From Capillidium heterosporum (taxonomy: Eukaryota; Entomophthoromycota; Entomophthoromycetes; Entomophthorales; Capillidiaceae), in contig WBMQ01000006.1 in assembly GCA_016630905.1 (NCBI GenBank), positions 434,001-498,000 on the forward strand: a DNA stretch of 64,000 bases, written 5' to 3'. Position numbers and translations under genes: made by a program. Below the pieces are notes generated by a model that was given only the letters and a program-made list of their open reading frames with translations, was not told where the DNA came from and did not search any database. The first letter of the stretch is position 1. The number at the start of each line of letters is the position of its first letter. Positions 1 through 64,000 of this stretch are shown piece after piece.

Positions 1-2528
1 GCTCCGAGTTGAGACTATTGGTTACATTCTCACTACTAGCAATTAGGGAACGTTCGGCAGCGCTCTCGTATTCGGACAAAGTTCGATCGAGCTGCTGCTG
101 GTGCAGGTCGATGAAATCCAACATGGCGTTGATGGACTCCTGCTCCTTCTCAATCTCCTTTATAGTTGTGTGGAGGACGAGCCACCTATTTAAAAACAAG
201 TAAAAGATTAGTCCAAGTGGAGTTGAAAATATGGTTAAAAAACTTACCCTACCACCGTTCTTGGTGACACCAAGATCCCACTGGAGGATAGTGTCATGCA
301 AAGCACTGTAGTCCTCCTTGACCTTCATGGCGTCGCGGAACGACTCATTGACAAAGTCCTCTAGCGTCATATTGAGGACCTCCTCTGGCAAGCCGGGGAC
401 ATTATCGTTGGATTGGGAGGTTGCAGCGGCCGTCGTACCACTAAAAATTTAGTAACAAATAAATATTCCAAACTACCTGGGTAGTGCACCTCCTGCTGTG
501 ACTTCGGTCGGTTTGCCGTTGATGGTAGGCAGTTGAAGCTGCTGATTTGTCACCTCCAAATAGGAATGCAGCCGAGGCTGCACCGGTAGGTAGCGTTACC
601 AAATAACGTGGTCGAGGGTCCGGTAGTCGCTACAACTGAATTTCCAAACACGTTGGGAACCGACACTTGGGCGGTTGTGGCAGCACCGGTAGTCGCAGCA
701 GCTGAAGTAGATGCGCCACTGAAGAGGCTTGGTCCAGCAGTTGGAGCAGATCCAGTGGCAGCTGCAGTGGTAGTAGCACCAAACAAGTTCGAGGTACTAG
801 CTGAGGTAGAAGTGCCGATAGTCGCAGCGGTTGTTGTGGCAGCCCCTCCAAACAAATTAGATGCCGATGCAGTAGTAGTAGTAGCTCCAAACAGATTTGA
901 ACCAGTAGTTGTAGATGTGGCGCCAGTAGTTGCTGGAACATTGGCTCCGAATAAAGAAGTTGAAGCAGCGGTAGTCGCTGGAACATTAGCCCCAAACAAG
1001 GAAGTGGAAGATCCGGCAGTCGAAGCAGCAGGAGTTCCAAACAAACTTGAAGTTGCTGGTTTGGTGGTAGAGCTTCCAAATAAGTTTGCGCTACTGGTGG
1101 TTGACGTAGCTATGGGCTGGGACGTCATGCCGTTGAACCCGACGGTGGCTGGAACAATACCTAATGGTGAGGTAATTCCACCCGCTTCCTTCGGTAAAGT
1201 CAATGCCTGCGAAGTAGTGGAGGTGGAAGCTGGGGCTTGCCCAAACAGGTTGGAGGTGCTTCCGAATGCAGGAGTACTGGTAGTCGACTTGTTGAACAAT
1301 CCTCCACCCGATGTTGAAGCTGGGGTCGAGCTACCTCCGAATAAATTAGTTGCAGCTGAGCTCGACTGACCGAAAACTCCACCGCTGGGAGTTGAAGAGG
1401 TGGTAGTATCCTTGGAAGCGTTTACTCCAAAGATACTGGGGGCAGTGGAACTGGGCTTGAATAAACCAGTGCCAAAGGTAGAACCGGTGGTAGCGGGTGC
1501 TGATTGGGTGGTGTCTTTGGTAATGGAGGGGAGAGTGTTGGATGCTTTCTGCCCGAACAGAGAGCTACTGGCCCCGAAGGCAGGGGCAGGTTGGGCCGAG
1601 TTACCAAAGCCAGATTTGGGGGCAGCAGCTGGCTTACCGAAGAGGCTACTACCGGAAGTGGGAGTTGTCGAACCGATTTGGGCAGTTGTATTTCCACCGA
1701 ACAGGTTGGAGGTGTTTGAGCTAGGTTGACCAAAGATACTAGTGGTTGGGGTAGTAGATGGAGCTTGAGTGTTCGATTCGGTAGCTGGAGTCGTCTTACC
1801 GAAACTTGAGGCAAAGAGTCCACTCCCCTGCTTCGGAGCTTCAGAAGCCTTGTCAGCAGCTTGACCAAACATACCAGTCGTAGTACTGCTGCCAAAAGGG
1901 CTGGCCGGTTGCGTACTTTGGGGGGTGCCTGATATTCCAAAGGTAGGAGTAGATTTGCTTGACACCAAAGCCTCCAAATCCTGAAGTACTAGGTAATGTT
2001 TGTTTCCCCGCTTCGTTGTTCGTTGATTCTATATTGGTACTTGCCGATGCACCAAAAACTGGAGTCGGTTTGGTTGCTGCTGCACCGAATGCAGAGCCGA
2101 AAGTTGAAGTGGGCGTCGTAGAACTCGCTTGGTTGAAAGGTGAACTGTTGGTTGGCTTAGTGAATCCACCGAATGCAGAGGTTGGGGGATTGGCACTGCT
2201 ACTCCCTAAAATTTTTAACTTTGGCATTTGTATAATATTTACCTTGGCCAAAACCAAACGATGTGTTCAGTGCCGAGTTTCCAGCTCCAAATGAAGTTTT
2301 ATTTCCGAATAAACCAGATTGTTGAGGTTGGCTTTGGGAATTAGCTTGGTTGCTTTGGTCATTTGCATTTGAAGCTTCATTTTCTTTGGATTCTATTTTT
2401 GAAATAAAAATATAAAGTTAGCACAGGATATTGATATAAAAATTATAAATTTACTATTGAAGGGATTTTTATCGTTGTTTGAAGCTATAAGTTTGGTTAG
2501 TTACATTTAACATCTATATATTACCCAT
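1..2528 (-). CDS. NSP1: FG-repeat nucleoporin Nsp1/Nup62, 3' end beyond the window
   Basis: Central channel nucleoporin; in the family it forms the Nsp1-Nup57-Nup49 trimer and its FG repeats make the permeability barrier. Seen: a Ser/Thr/Ala/Gly-rich region with many LFG, AFG, VFG and GLFG motifs (about 555-2340), then a coiled-coil start (WD pair at about 285, then a Q/E/L-rich helix to position 1) matching the Nsp1 C-terminal domain. The start is inferred at 2528: exon 1 is only ATGG, then introns at 2485-2524, 2393-2454, 2206-2242, about 441-476 and about 190-248. The frame is broken: one extra base near 1966, a CTAC duplication at 586-593, one near 545 and one G at the donor near 248. Removing these gives one continuous Nsp1-like protein. 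Family assignment is firm; whether the breaks are real is not known. Confidence 0.88.
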
Positions 2529-2931
2529 CCCAAATATTTTCTAGGTTGTGAAGTTTAGGTGAGGAACGCGATTCAAAAAAATTTAACCAAACTCTAATTT
2601 AGAAAATGACGAAATGCAAAGTTGATGTAAAGCTGCTAAGTTGCCACAATTTGGCAACGCTTTTTTGTAAGTTTGCGGCTAACTTCAAAGTCAACCTACA
2701 ATAAATAGATGGATAGTTCTTTTAGTATAGCTAGCTATGTGCAAGTTACTTATCAATAGGGTTAGAATGCATACGTATTAGCTTGAAATAAAGGAAAAGC
2801 TGGTATATAGCGAAAAAAATACTTCCACTATAAGGCTTCGACTTTATTCTGCTCCAACTTGACCATCCCAAGCTCTTTTGCCAGTTCTTGGAGCTGCCTA
2901 TAACAGAAAGGGGATAGCAACTCGGGATTCA

Positions 2932-3586
2932 CTAACCATTAGTATGTATATGCAGAATCCTATTACCTGTTCTCCCTTCATAAACTACTAGATGGTATAT
3001 CTTACCCGGCTCTTCCAAGGGAAACTCCATCGATATAGTCTTCTTAACCAAACCATCCAACTTGGGTATAAAGAATCCTTTGACACGAAGCATATCCTTC
3101 AACTGATCTTCATTGAACATTCCCCGCATCTCAAGATTCAATATTTGGTTAATATCGCTATTATCCTCCCGTCTAAAGAATGGTTCCTTTTTACCTTCAG
3201 AGTTTAATTTGTAACCTTGGGGTGTATATCTTCGAAAAAGCTCGTGGTAGATTAGGAAAGGCCCATCAATCTTGGAAGGGTCCCAAGTTTTGCCATCAGT
3301 CCAACGTGTTATATTAGATTGATGTTGCTCATAGATATAAACGTCTCCTGGCTTTATCAAGTCACACTGGGTCCTGAATTAATCGATGTGGAGTGAACGT
3401 TAAGAGCTTTCTTCTGCAAGCTTCTATACTAAGTTAATTATTAAAGTATATTATAGGCTTACCTATGAGTAGTCGAGCTTCTTGAGAGTTTTTGACCATA
3501 CCTAAAAAATTAGTGTACGTTGTAGCTATAAACGTACCTCGAAAGCTGCACTGGCCTTTGTCGCCATCGCTAGAACTAGACTTCAT
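2932..3586 (-). CDS. WOPR (Gti1/Pac2/Wor1-type) transcription regulator with a 1-nt frame break
   Basis: WOPR proteins are fungal DNA-binding regulators of morphogenesis and cell-type switching. Exons 3538-3586, 3463-3501 and 3423-2932 with 36- and 39-nt introns give about 192 residues, essentially the bare WOPR domain. Seen: the helix LLIEACRRKLL near residues 27-37, then PGDVYIYE, RWTDGKTWDPS (the family's most conserved stretch), FLIYHE, and the second half with LVKKTISM and YHLVVY. At 3361-3371 the frame breaks: removing one nucleotide before TGT-GAC gives perfect spacing to the family and makes the total a multiple of three; unrepaired, translation stops at TGA. The C-terminus is uncertain because a donor near 2951 and an acceptor at about 2909 could add a short exon. 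It is much shorter than typical Wor1 or Ryp1 proteins, which carry long tails. Confidence 0.85.
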
Positions 3587-5023
3587 AGTGATTTCGTTTT
3601 GATTATAAGCTTGGAATTTAATTCCAGATATTTATATACAATTCATACTAATTTAGACTTACAGTGGATATAGCTATACATTTGGCTATGGTAAAACAAT
3701 ACATATAAATCGTATAAATTTTTGCGAGTGCTCTATAGGAAGAATGAATTATGATATAGGCTTAAGTATGTATGATATCTCAGTAATGGGAACTCACGAG
3801 TGCTAATAAGTGATAAAAATAGGTGCATTTAATTTCGATTACATAGATGCTGATACTATATATATTCATTAAGTAAAAAGCTCATCAGAAATTAAATAAT
3901 AAGCTAAAAAAAGCCTATATCTGATCATAACCCATATATAGTGTAGAAAAGAAATCATATATCAAGCCCAATATACAGTACACGACGAAAAGCTGGTTGG
4001 TGATATAAAATACTGTGCTTATATTGGCATTCGATTTATATCAAATCTATCCTATTTGTAAATCTGATTAAAGCAAGACATATGCCAAGAATTTAGAATA
4101 GCAAGGTGCTTAGTAAACACAAGTGCCATCAATATTCACGTACAACCAAAAATTTCTTGATAGGCATCCTAATATTAGAAAAACTCCCATGATTTCATAG
4201 AAGCTTTTCGATTATATTCAAGTAAAGAGTAATTAGTTGTTAGAAGGCAGCTTCAGCTATTTAAAACTGTTTGAAATGAAAGCGATATCAAGATATACGT
4301 TAATATTGAGCAGTGTGTATAAAGAATATTTTGAATTTTCAACGCTTGTGCGCCAGAGGTATTAATCTAAAGCCCAGGCCTTTCACAAGTCTCTAAATTT
4401 TGAACTTTTCTACCTTCACATCAACCGTAAAAATTAGTTCGAGGGTGACAGTGCCCAAGTAGTGGGCAGCCAATGTTCTATTTTTATTGAAGCGTACTTT
4501 TTATCTAACTAATAGTTTTACTTTACACCAACATAAAGCCAGGGAAAGTATTGAAATGTACTTTATAGAGCCAATTACAAAGGGTTGAAGGGATTTAAAT
4601 TAGGAGGTAGTATGAAATAACCTCCAAGAACTTTTCAAATACATCCTAAATATCTTATCTATAAGTCGATACCATCTGTAAAGGTAGCTTGATATGGTGC
4701 TGGTCAAAATAAATAGTGTGATATAATCGAAATATAACTAATATATATCGTCTATTGGCTCGGTGTCATATCAAGTTACATTTACAGGTGGTACCAACCT
4801 TTGGTATCCTACAAAAAGTTGTGAAATTTCCGGAACATATACTTTTTATCCAATTTCCAATCATTACAATCTATACCCAACAGCTTAAGACAGGTACAAA
4901 GTTAATTTGAGATGTATACAAACCAACTACCTTCCAACTCAAAGCCATCATCTCCAAACTTTAGACTACTGCTTTCCTACCTAAAGCTACCGTCTCAAAA
5001 TAAAGCTTTCCACCATTGTACAA
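3587..5023. other. Gene-free AT-rich stretch with one small hairpin
   Basis: No supported gene. A perfect hairpin sits at 4452-4468 (TGCCCA, 5-nt loop, TGGGCA) without a clear neighbouring gene end. Short open frames from 4912 have no recognisable domain and overlap a better-looking frame on the other strand. Confidence 0.4.
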
Positions 5024-5278
5024 CTACTTCTCATCAGCCTTGTCCAACCTATCAAGCCACTCCCAATATCCAGCAATATCACCATGGATATCCGTTCCTA
5101 CAACTGGGCCCTTGCAAGCTTTATACTCAACAAACGGCAGCTCATTGTGAAAACTTTGGTCAAATTTATCAGGTGTGTTCCGATCACAAATTCTATAATA
5201 AAAGTAGTGGAAAATTACATAGGCGTTAGTGGCATGGCACAGGAGGAATTTAATAAACACAAAGTAGATATAGTCCAA
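5024..5278 (-). CDS. Possible exon or fragment of an unrecognised protein
   Basis: This minus-strand frame has a protein-like second half (about 5024-5170, rich in D, G, W and E, including GDIAGYWEWLDRLDKADEK before the stop). It has no ATG: the frame opens at a TTG. An acceptor-like TTATTATAG at about 5197 suggests that the coding part is a last exon, but I find no convincing upstream exon. A plus-strand frame at 5084-5365 overlaps it and looks less protein-like. Nothing in it is recognised, so treat it as a candidate only. Confidence 0.2.
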   Translation of the reverse strand: MDYIYFVFIKFLLCHATNAYVIFHYFYYRICDRNTPDKFDQSFHNELPFVEYKACKGPVVGTDIHGDIAGYWEWLDRLDKADEK

Positions 5279-5365
5279 GTTTTAGAATACAGTAAGCTCA
5301 AAAAAGAGCAATATGCACTACATGTCACCAGAGCTAAATATGAAACCAAGCGTAAAGTGCAATAG

Positions 5366-6428
5366 CCTTTATTTATAGCTAGTGCTTAAATTACAGTTTT
5401 CAAATTTTATTCTGGATACTCCAATAAATATTATGCTTTAGTATGGTGCACCTCTTTTTGTTGATATTTTGCAAGTATACAACTTGTCTAGATATTTTCT
5501 ATTTTAAAGTATATTTTAACTTGCAACATTAATTTTTATTCAGTTCAACTATACCTTCTTCAATCTTATTTTCAGTTATAGGTGCATAAATGCTAGGTTT
5601 CAATTTTGATCTGAAGTTGGCATCTTAACAATAAATTAACCTGCATTTAATATTGAGTTAATTTTGCTCATTCATTCAGTAAAATCTATGAAACTAAGCG
5701 GGTTGTTGGCATCATCAATTTTGGATAATACTCCCTTTACTTGTTTATTTCACCTTACCCAGTACATAAATATTATCTAAAGCATGTTAGCTATTGTAAA
5801 ATTAATAGTTATAGTATAGGTACAGCTACTCATAAAAATGTTGAAAGTTGGATAGGCCTCTATATTGAAACTTGGCAACAACTTAAAGTGCCTGCCTTAG
5901 CGATATTGCTAAACAGTTTAAAGTGATTGACATAAAATTAAAGCTGCTTTGGTTTAGGTTATATTTTTAGTTGATAGAGGATCTTTAGAGAAAATAATGA
6001 TAACTTAGCTCTGAAAGAGAAATACCAAGTCAAATTTAGTTATATACACAGCTTTAAATATTTATTACAACTATTCGATTGTCTTGGATCCAAGTTTGCT
6101 TCTACGTCCCATCAACAAAAATCCAATTGAGGGTAGAGTTGTCATCCTTATACCCTTGCCTTAGCAACAGTGATAAAGGGTTATTTAATATATCCATCTT
6201 CAACTATTGCAATTTCTATCATTTAATCTAAACACATGCTTTCAAGTCTTGCTAATTAATCAATGAAATAAGGTAAAAGCGTTTGGAGATTCTAACCCAT
6301 CTACTACAAAAATAGAAAGAAAGAATATACAAAACAACTTAAAGTATATGTGAATACGTAAACATAAAAATTAAATAAATTATTTACTGCTAACTATATA
6401 GACACGTATATATGAAATGCTCCTATCT
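5366..6428. other. Intergenic, nothing recognised
   Basis: AT-rich, no frame with domain similarity, no RNA gene seen. Confidence 0.4.
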
Positions 6429-6795
6429 TTAAATTACCTTCAATTCGCGCCCATCCTCTAAAACATATCTCATGCCCAAGTTCCGCACGCCTTCCAAAAC
6501 CTTATAAACTACAAATATAGGTAAAAACATAGACGCCAGCCTATACAAGAGTAAATCTACTAAATTGAAGGATTTGACAGCTGCCGAACTACTAACACTC
6601 TCTGTCAAGTTGTTTTTAGTGCTAGTGGCTGTAGAAGTTTCGTTCCGTAATAAAGCGTCGGCGTAAAGTAAAGGAACTTGCGATATCTTATCCAAGTCGT
6701 AATCGAAGATCGCAGTAGGTAGTTGGGAGCTGGGCGCTAAATATTTGGGCTATTTGTAGGAATACGAATAACGCTATGTAGAAGCTGAACTTCAT
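6429..6795 (-). CDS. Small secreted or membrane protein with a signal peptide and a 4-nt frame break
   Basis: From ATG at 6795 the frame encodes a clear signal peptide (MKFSFYIALFVFLQIAQ, cleavage likely after the FSA near residue 22). About 25 codons on, the frame stops, but a shift by one continues for about 90 residues: a Ser/Thr/Asn-rich part with several N-glycosylation sequons (NET, NLT), then a hydrophobic segment (LASMFLPIFVVYKVL) and a short charged tail. The break lies at GTAGGTAG (6715-6722), a perfect duplication of four bases; without one copy the frame is 120 codons plus stop. The leader resembles those of the surface proteins at 8.6, 10.5 and 47.2 kb. No family recognised. Confidence 0.55.
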
Positions 6796-8219
6796 CTTGC
6801 AATTTGATTGTTATTGATAGTTGATAAAAGAGAAAAGGTAAAGGGGGATAAAAAGGTATTTATGTGAGCTTTATTCTTGACTAGATTTGGTGGCTAATTA
6901 TGTGAACGGGCAATTGGAATTTAAACTTTAGGGGTTTCTTTATCATCAAACTTCCTTTATTCACTTCCAAGTTCCTTAACTTGAATTCTTTGTGTACAGT
7001 CAGAACATTCCAATATATTGCTGTTTTGTTGAAATAGATATATATAGTTTCTAGCAGTAAAACCAAGATTTGATGTAGTGGAGCGGACCTATTTTTTGTA
7101 AAACTAGTAGTAGCACTTGTAGTCCTTGATAAAAAGTTGGATGATGTCAGGTAGAGGAACTTGGATGGTATTCCATAGTATTTATACATATGAATGTTGG
7201 ATATAGCGTATAGGATCCAGGTAATCTACTTTTATCTTAGAATATTGTAATAATTAGGTTTGTATACAAAAGTCTTAGCTCATTTACTTATGGAGGATCT
7301 AAGACTTGGTTCTAGAGCATATCACCTTTTAAGCTAAATTTTGGAAAGCTTTTCAATGTATTCCAATTTTTCAATATGGTTACATCAAATTTGTATACTT
7401 TTTTATAGATAATGGGGTAGTTTAATGCCAAGTAGAATATAAAAAAGCCTTTTGGATACTTGGACTAAAACGTCAAAGTAGCTACGATGTCATTTTAGTA
7501 GCATTAAACTTAGGTAAAGGCTTTAAATTATAGTATTGGTACCTCCCATATAGATAAAGTTAAGGATACGGTGAAGGTACTTTTGCCCTATCTAAAAATC
7601 AATTTTAAATTTGAAAGAATGTGAACGTGTGTGCTATCGGAATATATTTTTATAGATCTAACCAGCTTGGTACTAGATTGTGAAATATATCGTAGTGGAC
7701 CAAAGATGTTTCTGTCAGCTAAATCAACGTCTACAAGTCTCTACCTCCTTACGACGATATCTGATAAAATTGGAAACTTTGACAAGTATTTCAAAAAATT
7801 AGACCTTAATCTGTGAAAAGGACACTAGACGCTACCTCTTCAACTTATAAAAAGGTGATGGGAAATGATAATATGGTGGTCCTTTATTGAGCTTCAACCT
7901 TTACAAGTACAAATGTACAAATCCACTTTTGATAAAACATCCTTTCCAGCACAAGTTGGCTTGATCCATCCAGGCTAACCATCTTAGCTCCCTATCCCCC
8001 TCGCTTAGAGCTGAACCAACGATTATCTTAGTAAATTCCTATTCTTAACAAATATTGAGATGATAGCCTAGCAAAAATCGACATTTTGATAGGATTTATA
8101 CTCATATATTAAACAAAAATCCACTTTAAAATGTAGGATATAATTCAACTAAAATAAGAGAATAGTTTTATTTACATAAAGTAAAATTATTAAAAAGTAT
8201 AAGCTCTTTCTCCAACTAC
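6796..8219. other. Intergenic, nothing recognised
   Basis: Open frames at 6881-7189 (minus) and 7631-7816 (plus) have AT-driven composition and no motif, so I do not call them genes. Confidence 0.4.
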
Positions 8220-8666
8220 CTACATGTATGATCCAATTATAGAGACTAAGGCAGGTACTATAACTCCCAAACCTAGAACTTTGATTGAATTACTGTTGGA
8301 ACTATCAATGCCAGTACCATCAATCGTAGGTGCTGGAGCTGAAGAATCGGTACCAGTCGCAATTAAGGAATCGGTACTAGCTGTAGTGTCAGTATTCATA
8401 TCCATACCGTCAGGCATACTATCGGTCGAGCTATCAGTAGTTTGACTATCGCTTGCAGTTTGAGTACGAGTTCTGACATGGCTTCTTGAAATACTGTCGG
8501 TGAAATTAGGGTCGTTGATCAAGGTAGCTGAACGATGGTGAACTTTGGTAGGAGTTTCTGTTGGTATTAATGAAGATTGGTTGGGGTCTTGAGAAACTTG
8601 GTTGGAATCTTGGGCCAAGGTGGAGGTTACTAGGAGGAAAGGTAATATAAAGGTGAGAGTTTTCAT
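8220..8666 (-). CDS. Ser/Thr/Asp-rich putative GPI-anchored surface protein
   Basis: This 148-residue protein begins with a textbook signal peptide (MKTLTFILPFLLVTSTLA, residues 1-18). A Ser/Thr/Asp-rich low-complexity body follows, expected to be heavily O-mannosylated. It ends in a hydrophobic tail (VLGLGVIVPALVSIIGS) after a small-residue SNS stretch, the layout of a GPI attachment signal. A TATATATA run lies about 75 bp upstream of the ATG. The neighbour at 10.06-10.52 kb has the same plan and orientation (leader starting MKT, Ser/Thr body, hydrophobic end), so the two are probably related in function if not in sequence. The role is inferred as a cell-wall or surface protein; no enzymatic domain is seen. 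Confidence 0.7.
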   Translation of the reverse strand: MKTLTFILPFLLVTSTLAQDSNQVSQDPNQSSLIPTETPTKVHHRSATLINDPNFTDSISRSHVRTRTQTASDSQTTDSSTDSMPDGMDMNTDTTASTDSLIATGTDSSAPAPTIDGTGIDSSNSNSIKVLGLGVIVPALVSIIGSYM

Positions 8667-10058
8667 TTCCAGGCTGATGGTATTATTTTTGGTTGTTTCC
8701 TTGGTTTTTGTTTGATAGTACCTTTAATCGGTAATTTTCGAAGCATATATATATAGTTGTGAGCTGAAACCTAGATTCTGTAGCTATTTTCATCCATTTA
8801 GGTACCGTTACTCCCTTTCTTGGCATAGGCCACACGTTCTGATTTAATAAATGAAATTTCCTGATCAAACTCATACTAATAAGTACTTTAAATCCAAACG
8901 ATTAAAATGTACCAAAAGGGTAAAAATTGAATTATTGCCAGATTGCCACTTTTGAAATTTTTAATTGGATTTTGAGCAACTTTGTTTATATCCACCCCCA
9001 AACATGTAGGGTAAATGAATGAACACCACTTTTATGGACATTTAAGAAGGTTTAACAAGATGGCTTCATATAATTTAAGATTTGCCAATTCAAGATTTCA
9101 ATAAATATGGGTAAATTACCTAAACTTTAATGGAAAGAGGAGTAATGATCCAATATAAACAATATTAGTTCAAAGCTCTTTAGAAGGTGGAAAAGATCGA
9201 TAAAGGTTACAGCTATAAAAGGCTCTAGAGACTAGAAATTTTGGATTAGATAGGTAGAGGTTCCAGCTTTGAAGCTTACCTTGCTTATGCGACGGCAACC
9301 GGCACGACTTGAACCTTAAAAACAAATACTAATTAGTTAGTGCTCAATCTAGGTAAGAAAATAAAGATCTGCCAAGGTTGATTAAAGGTATAGATGTGAA
9401 GCTTATACAATGTTGCCAAGTTGTTGCAAAATCGACTCTGTCCTATTTTTAGAGTGAAGCGGTTGGAAGATGTAGGTCAGCTTGAGAATTCCTATAATGT
9501 CTACATAGTACAAGTTACAGATGATTTAAGTCGATATCTTTTCAAAAAGAAAGCTGACTTATATGAAATAGAGATACCCTTCTTTATAAACTCAAAGTAA
9601 CAGCACTATCTATTATATATGAACTGCACACTCCAAGTATGAGTCCGTATCAAGATTGCCTTTCAAGTTGCTTGTTCTGTACTTCAAAACACTTTAAATC
9701 GAAAGTAGCAGGTTTTCAAATAATTTAACTAAGTGGCATATACCCACGTTTAACTCAAAAATCTTTGATGAGGTATCACGAACAAAAAGATCCAATTTAA
9801 ACTCTACCTCAATATAGCAACAATTCAATATAGATGTAAGAAATCAAAGAGTAAAGGGAAAGCTTGGCAGTTTTAGATCAAACATAGTAGGAATCCTATA
9901 TATCTTTAAACTCATTATACACGGCATAATTTAAATTTGTAATATATGTACCAATACCGATACATAATAAAATAAACAATGTTATGCAAATAGTCCAAAA
10001 AACTAATAAACTATACATTTAATTTACATAAAATTTACAAGCTCCCATATAAATTAGC
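8667..10058. other. Intergenic, nothing recognised
   Basis: Promoter region of the 8.2-kb gene on the left; the rest shows no gene or repeat I can support. Confidence 0.4.
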
Positions 10059-10523
10059 TTACAAGTATGAATAAAAAGTCGAAGCCAAAGTAGCTAAAGC
10101 AACTACTGGTACCATAACACCAACCGCCTTACTATCGGAAGTATTGCCTGAAATGATATTAGAACTAGCAGATCTAGTATTAGTCACACTACCGCTACTA
10201 GCTGTCTTAGTACCACTACTGGTCTCCTTAGTAGTTTCCTTTTCAGTAGTTGACGAAACCTGAATTTTAGTTGTACTATCGGTTACTTTACTAGTAACCG
10301 TCTTGGACAAATCCAAAGTAGTTTTACTAGTTTCGGTGTTGGTAGAAGTAGGAGAAGTTAGACTTTCAGTTCCAGAAGCTGAAGTTGGGTCAGTGATGGT
10401 GGAGGTGAGTTTGGTGGTCCATTTAGTAGTATCGGTTTGGATAGTAAATACTCCTTCGCCTTGGGGCTGGGCAGCCACTAGTAGGGAAGTTAAGAAGATT
10501 AAGGGGAGAGTAAAGGTCTTCAT
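10059..10523 (-). CDS. Thr/Ser-rich putative GPI-anchored surface protein
   Basis: This 154-residue protein has a signal peptide (MKTFTLPLIFLTSLLVAAQ, residues 1-19), a Thr/Ser/Lys-rich body full of TST and SKT runs, and a C-terminal hydrophobic segment (VGVMVPVVALATLASTFYSYL) behind an NTSD stretch that could hold the GPI attachment site. A CTATATATAAAG TATA box lies about 110 bp upstream of the start. It matches the general plan of small fungal cell-wall mannoproteins. There is no catalytic motif and no cysteine framework. It is the last protein gene before the 20-kb stretch without conserved genes. Confidence 0.7.
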   Translation of the reverse strand: MKTFTLPLIFLTSLLVAAQPQGEGVFTIQTDTTKWTTKLTSTITDPTSASGTESLTSPTSTNTETSKTTLDLSKTVTSKVTDSTTKIQVSSTTEKETTKETSSGTKTASSGSVTNTRSASSNIISGNTSDSKAVGVMVPVVALATLASTFYSYL

Positions 10524-10639
10524 CTTGGTTTTGATATGCTTTTTGCTTTTGCTGTTTGAGTTGAATTGGTATTTTCTTTCGACTAGTTCTTGTTGATAGT
10601 TGTCGTTGTTAAAGTTTGAGGGTTGGACATTTGGCTTTA

Positions 10640-13334
10640 TATATAGTAGTTTTCAATTAGCGTACAAAAGGTAATATTTGTAATGCAAAGTTATCATAAC
10701 GTCATCTCAGTTTTCTTGGCGGGGAATTGGGATGGTATTAGTCATAACGCTGAGCTGCAATTCCTCTAAGCTTATTGGATGGGTTGATATTTTTGAAGTC
10801 TTATATGCTTGATATATAAGTATGTTTATTTTACCAATGTTGATAGGCTAAGCATTGGAAGCAGGAGGTGAATTTCAAAAATAGCGAACCATTTTTATTG
10901 AAAGAATAAGAGTTTGGAAAGTTTAGCAGGAATTTCAAGATCAAAACACCTATGCATATAGCGCTCTGAAATACATTAAGAAAGTTAATAGGAGAATACA
11001 TTTAAAATCCTTCAAACATTTTCAAACAATCCAAGGCTAAATTTATAATTAGAAAGTAACAAGACCAAAGTATATCTATTTTTAACTTTACAACTTGGAG
11101 AAGTGTAACTCAACTTCCATTGGTTCGAATTTGTACTCGAATCTTTCAAACCAACATCATATTTCAAAGGGAAGGTTCAAGCTTTTAGAATTTTGCCAAG
11201 ATTCAACAAGGCTCTAAAAATAAATTGGAATTAGGGCTAAAGTCCAAAATGATGTCAAAACTCCTTGCTATTCGTGAAGGTGAGTAGTTACTACTATGAG
11301 CGATAGGACAATTTGATAAGCTCTAAGCCTAGATACTCAAAAGTTTGGAAACTTAAGTTTATCCGGTGTTGGGGAATTATCCCGTTAGATATAGTTGCTG
11401 GACTAGATAGGCTCGAAAGAGTTGTCTGTCAAGCTTTTATCTAAGGTTCAAGAAGAGGTTTGCCAGAATCGTTTAGAATGCTAATCACCAACCTTGTAGG
11501 TACAAAGCAATTTTTATTCAGACTGTTGATATCTTTTATTAGATCTCATTTAATAAGTTGTGGCATAGCTATATGGTTGAAAACCACTGATATATGATTC
11601 GGTATTGATAAAAGCTTACTATGAAGGTAATAGGCATCAGTTCAGTTGTAGGTATTGTACTACAGGATCTTGAAAAATTGAAAGCGAATTCTGGTAGAAG
11701 CAATCGTAACTGAAGTTAAAATATAAGGTTTAGTGGCTATGGGTTAAAAGTGATAACTATGCAGCTTTATCGACAAGTATAGTTGATCGAGTGGGATGAA
11801 ATTTCTCTTTAATTATTTACGATTTCAACCAACGACAACTCTACTGGAAGATGCAATAGTTTAGCTGCACGATGGTTTATTAAAATGCTAAAGCTACAAG
11901 CTTCTGGTTCAACTACTTTCAATCCGTAAAGACTTACGTAAGAGTGATGGTAAACGATAGTTTCAAATTCTGTAGAGTAAGCTTATAGAATTTTTTAGTC
12001 GTATGCTATTCCAACAGCCAACTTTCGAATATGGTAGAGTAGTGATATCAACTTTGAACATGATACAAAAATTTTAACGTAGCTCGTTAAAGCATGCTAA
12101 TAGGTTACAAACTTTTGTGCAAATATGAGTAAAGACGCAAAAGTTTGAAGAGCATTAAAATAATTTCCAAATATCTATGAATATTTCAATACATAAAAGC
12201 TCTAGGCAAAAAGATGAAAATATAATTATAAAGCCACTTAGTGTCAAACTATAGTTTTAAAGACAATTTAAATACGAGTAGCAAATGTTTTTACCAGTCT
12301 TTGATTTCAAAAACTCTAGATAGGAATCCTATTATAGTAATCAGCTCGTTTAATCACTAGGATGAAATATCAATTATGCTAGCTTTAAGCTGATTGATAT
12401 ATATAGCCCTTTGTCTTGATACAAAATAGGTTAATTTTGAACTACAGCTATACATGACAGTAGGTAATATTTGGGGCAAAGATTCCCAAGTTACCAACCA
12501 AATGTATTTAGAAATATAGTAATAGACGTACAGAATACAAAGTTAACATCATAATAAAAGGGTATAAGCCACTCATATATATAAGGTCTAATTAAACCTT
12601 TAACTATTATAAAATATATCAGCATAAACTTTTGAAGAGCATTTGAAGTTGTATAAATTGGTTATAAGATTAAGCTACTCACTATTAAGATATATCAAAG
12701 AGCCTATATAGCTTTATATAAGTGAAGTAATGCCGTAAGATAATAGGATGTCAATAAAACAAAGCATTATGAACTTAACTTATATAATGATTTAAGTATT
12801 CTGATTATAGTAGAGATATAGCTTCAATTTTAGAACAGCATCCCAAGGTAATTTTATTAATATGTACAGTGGTAGAGAAGTTTTATCAATAGATCTGGGA
12901 TGGGTATATTTTATTTAAAACTACTGATGGGCTACATGTAAATATCAATAGTCAGCTTGGAAACATAGTACGATGTCTATCAAAGTATAAATTCTATTGA
13001 TATGCCTATACACAGTATACAAAATTCATAGTGATTCGTAATAAATTCTTTAGCCATAAAGATGGGTGCAAGGAAAGTGGATAAGTAATCCATATTGAGT
13101 AGTTTCCCTTTCAATAGCTTTTGATCTCCAATACTACCATTAGATCCAATCCAATAACTTTGGAGAGATAAAGGTGTTCAAAATCTTAGCAAAATATGGG
13201 ATTTACTGGTGTACTATTTGATAAGTTGAAAAAGAAATAGATCTACTAAACAAGTTTAAAAGATCCAGATGTAATACACAATAGAATGCAGTAAAGTCGA
13301 TGCATAAAGGCAAAGAACAATTTTATTTATATAT
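10640..13334. other. Gene-free AT-rich flank of the palindromic locus
   Basis: No coding frame, RNA gene or TTTAG[G/C]CTAAA element seen. The boundary with the palindrome is sharp near 13,335, where mirror identity with 26,382 ends. Confidence 0.45.
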
Positions 13335-13433
13335 TAGAAGAGACAGTTTAGGTAAGTATGTATATGCAGGCTGACATAGCAGTAATAGTTGGAATAGTGT
13401 TCTATGAAGAGAAAGTAGGTGTGGTGTGATAAC

Positions 13434-13490
13434 TTAGGCAGCCTTGGTAGAAACATCCTTGATAGTCTTGACGAGTTTGGGCCAGTACAT
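13434..13490 (-). CDS. MYWPK micropeptide, copy 1 (18 aa)
   Basis: Encodes MYWPKLVKTIKDVSTKAA and stop. It belongs to a ten-member family in this palindrome. Support for translation comes from comparing copies: codons 1-11 are almost invariant at the protein level while third positions vary (GTA/GTC, AAA/AAG, CCC/CCT), and the stop position is kept. A TATA box lies at 13,574-13,581 and the element TTTAGCCTAAA at 13,698-13,708, 208 bp upstream. The peptide is cationic with Trp/Tyr at the N-terminus and Leu, Val and Ile spaced for an amphipathic helix. It has no signal peptide and no C-terminal CAAX box. A 75-codon frame at 13,334-13,561 overlaps in another phase but is not kept in the other copies. 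Function unknown; membrane-active or signalling peptide is a guess. Confidence 0.62.
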   Translation of the reverse strand: MYWPKLVKTIKDVSTKAA

Positions 13491-14017
13491 TTTTGTAGAT
13501 GTGGTAGTAGAATACTTGGAAGAGTCTGAATATGGTAATTGTTTTGATGTCTACTTTTCATTCTGAACTCTTGCTTATATACCTTTTTAAAGCCACCCCA
13601 CTATTATAGAATTCGTAGCACGCAACTAAAGTTACAACACCTGTATTGCTAGATACCACCTTCCAAATTAGAAAAATTTCCAATCACTTAAAGTTCATTT
13701 AGCCTAAAATTAATAGGCACCTTGTGATCAAAACTAAACTAGAATGTCCGTATCTTAAAGATACCTTATATAGTAAGTTCATAAGTTACTGTGTCGTGAA
13801 ATTACTATTTATTCCACAGCCGAAGCTTTCAGCTTTGGATTCAATCAACTTGGCTACAAATCAGGCAACTTTACTAGAATCCTATCAAATTTGGAAATAT
13901 GGCCGTAGCATAGCATCCGAATAACTTAAGTATCTTCCTAATAGAGTAATTTTAGTCTTTGAAATGAAAATTGGGAATAGTCAAGGGTTACGAATGGCCT
14001 ATTGGATTCGTACTACT

Positions 14018-14028
14018 TTTAGGCTAAA
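14018..14028. promoter_or_regulatory. TTTAG[G/C]CTAAA element, likely regulator-binding site
   Basis: An 11-bp dyad with a single central G or C. Perfect copies: 13,698, 14,018, 15,476, 19,062, 20,669, 21,793, 24,247, 25,692 and 26,012. One-mismatch copies: 15,811, 17,941, 18,270, 18,281, 21,455, 21,466 and 23,914. One copy precedes every micropeptide gene by 177-219 bp. I found none outside the palindrome, though I did not search exhaustively. Confidence 0.6.
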
Positions 14029-14112
14029 TTCAATTTTCTAAAGTCTACACTCTTAGATTACTATCCAATATAGGTAATTTTAACTTTAGTTGAGTGTGAT
14101 GGTTTTCAAAAG

Positions 14113-14120
14113 GTATATAA
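14113..14120 (+). promoter_or_regulatory. TATA box of micropeptide copy 2
   Basis: TATATAAA lies 92 bp before the ATG at 14,205. All ten copies have TATATAA at an equivalent place (about 83-92 bp). It is followed by a shared leader containing ACATCAAAACAATTA, indicating a short unspliced 5' UTR. Confidence 0.6.
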
Positions 14121-14204
14121 ACAAGGCGTCGGTGCCAACAATAGACATCAAAACAATTAACAGATTCAAATACTTTCAAGTATCACACTGCCACCTATTC
14201 TAAA

Positions 14205-14261
14205 ATGTACTGGCCCAAACTCGTAAAGACTATCAAGAATGCTCCTACCAAGACTGCCTAA
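14205..14261 (+). CDS. MYWPK micropeptide, copy 2 (18 aa)
   Basis: Encodes MYWPKLVKTIKNAPTKTA, identical to copies 3, 8 and 9. The stop TAA is followed by a 3' region with TGCATATACATA and AATAAAA, likely the mRNA end. The downstream variant GTCACC is shared with copy 9 (its mirror) rather than copy 3 (its neighbour). Confidence 0.62.
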   Translation: MYWPKLVKTIKNAPTKTA

Positions 14262-15242
14262 GTCACCACACTCTGACTACATCCATCTACATAGAACCCT
14301 ATTCCGGCCATTACTGCCATGCCGGTCTGCATATACATACTTAAATCAACCATCATATCTAATGCCTAAATAAAATCTCGTTTTATCCTTCATACCATTT
14401 CTACTGTACTTATGACTACTAAGCTTGTATAGTTCAGCTTTTAACTTTATTACCTATTCTGTAAATATTTTCCCTTTCGAGTTAAATACATCACGAAAAC
14501 ACCAGGTTCCTGAGATTTAGATTGTGAATAAAGCCAATCAGCCATTAGATAAAGCATCTCTAAACTTTGATAAAACTTGCTGATCGTATAACAAACTCTT
14601 CAGCATTCTATTGGCACTATAGAATCAAATTAATTCTGTAGCAATTAAATCGTGTACAGCATCATTCTCAATCCAATATTAAATGCCTCATTGATGTAGC
14701 AAACTTATATTTTCCTTCAATTCGAAACAAGGTTTCATTTATGAAAATTCATCTAATATTACCTAGTTTAATATTGGTGGGGCTATATAGATATCTTTTA
14801 GATGGAACAGGTTTTGAGCAGTAGCTTATAACGCCACTAACCGAGATGTCCGACTATATTCGAAATCAATTGCATCATTAAGTAGTAGAAATACTGATTA
14901 TGGTGAAGTTGAATCTGAGTTTGAAAGGACAAGTTCTATCATTTCACAAGTCAATAGATATCAATTTAGGGTAAAGTTATTGGATAAACCAAATAGTTTT
15001 CAGGAACCTGGTGTTGTAGATACTATATTCAAAATTACAAAGCGTTTAATTATAGTCTAATTGACAGCAATAGATTAAATATCAAGTTATAAAGTACAAA
15101 TTAGAATTCGATATAAGGAAAAGAACAGTTTTATTTAGGCATTAGATATGATGGTTGATTTAAGTATGTATATGCAGACCGGCATGGCAGTAATGGCCGG
15201 AATAGGGTTCTATGTAGATGGATGTAGTCAGAGTGTGATGAC

Positions 15243-15299
15243 TTAGGCAGTCTTGGTAGGAGCATTCTTGATAGTCTTTACGAGTTTGGGCCAGTACAT
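15243..15299 (-). CDS. MYWPK micropeptide, copy 3 (18 aa)
   Basis: Same protein as copy 2, on the opposite strand in the nested palindrome. Element TTTAGCCTAAA at 15,476-15,486. Just after the stop it reads GTCATC, like mirror copy 8. Confidence 0.62.
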   Translation of the reverse strand: MYWPKLVKTIKNAPTKTA

Positions 15300-16036
15300 T
15301 TTAGAATAGGTGGCAGTGTGATACTTGAAAGTATTTGAATCTGTTAATTGTTTTGATGTCTATTGTTGGCACCGACGCCTTGTTTATATACCTTTTGAAA
15401 ACCATCACACTCAACTAAAGTTAAAATTACCTATATTGGATAGTAATCTAAGAGTGTAGACTTTAGAAAATTGAATTTAGCCTAAAAGTAGTACGAATCC
15501 AATAGGCCATTCGTAACCCTTGACTATTCCCAATTTTCATTTCAAAGACTAAAATTACTCTATTAGGAAGATACTTAAGTTATTCGGATGCTATGCTACG
15601 GCCATATTTCCAAATTTGATAGGATTCTAGTAAAGTTGCCTGATTTGTAGCCAAGTTGATTGAATCCAAAGCTGAAAGCTTCGGCTGTGGAATAAATAGT
15701 AATTTCACGACACAGTAACTTATGAACTTACTATATAAGGTATCTTTAAGATACGGACATTCTAGTTTAGTTTTGATCATAGGGTGCACTATTGACATAT
15801 GCAGATTAATTTTAGGCTGAATTAAGCTTGAGTGATTGAAAAGTTTTCATTTATGGAAGGCAACATCGTCTTTGAAAATAGCTATAGTGCTAGTAAGGTT
15901 ACAAAGACTGGTTTAGATCCCCAATTATGCAACATTTCTTAGAAAGTATATAAAGGTGTGATCAGAATGAGTAACAACATCAAAACAATTGACATACTCA
16001 AAAACTATCAAATACCCTACTACCACATCTACAAAA

Positions 16037-16093
16037 ATGTACTGGCCCAAACTCGTCAAGACTATCAAGGACGCTCCTATCAAAGCCGTCTAA
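16037..16093 (+). CDS. MYWPK micropeptide, copy 4 (18 aa)
   Basis: Encodes MYWPKLVKTIKDAPIKAV, identical to mirror copy 7. Compared with copy 2 it has GTC for GTA (silent) plus N12D, T15I, T17A and A18V, so variation concentrates in the last seven residues. TATA at 15,947-15,954; element variant TTTAGGCTGAA at 15,811. The 3' region has CTGCATATACATA and AATAAAAC. Confidence 0.62.
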   Translation: MYWPKLVKTIKDAPIKAV

Positions 16094-16429
16094 GCTACAT
16101 AATTCAAATCCTTTCTATCCATATATAAAGCGCTGTTTCAAGCATTCCTTCCATGCTGGCCTGCATATACATATTTGCATTCATATCCCTAATTTCCTAA
16201 TAAAACACTTTTCTACTCCATTCCAAGTCTCACTAATTTCATCAAAGTATAAATCTGTTGGCTATTCCAACTAAATCGTATACCTAACAAGCCACAATAG
16301 AGCAGCTTTTATTTGTTTATTTTGTTGCGTGTTTTTCCAGGTTTATCAATCAAACTTATTTATATTCTAGTTAATTGTATCAAGTTAATTTTAATGTATT
16401 TCGAAATTCAATTGTGCCTCAAGCTTCAG

Positions 16430-17668
16430 GTAGTTAACAAAATTCTGACTTGTGGCTTTAAATACTTAAAGCAATAACTATATAGTTTTAAGGCATATTA
16501 TTTAACACATGTTTTTATTAAATACTTTATTGGATTTATCTGAACATATTTACTTTCCTTGGCCTGTAATGGCCTTCCATACTTACTATGATTGATCTTC
16601 AAATATGCTAGTCTTCCAACTTTCAACATATTTAGCTTCATACAGTAAGCTAAAACATGGTTATTTTACATTTTTTTGTTATCAATAAAAAGGCAGTTAA
16701 AGTTATAGAAATCAGTCATTGTCGATTATTTCAAAGGTCAACTGCGTTTATGATTCGATAGGTTCATATCTTTAGTTCTAATTTATAATTCAAGGCGAGC
16801 ATTTTAAACTATTTTATATCCAATAAATTTTAACATAGCTTGTGTTTGTGTTTACGATACAATATATTCCTACATCTCTCATACTAAAAACCATCCTATT
16901 TTTACTACCATTTAATACAAATTAGCAAAGTTAAATAAAGACATTGAATAGTGAAGTTGCTAATATATGTCTAAATTTGATTTAAATATATATATGATTA
17001 AAATATTTTTGGCGATGTCGACTTCCATTTTTTATTGCCATATCAACCAGAATTCAAGCCTTATACTAAATTTAAAACTATATTAGAAATCAAAGCTAAA
17101 TTAACTAAATTTTATAATTATTTAGTTAGTATAAGTAAATAATGACAAAACTTTTCCATACTATAGATTTTGATCTGATCGATAGTAGTAGCAAGGAGTT
17201 GTATCCTTGACCACGAAGTTTCCTAGTAATTTAATATGATACTGTTGGCTACTTAGTCTCTACCTAGATTTCCTAACTTTGATAAATGTCTAATACTATA
17301 TATAGTATTATGCCGATAATACCTATAGAATACTTAAAAATACTTGGGAGTTTGATTTAAAATTGAAGCCTGATGAGAACAACTACCTTAATTGGTTACT
17401 ATTATATAGCAGTTCATTGATACATATTAATTCCTATAGACCTAAAGCATTTTATATTTTGTATATATAATATTAGTTCAAATCTTAAATTGTTAATATA
17501 TATGTAGTTGAAGACAAAGAAAAAGAGAAAGATGTAAAAAGCAGTCTATTTATTGAATAGTTTGTATGGAATTGAAAGAAATGTTCTATCCAAATCATTT
17601 ATAAAAAATATATACATATGCAGCATGAAACAGGAGATAATAATACAGGAAAGAGATTGAAAGGCTTC
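16430..17668. other. Gene-free part of the left arm, diverged from its mirror
   Basis: No coding frame or element seen. Its mirror (about 22.14-23.3 kb) is only weakly similar. The plus-strand frame at 22,625-22,972 there has no match on the mirrored side and no domain. Confidence 0.4.
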
Positions 17669-17725
17669 TTAGGCAGTCTTGATAGGAATATTCTTGACAG
17701 TTTTTACGAATTTGGGCCAGTACAT
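17669..17725 (-). CDS. MYWPK micropeptide, copy 5 (18 aa, diverged)
   Basis: Encodes MYWPKFVKTVKNIPIKTA. It differs from copy 2 by conservative changes (L6F, I10V, A13I, T15I) plus silent ones while keeping length and the MYWPK start, the strongest sign that the frame is under selection. TATA at 17,811-17,817; element variant TTTAGCCTAAG at 17,941-17,951. An overlapping plus-strand frame at 17,679-17,891 is a shadow. Confidence 0.6.
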   Translation of the reverse strand: MYWPKFVKTVKNIPIKTA

Positions 17726-18269
17726 TTTTGAAAAGGCAGTAGTAGAGATTTTGGAAGTGTTTAGAACTGTTAATTATTTTAATGTCTATTATTCATTCCG
17801 ATCGTCTCCTTATATACCTCTGAGAAAGCATCGCATTTTCCAAAATTTAACTTGCTCGTCAAGCTCTACTAGCGTTATAGATATTTGTTAAGTTGATGCT
17901 GCTTTCCAAATTAGAAAGCTTTCCAATCACTCCAAATTCATTTAGCCTAAGTTCATCTGCCTTATGTCGACACCGTACCTTGTGATTTATTCTAAATTTG
18001 ACTGCCCTTCAACTTAAAATTACCTTATAAAGCAAGTGTATAAGTTAAGATATCGTGAAATTGTTATTTATTCTTTTGGTTGGATCTATCGATTTTTAAA
18101 CTCGATTGTTTTTGGTACAGATTAGGCAATTTTGTCAAAGTGTTATCAAGTTTGGAAATATTACAAGGGTGATTTGTTCTCAAGGACTTGATATTATCTT
18201 AATAGGGCAATTTTAAAGGCTCGAAATGAAGGTTTACAAAAGGTGGAGACTTACTAAGATCCTATTGAC

Positions 18270-18291
18270 TTTAGGCTAATTTTAGGCTAAT
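18270..18291. promoter_or_regulatory. Two adjacent TTTAGGCTAAT elements without a micropeptide gene
   Basis: Direct tandem of the element, mirrored at 21,455-21,476. No MYWPK frame lies within 300 bp, so this may be what is left of a lost unit or a control site for the inner region. Confidence 0.5.
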
Positions 18292-18769
18292 TTTAATTTT
18301 TTGTAGTCGGAATTCACCATCAAGTCTAACTAGTATTTGAAACTACTGTGGTTGAGTAAGGGTTTGACTAACTGTATAATAATGCGATGTTCTCGGACTC
18401 ATATATCGATTATCACACCCACTCTTGCTACTTGGGTATATATTCATCTAGAACTGGGAATAAATCGGTATAGATCTGCTATTGATGGTCACATAAAGTG
18501 GCATTAATGTAAAATTGATAGTGTTTAGATAAAATCTAATGCTATATTATATACTATATAGATCTAGGCCGTGGACATCATTAAAAAGTTCTGATAATAT
18601 ATGATACATCTAATATAGTGATTTCTTAAACCCATGCTATATAAACTCTATGAATACAGTAGTACATAGTTCTGACCGTTTATTTTATTTCTATGTATAA
18701 ATTAGTTAGGCATCTATTATTATAAATCATATGTATTGCCGTATTCACAATTAATGAATATGAATGATT

Positions 18770-20975
18770 GGCACCACTTTGGAAATAATATATATGTTTT
18801 TGCCGATCTATATGTTGCCTATAACTCAATTTAAGATTCTTACAAGTGTCTGCCAATATATTTAGGATGTGTGGTACTTTTAAAGCTATAAACTCAAAAG
18901 CATCAATCAGACACAGATCCAAGTATATCTGCTATACTATCGCATTTTTACATCCCATCACAGCACCCCTATTCGATTAAACTATACTTACCGAAAAATA
19001 AGGCCTCACGACAATACCTTCCAAAAGCATATACTTTCTAATCACCTTCAATTCAAATAAATTTAGCCTAAAATTAATTTTTTTCATCCCCGATTCGTGT
19101 TTCCCTTCGAATTTCCAATAACCACCTATCCAAATCGAATACTCTAGTTTGGTACCGACTTTTCCGTATTTCTACCAGTATGCTAGTATATTTAGAACTT
19201 TGGATTAGTTTTATTGCTGATATAGTAATTATCCACTTGTTATATGAAAAGTTGGCAATATAAAAACAGGTTGTTGAGGCTGCAGCTATTTAGGCAGAAC
19301 TGGCTAATTTTATATCGCTTTATTGTATTACGGTTAATGTAGATATTGGAGTATATTGTACGTTTACTAAATTTATACGTATGACCCGCTTCCGATTCAG
19401 TTTATCCCTAAATTTTAATAAAAGTTTTGGTAGAGCTTTGAATACGTGTTTGTAAGTATAAGCTCTTGCCATAATAGGGTGTGTTTTTAGTCGATAGCTT
19501 ATTTTATATCTTTGTCTATTATATAAATCGCATATCCTTTTTTAGCTGCATCACCCGTAGCATCTACTTTTAATATTGTAGAGAAATATTGAGGTTGCTG
19601 GTGCTACAAGAGCTAGATTTCATCGGATATATAACAGCCGATTGTAGTTGATACTTTGTCTATTGTTAATAGACTAACCTCAAGCTTTCTTGCGAAAACC
19701 TATTTCCTTTTTTGGAAATCATTTGTTTCATCAAAAATTTGCTTTGGAATTGATATTCAGCCTCTCATATTAACCTTCTATGTTCGAATTGTTATTAATA
19801 GAGAAGTTTGATATAAACTGTTTGGTACTATACCTATAAATTATAGATTGCTACTAGAGTTAAGATCTAGTCTAATTTTACAATCACTTTAGTACAGTCA
19901 AATTCGGATACAGCCCCATGAGTAAAACTAGATCAGCTGTACTCACGCTCAACTATAGTAACATATTTCTTTGCTTTTTAGGTTTAATATAGCCATTCCC
20001 AAGAAAAATAGCGTAAACACTATATCTCTACCAGAACTGTACATATATAAATTTCATGGTGTTAATGAATCAATACTTTTACAGCAAAAGATATTTATGT
20101 TCTTAATACTGACAAAGCACTCTGATGAAATCTAGCCTTTATAGTACGTTTAGTATCAATATTGTTCTATAATGTCAAAATAGATACTACGAGATATACA
20201 GCTTTTATAATAAAGACAAAGGTGTAAGGTAGATATAATAGCGATTGAAAACACACCTATTATGGCAAGAGCTTATACTTACAAACACGTATTCAAAGCT
20301 CTACCAAAACTTTTATTAAAATTTAGGGATAAACTGAATCGGAAGCGGGTCATACGTATAAATTTAGTAAACGTACAATATACTCCAATATCTACATTAA
20401 CCGTAATACAATAAAGCGATATAAAATTAGCCAGTTCTGCCTAAATAGCTGCAGCCTCAACAACCTGTTTTTATATTGCCAACTTTTCATATAACAAGTG
20501 GATAATTACTATATCAGCAATAAAACTAATCCAAAGTTCTAAATATACTAGCAATACTGGTAGAAATGTAAAAAGCCGGTGGTATGTTTTAAGTTGAAGA
20601 ATCCGATTTATATTTGCTGGAGGTTGGAGGTTTGAAGGGAAGCTAGGTTCGGGGATGAAAAAGTCCATTTTAGGCTAAATTTATTTGAGTTGAAGGTGAT
20701 TAGAAAGTATATGCTTTTGGAAGGTATTGTCGTGAGGCCTTATTTTTCGGTAAGTATAGTTTAATCGAATAGGGGTGCTGTGATGGGATGTAAAAACGCG
20801 ATAGTATAGCAGATATACTTGGATCTGTGTCTGATTGATGCTTTTGAGTTTACAGCTTTAAAAGTACCACACATCCTAAATATATTGGCAGACACTTGTA
20901 AGAATCTTAAATTGAGTTATAGGCAACATATAGATCGGCAAAAACATATATATTATTTCCAAAGTGTTACTAATT
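18770..20975. repeat. Inner arms and core of the giant palindrome
   Basis: 18.77-19.5 kb matches the reverse complement of 20.24-20.97 kb almost base for base, fading towards the centre; a short shared stretch still pairs 19,612 with 20,136. Perfect elements lie at 19,062-19,072 and 20,669-20,679. Open frames here (18,680-18,922 and 20,471-20,668, minus) are not preserved between the two arms, so I do not call them genes. Confidence 0.75.
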
Positions 20976-22021
20976 ATTCGCACTTCGTTAGTTTGTAGTA
21001 CGGCTATATGAATGAGATATAACAGTAGATACTATTTAATTTTTACACGGAATTAAAAGCAAACTATTAAAAGCTATGTACTAGCGTACTCATAGATTCG
21101 ATATCTCGTGAATCTAGAAAAGTTTTAGAATAGGTCTGTCAAAGACCTTTACAGATTTTTCAAAACCATATCTAGATACAGCTATTTATATAATAAAAGA
21201 TATCATAGGTTCATACTTGAAAATTTCTAATATCATCTCAAACTTCACTTTACGTAACTAACAATACCTATATTATAAGGGTGCATTCTCAAGTCTAGAC
21301 TACGATCTGTTCGTTTGACATGGGTGGATGTGACTACAGCTATATTAATCTGAAAACATCGCATTATTGTAAGTTGTACCAACTCTCAATCTCAGCTATA
21401 TTGGTTTCAAATACAAGTTCATTTGAATGATAGATTCCACCTACCAAAATTAAAATTAGCCTAAAATTAGCCTAAAGTCAATAGGATTTTAGTAAGTCTC
21501 CACCTTTTGCAAACTTTCATTTAGATTGTTAAAATTACCAAATTAGGAAAACATTTAAATCCCTAAGAACAGACTATACTTGTAATATTTCTAAACTGAT
21601 TAGCACTTTGGCAAAGTTACCTAATTTGTAGAGAAAGCAATCGGGTCCAAAAATTGAATAGATCCGAATAAAAGTATAAATAGTATTTTCACGATCCTAT
21701 AACTTATCCACTTACTTTGTAAAGTAACTTTGAGAAGGCGGACTAGTAAATTTTAAAATATATTTCAGGATATAGACGAGGTATACCTTAACTTTAGGCT
21801 AAATAAAGTTGGAGCGATTAGAAAAGTTGCATTTATGGAAGATGACACTAACTTATAGGATGCTGAGAAGATCAGTTTAGCGACAAGGGATGGACTAGTT
21901 AACTAAAAATGCGGATAGGATTTGAAAAGGTATATAAGCAAGTGATCGGAATTTATAAACGACACCAAATCAATTAGCCGATCTAACCGTTCCCAAGTAT
22001 TCCAACCCAATAACTTTTACA

Positions 22022-22135
22022 ATGTACTGGCCTAAACTCCTTAAAACCATCAAACATACCACTTCCACCTCTTCTAAAATGTATAGATCCAAACTCGCCA
22101 AAACAATCGTGGAGACTCCCCCCACAACTATATAA
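22022..22135 (+). CDS. MYWPK micropeptide, copy 6 (37 aa, internally duplicated)
   Basis: Mirror partner of copy 5 but twice as long. It begins MYWPKLLKTIK and, after a His/Thr/Ser-rich linker, has a second module starting KMYRSKLAKTI, then a Pro/Thr tail and a stop. The second module lines up with the first (MY-x-x-KL-x-KTI), so this is a two-unit fusion made by tandem duplication. TATA at 21,931-21,936; element TTTAGGCTAAA at 21,793-21,803. A minus-strand frame (21,970-22,194) overlaps and is a shadow. Confidence 0.6.
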   Translation: MYWPKLLKTIKHTTSTSSKMYRSKLAKTIVETPPTTI

Positions 22136-23640
22136 GAAGCCTTCATTCGTATACCCTTACTTTTCTGTTTCATAGCATGCTGCATATATATCATCTACAA
22201 ATAATTCAAGCTTCTATTATAAATTTAATACAAAATACTCAATAAATAGACTACTTTATATAGTTTTCACTTTACATATCAATTATTTATATTAGTTTTG
22301 TATTAAAGACTGGCATAAACTAGCAATGAATCTGCGCTACTATTCAAAAGTTTCTGTCCATGGCTCTTTTTAGTATAAACCTTATTTTTTTAGAATACAT
22401 CGCCAAATTTTCAAGATATTTCATGGACTTTACCAATATAGTAATATTTTTGAGGTTGTAAAGTTCATGTATTTCATTTAAGTAGCTAATGAATGTTATC
22501 TGATGAACCTAGGAGCGAATGAATTAAAGACATAGCTTCTTCCTACTATCAAAATATTGTGTTAAAGCCTACTTTTAAGAATGCTTAGCTATAAATTTGC
22601 AAGTTAATATATAGGCCATAATATATGCTTTCTTTTGAACTTTGGAGAGCTGGCTTATATAACGTTATAAATCTTGACCTCTTACATATGTACTATCGAA
22701 TGGTGATATTTTGCACCAAGAACAAGCTATCAGCTATTTTTATTCGATTCACTTGTAATAAAAAAAGAATATCTTCTATAACTTATAGTGTAGGAATAAA
22801 GCCTTTTGCAGTCAATATAGAAAAAATTTGCATTGCTATTAGGCATATACATATAAATTCCAGTAAAGCTTCCTTAAATTATATATTAAGTCCAAAAATC
22901 TCAACCTATCGAAATGTGAACACTGTTGACCTCCAAACAATGGACATCGATAGACTTTCATACCTCTGTTAATCATCAAAGCTAATTTGAAGGTATAGCA
23001 CAGTAAATGTTAGGGTCTATTATTTAATGTTAAATGGGTTAAATATCTGATGCCTAGCTTTATTTAACTGAGTATATCGACTTCAATATGAATTTATAAT
23101 GAATTTATGTGTCCCAGTCCAAATACAGCCAATTTACAAAAAGTAAAAATAAGCACATGCAAATAGCAACTACAAAGAAAGCAAATATAACGTATATGAA
23201 TTAAAAATATATATTAGAGTATAGCTACATTAGTTGATTTTAAACTTTATTTATTAATAGTTTAAAGCAAAGTCATACTCTCGAAATTTTAGCATACTTC
23301 CGATAGTAAATCAATAGCTCTCTCGGTTTAAAAAGTATATTGTAATTAACTTGATACAATTAACTAGAATATAAATAAGTTTGATTGATAAACCTGGAAA
23401 AACACGCAAAAAAATAAACAAATAAAAGCTGCTCTATTGTGGCTTGTTAGGTATACGATTTAGTTGGAATAGCCAACAGATTTATACTTTGATGAAATTA
23501 GTGAGACTTGGAATGGAGTAGAAAAGTGTTTTATTAGGAAATTAGGGATATGAATGCAAATATGTATATGCAGGCCAGCATGGAAGGAATGCTTGAAACA
23601 GCGCTTTATATATGGATAGAAAGGATTTGAATTATGTAGC

Positions 23641-23697
23641 TTAGACGGCTTTGATAGGAGCGTCCTTGATAGTCTTGACGAGTTTGGGCCAGTACAT
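23641..23697 (-). CDS. MYWPK micropeptide, copy 7 (18 aa)
   Basis: Identical protein to copy 4, its mirror. Element variant TTCAGCCTAAA at 23,914-23,924; TATA around 23,780. Confidence 0.62.
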   Translation of the reverse strand: MYWPKLVKTIKDAPIKAV

Positions 23698-24433
23698 TTT
23701 TGTAGATGTGGTAGTAGAGTATTTGATAGTTTTTGAGTATGTCAATTGTTTTGATGTTGTTACTCATTCCGATCACACCTTTATATACTTTCTAAGAAAT
23801 GTTGCATAATTGGGGATCTAAACCAGTCTTTGTAACCTTACTAGCACTATAGCTATTTTCAAGACGATGTTGCCTTCCATAAATGAAAACTTTTCAATCA
23901 CTCAAGCTTAATTCAGCCTAAAATTAATCTGCATATGTCAATAGTGCACCCTATGATCAAAACTAAACTAGAATGTCCGTATCTTAAAGATACCTTATAT
24001 AGTAAGTTCATAAGTTACTGTGTCGTGAAATTACTATTTATTCCACAGCCGAAGCTTTCAGCTTTGGATTCAATCAACTTGGCTACAAATCAGGCAACTT
24101 TACTAGAATCCTATCAAATTTGGAAATATGGCCGTAGCATAGCATCCGAATAACTTAAGTATCTTCCTAATAGAGTAATTTTAGTCTTTGAAATGAAAAT
24201 TGGGAATAGTCAAGGGTTACGAATGGCCTATTGGATTCGTACTACTTTTAGGCTAAATTCAATTTTCTAAAGTCTACACTCTTAGATTACTATCCAATAT
24301 AGGTAATTTTAACTTTAGTTGAGTGTGATGGTTTTCAAAAGGTATATAAACAAGGCGTCGGTGCCAACAATAGACATCAAAACAATTAACAGATTCAAAT
24401 ACTTTCAAGTATCACACTGCCACCTATTCTAAA

Positions 24434-24490
24434 ATGTACTGGCCCAAACTCGTAAAGACTATCAAGAATGCTCCTACCAAGACTGCCTAA
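24434..24490 (+). CDS. MYWPK micropeptide, copy 8 (18 aa)
   Basis: Same protein as copies 2, 3 and 9. Element at 24,247-24,257; TATA at about 24,343-24,350. The longer frame starting at 24,468 is out of phase and not conserved. Confidence 0.62.
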   Translation: MYWPKLVKTIKNAPTKTA

Positions 24491-25458
24491 GTCATCACAC
24501 TCTGACTACATCCATCTACATAGAACCCTATTCCGGCCATTACTGCCATGCCGGTCTGCATATACATACTTAAATCAACCATCATATCTAATGCCTAAAT
24601 ACAATCCTCGTTTTTCCTCATTTACCATTTCTACTGTACTTATGACTGTATTTAACTATTGTTCATTAGCTAAATTAACCTTATTTGACCTATTCTCAAA
24701 TAAGTTGCTCCCTTTAGAGTGTGAATATACATCACGATAATACACAGTCCTGAAACTTTGATAATTGTGATCCATAACAACCCTTCAGCATATCTATTGA
24801 CTGTGAAATGATAGAACTTTCTTCAAGCAGATTCAATCGTGTCACATCATTCATCATTTCTACTACTTAAATGCCAATTGATTCGATATAGCGGAACATT
24901 CGTTTTTGGCGTTATGCACTAGCTCAAGGTGTTCATCTAAAGATTCTATCTAAATTCACCATATTAAATAGGTAATATTAGATATTTTCATAAATGAAAC
25001 TTGTTTCAATTGAAGGAAAATATAAGTTTGCTACATCAATGAGGCATTTAATATTGGATTGAGAATGATGCTGTACACGATTTAATTGCTACAGAATTAA
25101 TTTGATTCTATAGTGCCAATAGAATGCTGAAGAGTTTGTTATACGATCAGCAAGTTTTATCAAAGTTTAGAGATGCTTTATCTAATGGCTGATTGGCTTT
25201 ATTCACAATCTAAATCTAGCAACCTTATTGTAGATACTATATTCAAAATTACAAAGCGTTTAATTATAGTCTAATTGACAGCAATAGATTAAATATCAAG
25301 TTATAAAGTACAAATTAGAATTCGATATATAAGGAAAAGAACAGTTTTATTTAGGCATTAGATATGATGGTTGATTTAAGTATGTATATGCAGACCGGCA
25401 TGGCAGTAATGGCCGGAATAGGGTTCTATGTAGATGGATGTAGTCAGAGTGTGGTGAC

Positions 25459-25515
25459 TTAGGCAGTCTTGGTAGGAGCATTCTTGATAGTCTTTACGAG
25501 TTTGGGCCAGTACAT
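25459..25515 (-). CDS. MYWPK micropeptide, copy 9 (18 aa)
   Basis: Same protein as copies 2, 3 and 8. Element at 25,692-25,702, 177 bp upstream; TATA near 25,600. Confidence 0.62.
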   Translation of the reverse strand: MYWPKLVKTIKNAPTKTA

Positions 25516-26229
25516 TTTAGAATAGGTGGCAGTGTGATACTTGAAAGTATTTGAATCTGTTAATTGTTTTGATGTCTATTGTTGGCACCGACGCCTTGTT
25601 TATATACCTTTTGAAAACCATCACACTCAACTAAAGTTAAAATTACCTATATTGGATAGTAATCTAAGAGTGTAGACTTTAGAAAATTGAATTTAGCCTA
25701 AAAGTAGTACGAATCCAATAGGCCATTCGTAACCCTTGACTATTCCCAATTTTCATTTCAAAGACTAAAATTACTCTATTAGGAAGATACTTAAGTTATT
25801 CGGATGCTATGCTACGGCCATATTTCCAAATTTGATAGGATTCTAGTAAAGTTGCCTGATTTGTAGCCAAGTTGATTGAATCCAAAGCTGAAAGCTTCGG
25901 CTGTGGAATAAATAGTAATTTCACGACACAGTAACTTATGAACTTACTATATAAGGTATCTTTAAGATACGGACATTCTAGTTTAGCTTTGATCACAAGG
26001 TGCCTATTAATTTTAGGCTAAATGAACTTTAAGTGATTGGAAATTTTTCTAATTTGGAAGGTGGTATCTAGCAATACAGGTGTTGTAACTTTAGTTGCGT
26101 GCTACAAATTCTATAATAGTGGGGTGGCTTTAAAAAGGTATATAAGCAAGGGTTCAGAATGAAAAGTAGACATCAAAACAATTACCAGATTCAGACTCTT
26201 CCAAGTATTCTACTACCACATCTACAAAA

Positions 26230-26286
26230 ATGTACTGGCCCAAACTCGTCAAGACTATCAAGGATGTTTCTACCAAGACTGCCTAA
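26230..26286 (+). CDS. MYWPK micropeptide, copy 10 (18 aa)
   Basis: Encodes MYWPKLVKTIKDVSTKTA, one residue different from mirror copy 1 (A17T). Element at 26,012-26,022; TATA at 26,139-26,146. Mirror identity ends about 95 bp downstream. Confidence 0.62.
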   Translation: MYWPKLVKTIKDVSTKTA

Positions 26287-26382
26287 GTTATCACACCACA
26301 CCTACTTTCTCTTCATAGAACACTATTCCAACTATTACTGCTATGTCAGCCTGCATATACATACTTACCTAAACTGTCTCTT

Positions 26383-27665
26383 CTAATACATACACAACGA
26401 TTCATTATATACTATATCCTAATGAATACGACCTACTATTAATAAACTATTCAACTATTTTACAAATATTTTTAATCTGTAATATATAACTTTTACTTTA
26501 TATATTATATGTTTTTTATATATATGCTATTATATTATTTTGACTCATATCTCGAGATTATTAATCTAAATTATTGTTATCTATACAAATATAGAGCAAA
26601 AAAATTTGTATTGTAATCAAACTTTACATTTATCGATAATGACTGATATGTATCTACTATTTTACAAATACAAATAGACTACAAAGATAACTAGCATGCA
26701 AATGGCAAACTTTTAGTTAAGCTTCGATATGGTCAGTAACTTATCGGTTTACCTTCTTTGACCTTAATACATTCCCAATCAACTGTCGCTAGTTTTAATT
26801 CGCAGCTATACATCGCCACATCTTGCAATAAACTCATTCTGATTCTATTGATTCTAATATAATTTTCAACTGTGTAAGTTTTGAATTTTCCTCACATATA
26901 AATAAATTTTGTACTCAACTCAATAACTATTTATAAATATCAATAAGCATTCCAATTAACCTTACCTTGAAACATCTCTTTAATATTACTTTAGCTAGTT
27001 ATATTTACTTTATATATACTTTCGGAATTCATATTTTTACAAATTGAACATAGTAAAGCTCAAACCCATATTGAATAGACCTATAGAGTCAAGTATAAAA
27101 TTTAATAACCGTTCCTAAAATGAAAGGCACTTTACTAGAAATTGTAATTATAAGAAATTTCCCAATACTACTGAACGTCAGGGATAAGATTGATGAATTC
27201 ATCTACTATATACGTATATTTAAGCTAATAGGGGCCTTTTCTAAAGACTAAACTTTAGCAAATATTGAGGTATCAATTATATATAAGTCTATAGCTATTT
27301 TATAAGGCATATAACAGTAGTCTGTATGGATTTAGCAAATTTGAAACCTACTAAGTCTAAAGTCTTAATTAGACTTTTAAAGTATCAAGAAATTTCTGAT
27401 ATGCAAAATTTCCTATATAAATTAAAATAGTAAATAAATAGTCTTGTGAAAGCTATACTGTATTACTACCAAGTTGATATTCAGTTGCTTTATCAGGTTC
27501 TATTGATATGCTTTCTCGAATTACAAGACTCTATTAGGTTTTTAAGGCACAGTTCCATCAGTACAAGGCAGCTTCAAATGGCTATATGAAAATAACATGC
27601 TAAAGCTTACTATGTACATACTATAAAGAAAATCAAACTAATTAAAGTAATTTATTTAAAAAAAA
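26383..27665. other. AT-rich gene-free stretch
   Basis: No gene, element or repeat supported. Confidence 0.4.
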
Positions 27666-27750
27666 TGTAAGTGCACTTTGATAGCAGTACTTTGTAGTAG
27701 TACAATTGCTTTACTTAAGAGTTAGTTGTCTGTTTGGAATATTTTTGTCT

Positions 27751-27845
27751 AGGCTGTCAGAGACAGCTATGGCAGGGGAAACAGATCAGGCTGTCAGAGA
27801 CAGCTATGGCAAGGGAAACAGATCAGGCTGTCGCAACAGCTATAG
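27751..27845. repeat. 37-bp tandem repeat, about 2.6 units
   Basis: Units at 27,751-27,787 and 27,788-27,824 differ by one base; a partial third runs to 27,845. Each contains the dyad GCTGTC-AGA-GACAGC. Confidence 0.85.
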
Positions 27846-28198
27846 TTGATGGTTGAGATCAAGAGGTGAGTAACAGCTATTTGAAAATAGCGAGGTGGAA
27901 CGTTGTCAAGATACCAGCCTTCAATGGCATTCCAAGGGTTTAAATACCCTTTCGGTATCTTGGCAATACTTGCTGAATATCCGAATCCCGATATCAAAAT
28001 GCTATGCTGGTAATAGCTGGGGTTCCTAACTTATAGCCGAGATTATGAATATGGGAAATTGTCAAGAATATCTAATAAATAGAACAGATTTCTGTTCGAA
28101 ACTAGATATAAATGGAAAGTAGAAAATCGAAGATTGGTAAGAGAAAGAAAATAGTATAGTGTGCAAAGAAAATTGGTCGATGACCTTAGATTAGGAAT

Positions 28199-28220
28199 TG
28201 TAACAACCAGGGTTGTTACA
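28199..28220. repeat. Perfect 10-bp inverted repeat with 2-nt loop
   Basis: TGTAACAACC, AG, then its exact reverse complement. It sits at the right end of the LTR-like segment. Confidence 0.85.
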
Positions 28221-28474
28221 AAAAGTACAACAAACATAGTTTATAATTTTTAACAGACCCTGACAACTGATCCGAATTCAAATATGTAGGTCTGAATCTA
28301 ATATTTACAATATACATAGATATCTACTATGTGTCTTAAAATAGAGCAGATATAGTTTATTACACCTATTTCATAGACTTTGCTCAAAATCAATAGTGAG
28401 CAGAGTATAAAAGGAACTCTAAGAACTCTTTCCAAACTAAAAAACTCAAATTCCAAGTACATTTCAACAAAAAA

Positions 28475-28834
28475 ATGAAACTTCATATCCTACCAATTGC
28501 TGTCCTAATCACTACCTTAAATTTCATTACATATATCAACCACTATAACCAAGAGACATCGAATTTGCGAAGCCTACCTTGCCACTATGAGTACTAAATA
28601 GTAAAACGCAACCACAACGTCCTAAACTCCGTCATATTAGCTAAGTGGTTGTTGACAGCGTTGATTTTGAGGTAGTTCACTCTAGTAAATAAAAGGAAGA
28701 AGATCCCTGGGACCAGCTTCAACAATAAATATTATCTCAATGCATGTAAGGTTAATGATAAAGCTGCTTGTGCTGCCGAGACGGCTGAAAATCTGGCTAA
28801 AAGGAAAGTCAGGTACCTCCTTTTGCGTAAATAA
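28475..28834 (+). pseudogene. Decayed small secreted protein gene (two in-frame stops)
   Basis: A strong promoter-like start (TATAAAAG about 65 bp upstream, then an A-rich leader into AAAATGAAA) leads to a hydrophobic signal-like N-terminus (MKLHILPIAVLITTL) and 40 codons before TAA at 28,595. The same frame stays protein-like beyond it, passes a second stop (TAG near 28,673), and ends in a Lys/Ala/Cys-rich part including AACAAETAENLAKRK before a final TAA at 28,832. Continuous phase over 120 codons suggests a former gene killed by point mutations. Alternatively only the first 40-residue peptide is made. Family not recognised. Confidence 0.4.
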
Positions 28835-30693
28835 AATAACTCGTCGAATTGCTAGATAGACTGATAATATGGTATACATTCTTGTTGGATATTTACGATG
28901 TTATATTTTTCATGAGGACGATGACGGATCCTCCTTGCTTCGTATCAATTTTGAAGTGCAAATGGGCAAAGTTGTTTTGATTTATTGAATGAATATCTAA
29001 AAACAAGAGGATGGGCCTTTAAATATTGACAACTATTGAACAAAAACAATATATGCCAATTAAGATAGTTTATTAGGCCTCGTAATTGAAGGTATCTCTA
29101 ACAAGCTGGCTGACTCGGTTGATATTTGCAATAGTACTACAGTAAATCTCTTAATGATATATAGTTGGTTAAGGTTTTTAAAAAGATATAATAAGTATCT
29201 ACCTAATTATGGAATGAAATCGAGCAATCTTGTTCCAATGCATGGTAAATATGCTAAGAGTCCATCTTTTATATGGATCCAACCTTTTTAGAAATAAATC
29301 GTCATTCCTTACCTGCAAAAACTTTAAGCCCTTTATTTTCACAAGTCTACTAAGTTACTGACAGCATATATAGTTTATCCAAAAGGTTGAAGGAGTTCAT
29401 AGTGACAGTTTTCGAGCTTTTCTCAAGTTGATGCAAACTCTGTTCATATATTAGAGATTTGATATATTTAATTTTAACCTTATCGAATTCAAGTCCTCAA
29501 GAGCTAAGGGTGATGAATTTACTTTGGATCGTACAAATAGATTTATACGACTAGAGACATATGTTTCCAAACTTAAGCTCCTAATTACCATCTGCAGAAT
29601 CTCCTCAATTCAAAGACCTGAAAACCAAGATTAGTTAGAATCGAGGTCAGATCAGTTAAATTCTTTACCAGCTTTGTAAATTCGAAGTATATAATGGCAT
29701 TAGAACTAAAGTTAGCAAGCTTACGTTTGGTTGTAGGGTTGATATCCAACAGAGCTCCTAAAAGTTTAAAAAGTTCAAGTATGGCAGCTGACAACAAAAA
29801 CTTTTGCCAGTAATTCAACGAACATCGTACTTACTTTACCTAAGCAACATCAACTAGGCTTCTAAGGTATCATCGTTAACAAGATATCCATGAATACAAG
29901 CCATACCTGATCACTTGATTATGTTGAGGCTACATAGTAATATTAGTTCACATAAAAGTATTCAAGATCTTACTGCTACAGTGACCTAGCCTTGCTAACT
30001 TAGCTAAACGCAAAAGTAATCAACGATAAAACTCCCAATAAACTCAGTAGGCTAAGTAATTTGACCCTACAGCTTGCCAGACTTCTTAGTTTAAATACTA
30101 TGTGAATAGATTGTCAAAGGCTTCGTATCGGATGTCTTAATTAGTTTTATCAATAGATCTAAGCTTTTAAAGGTAAAGTTGAGCAAATTGATCCCTTTCG
30201 TAATAAACCTTTAATCTGCCATGCTAATACTATATATAAATCTAATAAGGCAATTTTATGTTCCTAAATACATTACTTACCTTGAAATTTGAAAACTTCA
30301 ATGTATGAATGCAAAAAGCTATGGTTGTTTGAAAATCTGATGAAAAATATACATGTTAAATATACAAAAGTAGGGTGATAATAGGTTATCTAGCCATTTC
30401 AAAGCATTATTTGAAGGTGGTTTTATCAAATATACTTTATACTGTCAAGCCACATCTATATACGATAACTTAAACCTTAATTTTTGATCGCCTAGCTTGA
30501 AACTTGGAAGCTCAGAATAGAAAAAATATATAATGATACTGCTGAACAACAATAAGTCTATTTGCTTGAACTTCAGAACGAAAGGCCTCTTAAATTGTAA
30601 ATATATACACCACAAAGTCATTGGTACTCAGCCACCTATACCCAAAACGTACTAAACTAAAAAAGAAACTAACTAAAAAGAAAATTTAATCCC
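28835..30693. other. Largely gene-free; one possible small exon pair
   Basis: On the minus strand, 29,585-29,818 contains a plausible 51-nt intron (GTAAAG...branch-like CTAACTAAT...TTTTCAG) between two short open segments, but no ATG in frame and no recognisable product, so it is not called as a gene. Confidence 0.3.
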
Positions 30694-31917
30694 TCAACTT
30701 GACTCTTCCAGCTTATCCATCAAACTAACGACCCTAACTTTTACATTCTCGATCTCTACCTCAACTTCTCTACACATCCTATCTAATGGTAAATCGTTAG
30801 GATCATATCCAAACGGATTTTCGATCTCCTGGCCGATAGCATCAATCCCATATAGAGTAAAACTTACGACAGCGACTAAGGGTAAGGCTAACCATTTCAA
30901 ATCGACTAAGGTGAACGGTAATACCAACAAGTAGAAAGTGACGGCTTGCTTGAGGTGGATGAGGTAGGCTAAAGGGATAGGGGTCCGCATAATCCGCTCC
31001 AACCCAGAGAAGCTTTCAACTAGGCTTGTCAAGAACCCGTTCATGGCGTTGTTGACCTGGGGGTCGATATTGTTACTTTGACGGTTCTTGAAGATGTACT
31101 GATTGATATAGTAGATAATCTCCATCGGTAAGTTGACCTGCAGCTCCTCGTGGTGGGTGGTGGATGGTGTACCATCGATATCCAACTCTAAGTTGGGTAG
31201 TGTATTCATAGTATTGTATCCTGATTGATAAGAATTGGAAAAGCTAGACATCAAAGGCTGCTGTTCCCCTTCGACTTCGTTGTTAAAGTCGTTGACCGAA
31301 GTTAGGTTGGCTGAACTGTTGTTGATAAAGTTGAAACTCTGCAGCTTAGTCGGTAAATACTTGTCCAAAAGTTTGTGCTGGATAGGGATCTCGTCTCGCA
31401 GATAAAATTTAGTGATGAAGTTGAAGGCGATAATCATGTCCATTATGCGAATTTTTTCTTCGAGTTCGGCTTTTGTTTTGTAGGGAACCATGTAGATGGC
31501 TCGTACTAAGTTTCTAGAAGAAGATTTGATGGTGGTCCAAAGTCGTCGACCTTCGTAGTACCGATCGTAAGCGGTGTTGGTACGGAAGACTAAAAGTAGA
31601 CCCACTACTACAGATAACGAAGGCACTACAAAATTAAATTAATAAAAGGATAAGCATTTATGATAAAAGTTGTTAATGTCACCTATAGAGTTTGGTAAAT
31701 CCAAAGGTACTTTGTAGTACAATCTTAAGAAGACTACTAAGGCGGCAAATAAAGTCTGACTTGCAACTGGGACTATAACGGAAGGTATAACGGAACCTCG
31801 GTATCTTAACAAGTCGGGGTAACTTACCCAACTACGCGATACAGTTGGTGAAATGTAACTTTCAGTGAAGGTGTTTTGACGGCTACTTAGGTTAGATGTT
31901 GGGTTATACTCACTCAT
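30694..31917 (-). CDS. Bestrophin-like/RFP-TM (UPF0187) anion channel
   Basis: Two exons (31,917-31,683 and 31,625-30,694) around a 57-nt intron give 388 residues, typical for this fungal membrane family related to bestrophin chloride channels. Seen: N-terminal RSWVSYPDLLRYRGSVIPSV leading into the first membrane span; after the intron the family signature LLLVFRTNTAYDRYYEGR; a long hydrophilic Asn/Ser-rich insertion (about residues 135-190); then paired hydrophobic segments (AVTFYLLVLPFTLVDL, LALPLVAVVSFTLYGIDAIG) and the hallmark EIENPFGYDPNDLPLD near the C-terminus. Splicing restores the exact signature, so the intron is secure. Expected to sit in the plasma or an organelle membrane; substrate in this organism is not known. 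Intact. Confidence 0.88.
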
Positions 31918-32156
31918 CTCTTACTACTGCTAATTGTGTTGATGTTGGCAAAATGAAACGGGTAATTTTTTGGCAAAGATGAGTTTTAGATTATGTGGAT
32001 TGGAATTGGTAATTTTCCGTCTGTTTGGTTCACAGACCCCACTTGAGCTTTATCATAAGATAGAGTTAATATATTGAGAGGATCTTTTATGTATTTAATT
32101 TGATTAACGTGACGTCTTACATAATTTTTATTTAGGATTTACAGCTGGTATTTTAG

Positions 32157-32604
32157 CTAGTTAATGGAAAATATGTAATAGATTGAGGTTCTAGAAAAAC
32201 CTGATAGACTGTTCAGATTTGTCGTATAAATTTTTAAAAGCACCATTGTAAAAATTACCCAGCTTTGCTGAACAGAGTAGGTGTAGTATTCCAATATCAT
32301 CGTCGAAACATTATAGCAAAAGATGAGGTATGTACAAACTATAAACTGTGCAGGCATATAAACCAAATCAAATTCACTTTATTAAAGATAAATATCAACC
32401 CATACTTACAGGCTTGTAAGTTAGATGCTCATTCGTTCTGGAGGGGTACAAGACGGTAAGAACCTCGATTAACTTTTCCATCTTTACCGTATCATCTTTA
32501 GCCTTACTCTTCAACGTGGTGGGCTTGGACTCAAAGCTAAAGAAGCTAGGACGAGTGTTGATGGACTGGGAGGTCATGATAGAGCCGAAGAAAGCTGAAG
32601 ACAT
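32157..32604 (-). CDS. Unrecognised two-exon protein (about 127 aa)
   Basis: Exon 1 (32,604-32,410, 65 codons) is convincing: a balanced composition, ATG in CAAAGATGTCT context, ending at a canonical GTAAGTATG donor. Exon 2 (32,345-32,157) follows an acceptor TGCACAG and stays in phase to a TAG, but is hydrophobic and AT-rich, so its limits are uncertain. The first part is Ser/Thr/Lys-rich and then helical (KMEKLIEVLTVLYPSR); the second could span a membrane once or twice. I do not recognise the protein. It lies head-to-tail upstream of the bestrophin gene on the same strand. Confidence 0.4.
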
Positions 32605-32639
32605 CTTTGTTATAGTTCAATTCAATATAATATAAAATA

Positions 32640-33948
32640 GAGAAAGCAATAATCAATATTGGTAGTAGTATGTCGTAGATATAGAAAAAGTTAACCGGAA
32701 CTTTTGTATGGAATTTATCGCAGATAAGTAAATATAAATCTTTCCCTTCAAGAGATTGATAGAGTTTTTGTTGGTTGTTATAGGGAGAGCCGGTCTCGAA
32801 GTAGCTAAACTAAAGAAGTATGCTTTTACAATTGCGCTACTCGATCGGTTTATATATTACTTTCGATCAAGGTGAAGGGGTTCACTAATTTAACTAATTA
32901 CCCAAGTATCAGATAAATATATACATTCAAATACAAAACTATGTATTCTTTACAGCTTGTATTAGAGTAAACCCGCAGAAAATGATATTACATATAGTGA
33001 AAGCATATATGTTTTAGATTAACAAAACCAACACAATAGTGAAATTAATTGCTGATAGGAACTTCCACCACTTTTAATTTTTCTAAAGTGTATAGGATGG
33101 ATTCTACTAAAGTAAGAACCATACTTTACAGACTGAGGGTTTAGCTATATAAGCATCATATGACATGCGCGCCAGTATGCAAGTTTTAATTATAGGTGTC
33201 GGGAGTAGGGAGTCCGATACTACGGGTAACTTTATAGCAGTAACTGATGGATAACAAATTTATGTGGCTCGTGGGACTGTATTAATTTCCAATATAATTA
33301 TAGACTAAAAAATCTTTCAATATTTGTACTTGAAAAACATATGCTATTCAATCCAATGTTTAGCATTCTCTTCCTATACACCTATACAAACTTTTTTATG
33401 TAACTATGATGGTTTCCATACCAAAACATCTGAATGAACCCGATCCATCAGATTTTCAGCCATGTCAGCAATTGTTGTGGTAATTAAAGGTACAACTTAT
33501 ACCCCAGTTTTTACTGGATGCTTGAAACGTACATCCATCAATTTAAAGTCGGCATGACCAGATCAAATGTCGTCAGTTGCAAAGGTAGTCAACTAAAACT
33601 ATGGATGTGGTTGCCAAAGTTGGTCTACAAGTCTATTCACATGGACGACTGGAGCTTACAGGTTCAAGCTCAAATGCATAGCCCTGCAACCAAGCTTATA
33701 CATGTTGTAATGAGGTCAAGTGATTTTAATTTATGACCTGTTTATAAATAGGCACCCAATTATCCTTAGCAATTTCAAAAAGTATGCAAACTTCATTGGT
33801 AGCTGTCGATCAACCTGGCTTTAAGCAGGTCATCGGTCCCAAACCTAAATTAAGACTTTTATGTAGAAGTTGCTAAAATATAAAGCTAGACCGCAACTTC
33901 TATTCAACAGCTTTTAACCTTTCATCCACAGTTTCCAACTTTTCCAAT
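32640..33948. other. Intergenic, nothing recognised
   Basis: TATA-like AATATAAAG at about 33,874 belongs to the gene at 33,949. The open frame 33,518-33,736 has no supporting feature. Confidence 0.4.
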
Positions 33949-34716
33949 ATGTGTCAAAACCAAGAGTTAGTACGACGTGACAATGGCTCCAAAACTTCAG
34001 CTGAAGCAGCTGTAAAATCAGTACGCCAAGGCTTAAAAGACATCGACGGCGGCAAGCAACCTGGCGACATTGAGGTTTTAGTCAACGCCAAATTCCAAAC
34101 CCCAGGCACCTTACACATGATGGTAGGAGCTTCACCACCCATAACCTTAACTTCTAAATCCAAAGATCAAGATGTAAGCCAAACTGTAACTTACACAGCC
34201 AGAATGGCCATTATGGAGGCCACCTATTACAACAAGGATGATCCTGTCTGTCTCAACGAAATTAGTTTCACATCCAAAGTCACACCAGGTGCCCAGTTGA
34301 AGTTAACATACCCTCTAGTCGACTACTGTCAGCTCGATATGGGAGATACCAAAAACCAGTGTATCAAGTTCGATACCAAAGATAAGTTGGATGTCATTTT
34401 GAATAGATTCAACGACTGCAATAAGGAAACTTCAAATGATTATGAGAAGATTGCCAATTGCTTCTGTAAGGCGTTTATCGTCAAGAAAGCCAATTCCGAT
34501 ACTAAATCTTCGTCGGATGTTAGTGATTCGAGTTCGGAAACCAAGTCGAGTACTAGTGTAGAGTCGGAAACTAGTAGTGTTCCAAGTTCGAAGCCTAGTA
34601 GTGGAGCCAACACGTTGGCAACTGGTTCAACTTCCAATTCCTTGCCTATAGCTCCTAACTTTGTCTCACTGTTCGTACTTTTACTTTTCTTTTATGTCTT
34701 GCGGTTTAAGCATTAG
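33949..34716 (+). CDS. Surface protein with Cys-containing domain, Ser-rich stalk and hydrophobic C-terminus
   Basis: 255 residues: a soluble domain (about 1-185) with several cysteines (YYNKDDPVCL, DYCQL, NQCIKF, NDCNK, NCFCK), a Ser/Thr/Glu stalk (about 186-225), and a hydrophobic end (FVSLFVLLLFFYVLRFKH). The tail and stalk look like a GPI or tail-anchored surface protein, and the paired cysteines suggest disulfides outside the cytosol. Yet the only in-frame ATG after the TATA box gives a hydrophilic N-terminus with no signal peptide. The leader may lie on an unseen upstream exon or be lost. The LVRR at residues 7-10 resembles a Kex2-type processing site. No family recognised. Confidence 0.6.
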   Translation: MCQNQELVRRDNGSKTSAEAAVKSVRQGLKDIDGGKQPGDIEVLVNAKFQTPGTLHMMVGASPPITLTSKSKDQDVSQTVTYTARMAIMEATYYNKDDPVCLNEISFTSKVTPGAQLKLTYPLVDYCQLDMGDTKNQCIKFDTKDKLDVILNRFNDCNKETSNDYEKIANCFCKAFIVKKANSDTKSSSDVSDSSSETKSSTSVESETSSVPSSKPSSGANTLATGSTSNSLPIAPNFVSLFVLLLFFYVLRFKH

Positions 34717-34779
34717 TTATTTTGAAGTGATAGCTTCGATGACTTTTGATGTACTGGTATAAATAAATATTTTATTTTT

Positions 34780-35887
34780 ATATAGTTCTAAATACACATT
34801 TATATTATATCCAGTTAACTAGCTTTGGAATGAATACCCATTATTTTATGATATAGATGGATAGGTAAATACCTATGCTCCAATGTATTTTCAATATTAT
34901 CTTGGTCGAGTTTAATGCTTTCAAATTACATTTACTATTATTCACTAACAAGATACTTTAATATACAGGACTACTGTAACTAAAATCTGCATTTTACAAG
35001 CCTACGAACTATTGTTAGGCAAATAAAGTTTGATTTACATTTCTTGAGCTCTGATAATATATACGTCAGAAATAAATATTAATAGTAGAAATTATATTCT
35101 ATAGTTTCTAGCTAAAACTAGTGAACGGCAATGAGGAGGCCAGGTTTATATTTTATGGGTTTAAAAGGTCTGTAAGATAGTAAACATTCACCATCTATTA
35201 GATAAAATGATGGCGAAGAAATTCCAGTACTATTAAATAGGTTTAAAGTACACCGCAGTCAATGTAACCTATCGTAGTTAGCTTATAGTGGCATTCTAAG
35301 TACAATGCCAATTTTTAATAGCCATGAAACTTGGGCTATAAAAGAGCCAAGTTCGATAACAAAATCATGCTAAAGTAACTCGAATATTCTTGCTACTTTT
35401 TACAAGCAGCTTTGACTGATTTGAGGCTAATGCAAAGAAAACTACGCAAACTCAAAGGTAAAAGTCAATGTACTAAACTTTAGTCACCTAAACCTGTATA
35501 AGTTGGCATATTCATCACTTTATATCAACATTTTATCAACTGATCTGACAGCTAGAAGCCTTCACGTCCAACTCCTTTGACGATAAAAAGTGACTCATTG
35601 GGTCCAGATCAATATAAACTACGCTTTACCCCAATCAAGCAATCCGCTGATGAAATTACGAAATCTTCAAAGAAATCCCAAAAAATTTAATTATTGGAGA
35701 GATGACTTTCTTGAAGCGATTGACAACGCAGTTCCTAACTACTAATTTATCCCTTAGGTAATCAATATATCTAACTATCAAAGTCTATATAAAGCCCAAC
35801 CTATATCAAACTTTGTAAACTTATCTACTCAAAAACTTTAGATACCCCCAACCTACTTCAATTTTTTACTGCACCAAAGTTAAAATC
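34780..35887. other. Intergenic, nothing recognised
   Basis: Holds the CysRS promoter at its right end (TATATAAAG near 35,788). No other feature seen. Confidence 0.4.
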
Positions 35888-38691
<2,804 letters not shown>

Positions 38692-39855
38692 ATTGGAAGT
38701 TTGTCAAAGTTTTGGAAGCTAAGAATTCACTACTTTCCAATAAAGCTAGAATGCTTTCAAATTACCAAACCCATAGCTGCTAACTCGTGTTGGACTTACA
38801 AATCAATATTTTTCTAATGAGTAGGGTTAGTTAGGTATATAATGAGGCTAATTCTTTTATATTTGAACTGGTGGGTTCGAATAAGTGGGATACAAGACCT
38901 AGTAGCTTTAGTTTTCAGTACACGTTTATATACTATCAATTATGATTTTTTAACTTGGAGATATTGGCTTTAATGAATGGCGTTTTATTAAAGACAGCCT
39001 GTTTCTCCTACTAGATGGTGCTATTGCATTTTGGTTTGATATGTAAATTTCAAAACTCAAATGTCACTATCCCCTTCCTTCAAACCTCACTATTGAGGAG
39101 CTAATGGTTTTGCTAACTGGAGTTAGATGAAGACACTCATGCTTTTTTCAGAACCAAGGCATAAGTTGGAACTACCCATTTTCTTACAGCTTTAAACACT
39201 AGTTTACACTTCTCCAACACCCTTTTTGAATAAATTGTTGAACTTTTAATTATCTTATTCGATGGGTTTGTCTAATTAAACATAGTCAATTTGGTCTTTG
39301 CTGGTTTAAAGTTTTCAGCGATAAAGTCCCTAGAAATTATCCTTGGTGGAGGGTCCTCTCATTTATCAAGATTTAAGGTCAGTACCCTAAATCTGTATAT
39401 CCAATTATGCAGGATAAAAAGCAGTTGAAAGTTTCAAACTCTATCCTACCCATAAAATATTAGACATTTCAAAACATATATATATTTATAAACTAATGAG
39501 TTGCTTGCTAAAATTCGAATTCTATCTTTATTTAACTCAACGATTCTACTAATTACGGACCATATTGATTTCATTCTACAAAGATAACAATATTGATACC
39601 CGATCTTTAGGATTCGATCCCTTCAAAAATAAAGAGTTATTTATAATATCAAGCTTATATATATACAACCCATCTAAGTTATATGTTGGGACCAAGTGCA
39701 CTGGAACCAAGATATAATAGTATAAAAAATAGCTTCAATACTTTCTAAACCTGAAGCAGTAAAAGTTTAGACTTCACTACCAAGAAAACCATATAAACAT
39801 TAAAATCGTCGCTCAAATTCAATAGTTTGAACTAATTTATCTACTTGAAACTACA
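38692..39855. other. Intergenic, nothing recognised
   Basis: No gene, RNA or repeat supported; the sequence just before 39,856 is the promoter of the PQ-loop gene. Confidence 0.4.
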
Positions 39856-40833
39856 ATGTCAGCAATTATTCGACCTTCTATTAGCCCAAGTCCTTCAACT
39901 CTAGATCCTACAACCTTGAGTCAAATATTCGGCTACCTTTCTATATTCTGCTGGGTAATGGTATTCATCCCCCAGATTATCACCAACTTCCAAGCCAAAT
40001 CCTCTACCTCCATTTCCCTTTCCTTCATTATACTTTGGGGGATAGGTGACATTTTCAACTTGGCCGGTAGCAGTTGGCCAAAATTTAGTTTGGACGACTA
40101 TACTCTTGGGCGCCTACTACTTTATTTCCGATATGATATTGCTTGGTCAGCTCCTTTACTACCGACATTATGAAAGTGTGGAAAAAATTGATGGAGCTAG
40201 TAAATTATTACATGGTGCCAATTGTACACATCCGATCAGCTACCAGAGTTTTCTTACTGAAGGTGTAGCTGAAGATGATCCTACTGGTCCTCAGAATTCG
40301 ATCTACAAGTCTAGTTTTAGGAATTGTTGCTTTGGTTTCAAGATTTCGATTTTACTTTTGTTAGCGATACCCCTACTGCTGTATTATTACTACAACGGAT
40401 TATATAGTTTCATTGGAGTTGCTTTCAACGCCAACCATATCGTAGTATGGGCTCAAATATGTGGATGGATATCAACCATCTTATTTTGCATAGCCAGTAT
40501 CCCTCAAATAATGTTGAACTATAAGAGGAAGTCTACTGAGGGGCTGTCAATGTGGATGTTTATCTTCAGTTGCATAGGTAACTTGACCCAAATTTTGGTA
40601 CTTTATCTTTTAGGTTTATATATCCACTAATTTTATTGTTCAATTTAGTCCTTAGTTACCTATAATAACGATATGTCCTATTTGATAAGTGTAACGCCTT
40701 GGATTGCTGGTGCCGCCCTACCTATCTGCTTCGAATCTGTGGTAAGTTGAATCTGCTATCTTTTATTTAAGATTAATTGGAACTCATTGTCAACTTTGTA
40801 TAGATTTTCGTGCAGTACTTTTACTACCGTTAA
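39856..40833 (+). CDS. PQ-loop vacuolar transporter, copy 1, with a 1-nt frame break
   Basis: Seven-span PQ-loop protein of the Ypq1/PQLC2 type, which in relatives exports cationic amino acids from vacuole or lysosome. Exons 39,856-40,597, 40,649-40,741 and 40,804-40,833. Seen: first PQ motif in WVMVFIPQIITNF, LWGIGDIFNLAG, second PQ motif in IASIPQIMLNYKRKST, GNLTQIL, then after splicing PWIAGAALP and a C-terminal QYFYYR. Comparison with copy 2 (42.4-43.4 kb) shows one extra base at about 40,072 (GGT AGC A GTT GGC); without it the gene is 287 codons and matches the paralogue across GDIFNLAGxxGQ. As written, translation would end at 40,173. Sequence error or recent loss cannot be told apart here. 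Confidence 0.85.
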
Positions 40834-42441
40834 AATTATATTGGAATTGATTAGAGCCTTTGGTGTCTATAGTAGCTTATTACAGCTGCGTAATATATTT
40901 GGAGATCCTTGTGTTTTGTTGAGCTATAGCTTAATAAAACTTTGTAATTTGTCAGTTTAAGAACAAGCCAAAACTTTTTATATTTTCGTGCAATTTTAGT
41001 ATATTTATACTTGCTAAAGATTAAATATAAACGTTCTACAAAAGTCTATTTGCTTAATAAAGTTGACATAAATATCCTATAGTAAATTAAAAAGCATATA
41101 TATATGAGTTAGAAACACGTATATAAAGTAGTGTTTAATAAAATACTACTTTAGTAGTGAGTTTTGATAGTATATATCTAATCTATTTCTGCTAACAATT
41201 ATCTTTAAAGATACCACAATTATTAAACATAAAATTTCATTAGTCTACCTATATTGTATTTTAGAACATTTTATATTAGCTGGTCGATCTCACCAAGTGT
41301 CTGGCTACTAGTTCGGACAAACTTGGTGAGTCCTTTGGCATGGAACATGTCATGCTTAGTCGTATTGTGGGCTAGCTAATATAGGCGGAGTAGCTTCTTC
41401 AGAACCAATAAAATACTTGAAACTTTAATTACTGCAAAGTTATTGGTTATAAATTTAAAATGTTTAGTTAAGCTGATTCAAACTTAAATCCAAAAACCCA
41501 AAAGAAAAACCTTAATAACAACCTGAAAAACCGTTCAAAAACCACTGGAAAACAGAACTCCGTCTTTCTGTGCAAGTGCCTCGATATATATATTATAGCT
41601 CGGGAGAAAAGCATAGCTTGACAACATGTAAGTGGATGCTTTCCAGTGAAAAGGGAGGGCACGTGCCCTGGTTGTAATAATCCATCACCGAAGTTAGGAT
41701 CTGAAATCAAGATTGAACAAAGATTATGTTTGTAACAGGAAATCGATCCCAGGTAAAATCAAATGAACTCGTGATTAATTAAAATGGTGGGAAATGGATG
41801 GATAGCGATTCAAAGTGTAGGAAAAAGATATAGCTTGAAATATATTATTGGGTATTAACACAATATAGACCATCTATAAAATATTTAAAACTAATAGTTA
41901 TGGCTACAATTTGTCTTTCTCCAATACCAATAAATCTAGTTTACTTTATTTTCCTCTAATCAATTTAATTTACATTTATGAGCACAATACTTTATATCCT
42001 TGTCAAAGTATTCTGTTAGATACACTACCTTTAAACTTTAAAATCTCCCTTCATCTTTCTATACATATATACCTATTGTATGTAGCACTATAGCTTTAAA
42101 ATGAACTTCCATATAAAAATGCAAAATAAATACTTTAAGCTAGAAAAATACAGAGGCATATCGAGCATAAATGATTGTATATAATGCAGCTACAAGCCTT
42201 GATTACTCTTTGAATTATATAAATATTTGTATGGCAAAGTATTCAAAGGTTGCTAAATATAAAAGCTTATACTAATTAGCTACTAAATTATATACTTGAA
42301 AACTAAAGCCTGGTAGATTAGAGACAAAACTTTACTGACAAAGGATATGCAGGTTTTAAAAAGGAAGTGATACTCTAAAATAAACAAAAGGTGTAATCAT
42401 AGTAATATGATGTGTAGTGGACGATAGCAGTTTTTCAAGCT
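40834..42441. other. Region between the convergent PQ-loop genes
   Basis: Apart from the fold-back segment at 41,273-41,382, no gene is supported. Open frames at 41,468-41,710 (minus) and 41,911-42,093 (plus) lack any protein-like feature. Confidence 0.4.
41273..41382. ncRNA. Possible structured RNA (nested inverted repeats)
   Basis: An outer 9-bp pair (ATATTAGCT with AGCTAATAT) closes about 110 nt. Inside are a 10-bp stem (41,289-41,298 with 41,321-41,330, extended by GTC/GAC) and a smaller GCATG/CATGC stem. The segment is richer in G+C than its surroundings. I match it to no known RNA family, and the strand is undecided. Confidence 0.3.
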
Positions 42442-43444
42442 CTATGCTTGGTTTTGATTATAATAATAGAATTGTCCGAAAATCTAGAAAGTTATAATCA
42501 GTTCTAAATACAACTTAAAAATAGCTATAAACTTACCACAAAATCAAAGATGAAAGGCAAGGCTGCACCAGCTAGCCAAGGTGCGATACGAATCAAGTAA
42601 GGGAGGTCATGCTCGTAGATAACTAAGGACTAATTGAAGTAGTAAAGTTAGTAACGAAACCTATTGAAAAGTAGCTTACCAAGATCTGGGTCAAATTTCC
42701 CATGCAGCAGAAGACGAACATCAGCATAGATAACCCATCGGTCGACTTGCGCTTATAATTGAGGATGATTTGGGGAACTTTAGCCATACAGAACAATATA
42801 GTCGATATCCAACCACAAACATGAGCCCACAGTACGATCTTCTTACTTCCGGAAGCGATCACTACCAAGTTGTCCGTCCCATTAAAGCACAAATACAACA
42901 CCAAAGGCACTAGCAAGAGGAGGGGGATCTGGGCTTTGAAGGACAAACCGTGGTTCCTAGGACTTGGATGGTGGATCGAATTTTGGGAGTAGGATAACTC
43001 GCTGTCGGCTGGAACTTCAATCGGTAAGCTCGTGTAGCTGATGGGTTTAGAAGAAGTGGAGGGATGTAACAGTTGGTTTGTCTCTTCAATAGCTTCTAAA
43101 TCGGACTTCAGCTTGGCTTCCAAGTACTCGTAGTAGCGGTAGTAAAGTAACTGGCTCAGTAAGATGAAATCGGAAAACAAGTAGTAGATAGCTAAAAGTA
43201 TAGTGGTCATGACTAGCCCTTGTCCAATACAGCCGGCTAGGTTGAATATGTCGCCTAGAGCCCAAAGTAAGACAAAGGGAACCGATACCGAATCGGAAGA
43301 CTTGTTCTTGTAGTTGGTAAGGATCTGGGGGATGAAGACGACAATCCAGCAGAATATAGAGATGTAGCCAAAGATCTGGCTTAAAGTGGCCGGGTCTATG
43401 ATGCTGGAGCCAAGGTTGGTGTAGGTTGGTGCCAATATGATCAT
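42442..43444 (-). CDS. PQ-loop vacuolar transporter, copy 2 (intact)
   Basis: Exons 43,444-42,680, 42,629-42,537 and 42,483-42,442 give 299 residues and seven predicted spans. Seen: first PQ motif in WIVVFIPQILTNYKNKSS, LLWALGDIFNLAG, a hydrophilic loop (about residues 110-165), second PQ motif in MAKVPQIILNYKRKSTDGLS, GNLTQIL, PWLAGAALPFIFDFV and a terminal GQFYYYN. The exon structure is the same as in copy 1, with a second exon of exactly 93 nt in both, so they arose by duplication and now lie tail-to-tail. Family role: export of Lys/Arg/His or cystine-type solutes from the vacuole with protons; substrate here is not determined. A longer frame at 43,086-43,472 in another phase is a shadow. 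Confidence 0.92.
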
Positions 43445-44233
43445 TGTAGTGTAGGTCGTATAAAGTAGTCAAGTTGCTGAGCTCTAGGCAGTGTCTCTTT
43501 ACAATCAGTTTTTATGGATGTCTAAACTTCAACTAGAATGAAATTCTTATTTTGGCGTCGAAAAGTTGGTCAAACTGACTGAGAGTTGAAATTCAGGATC
43601 TAGGTTGCAGGTTACTTAATTCCAAAACCAAACCTGTTTAAATCAGGAATGCGCTTAATTGTTTACACCTGACTGGGTTCACATTAGATAGGCCAAGAAT
43701 AGCACGCCACTTTGAAGAGCTTGACCAGAAGTCCAAATGGGTAATGGCCGATTGGCTGTATTTCCTTATGCTTCAGTGCTCCCATAGACCTGTTGGTGTC
43801 AGTTACCTACTCTAGCTAAAAGGGGTCTAAAGTTTAAACTTTTTGAGTGCTTGGACTGATATGGATCCAAAACAAGTCCAGTTCGGTTAGCTTCAACAAA
43901 TCACCTCTCAAGCCTACGCTTCTGATTGGTCCCTAATTAAATTAGGTTCACTAACTAAAAAGTTAAAACCAACCATGACTCAGATCGATTTTGAGTTTGG
44001 TATATTTATTATACTCAATTCAGCTAATTAACAATACCTATCTTTATTGCAAAAGCCAGACCCATCCCATAATTTTAAAGGTTAGAATGCCGGGTTGTGA
44101 GTAGATAATTATCTAACACCTTAAGCGCTATCCCTGATTTCTACTATTTTTATAAAGCCAAAGTAGTCAAGCTAGAAGTGTTCTTTTGAATATACGGAGC
44201 AATTTTTCACTTTTGCAAATCCACCAAGCAGTT
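43445..44233. promoter_or_regulatory. Divergent promoter region between PQ-loop copy 2 and the Zn2Cys6 gene
   Basis: The two genes start back to back with about 790 bp between them; no other gene seen. Confidence 0.45.
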
Positions 44234-46057
44234 ATGACTTACAGCAAAGTACAGATCGAACTCAACGACGGTTTGTCTCTGAATATCGGACAGCCGGCCT
44301 GCGACAACTGTTTCAAATCCAAGAAGCGATGCGACCGCAACGTTCCTTGTTCCTACTGTCTACGCAAAAAAGTGCCCTGTGAAGTCAAGAGGCCAATAAA
44401 AAAGGAGCGCAAAATGAAGGACAACAAGCAGTTTATCAGCCAAATATTCAACACCGACTTGAGCAAGGAGCGTAGTCCAAAACCAGTTAGGACCGACTTG
44501 AGTACCAACAATATCCAGATCAACACCAACAAGCATGGGCCTGTGCAACTAGTCAAAGGAAAGAAAATTTTTCGCAATTTGGATTATAGCTACTTCGAAG
44601 AAAGCAGAGAGAACAGTTCAACTCCAATTTTGTACGAGCCCGAGGTACCCTGCGTAAGCTTCCAAGTCCCCAAGTTCAACATAGCTTCGACTGCAGTGGG
44701 GGTCTTCTCTATAAGGGGGTACATCGCAATAGTCAACTCGCAAGAAGCCTACGCTAGGTTATACAACGTAAAGCCAACTCATTCCGTCTACTTATTCTCC
44801 CTCAACACTGGAGTATTGGGCCAAGTCAGCGATTACGCGGGTCAGCTCCAATTAACCAAAGTCAACCCTTTGACGTACCACGCCGATCTACTGAACTTGG
44901 CTTTCGACGCCTACTTCAAGTATCACAACGCTTTCTTCCCTCTGTTCACCAAAATGCAGTTCAAAGGCAAGAAGCGTGACTTCAACTTGAAGGCAGCTAT
45001 ATGGTTGTGTGGGTTGACCTACCTGCCATCTAGTCCCGACGTCGACAAGCTGACCGAGTACCTGCGTCATGAGCTCGAACTAGCGTTGCAACCTTCGCGT
45101 CTTCAACTCAACTTGGAATCCATCCAACTCATGTGTATCTTGTACTCGGGGCTGCGCGGACACCCGCTGGCCTTCAAGAACTCGTGTTTCCTCAACATCC
45201 TGACCTACGCCACCGCCATCGGACTACATGTACCTAACGACACCTTTAACCATAGCGACAGTATTGAGCGGTATCTGGCCTTTGCCATACTTTTAGCTTT
45301 AGATATCTCCAACTCCACCTACTTTTTGACGTGGGAATCTCTCATTGACTTGAAACCTTGTCAGCTGTACTACAGTTTGGTATCCAAAGGTGGGCTAGCA
45401 GCGGGGCATTTGGAAGAGCGCGTATTACGCAACGCGACATTGGTACTGGCCTACTATTATTTGGTCGAAGTCATGCTGTCCAGTCAGATATGCAGGCTCT
45501 TTGACCCCATCGGCAAGACGTTGACCTCACACGACACGCAGCGCCGCATGATTGAGAAGCAGCATAAGTTGGTCAACGACACTTTATTGGAGCTGCATCT
45601 CAAGCTATACGAGCTACAGAAATTAGTCCAGGACAACGTTGCTTTGGTTCAGTACCTTGAAGATATGCACAGCTTCTTGGGTATCGTCTCATCCAGCATG
45701 CAGTCCTACATAGGTATTCTCAACGGTAGGCTTAACCCTTCACTCATCAAGGTGTATACACCCTTAGTCATCAACTACATCAGCAAGGTATTGAGCTACT
45801 CCAAGGCACTTGGTGAGGATGTGCCGGCCAAGTTTAGACGTAGGGTATTTGCCACTTTTTCGGCCATGATGGCGGTGTTCGAGGTATGGACTGGCGATGA
45901 AGCTTCAATTAAGTTGCTCAGGGGATTCCAAGTTCATATGGAGCGTCTGTCCGCAGATCCCGCTATGAAGCCCAATCTCACCTACTCTTTGGGTATGTTG
46001 AGTAACACTTGCCAGGTCTTTGGTATCGATCTTTCATCCGTCCAACTGGATGAGTAG
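44234..46057 (+). CDS. Zn2Cys6 fungal transcription factor
   Basis: 607-residue intronless gene. Start at 44,234 is the first ATG of the frame. The binuclear zinc cluster is at residues 23-50: ACDNCFKSKKRCDRNVPC then SYC and PCEV, giving C-x2-C-x6-C-x5-C-x2-C-x6-C. A basic linker (KRPIKKERKMKD) follows. The middle, from about residue 200, has a fungal_trans-like helical domain (YHADLLNLAFDAYFKYHNAF, FPLFTKMQF, LKAAIWLCGLTY). The family binds CGG-type sites and activates or represses metabolic genes; its targets cannot be read from sequence. Codon use is notably richer in G/C than the neighbours, typical here of well-conserved genes. It is intact and transcribed away from PQ-loop copy 2. Confidence 0.92.
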   Translation: MTYSKVQIELNDGLSLNIGQPACDNCFKSKKRCDRNVPCSYCLRKKVPCEVKRPIKKERKMKDNKQFISQIFNTDLSKERSPKPVRTDLSTNNIQINTNKHGPVQLVKGKKIFRNLDYSYFEESRENSSTPILYEPEVPCVSFQVPKFNIASTAVGVFSIRGYIAIVNSQEAYARLYNVKPTHSVYLFSLNTGVLGQVSDYAGQLQLTKVNPLTYHADLLNLAFDAYFKYHNAFFPLFTKMQFKGKKRDFNLKAAIWLCGLTYLPSSPDVDKLTEYLRHELELALQPSRLQLNLESIQLMCILYSGLRGHPLAFKNSCFLNILTYATAIGLHVPNDTFNHSDSIERYLAFAILLALDISNSTYFLTWESLIDLKPCQLYYSLVSKGGLAAGHLEERVLRNATLVLAYYYLVEVMLSSQICRLFDPIGKTLTSHDTQRRMIEKQHKLVNDTLLELHLKLYELQKLVQDNVALVQYLEDMHSFLGIVSSSMQSYIGILNGRLNPSLIKVYTPLVINYISKVLSYSKALGEDVPAKFRRRVFATFSAMMAVFEVWTGDEASIKLLRGFQVHMERLSADPAMKPNLTYSLGMLSNTCQVFGIDLSSVQLDE

Positions 46058-47224
46058 GAGTTTGTCTACCGTGGTGGAATCTAGCTGGATAAGGTACCAT
46101 ATTTATAATCTCCCAACACTATTTTTTGTCTTTAAATGTTATATTAGTCTCACCTTTCTTTCGACCTGTACCTTGATTCAAGGTATCTATATCAAATCTA
46201 TTATATTTTAGGAACGTCTTCGACTTTCTTCACCATCCTATTTAATTTCCAATCAAAGTTTCGCTTCATCTACCAAACCCCCAATATTAAGTTTAGTTTT
46301 TTCTCAGCATGTATAATTTGATAAAAGTCAACTATCGAAGTAGTATTAAGCACTTTTATGGGATACTTCGACCTTCCAATTATTTTTACTCCACTTTTAA
46401 GTGTCCAATAAAGATAAAAGTATATGGAATTGTTTTATATTAGTTTTGATGATGTTGGTTATCTATACTGCAGATAACAAAAGGATAAAATATATGCTGA
46501 GGACCGTAGTGGATATTTAGATCAAAGGATGTTTACATAATATGTATATTAAATGATGTTTTATCTTTAATTAGCTTAGTTTAAAGTAGATATGTACATA
46601 AATTTAAACCATCCCTATTTTATTTAACTGGGTGATCAACTATAATACATATATTAAACTACAATGCCATAAACTTCAATAAACATTTTCATACACAGGT
46701 TCCCCAGCCCTATCATTATAAAACCGACTAAACATACATTGAAGAACCTTTTTCAATACCATACAATTTCTTTACACCATTCTTTCAATTAATTATCCAA
46801 CCATATTTTGTAATGGAGCAGTTCCAATCCGGTTTACATTCCTTCAGCTTCTACATTCCAAAACCTCATAATTATGTGAATGAAGCTTTCATTACACCTA
46901 AATGGAAACAAATATAGTGATCTAGTCTACTGTAGTTATAAATTTTTGCACCCTATTCCAATTTAAGTTTGCATGCTATTAGTGATATTTGTACCAAGAT
47001 GTCATAAACCTGATGAGGTATACTTTATTCCCAAATATTTTAATAGTTAGCTGGATCATTTGCCCTTCCACAATTGTAATTATGATGGAAACGGTGCTAA
47101 TATGTAAAGGTTACATTTTCAACTATATCGAAAATCATATCCCCAGAAAACTATATAAACCGAGTACCCAGCCTATACCAACATTATAAACTCAACTTTC
47201 AACTGTAAATAAAACTACAACACA
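46058..47224. other. Intergenic, nothing recognised
   Basis: Right end carries a TATATAAAC box at about 47,151-47,159 for the next gene. Confidence 0.4.
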
Positions 47225-47641
47225 ATGAAATTCTCCCACCAATTACTAGCATCTGTTCTCCTCATCAACACCACCTTAGCCCAAAATGGAGCTAGCAGCG
47301 TAGCATCAGGGACAGGTTCCGCCCTCTCTCAAGCTACTGGTGCTATAAGTTCCGCCCTCTCCCAAGCTACTGGTGCCATAGGCAGTGCTACCAAACAAGC
47401 CGGTTCGGCAATTGAAAGTGCAGCTTCCATTGTTTCTTCAGGTGCCGCCTCCCAAGCCTCCAAGGCTTCCTCTGCGGTATCGAGCGGTGCTTCTGGCGTC
47501 TCAAGTGGTGTATCTAGTGTTTCATCGGGTGTCTCTAGAGGTTTGAATGGGACTTCGACTTCCGATGCATCAAAGATCTCCCAGCTTAGCTTGTACTCGG
47601 TGCCTTTCGCTCTCAGTGTTATCTATAGTTTCTCAAACTAG
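47225..47641 (+). CDS. Ser/Ala/Gly-rich putative GPI-anchored wall protein
   Basis: 138 residues: signal peptide (MKFSHQLLASVLLINTTLAQ), then an internally repetitive Ser/Ala/Gly body with imperfect repeats such as SALSQATGAI (twice) and GVSSGVSSVSSGVS, then an SNS-poor but hydrophobic end (LSLYSVPFALSVIYSFSN). A TATA box lies about 70 bp upstream and AATAAAA just after the stop. The plan matches the proteins at 8.2 and 10.1 kb. The repeats should evolve quickly by slippage. Function beyond surface coating is not inferable. Confidence 0.7.
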   Translation: MKFSHQLLASVLLINTTLAQNGASSVASGTGSALSQATGAISSALSQATGAIGSATKQAGSAIESAASIVSSGAASQASKASSAVSSGASGVSSGVSSVSSGVSRGLNGTSTSDASKISQLSLYSVPFALSVIYSFSN

Positions 47642-47649
47642 ATTAATAA

Positions 47650-48622
47650 AATTTTATCTTTTAAAACTATACGTATTTTTGAGATGTTTGTATCGATAGC
47701 TTTGTTATTTGAAAGTGTCTTTGATAAGTATGTATATACTTTATTTCATCCAGATGTATTTATAAATGTCGGTATGTTTTCGAAATTCAGAGTATCTAAT
47801 AAGCTTATGATTATTATGTACTTTCATAAGCATATGAATCTTGAACTATAATAGTAAAATATTATATATATCATAAATAGACTTGATGTATTTCATAGTC
47901 AAATAAACTTCCACTATTTGATTGCTTTTATAAACAATATTAGCTTAGATGAAAAGCTAGTATACACCTCTCTAAATTTATCATCACTATCTTTAGGAAT
48001 ATTATATCTGGAATTCAAAACTATCTAGTTAAAGAAGCTTTAAAATGCAATTGTTAGTAACCCAGTAAGCTAGTTCTCTAATTTTTCAATTCCAACTGGA
48101 CAGTATATATATATGAGCTAGTAATTTCAATGGAAAGTCGAAGCTTAATAAAATTTATCAAATAATAATATCAACCTTCAGCAGGTTTCGGCTTCCTTTT
48201 GCAATTACTAACCCATATATTCAAAGTAAACTCATTCTATTTTCAAAATAATCTATAGTTTTTATATATTTTAACAATAGTAAAGACTCATACCTAAATA
48301 GAAAATACGCCAATCAACACTATTATTTTTGAACTATGTAGTATGTATTTACTCTGCACAAGGTAAAAGGTAGTTATAAAAGTATTTTATATACGGCTAT
48401 CTAAAATCAACTAATCTGTTCAGAAGTTCTGTATAGTTTTTTACAAGTTTGGATGCAATTTATTGTCAAATTTTGAACAAAGTAGTATGCCAAATCAAAT
48501 TGGAAAATGTACTTGAAGATTTTAATCTCTTTTATTGGCTGAAAATCGCTATCTAATCAAAATCAAATTTAAAGCCATCAATCTCACGTTCAAGTTTTTC
48601 AGCTCCATCACAAAAAATCCAA
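47650..48622. other. Intergenic, nothing recognised
   Basis: AT-rich; an open frame beginning at 48,535 is an out-of-phase shadow of the NDUFA2 exon. Confidence 0.4.
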
Positions 48623-49012
48623 ATGTCGAAAGTCGTCAAAGCCAGCACATCCGCACTCAAAGAACTTCGCGTACACTTCTGTCAGACTTCGCCAGCCTCC
48701 CAAGGATTAAGGTAAATTTAAACCTAATTGTTTAAAAATAGATTGCAGAAAAGCTAAATGTCAAAATAGGTCCTTCATCGCCAACAACTACCCCAAACTC
48801 AAGCAACAGCACCCTACCCTACCTATATTGGTACGTGAAGCTCATGGTGTAGAGGCTAGAATATTTGGAAGATTCGGTAATTAATATTTAAGCATTTTAT
48901 TTGTAAGTTAACATCTGTATTAATAGATCTTGGAAAGGAAACCAAAGTTCAACTGGATAACTTGAATGAAAGCCAGGTGGAAACGAAGTTTAAGGAGTTG
49001 TTGGGACAATAA
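48623..49012 (+). CDS. Complex I accessory subunit, NDUFA2/B8 type
   Basis: Thioredoxin-fold subunit of the NADH:ubiquinone oxidoreductase matrix arm (L51/S25/CI-B8 domain). Exons 48,623-48,711, 48,770-48,876 and 48,927-49,012 give 93 residues, the usual family length. Seen: LKELRVHFCQTSPASQGLR at residues 13-31 (the family hallmark; one Cys of the fold kept), SFIANNYPKLKQQHPTLPIL, VREAHGVEARIFGRF and LGKETKVQLDNLNESQVE. Both introns (58 and 50 nt) keep the frame exactly. Its presence shows that this organism retains respiratory complex I. Convergent with the mL54 gene 400 bp downstream. Confidence 0.93.
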
Positions 49013-49411
49013 AGTTGTGGGGTAGATTTTGAGTTCTAAAAGTAGTAGATTATTTATACACAGTTGTTAGATCTATGAATTTCATAAATTACAAATGTAT
49101 TTCAAAAGGCAATGCTATTTGCATGTAATAAACATACACCTTCAATCCATATTATAAACGATTAGCCTTCGGGCAGGCATGCATAATCAGCTCATTTTTA
49201 CTATATAAATTTAACAAACGGATATATGTAAGTATACGTTACTCTTTGCTTTCTTTTTATACCAGAATACTTTTTGAACACATATGCATATTTACTAAGG
49301 CTTATTATAACAATGTGGGCTTAGGTGTTTAAAATGCACTCATACACTGTTGAAAGTTAAAGAGCTAAACTAAATTCAATAAAAATAACACTCAGTTCCA
49401 AAAGTAGACAT

Positions 49412-49818
49412 TTATTTCTTCTTCAAGAAATTTTTAGCTTTGATAGCCTCCCTATTGATCTTTCTCTGGTAGACCTTGGAAAATATATCGGTTATCTCAG
49501 GCTTAGGATCCAACAACTTCCACAACCAACTAGGGTATTCCTCATCCTTCAAAGCGATGGGATCATTCTGAGTCTTCAAAAAGTTGATACCTTTCAAAAC
49601 GGTACCGGCTGGTGCCGAAGATACAACTTTAGGAGCATCTTTTAAAAAATATTTAATTAAACGTAGATTATAAAAAGTTTACCAGAGACAGGTGTGGACT
49701 CAACTGATTTGGCTTCAAGGCTGTATGTCGTAGTATGGAAAAAGTTGACTCTGTAAAAGCTTTGGAAGCTTGGCTTGAGGTAATAAGTTTGTCGGGTAAG
49801 TGGCTGTAGTCTATTCAT
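49412..49818 (-). CDS. Mitochondrial ribosomal protein mL54 (Mrpl37 type)
   Basis: Large-subunit mitoribosomal protein. Exons 49,818-49,683 and 49,638-49,412 around a 44-nt intron give 120 residues. Seen: an N-terminal presequence rich in Arg/Gln/Tyr and lacking acids (MNRLQPLTRQTYYLK), then the family core GTVLKGINFLKTQNDPIAL, DEEYPSWLWKLLDP and the C-terminal RKINREAIKAKNFLKKK. The start is the first ATG giving the presequence. Both this and the adjacent complex I gene serve mitochondria, although convergent orientation means no shared promoter. Confidence 0.93.
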
Positions 49819-50340
49819 CTATGTGTAAGGCTTGTTTTAGTGGAATTGGAACGATTGTCTGAACTCAAAGTAGGCAAACTTTGTAAACTTTGGTGAGTTG
49901 GGGATTGGTGAACTTTTTTAGGGTAGCGATTGGCTGGAAAGTATAGCTCGGTGAAATATAGTAAAGTATCCGATAGCAATCGAGAAGCCTGATCAAAGCA
50001 CTATATATATAATAAAGTCAATGAGTAATTACATTAGATAGAGACCATGATACACATATTCATATGGCTATTTTTCCATTTATTTTAGTTTTATATATAT
50101 TTATTTTTTATCACTGTTATTATGCACCATTAGACATCAGCCACCAATCACTACTACACTAAAGGCTCCATAATTGGATAGCCATGAAGGTTTTTGAGTT
50201 AAGTTTCAAGGAAAAGGCATCTTTCGTTGCACAACTCCATTCCCAGCAAACTACTCAAATTTGCTCCAATACTCAAGATATACCAAAACATTTGATAGCA
50301 AGTGCTGAAACAGGGAATATAGCATAAGGCAACATAAGGT
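49819..50340. other. Divergent promoter region of mL54 and MIF2
   Basis: About 520 bp between the two starts; nothing else seen. Confidence 0.4.
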
Positions 50341-53094
50341 ATGGGCAAAGGTGATAGGAAGAAGCTATACCTTGACAACATTGGGGTTCAGGGGAGGTAA
50401 GAAGTTTATGGATACAAGTAACTTACCTTTGTAGGAAATCAGGTATCAGTTTAGGTGATAATATAAAAGTGGATGAGTTTGGATTCCAAGATATAGACTC
50501 AGTATTTGATAATGTGATAGACGCTCCAAAAGTATACAGTATACCTGACGAAGAAATTGGTTACTTTATCTCCAACTCTCCCGACCTTATGTTTACTCCT
50601 AAACCTAAAATCAAACCCCAACGAGAAACAATCAAAGTAGATGGAGTGCACAATAAGCAACTCAACAACCATATCGCTTTGAATTCTCCTGAATTTTTAC
50701 CAACTTTGCAGCAAGCCAAACCTCAAGTAGAAGCAGTCAAAGCAAAAGTAATCGAGAGTATCAAAGTAGATGGTGGAGTGTATGATAAGGAATTGGACAA
50801 CTATTTTCCTATGAGTTCCCCAGAACTTTTACCAAACCCTTCGCAAATAACTAAGCCCAACCCGGAAATATCAATAGTAAAATGGATTAAGAATGACAAA
50901 GTAGACGACGATGATTACGATGAGGAATTCAATAGCTACCTCGCTACAAATTTTCCTAAGCTTTTGCCAACTCCTCCACAAAAAGAAATTTCGTATGTAG
51001 AAAGGATAGATGATAGAGAGCAGCCCAACAATAAGATAAATGCTGTTTATGAGAAGTTTAGTCAAATTCCAGCGAACAAGAGAGTGGTAAAACGCACTTC
51101 TCTGGAAAAGACGCCGCCCCAGAAAAGCACAGACAAAGAACTATGGGATGATGATATTGCCATGCTCAAGGAGCTGGATTTTTCTCAGAGGATGGTAAAA
51201 GAAATCTCACAGGAAGAGACCAAAAAAGCATCTAAAGCACTAATAGGTAAAAATTCAAAGTTTTAATATATATAACTAATATCAGTTGTAGATCAAGGTT
51301 TAGGCTTCAAAAAAGTTCAACCTTCAAGTATGACAATCGATAAAGTAATCAGTTCTAAAGGCCCCAGTACACGCAAAGTTAAACTAAGACCGACGACCAA
51401 GTCAGATCGCGACGAAGAAGACTCACTCATCTCTAATCAATCCCAATCTCAACAAACTTCCGTTAAAGCGATTGTCAAAAAGAACCCTGTCACATTTGCC
51501 CGTAAATTGAAGAAAGAGGCCAAGCCTCAGGTAGAAAGTAATCATCATCCCGACGTTGACCACTTTTTCTCTACTCCAGAACAAGAATTCGACTACAGAC
51601 CCTTCCAACTTATCACCCCGAAAAAGCCCAAGAAACAAGTCGATCCTTATGTCTTTGAAGATGTTGACCTTCTCAATCCTAAACCCAACCCCGATAAAAG
51701 CTATTCTGCTTCACCGTTCAAAGCCGATGTCCTTAAGACGACTGCTAATGGGAATTCAGAGATGGGCACTTCAGTCGAGGCTTCAAACCGATCCATCGAG
51801 CAAACCAAGTACCAATCGACCGGATTATCAAGTAAGCCACTTCAAACTAGTTCAGTGAAGAGAAGTGAGGGTACCAATGTGGAGGGACGATCACAAAAAA
51901 CCAACGTTCAATCTGAAAAGAAAAAGAAAAATCCAGCCAAAGATAGAGACTTTATCCATCTATCAAATTCATTCGATCAACTTGAACATTCCCAGATAGA
52001 CTCTAAGCTAAATGATAGTGAAATAGAAAAGCGAACAAAAGTAAATTTGAAGAGTGATCATGCGGACTTTAAAAAAAGTGGTAAAGAGCTGAAAGTACAA
52101 CAAGACCATAGCAATTTAACGCTTTATTCAAATACATCCGTTCGATTCGATGATCCAGAGGCTGAGGCAGGATTGAGTACTACAAAAGTGAATGGAAAAG
52201 TAAAAGCAACGAAGGGTCGTGGGCGTTCAAAAAAGGTCGATGTATCAGAGTCAAAATCAGACTATAATGATCCTATCCACTATTCAAATACATCCAACCA
52301 ATTCAAAGATCTGGCAACCGAGATCAAACTAAGTACTACCAAGATGAAGGAAACTGAGAAAGTAAAGCAAACGAGAGGTCGTGGGCGGCCGAAGAAGGCC
52401 AATGTATTGGATCCGAAAGTCGAATTGAACGAAAGAGCCCCATCATCCCGCCACCACAAAACCTTCCAAGGCACCTTCCACAACCTCCCCAGAGGTTTTC
52501 GACAAATCTCCTATTTCCGAACGAAATCAACGTAATCGCATTAAACCCAAGAGCTATTGGGAAGTGACTCCGTCAGCAACTCCCCACTCCACTCGATCTT
52601 ACGATTTGCAGGAGGAGTTCAACACCGAAGTGAAAGCTGCAGTCCAAAAGCCTAAACGCCACAAAGTTGACATATCCAGCAAGAAATCTAAAGTTTCCAA
52701 TACAGTATCGATGTACGACAACGATGGTAGTAATAGCTACAAAAACAACATTCATGAAAATGGCATTACCCAGTTCATCCTTTTCCCACCACAGGATATG
52801 CATGTAGCTAAAGGTTATAGATTCCATGCTCACAATGTAGGTTCCAACAACATTTTGACCGGCAAGTTGGAGTTATTCCCCGATCAACATGAACCGCTAC
52901 CTGAGGAACAATACAAGTCGAACTCCATATTGTTTGTCTTTAAAGGCCGTACCCAAGTCGAAATCGAGGGGATTGGGAAAAGAGTAGTAAGTTGTGGTGA
53001 TAAGATCATCGTTGAAAGTGGTAGGTGGATCAAATGGTTCAACTATTTTGAAGAGGAATGTTGGATCGATTTTACACAGTACTTTGTGCTGTAG
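50341..53094 (+). CDS. MIF2: Inner-kinetochore protein Mif2/CENP-C with a 1-nt frame break
   Basis: Scaffold binding CENP-A nucleosomes and the Mis12 complex. Exons 50,341-50,396, 50,435-51,246 and 51,292-53,094. The N-terminal motif LYLDNIGVQGRKSGISL appears only when the 38-nt first intron is removed, fixing the start at 50,341. Next come about four repeats of a V-D-x-Y-D-x-E-L-x-x-Y / S-P-E-L-L-P type (residues about 60-170), a Lys/Ser-rich middle with two AT-hook-like sites (KGRGRSKK, RGRGRPKK), the CENP-C signature RNQRNRIKPKSYW near 52,520-52,560, and a C-terminal cupin dimerisation domain (from QFILFPP to DFTQYFVL). One extra base between about 52,430 and 52,500 breaks the frame; without it there are 889 codons. 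Essential in relatives, so true loss is unlikely. Confidence 0.92.
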
Positions 53095-53781
53095 GTGATA
53101 GGTTTATTGACGTGTGGTAGGAATCCTATATATAGCATTTTTAACCTATCTAATTGCGGTTTATTTTCAAACTACCTAATATCTAATATATCTATACTGT
53201 TGGTTGGAGGTCCATATTAGCTTCATAAGGTTGCGTCTATTATATTGTAAAGCTGAAACTGGCGGCATGGAATGTTTGGAAATATAGTAATAAAAGTTAA
53301 ATGACATTTTCAACTATATTTTAATGTGTATATAGCATTTTGGTTGGAATTTTAGTTTAACCTTTCCAAGATAGTAAATAATGGTATCTTACCCTGATGA
53401 ATTTGAAGGTCAAGTCAAATGGTCGACTGAACAATACCAAGGAGATCCACGTTGGATATATTGATGTAAGTTGGAATCTCTTACAATATAAGTTTAGTAA
53501 TGCTTTTCATGCTGTCCCATATCATTTTTAGTTTAAATCCAGATGTACATAAAAGGGATTTTTAGAGGTAAAACGAATGTTTTGATGAGAAAAATTGCAA
53601 AATACTGCTTTAAATCTATGCCAATTATTCCTAAAAGTTGCACATTTTATCAAGAAAAAGTTCTGAAAGCTATAGATCAGTAGTATTCGACTTCCTAAAT
53701 ATAGGCACAAAAATGTTTAATGGAATCCATCAATAAATACTAACAGATTAAAATCTATTATGCAAATATAGGTATCAAAGG
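53095..53781. other. Intergenic; one 27-codon frame
   Basis: At 53,381-53,464 ATG opens a short protein-like frame (MVSYPDEFEGQVKWSTEQYQ...) ending in TGA just before a GTAAG donor. It could be a first exon or a gene fragment; no continuation is found. Confidence 0.25.
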
Positions 53782-54048
53782 ATGAATAGCAACACTATTA
53801 TATTGAACCAACATCTCCAACATATAAACAATAGAATTCTACAAACACTAGCTACCCACTACAAACAACTACCAACACCTACATCTTACAATTCCAACTC
53901 AACCTCAAACGGTAAAATTGACACCAAACTCTTTGTCTACAACATGATACATTATGAGTTTGGACTCCTGAAAGGTTCGGATCTTCAAAATTATCCTCTT
54001 ACCAAATACTACCATTTGCAATACATACTAAAACCGTCTTTTGCCTAA
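53782..54048 (+). CDS. Hypothetical protein (88 aa)
   Basis: ATG-started frame with fairly balanced composition: an Asn/Gln/His-rich helical first half (NQHLQHINNRILQTLATHYK) and a second half with KIDTKLFVYNMIHYEFGLLK and a Tyr-rich end. No signal peptide, membrane span or known domain recognised. The upstream 100 bp contain AATATAGG but no clear TATA box. It may be a small fungal-specific protein; upstream exons cannot be excluded. Confidence 0.4.
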   Translation: MNSNTIILNQHLQHINNRILQTLATHYKQLPTPTSYNSNSTSNGKIDTKLFVYNMIHYEFGLLKGSDLQNYPLTKYYHLQYILKPSFA

Positions 54049-54309
54049 ATAGTAATTAAGACCCAGACGATACATGATAGTCCTACAGGTTCTTCGTTAT
54101 TTACCTGTTGTAGTAATTATGAAATTGAGTGATCGGCTTACTACTGAAATTTCTTTTCATAAAATTCGGTATGATGCATCTAACACAATCGAAATTGTAT
54201 TTTGTTACCTATATTGAAACTAATTATGCAATGAAAATGTATATAAGCGTATGAGTTGGAAGCTATAACTGACAAAAACATTCAAATTCTAATACGGGAT
54301 ATTACAGCT

Positions 54310-54957
54310 ATGCAATTACTTTTACTTGCCTCCATCATTTATCTAGCTTTGGTACAGGGCATCCCTACCAAAATACAAACCAACAACGTAGAGTTGGAGG
54401 TACCTGATAGACCTGCTGGACAGGATCACCACCATGTAATCTGTAAAAAAGCGCCCTGTAATTTCCCAAGTGATGGACCAAAACTAGTTCGAAGAGGTAA
54501 TAGAGGCCCAGCATTCAGCCATGTAAAAGATACACAGCTTGATAACCTTAACCGATTTGATGAGTTAGCTGACGCTAGACCCCATTCAGGTATCAGAAAT
54601 CCGGTACCTAAGCGCCCAAAGGATACAGAGCTCGACAACTTGGCTGAAATTACACCTCATCCCATCACTAAAGGTCAAGCATCTCGACATCCAAAGGATC
54701 CTGAGATCGATGACCTCGATGAAACAGATGATTCAACCGAAATTCGACTTCGTCCAATAATTAAAAGTCCAGCATCTAGTCATTCAAAAGATCTGGAGCT
54801 CGATGACACCGATGGGTTCGATGACTTGGATGACATCCAACCTAGTATCGGTGGTAGATTTAGAGGACATGACAGTGATGGCAGTTCCAGCTCCAAACCC
54901 ATGATTCCAGGTGTTGATGGTGTACCCGACGCTCCTAGACCACATTTAAATAACTAA
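54310..54957 (+). CDS. Secreted protein with four imperfect acidic repeats and a CxxAPC motif
   Basis: 215 residues. The start at 54,310 is the first ATG in frame, 63 bp after a TATATAAG box, and gives a signal peptide (MQLLLLASIIYLALVQG). A short Cys motif follows (HHHVICKKAPC), sharing C-x-x-A-P-C with the small secreted proteins at 55.4 and 57.4 kb. After a dibasic site (LVRRG) come four imperfect repeats each built around K-D-x-E-L-D-[ND]-L (KDTQLDNL, KDTELDNL, KDPEIDDL, KDLELDD) with His/Arg/Pro spacers, then a Gly/Ser/Pro-rich end. The dibasic site and repeats resemble Kex2-processed repetitive secreted proteins, an inference only. Function unknown. Confidence 0.62.
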   Translation: MQLLLLASIIYLALVQGIPTKIQTNNVELEVPDRPAGQDHHHVICKKAPCNFPSDGPKLVRRGNRGPAFSHVKDTQLDNLNRFDELADARPHSGIRNPVPKRPKDTELDNLAEITPHPITKGQASRHPKDPEIDDLDETDDSTEIRLRPIIKSPASSHSKDLELDDTDGFDDLDDIQPSIGGRFRGHDSDGSSSSKPMIPGVDGVPDAPRPHLNN

Positions 54958-55337
54958 TTTTTTCATATATATACTTTTAGAAACTTATATATTGACAAAT
55001 AAAATAGCATTATACATCATATAATGGTTTATACCCTAACTTTGTTTGCAGCTTTATTGTAAGTATGTTTGTACTGATCTCACTTAGGCATTGTTTACAT
55101 CGTACCATCAATGTAATATATTTTAAGTTAAGGCTCGTTTTATTTGAAGATAGATGGCTTATAAACAGTGTCTAATTCAAATAAATTTAAACCTGGGCAT
55201 AGCCATTATATCTAAAAATAATCGTAAACACAAAGCCCATCTCAAAAATATAAGAGATTGGCACTTCCAATATAAAAATTTCCAGATATTTCAACTTTAA
55301 TATCCTCATAATTATAGCTGTCCATCACCAATGTTAC

Positions 55338-55517
55338 CTACTCTTTAGGTTTAGCACATGGGTTGGGAGGTTGAAGACACGGAGCCATTATGCATTCTAT
55401 GTGCGGAACTATACATTTCTTGCCATCCTCAACTCGTTTTGGATCTATCTGCTGGGCTTGGATCATAAACATAAAAGTTAAACTGATTACCAATACTAAT
55501 TTCTTGATATATATCAT
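55338..55517 (-). CDS. Small secreted Cys-Pro-rich peptide, copy A (59 aa)
   Basis: Signal peptide MIYIKKLVLVISLTFMFMIQA, then a short Lys/Asp-rich part and five cysteines in C-x6-C-x4-C-x6-C form with the core CIMAPCLQPPNPC. It is closely related to the gene at 57,328-57,516 (shared KKLVL-x-x-SLTFM leader and C-I-x-A-P-C-x-Q-P-x-N-P-C core). TATA (TATATAAAA) at 55,557-55,565, about 40 bp upstream. A secreted signalling, antimicrobial or wall-associated role is possible but not shown. Confidence 0.6.
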   Translation of the reverse strand: MIYIKKLVLVISLTFMFMIQAQQIDPKRVEDGKKCIVPHIECIMAPCLQPPNPCAKPKE

Positions 55518-55599
55518 ACCTAATTTAATTATATAAATTTATTAAGATCTATCGTCTTTTATATAGTTCTTTATGTGTTACTCCAGCCTTCAAATATAT

Positions 55600-56340
55600 T
55601 TCCCCAGCTTTACCTCTACTCTCCTTGCTTTGTTATTGGATTATGCTCGTACCTCGTTTCCAAATGGGAATTTTTGCTCCAAACATGTAGATATATCGTT
55701 GCAAAAAAGGTCGGGTAGGCCTATACATAATGTGCTCCTTCTATACAGTTTATATCAAGTGGAGTAGTCTTCTAATGATAGATTAGGATCCTTTTGATGG
55801 CAGTTGAAAAATTTTAGATCACACTTAGCAAAGCCTCGAATTTGTTCCCAGATGCTGATTAGATTGAGATTTCTTGTGAATGACAAGCAATATGGCCCCA
55901 CCTATGAAAAATATTCAACAAAAGGTTGGTATAGCATCTATCTGAAATCAATTCCTACTACAAAACTTTCAGGCTATTTTACAACTTAGACAAAAGTATG
56001 ATAGATAAGTAATATTTACAAGTAGCTGCTATACTGAAGGTCCAGTACTATTGGGATAAAAGGGATGGCTTACATGGCAATATGTCTCTCTTGTAATTAA
56101 AAGTAAATTAAACGTATGTAAAAATAAAGCTTTAAAGCATTGATAGGTATTAAATCCTTTTCAAAATAAATCAAGCTATATATATACCAATTAGTCTATT
56201 ATCTGTAACAGATGAGCCTAGATGCAATCATTACAACTTAACCCTTGGGTTTTAAAACATATATTATTAAATTTAGAGCAAGTAAATGTAATGAATTTGA
56301 TATAGTAGATATATATGCAATATTTTATCAAGCCGAATTT
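55600..56340. other. Intergenic, nothing recognised
   Basis: Open frames at 55,573-55,767 and 55,804-55,989 have no protein-like feature. Confidence 0.35.
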
Positions 56341-56360
56341 TGTTGAGCCCACCTATATTC

Positions 56361-56422
56361 TTACCGGTTTACTTTAAACTGCCAGCATAAAAGTTAAATT
56401 GACAAATAGTACGAATATCTTA
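56361..56422 (-). pseudogene. Relic of a third Cys-Pro-rich secreted peptide gene
   Basis: About 60 bp align without gaps to the leader region of the 57.4-kb gene, including the AATTTAACTTTTATGCTGG stretch and AAACCGGT. The start codon is lost, the codon matching Gln19 has become TAA, and another stop follows. The Cys-rich part is unrecognisable. Confidence 0.6.
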
Positions 56423-57327
56423 TTGGAAAGCACCTTCTAACCTTGAAGATTGATAGCTCTATATTATCTTGATGCACTTTTTTCTATACGTTAACGTCTA
56501 TGTTGCCCCAGCCCAATCCTCTCGTAAATTTAATAAAAAATGTTGGCTTCATATTAATATGAAATTGCTCTTTTGTGATTGTCTAAAAATGAAAAATATT
56601 CTATTTATAAATTTTAATAAGTATATCTATATATAGTATGCTCTTTCTACTCAGTCACTTATGAATGATGTAACACCTCGTCAACATTATTTTCATCTTA
56701 ATGTTGGTATATTGCTCACTTGGCAACTGATCGTCTGAATCGAAACTTTCAAGGCACTTATCCCCATCAGTCAAAATAAAGCGAAGTTGTGTTGAATTTA
56801 GTGATGAGGTTGAGAATTACTTGCATAAAAGTGATAATCAACCTTGTATCTATGTATCTAAATGTATTGAGCATTTACTTTAACTAAAATAAAATCAAAG
56901 TGTCAAAATTGTGATAAATTTTGGTCTCACTCTCATGTCTTTACTATATATATTTACCTTATATGCAAACTCGATTCGGAAATATTAAGCACTCATCCAT
57001 TGAAAACTTACAAGGAAAAGATGATCATTATTCCTGAATGGAAGGAGTGCTAGCTGTATTGCCTATCCTTCATACTTATTAACGGTGTAGTAAGCACTTG
57101 ATTATAGCCTATTCTATTAGCTGAACTATACTATCATGTCCATCACCTATGGTTGGTGGTAAAGTTGGATAACATAAACATATATAAAAGCAATATTTCA
57201 AAGCAACAGATTACATAGAATGCAAACAAAATATTATAGAAAATCAGTTCTAATACAAGCTATATATACTCTTCAACTTTATTGTCCATAGCAAACGAAC
57301 TTGCTTACAGTCAACGTATCCCAACTT

Positions 57328-57516
57328 TCAGTATTTGACGCATGGATTTTTTGGTTGGATACATGGAGCTCTGATACAGAATATAGGTGGTGGAGGTATA
57401 CAAGGCTTGGGCTTTCTAGGATACTTGTAGTCGACTTGCTCTCCGACCGGTTTAGCTTGGATTACCAGCATGAAAGTTAAACTGACGCTTAGCACTAATT
57501 TCTTGAAAAAAGACAT
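57328..57516 (-). CDS. Small secreted Cys-Pro-rich peptide, copy B (62 aa)
   Basis: Signal peptide MSFFKKLVLSVSLTFMLVIQA, a basic Tyr/Lys/Pro stretch (DYKYPRKPK), then CIPPPPIFCIRAPCIQPKNPC, a Pro-rich four-cysteine core matching copy A. TATA box TATATAAAG at 57,559-57,567, about 45 bp upstream. The two genes and the dead copy between them share strand and spacing, indicating a small tandem family. No database family is recalled with certainty. Confidence 0.62.
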   Translation of the reverse strand: MSFFKKLVLSVSLTFMLVIQAKPVGEQVDYKYPRKPKPCIPPPPIFCIRAPCIQPKNPCVKY

Positions 57517-57569
57517 CCTATAACTGAGATTTCTGAATTCTAGGTTGCGATAGTGTATCTTTATATACT

Positions 57570-58601
57570 ATATTTCATTTCTTTACCCCATCACTCAAGT
57601 ATATTTTCCCATCTCATTCTTGGAACTTTGCTTCGCTTTCAACACGAAATTACTCTAGCTTGATAGGTCTAAAAATAGAAACTATTTAGTTCTCAATTAG
57701 TTGACTTATACTTGTTAAAGTATTATAGGCGAATCTATAAGAAGCTTGAGTCCTCCTATTTAGTTAATCTCGAACAAATATGTACCCTATTTTAAGGCTT
57801 TCACCCTATTAATGATTGCTTTTGGTTTTTGATTGAGAAATCCCCAACTTGTCCCCACGTTTGGAAATTGGCCAATAATGAGCCGATACGTTACTAAACT
57901 AGCAATATTTAGCCCCAATCAAAATACTCACCCCCTTTAGTTCAAAGCGAGGTGGAGAAGTAATGTTGAGTTTGATGGAGGCAGGTGAGAGTTTTCGCTA
58001 TATAATAAAGGCTATACTATTTGAAATAGTAACTAAAGTTGTCTTGAACAACCTTTAAATAATATAAACTGTATATGGCTTGGATTTATTCGTTTCAAAT
58101 CAATAGCTTTAACTTTAGGTCATTTCGTTAGTCTAAACAAGTGTAGATGTAACAATATAGGGCTTAAAAAGTCAAATGTATGTCAACAAACGCTTACACA
58201 AAGCTTATCTTCCGAAAACTAGGATTACTTGGAAAGCTAGAAAACAAGAATTAATATCCTATGCAAATAAGTTTAATGTATGGACGAAATTGTCCATCTG
58301 GCACCTTACTGGCCAAGTTACAACAAAGTTTGAAGTATCGAATCATTTGCCCATTTATCCGAATTTTGCAAAGTTTATCCAATAAATTTAGTCTCATAGA
58401 CAAAATACTCTGTAATTGGTCTAAAAATGCCGCTACTAGGAGTTTGCAATTTAGTAAACTCCTGGATTATAGAACAATAATCTCCATTTTTCAAAGAGTT
58501 AGATCAAGTAAACAAACTCCTTACCATGAAAAGAAACCTAGAAACGTAAAGTTTGTCAAAGCTCCGTTTTAAAAGTACAGCCTAAATTGTTGAGAGGTAA
58601 G
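57570..58601. other. Intergenic, promoter side of ASE1
   Basis: Frames at 58,176-58,385 and 58,261-58,572 overlap each other, lack domains and are left out. Confidence 0.4.
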
Positions 58602-60781
58602 ATGGATAACCATAACTACGATGGAGTTCAAGATTTCAAGGTCGAGATCGATAGCCAACTAGAGAGGATACGAAGAGTTTGGGAGAAGCAAGGGTACTAC
58701 GATGGTCAAGAAGGCACCAATCTAGGAAAAAACTGGGGTAAGGATAAGCTGGAGTTGGTATTAGAAGCATTCAGAAATATAACGTGTAAAGAGTCCCAAC
58801 AGAACGAGATAATGCTATGTGAAGTTCAAGATATACTGGCGAGTATAGAAGGCTGCTGTCAAGTTTTAGCTCGACCTGCCGACGATTATTTGCTCCAACC
58901 TTGGGATCAGGTCTTCAATTTAACATATCAAGCTTTAAATAAGGCGAAGTTCAATTTAAAGTTACTGAATGAAGAGATGGGCTTTAGAAGACAGCAGATC
59001 GAAGAAGCTTATTCAAAGGTAAACCAACTCAATGCGGAACTAGATCTACCATCGTTCGAATTCGACTTGAGCATTTTAGATTCCGACTTAAGCTACTCTG
59101 TTATGAACCCCATACTACGTAAGCTGGACCAACTCATAGTGGAGAGGCAAAATTTGATCAACAAGTTCAACGTCAGCATATCTTACATATATTACAAATG
59201 GACCAATTTATCGCTGGAACCGGAGACCAAGGACGAAGTAGATTTACTTCTAACCCAACTCTTCAACTTTCCTTTGTCGAATCCTATCCAGCCAGCGCCA
59301 GTGTACCCTGGCATGCCTAACTTACCGTTCGAGGCACCAGTCTACGATTTCTACACAACTGCAACCCTGAACAATTTGCAGCTTGGGATTCAGTCAACCC
59401 AGCTGGATACATTCTTCACTCGATCGCAGCTTACTATGGAGAACGTAAGTGAAAGTTTCAGTAGGGACGAGATGCTGATAGGTCTAGCCCGACTATACAA
59501 GCTATGTGATATTACCCCCGATCCCAAGTTAATTACCGATGCCAAAGGGAATGTCACTATGAAGAAGGTAAAATTTATATTGATATATGTGATTTCTTAA
59601 CCCATTGTATTTTAAAGTTGAAAGAGCAGCACACAAAACTAAACACCTACCTGGACGCCAACATAACAATGTTAACCTCCTTGCACTTCCAAAGACTATC
59701 TAAATTGTGGAACTACACCCACGTATCGCAGGACGTCAAGGACGACTATCAGACACTGATAACCGAATGTGAGACCCCACGTATCGCCTTAGAGATGATC
59801 GTCGACGACTATGACGAGTTGAAATACCAGTTTGACCAAGCACCCGATATTTTCTCCAAGATCCAGAAACGTAAGTACATCATCGACAAGTTGCGTGAGT
59901 TCGAGGCCAACAAATCGGTCGATAGGTTCAAGGGCAGCTCCATCAAGCTGCTGCGTGAGGAGGAATTTAGGAAGCACGAGTACCCACAGCTTATTGTCTT
60001 GGAGAACAAATTGTTAAAGATGGTAGAAAGATTCGAGACTAAACAACAACGACCTTTCGTCTATGAAGGGGGACGCTTTTTGCACATATTACGCAAGTCA
60101 ATTGAGCGTCGGTCTGGCAACTTGGAGATTATCGGGTTGAAGGATCCCATGTCAACTGAATCTTTTTCATCGCGGTACTCGCATCGTCAAAGCCGTAACA
60201 CCATCTCCAATTCAACTAGTACCTCTCAACGTCCGCCTAGTACCGTACAAAACGGCAATACCATCCAAAGATCCCCCAGTACCGTGCCCAACGGAACTAC
60301 TGCATCCTCAGGGCGCATCTCAAGGGCCAATACCAGCTCTAGATCCGGTCGTAGTTCCACCATGGGATTGTCACGTACCACCAACCTAGCTTCAGCTGGG
60401 ACCAAGTCCCCCACTCCCGGTCCTGGCCACCAGCGTCGACTCTCCAACTCCAAACCACCGCCAGTTGGCTCCAACCTCAAATCGGCTAGCTTCAGCAACG
60501 GACTTGACTTAAATCTTTCCGAGTCCATCAACGCCAATTCCAACGTCAACGTCAAAAGGAACGTCAACGGTAAGGTAGAGCCTATTGGAAGTAGGATTAC
60601 CAACAGTGGTATGGCCAAAGCCAAGTCGATTGGGGCCAACAATAAGTTGAACCAAGGGGTAACTCGAAGTAGTACAGTGAGCACGAGTAAGGATCTGCCA
60701 GCTAGGAGTAGTAAGCTCAATGGAAATGGTTTAACTTCTAGGTTGACTGAGACTAAGGAACGAGTTAAACCTATACCTTAG
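58602..60781 (+). CDS. ASE1: Anaphase spindle midzone protein Ase1/PRC1/MAP65
   Basis: Homodimeric crosslinker of antiparallel microtubules at the spindle midzone. Exons 58,602-59,567 and 59,618-60,781 (50-nt intron) give 709 residues. The ATG at 58,602 is the first in frame. Seen: N-terminal coiled-coil dimerisation region (EIDSQLERIRRVWEKQGY; repeated heptads through about residue 330); the spectrin-like microtubule-binding part with HFQRLSKLWNYTHVSQDV (the family's LW-D/N box), TECETPRIALEMIVDDYDEL and RPFVYEGGRFL, typical of MAP65; then a Ser/Thr/Arg/Asn-rich basic tail of about 180 residues with SP sites, as expected for CDK and Aurora control. The minus-strand frame 60,226-60,720 is a shadow. 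Intact. Confidence 0.92.
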
Positions 60782-61089
60782 CTGTGACAAGTGTTAGATT
60801 TCAGTTTCCATATTAAAATTTCGTTGTGTTTTTAATTGATGTATTAATAAGTTTTTTGTTTTGAAGTGTATCTATATTTATAGTTTAAATATTGATAAAA
60901 AGAATTGGATTATACTGTCACTTTATTATAAAGCTACACCTGCTACACAAACTATACACCTTTGAAATCCTTGCTAATATAGAGCTTATTTCCCGATGTC
61001 AAAGTTCTATCCAAATCCACACTACCCTCACTTGAATTAATGACACCATCCTTACTTCCACTCATTGTACTTGTCGATACTGCAGCTCT

Positions 61090-62488
61090 CTAATGTCGTT
61101 CTCGATCCATTAGATTCAGATTCCTAATCCTTTGATTCTCATCGAACATCTGACTCGAATCGAATTCCTTACTTATGAGATCGGGTGTAGATAAAGTAGG
61201 ATTAAACCACAACAGCTCAGCCTGCAGCCTTACTGGATCTACCCATACGTACTTTAACCTCCTATTGAAGTAGAAGTCTAAGTACAGCGTTGCCAAGATG
61301 GCCAAAAGTAAAACATAGAGTATCAAAAGCAGTATGCCAGTCAACTCGCCAAGTATCCTATAGTACCTTTTCATATATCCATCACCCAACTTATTATTAG
61401 AACTTGATAAAGAGTAAGGTAAAGTAGTTGCACTCATGGATTTGAGGTCGACTAGGTACCCTACAAATTCTCCTTTAAATGACTTACCAAAGACATAGTA
61501 CTGGTTCAAATTTCTAAAAATCGAGCCTAGGTATTCCATTTGGTGGAACTGGGCAATCTCATAACGTTTCCACTGGAAAGTCCGTAAGTGTAAGCTGAAT
61601 AGTGGGTTTGAACAAGGTACGTCGATAGAATAATTACAGTTGCTGTCGTAGAGGTAGAGTAGTACACCATCTTGCCTGGATTCCGGATTCACCATGCCAG
61701 CAGGCTTATCACCAGAAGTATTTCTGATGCCCCACGCCTTGGTAAATAAGTCGTAAAAAGGTATATAATCCAAGCTGGCAATTTCACTTAAGCTATGGTC
61801 GTAGCCACCTATAATGAATACTTTGGAGCCGAATTCTTGTAAAAGGTGATCGGATCGATTTGGGCCTTCTGTTGTACTCAAAGTGAAGTTGTTAGTAGTA
61901 GGATCGAAAATTACCAATGAACCGAACGTCAAGGATGGGTAAGGGTATAAAGTGAAAGCATCGGGGTAATTTAAACTGAGATTGCTAGATAATGGGTAAA
62001 ACCCGCCATGAATGATATGTAAATCGGTATCCAGCCTAGTTCTAGATGAACTATATCTTAGTGGTACCATGGTAGTATTGATTCTTATACTTTCAGGGAG
62101 GATATCAGCAAACTTAAGACCTAAACTACAATCCGACTTAGAATTAGGTGTAGCTTGCATCCTACAAATATAATCTTCAAAAGTCCTACATAGTTTAGAT
62201 ATAAACAACTAAAATAAACTTACTTGCGGTGGTTTTCAAATTTACTGTCGCGCTCGTTTATTTTTTACTAATAGATACTATAGAATAGATGGGTAGTGGA
62301 TTCTGATATTGGAAACTCATGTAAACATAGAACTTGGAATCTTTTAGTGAGAAACTTATAAAATAGTTGCTTTTGGCCTTAGGGTAGAGGATTCGTAGGA
62401 CTAATAGAACGGCGAATAGTAAGATGTAGAGGATAACTGATATCCTTCCCATAGTTGATAACGCCTTTGTTGATATTGGGAACTTCAT
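61090..62488 (-). CDS. Kelch-like membrane protein with two spans, frame break in an A run
   Basis: Exons 62,488-62,224 and 62,161-61,090 (62-nt intron). N-terminal membrane anchor (MGRISVILYILLFAVLLVLRILY), then an extracytosolic domain with N-glycosylation sites and kelch-like Gly-Gly strands (IIHGGFYP, FIIGGYD) and paired cysteines (SNCNYSIDVPCS). A second span near the C-terminus (LTGILLLILYVLLLAILATLYLDF) is followed by an 80-residue cytosolic tail. At 62,261-62,266 the A6 run (minus strand) leads straight into TAA; one more A would continue as INERDSKFENHRK and splice in phase, giving 445 codons. So the frame is most simply read with a missing A. Resembles fungal kelch/galactose-oxidase-like surface proteins; function unknown. 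Confidence 0.65.
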
Positions 62489-63416
62489 TTCAATTATTTC
62501 TGGTGATTTAGTTGGAAGGTTGCTCTTTTCATTGTCAAAAAAGAATAACTGCTAACTGGGACTTTTAATTAAATACACTTCACAATACTTAAATATACCT
62601 GATGGTTGAACATATAAAGTTTTCATTGCATATGTAAGGTCATATTTCCTAAACAGGTGTGATTTTTTCTTGGCATTCCAAATTTATCCTTGTTCACTAA
62701 ACTTCGGCCATTCCTTAATAAATGGCGTTTAAACCAATTTAAGCTGTTAGTGTATAGTTTAAAAACACGATTTATACAATAAATAGACTGAGGCAATAAA
62801 GTTTTAATACTAAGTAAAGAAGCACCTATTGAGCTGTTAGTTGGAGAATTTAGGTTAAAATTAACATTTTTATGAAAACTTTGTGATTACTTTGCCAATA
62901 GATGCTAAGCAAAGTTAATATCTAGACATCGCTTTACCTTCAACCAAGATACCTTTGTACATATCCTATTCTCTACTGTTAATTTCGATTAAGTAGAAGA
63001 CTTGATCGCTTTGTTTTCAAAGTACAAAAATGACAATTGGTAGATATCAATATATAAGGTTAAGGAAGAATCCAGTAGCTCTGATACAGTTTTATTGTTC
63101 AGTAAGAGCAGCTTGTTGAAGTGCAACAGGCCAAGCTACAACTTGATGAGACATCATTTCAATCAAACTCAATATCTAAAGTGCATTTAGTTACGGTCAG
63201 TATAGGTTTAAAAAGTGTGATGTAACACTGATAAAAAAGCTTAAAGACATAGACAAAAGTAGTAGGAATTTATATAACTAAAGGGGATGGTAAATAACAT
63301 TAATTAATTCTAATTCTGGTAGCAATTGCGTAGACAGAAAAAGAACCGTACTGCACGAGTGGAACCAAGTTAAACGGAGTATCCATGTCCTTGGTATCCA
63401 AGTAGATCGTCAAGCC
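62489..63416. other. Intergenic, nothing recognised
   Basis: No gene or RNA supported. Confidence 0.4.
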
Positions 63417-64000
63417 TCATAACAAGTTGGACTCGGTCGAGTTTAAGTTGTGGCGCTTCTTAGGTTTGGGGGAGCCTTGGACGTCGTCAGTCAGCGTACG
63501 TTTTTGAGAGCCTTCATTCAAGGCGTACTTGAATTCATCATAATCTGCGTCGTCTTTAGCGTGCTCGGCACTGGGATCCTTAACTCCTTGCAGATCGTCC
63601 ACCTCGACAAATTCTTCAAAATCGTCGTCATCATAACCATGGTCAGCTTCCTCGTTACCGTTGGTAATAGCGTCAAGGTTGCCCCTGCTACTTTCACCGG
63701 ACTCGGATCGCGAAGGGATGAGCTCCTCGTAGAAGACTTCGTTGTCGTGGTACTCGTCGTCGTCAAAAACATCGACTGTATCATCCTTGATGTTTTGAAG
63801 TGAAGTGGTTAGTAAACGACTTTCACCTTGTTGAGCACTCGAAACTGAAGCTCTAAGATTCGAGTTGGATATCCTTTCTAATTCGAAATTTGAGCTAGGC
63901 TGTACAGAGCTAAGTGGGGTAGGTTGCTGGGAAGGTTTTGAAAGGGCAATTGCGCTACTTTTGAGGCCATTGTCGCTGGTAGTGGTAAAGTTCCCGTTAA
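63417..64000 (-). CDS. C-terminal part of an acidic, probably nuclear protein
   Basis: Open from the right edge of the window to TGA at 63,417-63,419 (about 194 codons). Composition: a Ser/Gln/Pro-rich linker, then strongly acidic stretches (VDVFDDDEYHDNEVFYEEL, YDDDDFEEFVEVDDL), and a basic nuclear-localisation-like PKPKKRH close to the end. The G/C-rich third positions are typical of conserved genes in this window. The defining domain lies outside, so the family cannot be named. Plus-strand frame 63,450-63,803 is a shadow. Confidence 0.65.
   Translation of the reverse strand, partial: NGNFTTTSDNGLKSSAIALSKPSQQPTPLSSVQPSSNFELERISNSNLRASVSSAQQGESRLLTTSLQNIKDDTVDVFDDDEYHDNEVFYEELIPSRSESGESSRGNLDAITNGNEEADHGYDDDDFEEFVEVDDLQGVKDPSAEHAKDDADYDEFKYALNEGSQKRTLTDDVQGSPKPKKRHNLNSTESNLL

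What the first reader, a model, noticed from the sequence alone, without database searches (positions are those of the whole stretch)
13335..26382. Ten-copy micropeptide gene family in a giant palindrome
Ten 18-codon genes (one internally duplicated to 37 codons) all start MYWPK and alternate in strand along a 13-kb palindrome. Diverged copies keep the peptide but vary at third codon positions, and each has the same promoter layout. The product is cationic with an aromatic N-terminus and amphipathic spacing, without signal peptide or CAAX box. I know of no described family like this. It may be a membrane-active, competitive or signalling peptide maintained in high dosage.
Basis: partly seen in the sequence, partly recalled or inferred. 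Interest (0 to 1): 0.9.

Follow-up and report, generated by a model that had tools for sequence, protein, structure and literature searches.

The report
Yeast-like fungus micropeptide genes in palindrome
A fungal chromosome carries ten related genes, nine of them for a positively charged peptide of 18 amino acids, arranged as mirror-image pairs; the sequence shows that the peptide itself is under selection and in most copies its codons look tuned for strong production, but what it does is still unknown.

Summary
Ten ORFs starting MYWPK (nine of 18 codons, one of 37) alternate in strand in an imperfect, mosaic palindrome at about 13328-26392. They form five divergent pairs; genome searches found no other copy. 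The peptide core is under selection: in codons 2-12, third positions vary like the leader (6 of 11 columns versus 39 of 60), first and second positions do not (4 of 22; P=0.0003). pN/pS is 0.16 over codons 1-12 but 0.54 over 18 codons of types A-D. Codon choice leans towards the uL3 gene in three of five types (eight of ten copies), weakly in a fourth, not in the fifth. All ten copies have TATA at -91/-92; TTAGSCTAA occurs 14 times in the palindrome and nowhere else in the window. Best reading: a lineage-specific, leaderless, cationic micropeptide whose copies gene conversion keeps alike. Membrane action, export and signalling are untested. The closest architecture is the Cryptococcus pheromone gene repeats, but the CAAX box is absent. 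No related species could be searched.

The parts
13328..26392 (.). imperfect mosaic palindrome holding the whole family; centre near 19868
   Evidence: self-comparison; mirrored-arm identity per 250 bp
13434..13490 (-). g1, MYWPKLVKTIKDVSTKAA, 18 codons + TAA; diverges with g2
14205..14261 (+). g2, MYWPKLVKTIKNAPTKTA
15243..15299 (-). g3, same ORF as g2; diverges with g4
16037..16093 (+). g4, MYWPKLVKTIKDAPIKAV
17669..17725 (-). g5, MYWPKFVKTVKNIPIKTA, diverged copy
22022..22135 (+). g6, 37-codon copy; its 3' part repeats leader tail plus ORF in frame and lacks W and P of the motif
23641..23697 (-). g7, same ORF as g4; diverges with g8
24434..24490 (+). g8, same ORF as g2
25459..25515 (-). g9, same ORF as g2; diverges with g10
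26230..26286 (+). g10, MYWPKLVKTIKDVSTKTA
13575..14120 (.). example of a shared divergent promoter (g1/g2): a TATA box at each end, TTTAGCCTAAA at 13698 and TTTAGGCTAAA at 14018
18267..18391 (+). promoter-only half-unit, no ORF found (expected partner of g5); doubled TTAGGCTAA at 18271/18282
   Evidence: nhmmer E=0.0016
19015..19079 (-). promoter-only half-unit of the central unit
   Evidence: nhmmer E=9.6e-07
20667..20726 (+). promoter-only half-unit of the central unit
   Evidence: nhmmer E=2e-05
21353..21486 (-). promoter-only half-unit, weak (expected partner of g6); doubled TTAGCCTAA at 21456/21467
   Evidence: nhmmer E=0.034
14327..14374 (+). example 3' end signal CTGCATATACATA plus AATAAA (g2); CTGCATAT lies +44 to +67 after the stop in 10 of 10

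Best explanation
A lineage-specific family of strongly expressible genes, each encoding one free, leaderless, cationic micropeptide with a fixed 12-residue core (MYWPKLVKTIK + N/D/H, with small changes in the two diverged copies) and a loose tail. SHOWN from sequence: the core frame is under purifying selection, no codon signal extends upstream of this ATG, three of five types (eight of ten copies) use codons biased towards a highly expressed gene, and every copy sits behind a strict TATA / TTAGSCTAA-type promoter; the genes form five divergent pairs, and with four promoter-only halves the locus reads as seven mirrored units. INFERRED: gene conversion between inverted copies keeps most copies alike and the dose high; a factor that recognises TTAGSCTAA switches all copies on together. 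INFERRED, weaker: the peptide acts as such, without further cleavage or lipid, through its aromatic N-terminus and basic amphipathic core, most likely by binding membranes (inside the cell, or outside after non-classical export). My split: real selected peptide genes 0.93; dosage kept by gene conversion 0.75; membrane-acting peptide 0.4.
For: Core codons 2-12: variable columns by codon position 4/11, 0/11, 6/11; positions 1+2 against leader P=0.0003, position 3 against leader P=0.52. Relocating the observed column patterns gives as few residue differences in 0.38% of 5000 trials; at the leader's rate in 0 of 2000. The leader has no periodicity: 14/20, 13/20, 12/20. Codon index against uL3 is 0.397, 0.506, 0.543, 0.322 for types A-D, reached by 0.24%, 0.06%, 0.014% and 1.4% of 7006 stop-free 54-nt frames in the palindrome (the genes themselves included), and 0.086-0.225 in their other two frames; 16 window ORFs score 0.181-0.314. 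TATA spacing and 3' signals. No other copy found in the genome. Mosaic arm identity fits conversion tracts.
Against: No transcript or peptide data. Only five distinct sequence types, so the statistics rest on 10 variable columns and lean on g5 and g6; the excess of variable third positions alone is P=0.042. Over all 18 codons of types A-D pN/pS is 0.54, and codons 13-18 show no constraint (pN 0.26, pS 0.20). Codon bias against window-gene usage: A P=0.062, B 0.014, C 0.0076, D 0.18, E 0.51; the second half of g6 scores higher in another frame (0.161 against 0.247). The codon reference is a single gene. Helix amphipathicity is only marginal. No orthologue could be examined.
Confidence: 0.6

Rival explanations
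1. Non-lipidated signalling peptide (pheromone-like), made in many copies and exported without a signal peptide.
For: Several copies of a tiny gene in divergent or inverted, homogenised repeats are described for Cryptococcus pheromone genes (passages of PMC12510652, and PMC526376).
Against: No CAAX and no cysteine at all; no signal-peptide-like stretch or Kex2-type repeats by inspection. No mating gene among the 10 window ORFs scanned with Pfam (10 of the 20 listed at 120 codons or more). Genome searches for the MATalpha_HMGbox and STE3 families found nothing, but no control rang and introns break frames, so this is uninformative.
Confidence: 0.15
2. Precursor of a modified peptide: the fixed core is a recognition leader and the variable last six residues are the product.
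For: N-terminal 12 residues conserved, codons 13-18 unconstrained among types A-D; the MSDIN family of Amanita is a family of short precursor genes with a fixed N-terminal leader and a variable core (passages of PMC5159998).
Against: Four copies are identical and others paired, which favours dose over diversity; no follower region; tails are similar to one another; no processing enzyme among the 10 window ORFs scanned.
Confidence: 0.08
3. Intracellular micropeptide that binds a large complex (ribosome, proteasome, mitochondrial inner membrane) and is needed in high dose.
For: No export signal seen; short, basic, abundant-type codon usage in types A-C.
Against: No partner known; four central half-units carry no gene; housekeeping micropeptides would be expected to have recognisable relatives, and none was found in Pfam or PDB for the 37-mer, though both are weak tests for so short a query.
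Confidence: 0.3
4. The selected thing is DNA or RNA, not the peptide: a promoter array, centromere, origin or non-coding RNA in which an ORF happens to be open.
For: The four central half-units keep the promoter element without an ORF; 'repeat-associated' regional centromeres of Candida tropicalis (title and abstract start in the listing, PMC4741521; that the repeats are inverted is recalled).
Against: Codon-position pattern, frame-specific codon bias and leader control; folding the 162-column TATA-to-stop alignment gives 7 pairs, none with a two-sided change, -1.05 kcal/mol; no Rfam match in the window at gathering threshold; no similar DNA elsewhere, although some yeasts have chromosome-specific centromere sequence (recalled).
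Confidence: 0.05

Closest known systems
Cryptococcus MFa / MFalpha pheromone genes (MAT locus repeats)
   Same: Several copies of a very short peptide gene, often divergent or inverted, embedded in repeats thought to be kept alike by gene conversion (passages of PMC526376; PMC12510652).
   Different: Those products carry a CAAX box (passage seen for Kwoniella; for Cryptococcus recalled) and sit in the mating-type locus; here no cysteine, ten copies, one compact palindrome, apparently another fungal phylum, and no mating gene recognised nearby.
MSDIN family of Amanita
   Same: Family of short precursor genes named after a fixed N-terminal motif (passages of PMC5159998).
   Different: MSDIN precursors are 33-37 residues with a 10-residue leader, variable core and 17-residue follower; nine of the ten here are 18 residues, lack a follower, and several are identical.
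Phenol-soluble modulins of staphylococci
   Same: Leaderless, short, amphipathic peptides encoded in several copies (recalled; only a paper listing with abstract starts was seen).
   Different: Bacterial; no sequence relation claimed or tested.
Gene-converted palindromes of mammalian sex chromosomes
   Same: Inverted arms kept alike by conversion (abstract start of PMC3723533 in listing; passage of PMC526376).
   Different: Far larger and with ordinary-sized genes (recalled); arms there exceed 99.9% identity while here identity is a mosaic.

Membership tests
Fungal lipopeptide pheromone (a-factor / MFa type) | C-terminal CAAX box | tested here: not met
   No cysteine in any of the six distinct peptides.
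Fungal lipopeptide pheromone (a-factor / MFa type) | linked to or co-regulated with mating genes | tested here: inconclusive
   10 of the 20 window ORFs listed at 120 codons or more were scanned with Pfam, none mating-type; genome searches for PF04769 and PF02076 empty but without a working control.
alpha-factor-type secreted pheromone | signal peptide and protease-released repeats | tested here: not met
   By inspection only, no predictor was run: 18 residues with lysines at 5, 8 and 11 and no hydrophobic stretch; no repeats except the diverged one in g6.
MSDIN-type cyclic peptide precursor | leader + variable core + conserved follower, 33-37 residues | tested here: not met
   Nine of ten are 18 residues with no follower; feature definition.
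Leaderless amphipathic membrane peptide (works-like claim) | cationic amphipathic helix | tested here: inconclusive
   Charge +3 to +4 (18-mers); core helical moment 0.50-0.54, permutation P 0.036-0.051.
Leaderless amphipathic membrane peptide (works-like claim) | binds or permeabilises lipid membranes | not testable with these tools
   Needs a peptide and liposomes.
Protein-coding gene | codon-position-dependent constraint in the claimed frame | tested here: met
   for codons 2-12; not for codons 13-18.
Regional centromere with inverted repeats | CENP-A occupancy, one such locus per chromosome | not testable with these tools
   No similar DNA found on other contigs; occupancy unknown.

The most novel reading that the evidence does not exclude
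A fungus uses a leaderless, unlipidated, unprocessed 18-residue peptide as an abundant, coordinately switched effector or signal, and keeps it potent by storing ten copies in a self-correcting palindrome under a TTAGSCTAA-binding regulator: a fungal counterpart in function to leaderless bacterial amphipathic peptides.
Probability: 0.25. Interest if true: 0.85.

Novelty: new variant of a known kind. Interest (0 to 1): 0.62.

Why it matters
Genes of 18 codons are normally discarded by annotation, and selection on them is rarely demonstrable because one gene gives too few sites. Here ten paralogues at one locus supply an internal alignment with its own yardstick (leader and third positions), which makes the case for a selected micropeptide unusually clean. 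It also suggests that inverted-repeat gene conversion, described for sex-chromosome and pheromone genes, can serve a tiny orphan peptide, and it offers a compact locus that could be removed whole to learn what such a peptide does.

Tried and rejected
Larger ORF: a 75-codon ORF overlaps g1 and g10 in another frame (13334-13561 -, 26159-26386 +). Rejected: that frame has a stop inside the core in types A and D, and the g10 version has a codon index of 0.179.

Start upstream of MYWPK: the frame is open for 16-22 codons upstream of the ATG (open-frame lengths), but there is no codon periodicity there and no conserved in-frame ATG (reading).

First exon of a spliced gene: positions after the core vary between types, with no conserved donor site (reading).

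Structured RNA: no support. Transposon: by eye no target duplication at the arm edges and no similar DNA elsewhere (the queries were 13300-16450 and 16400-23350, not the mirrored rest).

TTTAGSCTAAA followed within 2-25 bases by TGATT matched 9 places, 4 of them in the palindrome, control 3. The leader word ACATCAAAACAATT has 11 exact matches, 8 in the palindrome; none of the other 3 (L057-L059) is followed by a MYWPK ORF within 200 bases.

Organism: best PDB matches of RNA polymerase II and I second subunits and uL3 suggest an ascomycete, no more precise (the source organisms of those chains are recalled, not printed). A protein-database search with the neighbouring zinc-cluster protein scored 8000 candidates, none at E <= 0.001.

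Errors of mine: searches used the wrong strand of L055; both were redone and the first results are discarded.

Literature: looked for such a family and I saw none in the listings (0, 20 of 75, 1 of 1, 2 of 3 and 0 papers listed); some searches looked for comparisons. Only passages of three papers were seen. The library is open-access PMC papers only.
Full report
What is there. The window is contig C41:434001-498000 of an unnamed 29.5-Mb, 44-contig genome. Its proteins (fungal zinc cluster, PQ-loop, FG nucleoporin), an apparent short intron in the RNA polymerase I second subunit and best PDB matches of RNA polymerase subunits and uL3 point to an ascomycete; the species is not known. In 13328-26392 lie ten ORFs that begin MYWPK, alternate in strand and end in TAA. 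They form five divergent pairs: g1/g2, g3/g4, g5/g6 (4.3 kb apart around the centre), g7/g8, g9/g10. None of the ten contains a CTG codon in frame (reading of the sequences), so a CTG reassignment would not alter the peptides.

Architecture. Profile search finds four more promoter halves without a gene, at 18267-18391, 19015-19079, 20667-20726 and 21353-21486 (E 0.0016, 9.6e-07, 2e-05, 0.034). With these the locus reads as seven mirrored divergent units, 14 halves, of which 10 keep the peptide; the last of the four is weak. Identity between mirrored arms is a mosaic: 98-100% over 13328-14327, 15328-16327 and 18828-19077; 57-65% in all seven blocks over 16328-18077; 59-93% in the others. Right half of unit 1 and left half of unit 2 are also identical inverted copies (13717-14375 with 15129-15787, 100%). 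Homogenised blocks inside diverged surroundings are what gene conversion would leave (inference). An assembly fold-back is unlikely because the arms differ by single bases even in the similar blocks (g1 against g10) and widely elsewhere.

Gene anatomy. In 10 of 10 copies TATA begins at -91 or -92, and an 11-mer equal or close to TTTAGGCTAAA lies at -187 to -229 (exact in 7; g4, g5 and g7 have one mismatch); CTGCATAT lies 44-67 nt after the stop in 10 of 10, and AATAAA at +105 to +114 in 8 of 10 (g10 at +154, none in g8 within 250 nt). Between types the 11-mer is 82-100% identical and TATA 89-100%, the spacer between them 47-60%, the leader 52-80%. TTAGSCTAA occurs 14 times in the palindrome (simulated mean 0.30, maximum 3 of 300) and 0 times in the other 50,935 bases.

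Is the peptide selected? Five distinct types were used (A=g2, B=g4, C=g10, D=g5, E=g6), one representative each; g1, g3, g7, g8 and g9 were dropped as copies of these (g1 differs from g10 by one residue). Pairwise identity over codons 1-12 is 78-97%, over codons 13-18 33-89%, over the 3' region 42-61%. In codons 2-12 variable columns by codon position are 4/11, 0/11, 6/11; the leader gives 14/20, 13/20, 12/20. Position 3 varies like the leader (P=0.52), positions 1+2 far less (P=0.0003). The excess at third positions alone is P=0.042, the lack at second positions P=0.007. pN/pS (raw proportions, summed over pairs) is 0.16 over 12 codons of all five types, 0.54 over 18 codons of A-D, and codons 13-18 of A-D show no constraint (pN 0.26, pS 0.20). 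Placing the observed column patterns at random gives as few residue differences in 0.38% of 5000 trials, and 54% of all trials carry a stop; at the leader's rate, 0 of 2000 trials. The whole test rests on 10 variable columns, so the selected part is the 12-residue core.

Codon use. With the uL3 gene (386 codons, L055) as yardstick, types A-D score 0.397, 0.506, 0.543, 0.322 and E 0.219; the 16 window ORFs score 0.181-0.314. Against random synonymous codons drawn from window genes P is 0.062, 0.014, 0.0076, 0.18 and 0.51. The other two frames of types A-D score 0.086-0.225; the first 12 codons of E score 0.276 against 0.141 and 0.197, its second half 0.161 against 0.121 and 0.247. Of 7006 stop-free 54-nt frames of the palindrome, 0.24%, 0.06%, 0.014% and 1.4% score as high as A, B, C and D. 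So frame and high-expression bias agree for A-C (eight of ten copies), weakly for D, not for E.

Uniqueness. Genome searches with the 18-mer (10 of 10 matches here), the 37-mer (7 of 7 here) and palindrome DNA (11 of 11 and 8 of 8 matches here) find nothing elsewhere. These are best-candidate searches, so distant relatives could be missed. The 37-mer has no Pfam or PDB match. The large protein database takes no query under 40 residues.

How it may work. Shown: selected core frame, shared strict promoter, many copies, expression-type codons in most copies. Inferred: one factor on TTAGSCTAA drives all copies; conversion keeps the set alike; the product is a free basic peptide with aromatic N-terminus. 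Membrane binding is my preferred action, because of +3 to +4 charge and an amphipathic core (moment 0.50-0.54, P 0.036-0.051), but this support is marginal, and binding to an intracellular complex is nearly as likely.

Compared with what is known. Cryptococcus pheromone genes are the nearest in layout: several copies, often divergent, in repeats held to be maintained by gene conversion (passages). Membership fails on the CAAX box. MSDIN genes are the nearest family of short precursor genes (passages); membership fails on length and follower. The combination seen here did not appear in the listings of five literature searches of the held library (20 of 75 papers listed).

Verdict. I hold the peptide genes as near certain by sequence, their dosage role as likely, and their action as open.

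Noticed in passing
40133-40630 (+) and 42623-43444 (-): Two PQ-loop transporter genes, inverted relative to each other, 70-72% alike in two DNA stretches of 224-263 bp, with a third relative on contig C5.
   Followed up: no
27751-27843: Tandem repeat of 37 bp, 2.5 copies, 92% matches, close outside the palindrome.
   Followed up: no
8220-8666 (-), 10059-10523 (-), 47225-47641 (+), 33949-34716 (+): Ser/Thr-rich ORFs, three with a hydrophobic N-terminus like a signal peptide and all with a rather hydrophobic C-terminus by eye; they look like cell-surface proteins, two of them next to the palindrome.
   Followed up: no
10524-30693: The palindrome lies in a stretch of some 20 kb without any ORF of 120 codons or more.
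   Followed up: partly
genome-wide: TTTAGSCTAAA is about twice as frequent as its reversed control (74 against 36; 9 of the 74 are in the palindrome), so the element may be used at other genes too.
   Followed up: partly
52711-53094 (+): A cupin-like segment that reminds me (recall only) of CENP-C/Mif2; PDB gives only weak matches, one named cupin (E 0.3-0.96), and Pfam none.
   Followed up: partly
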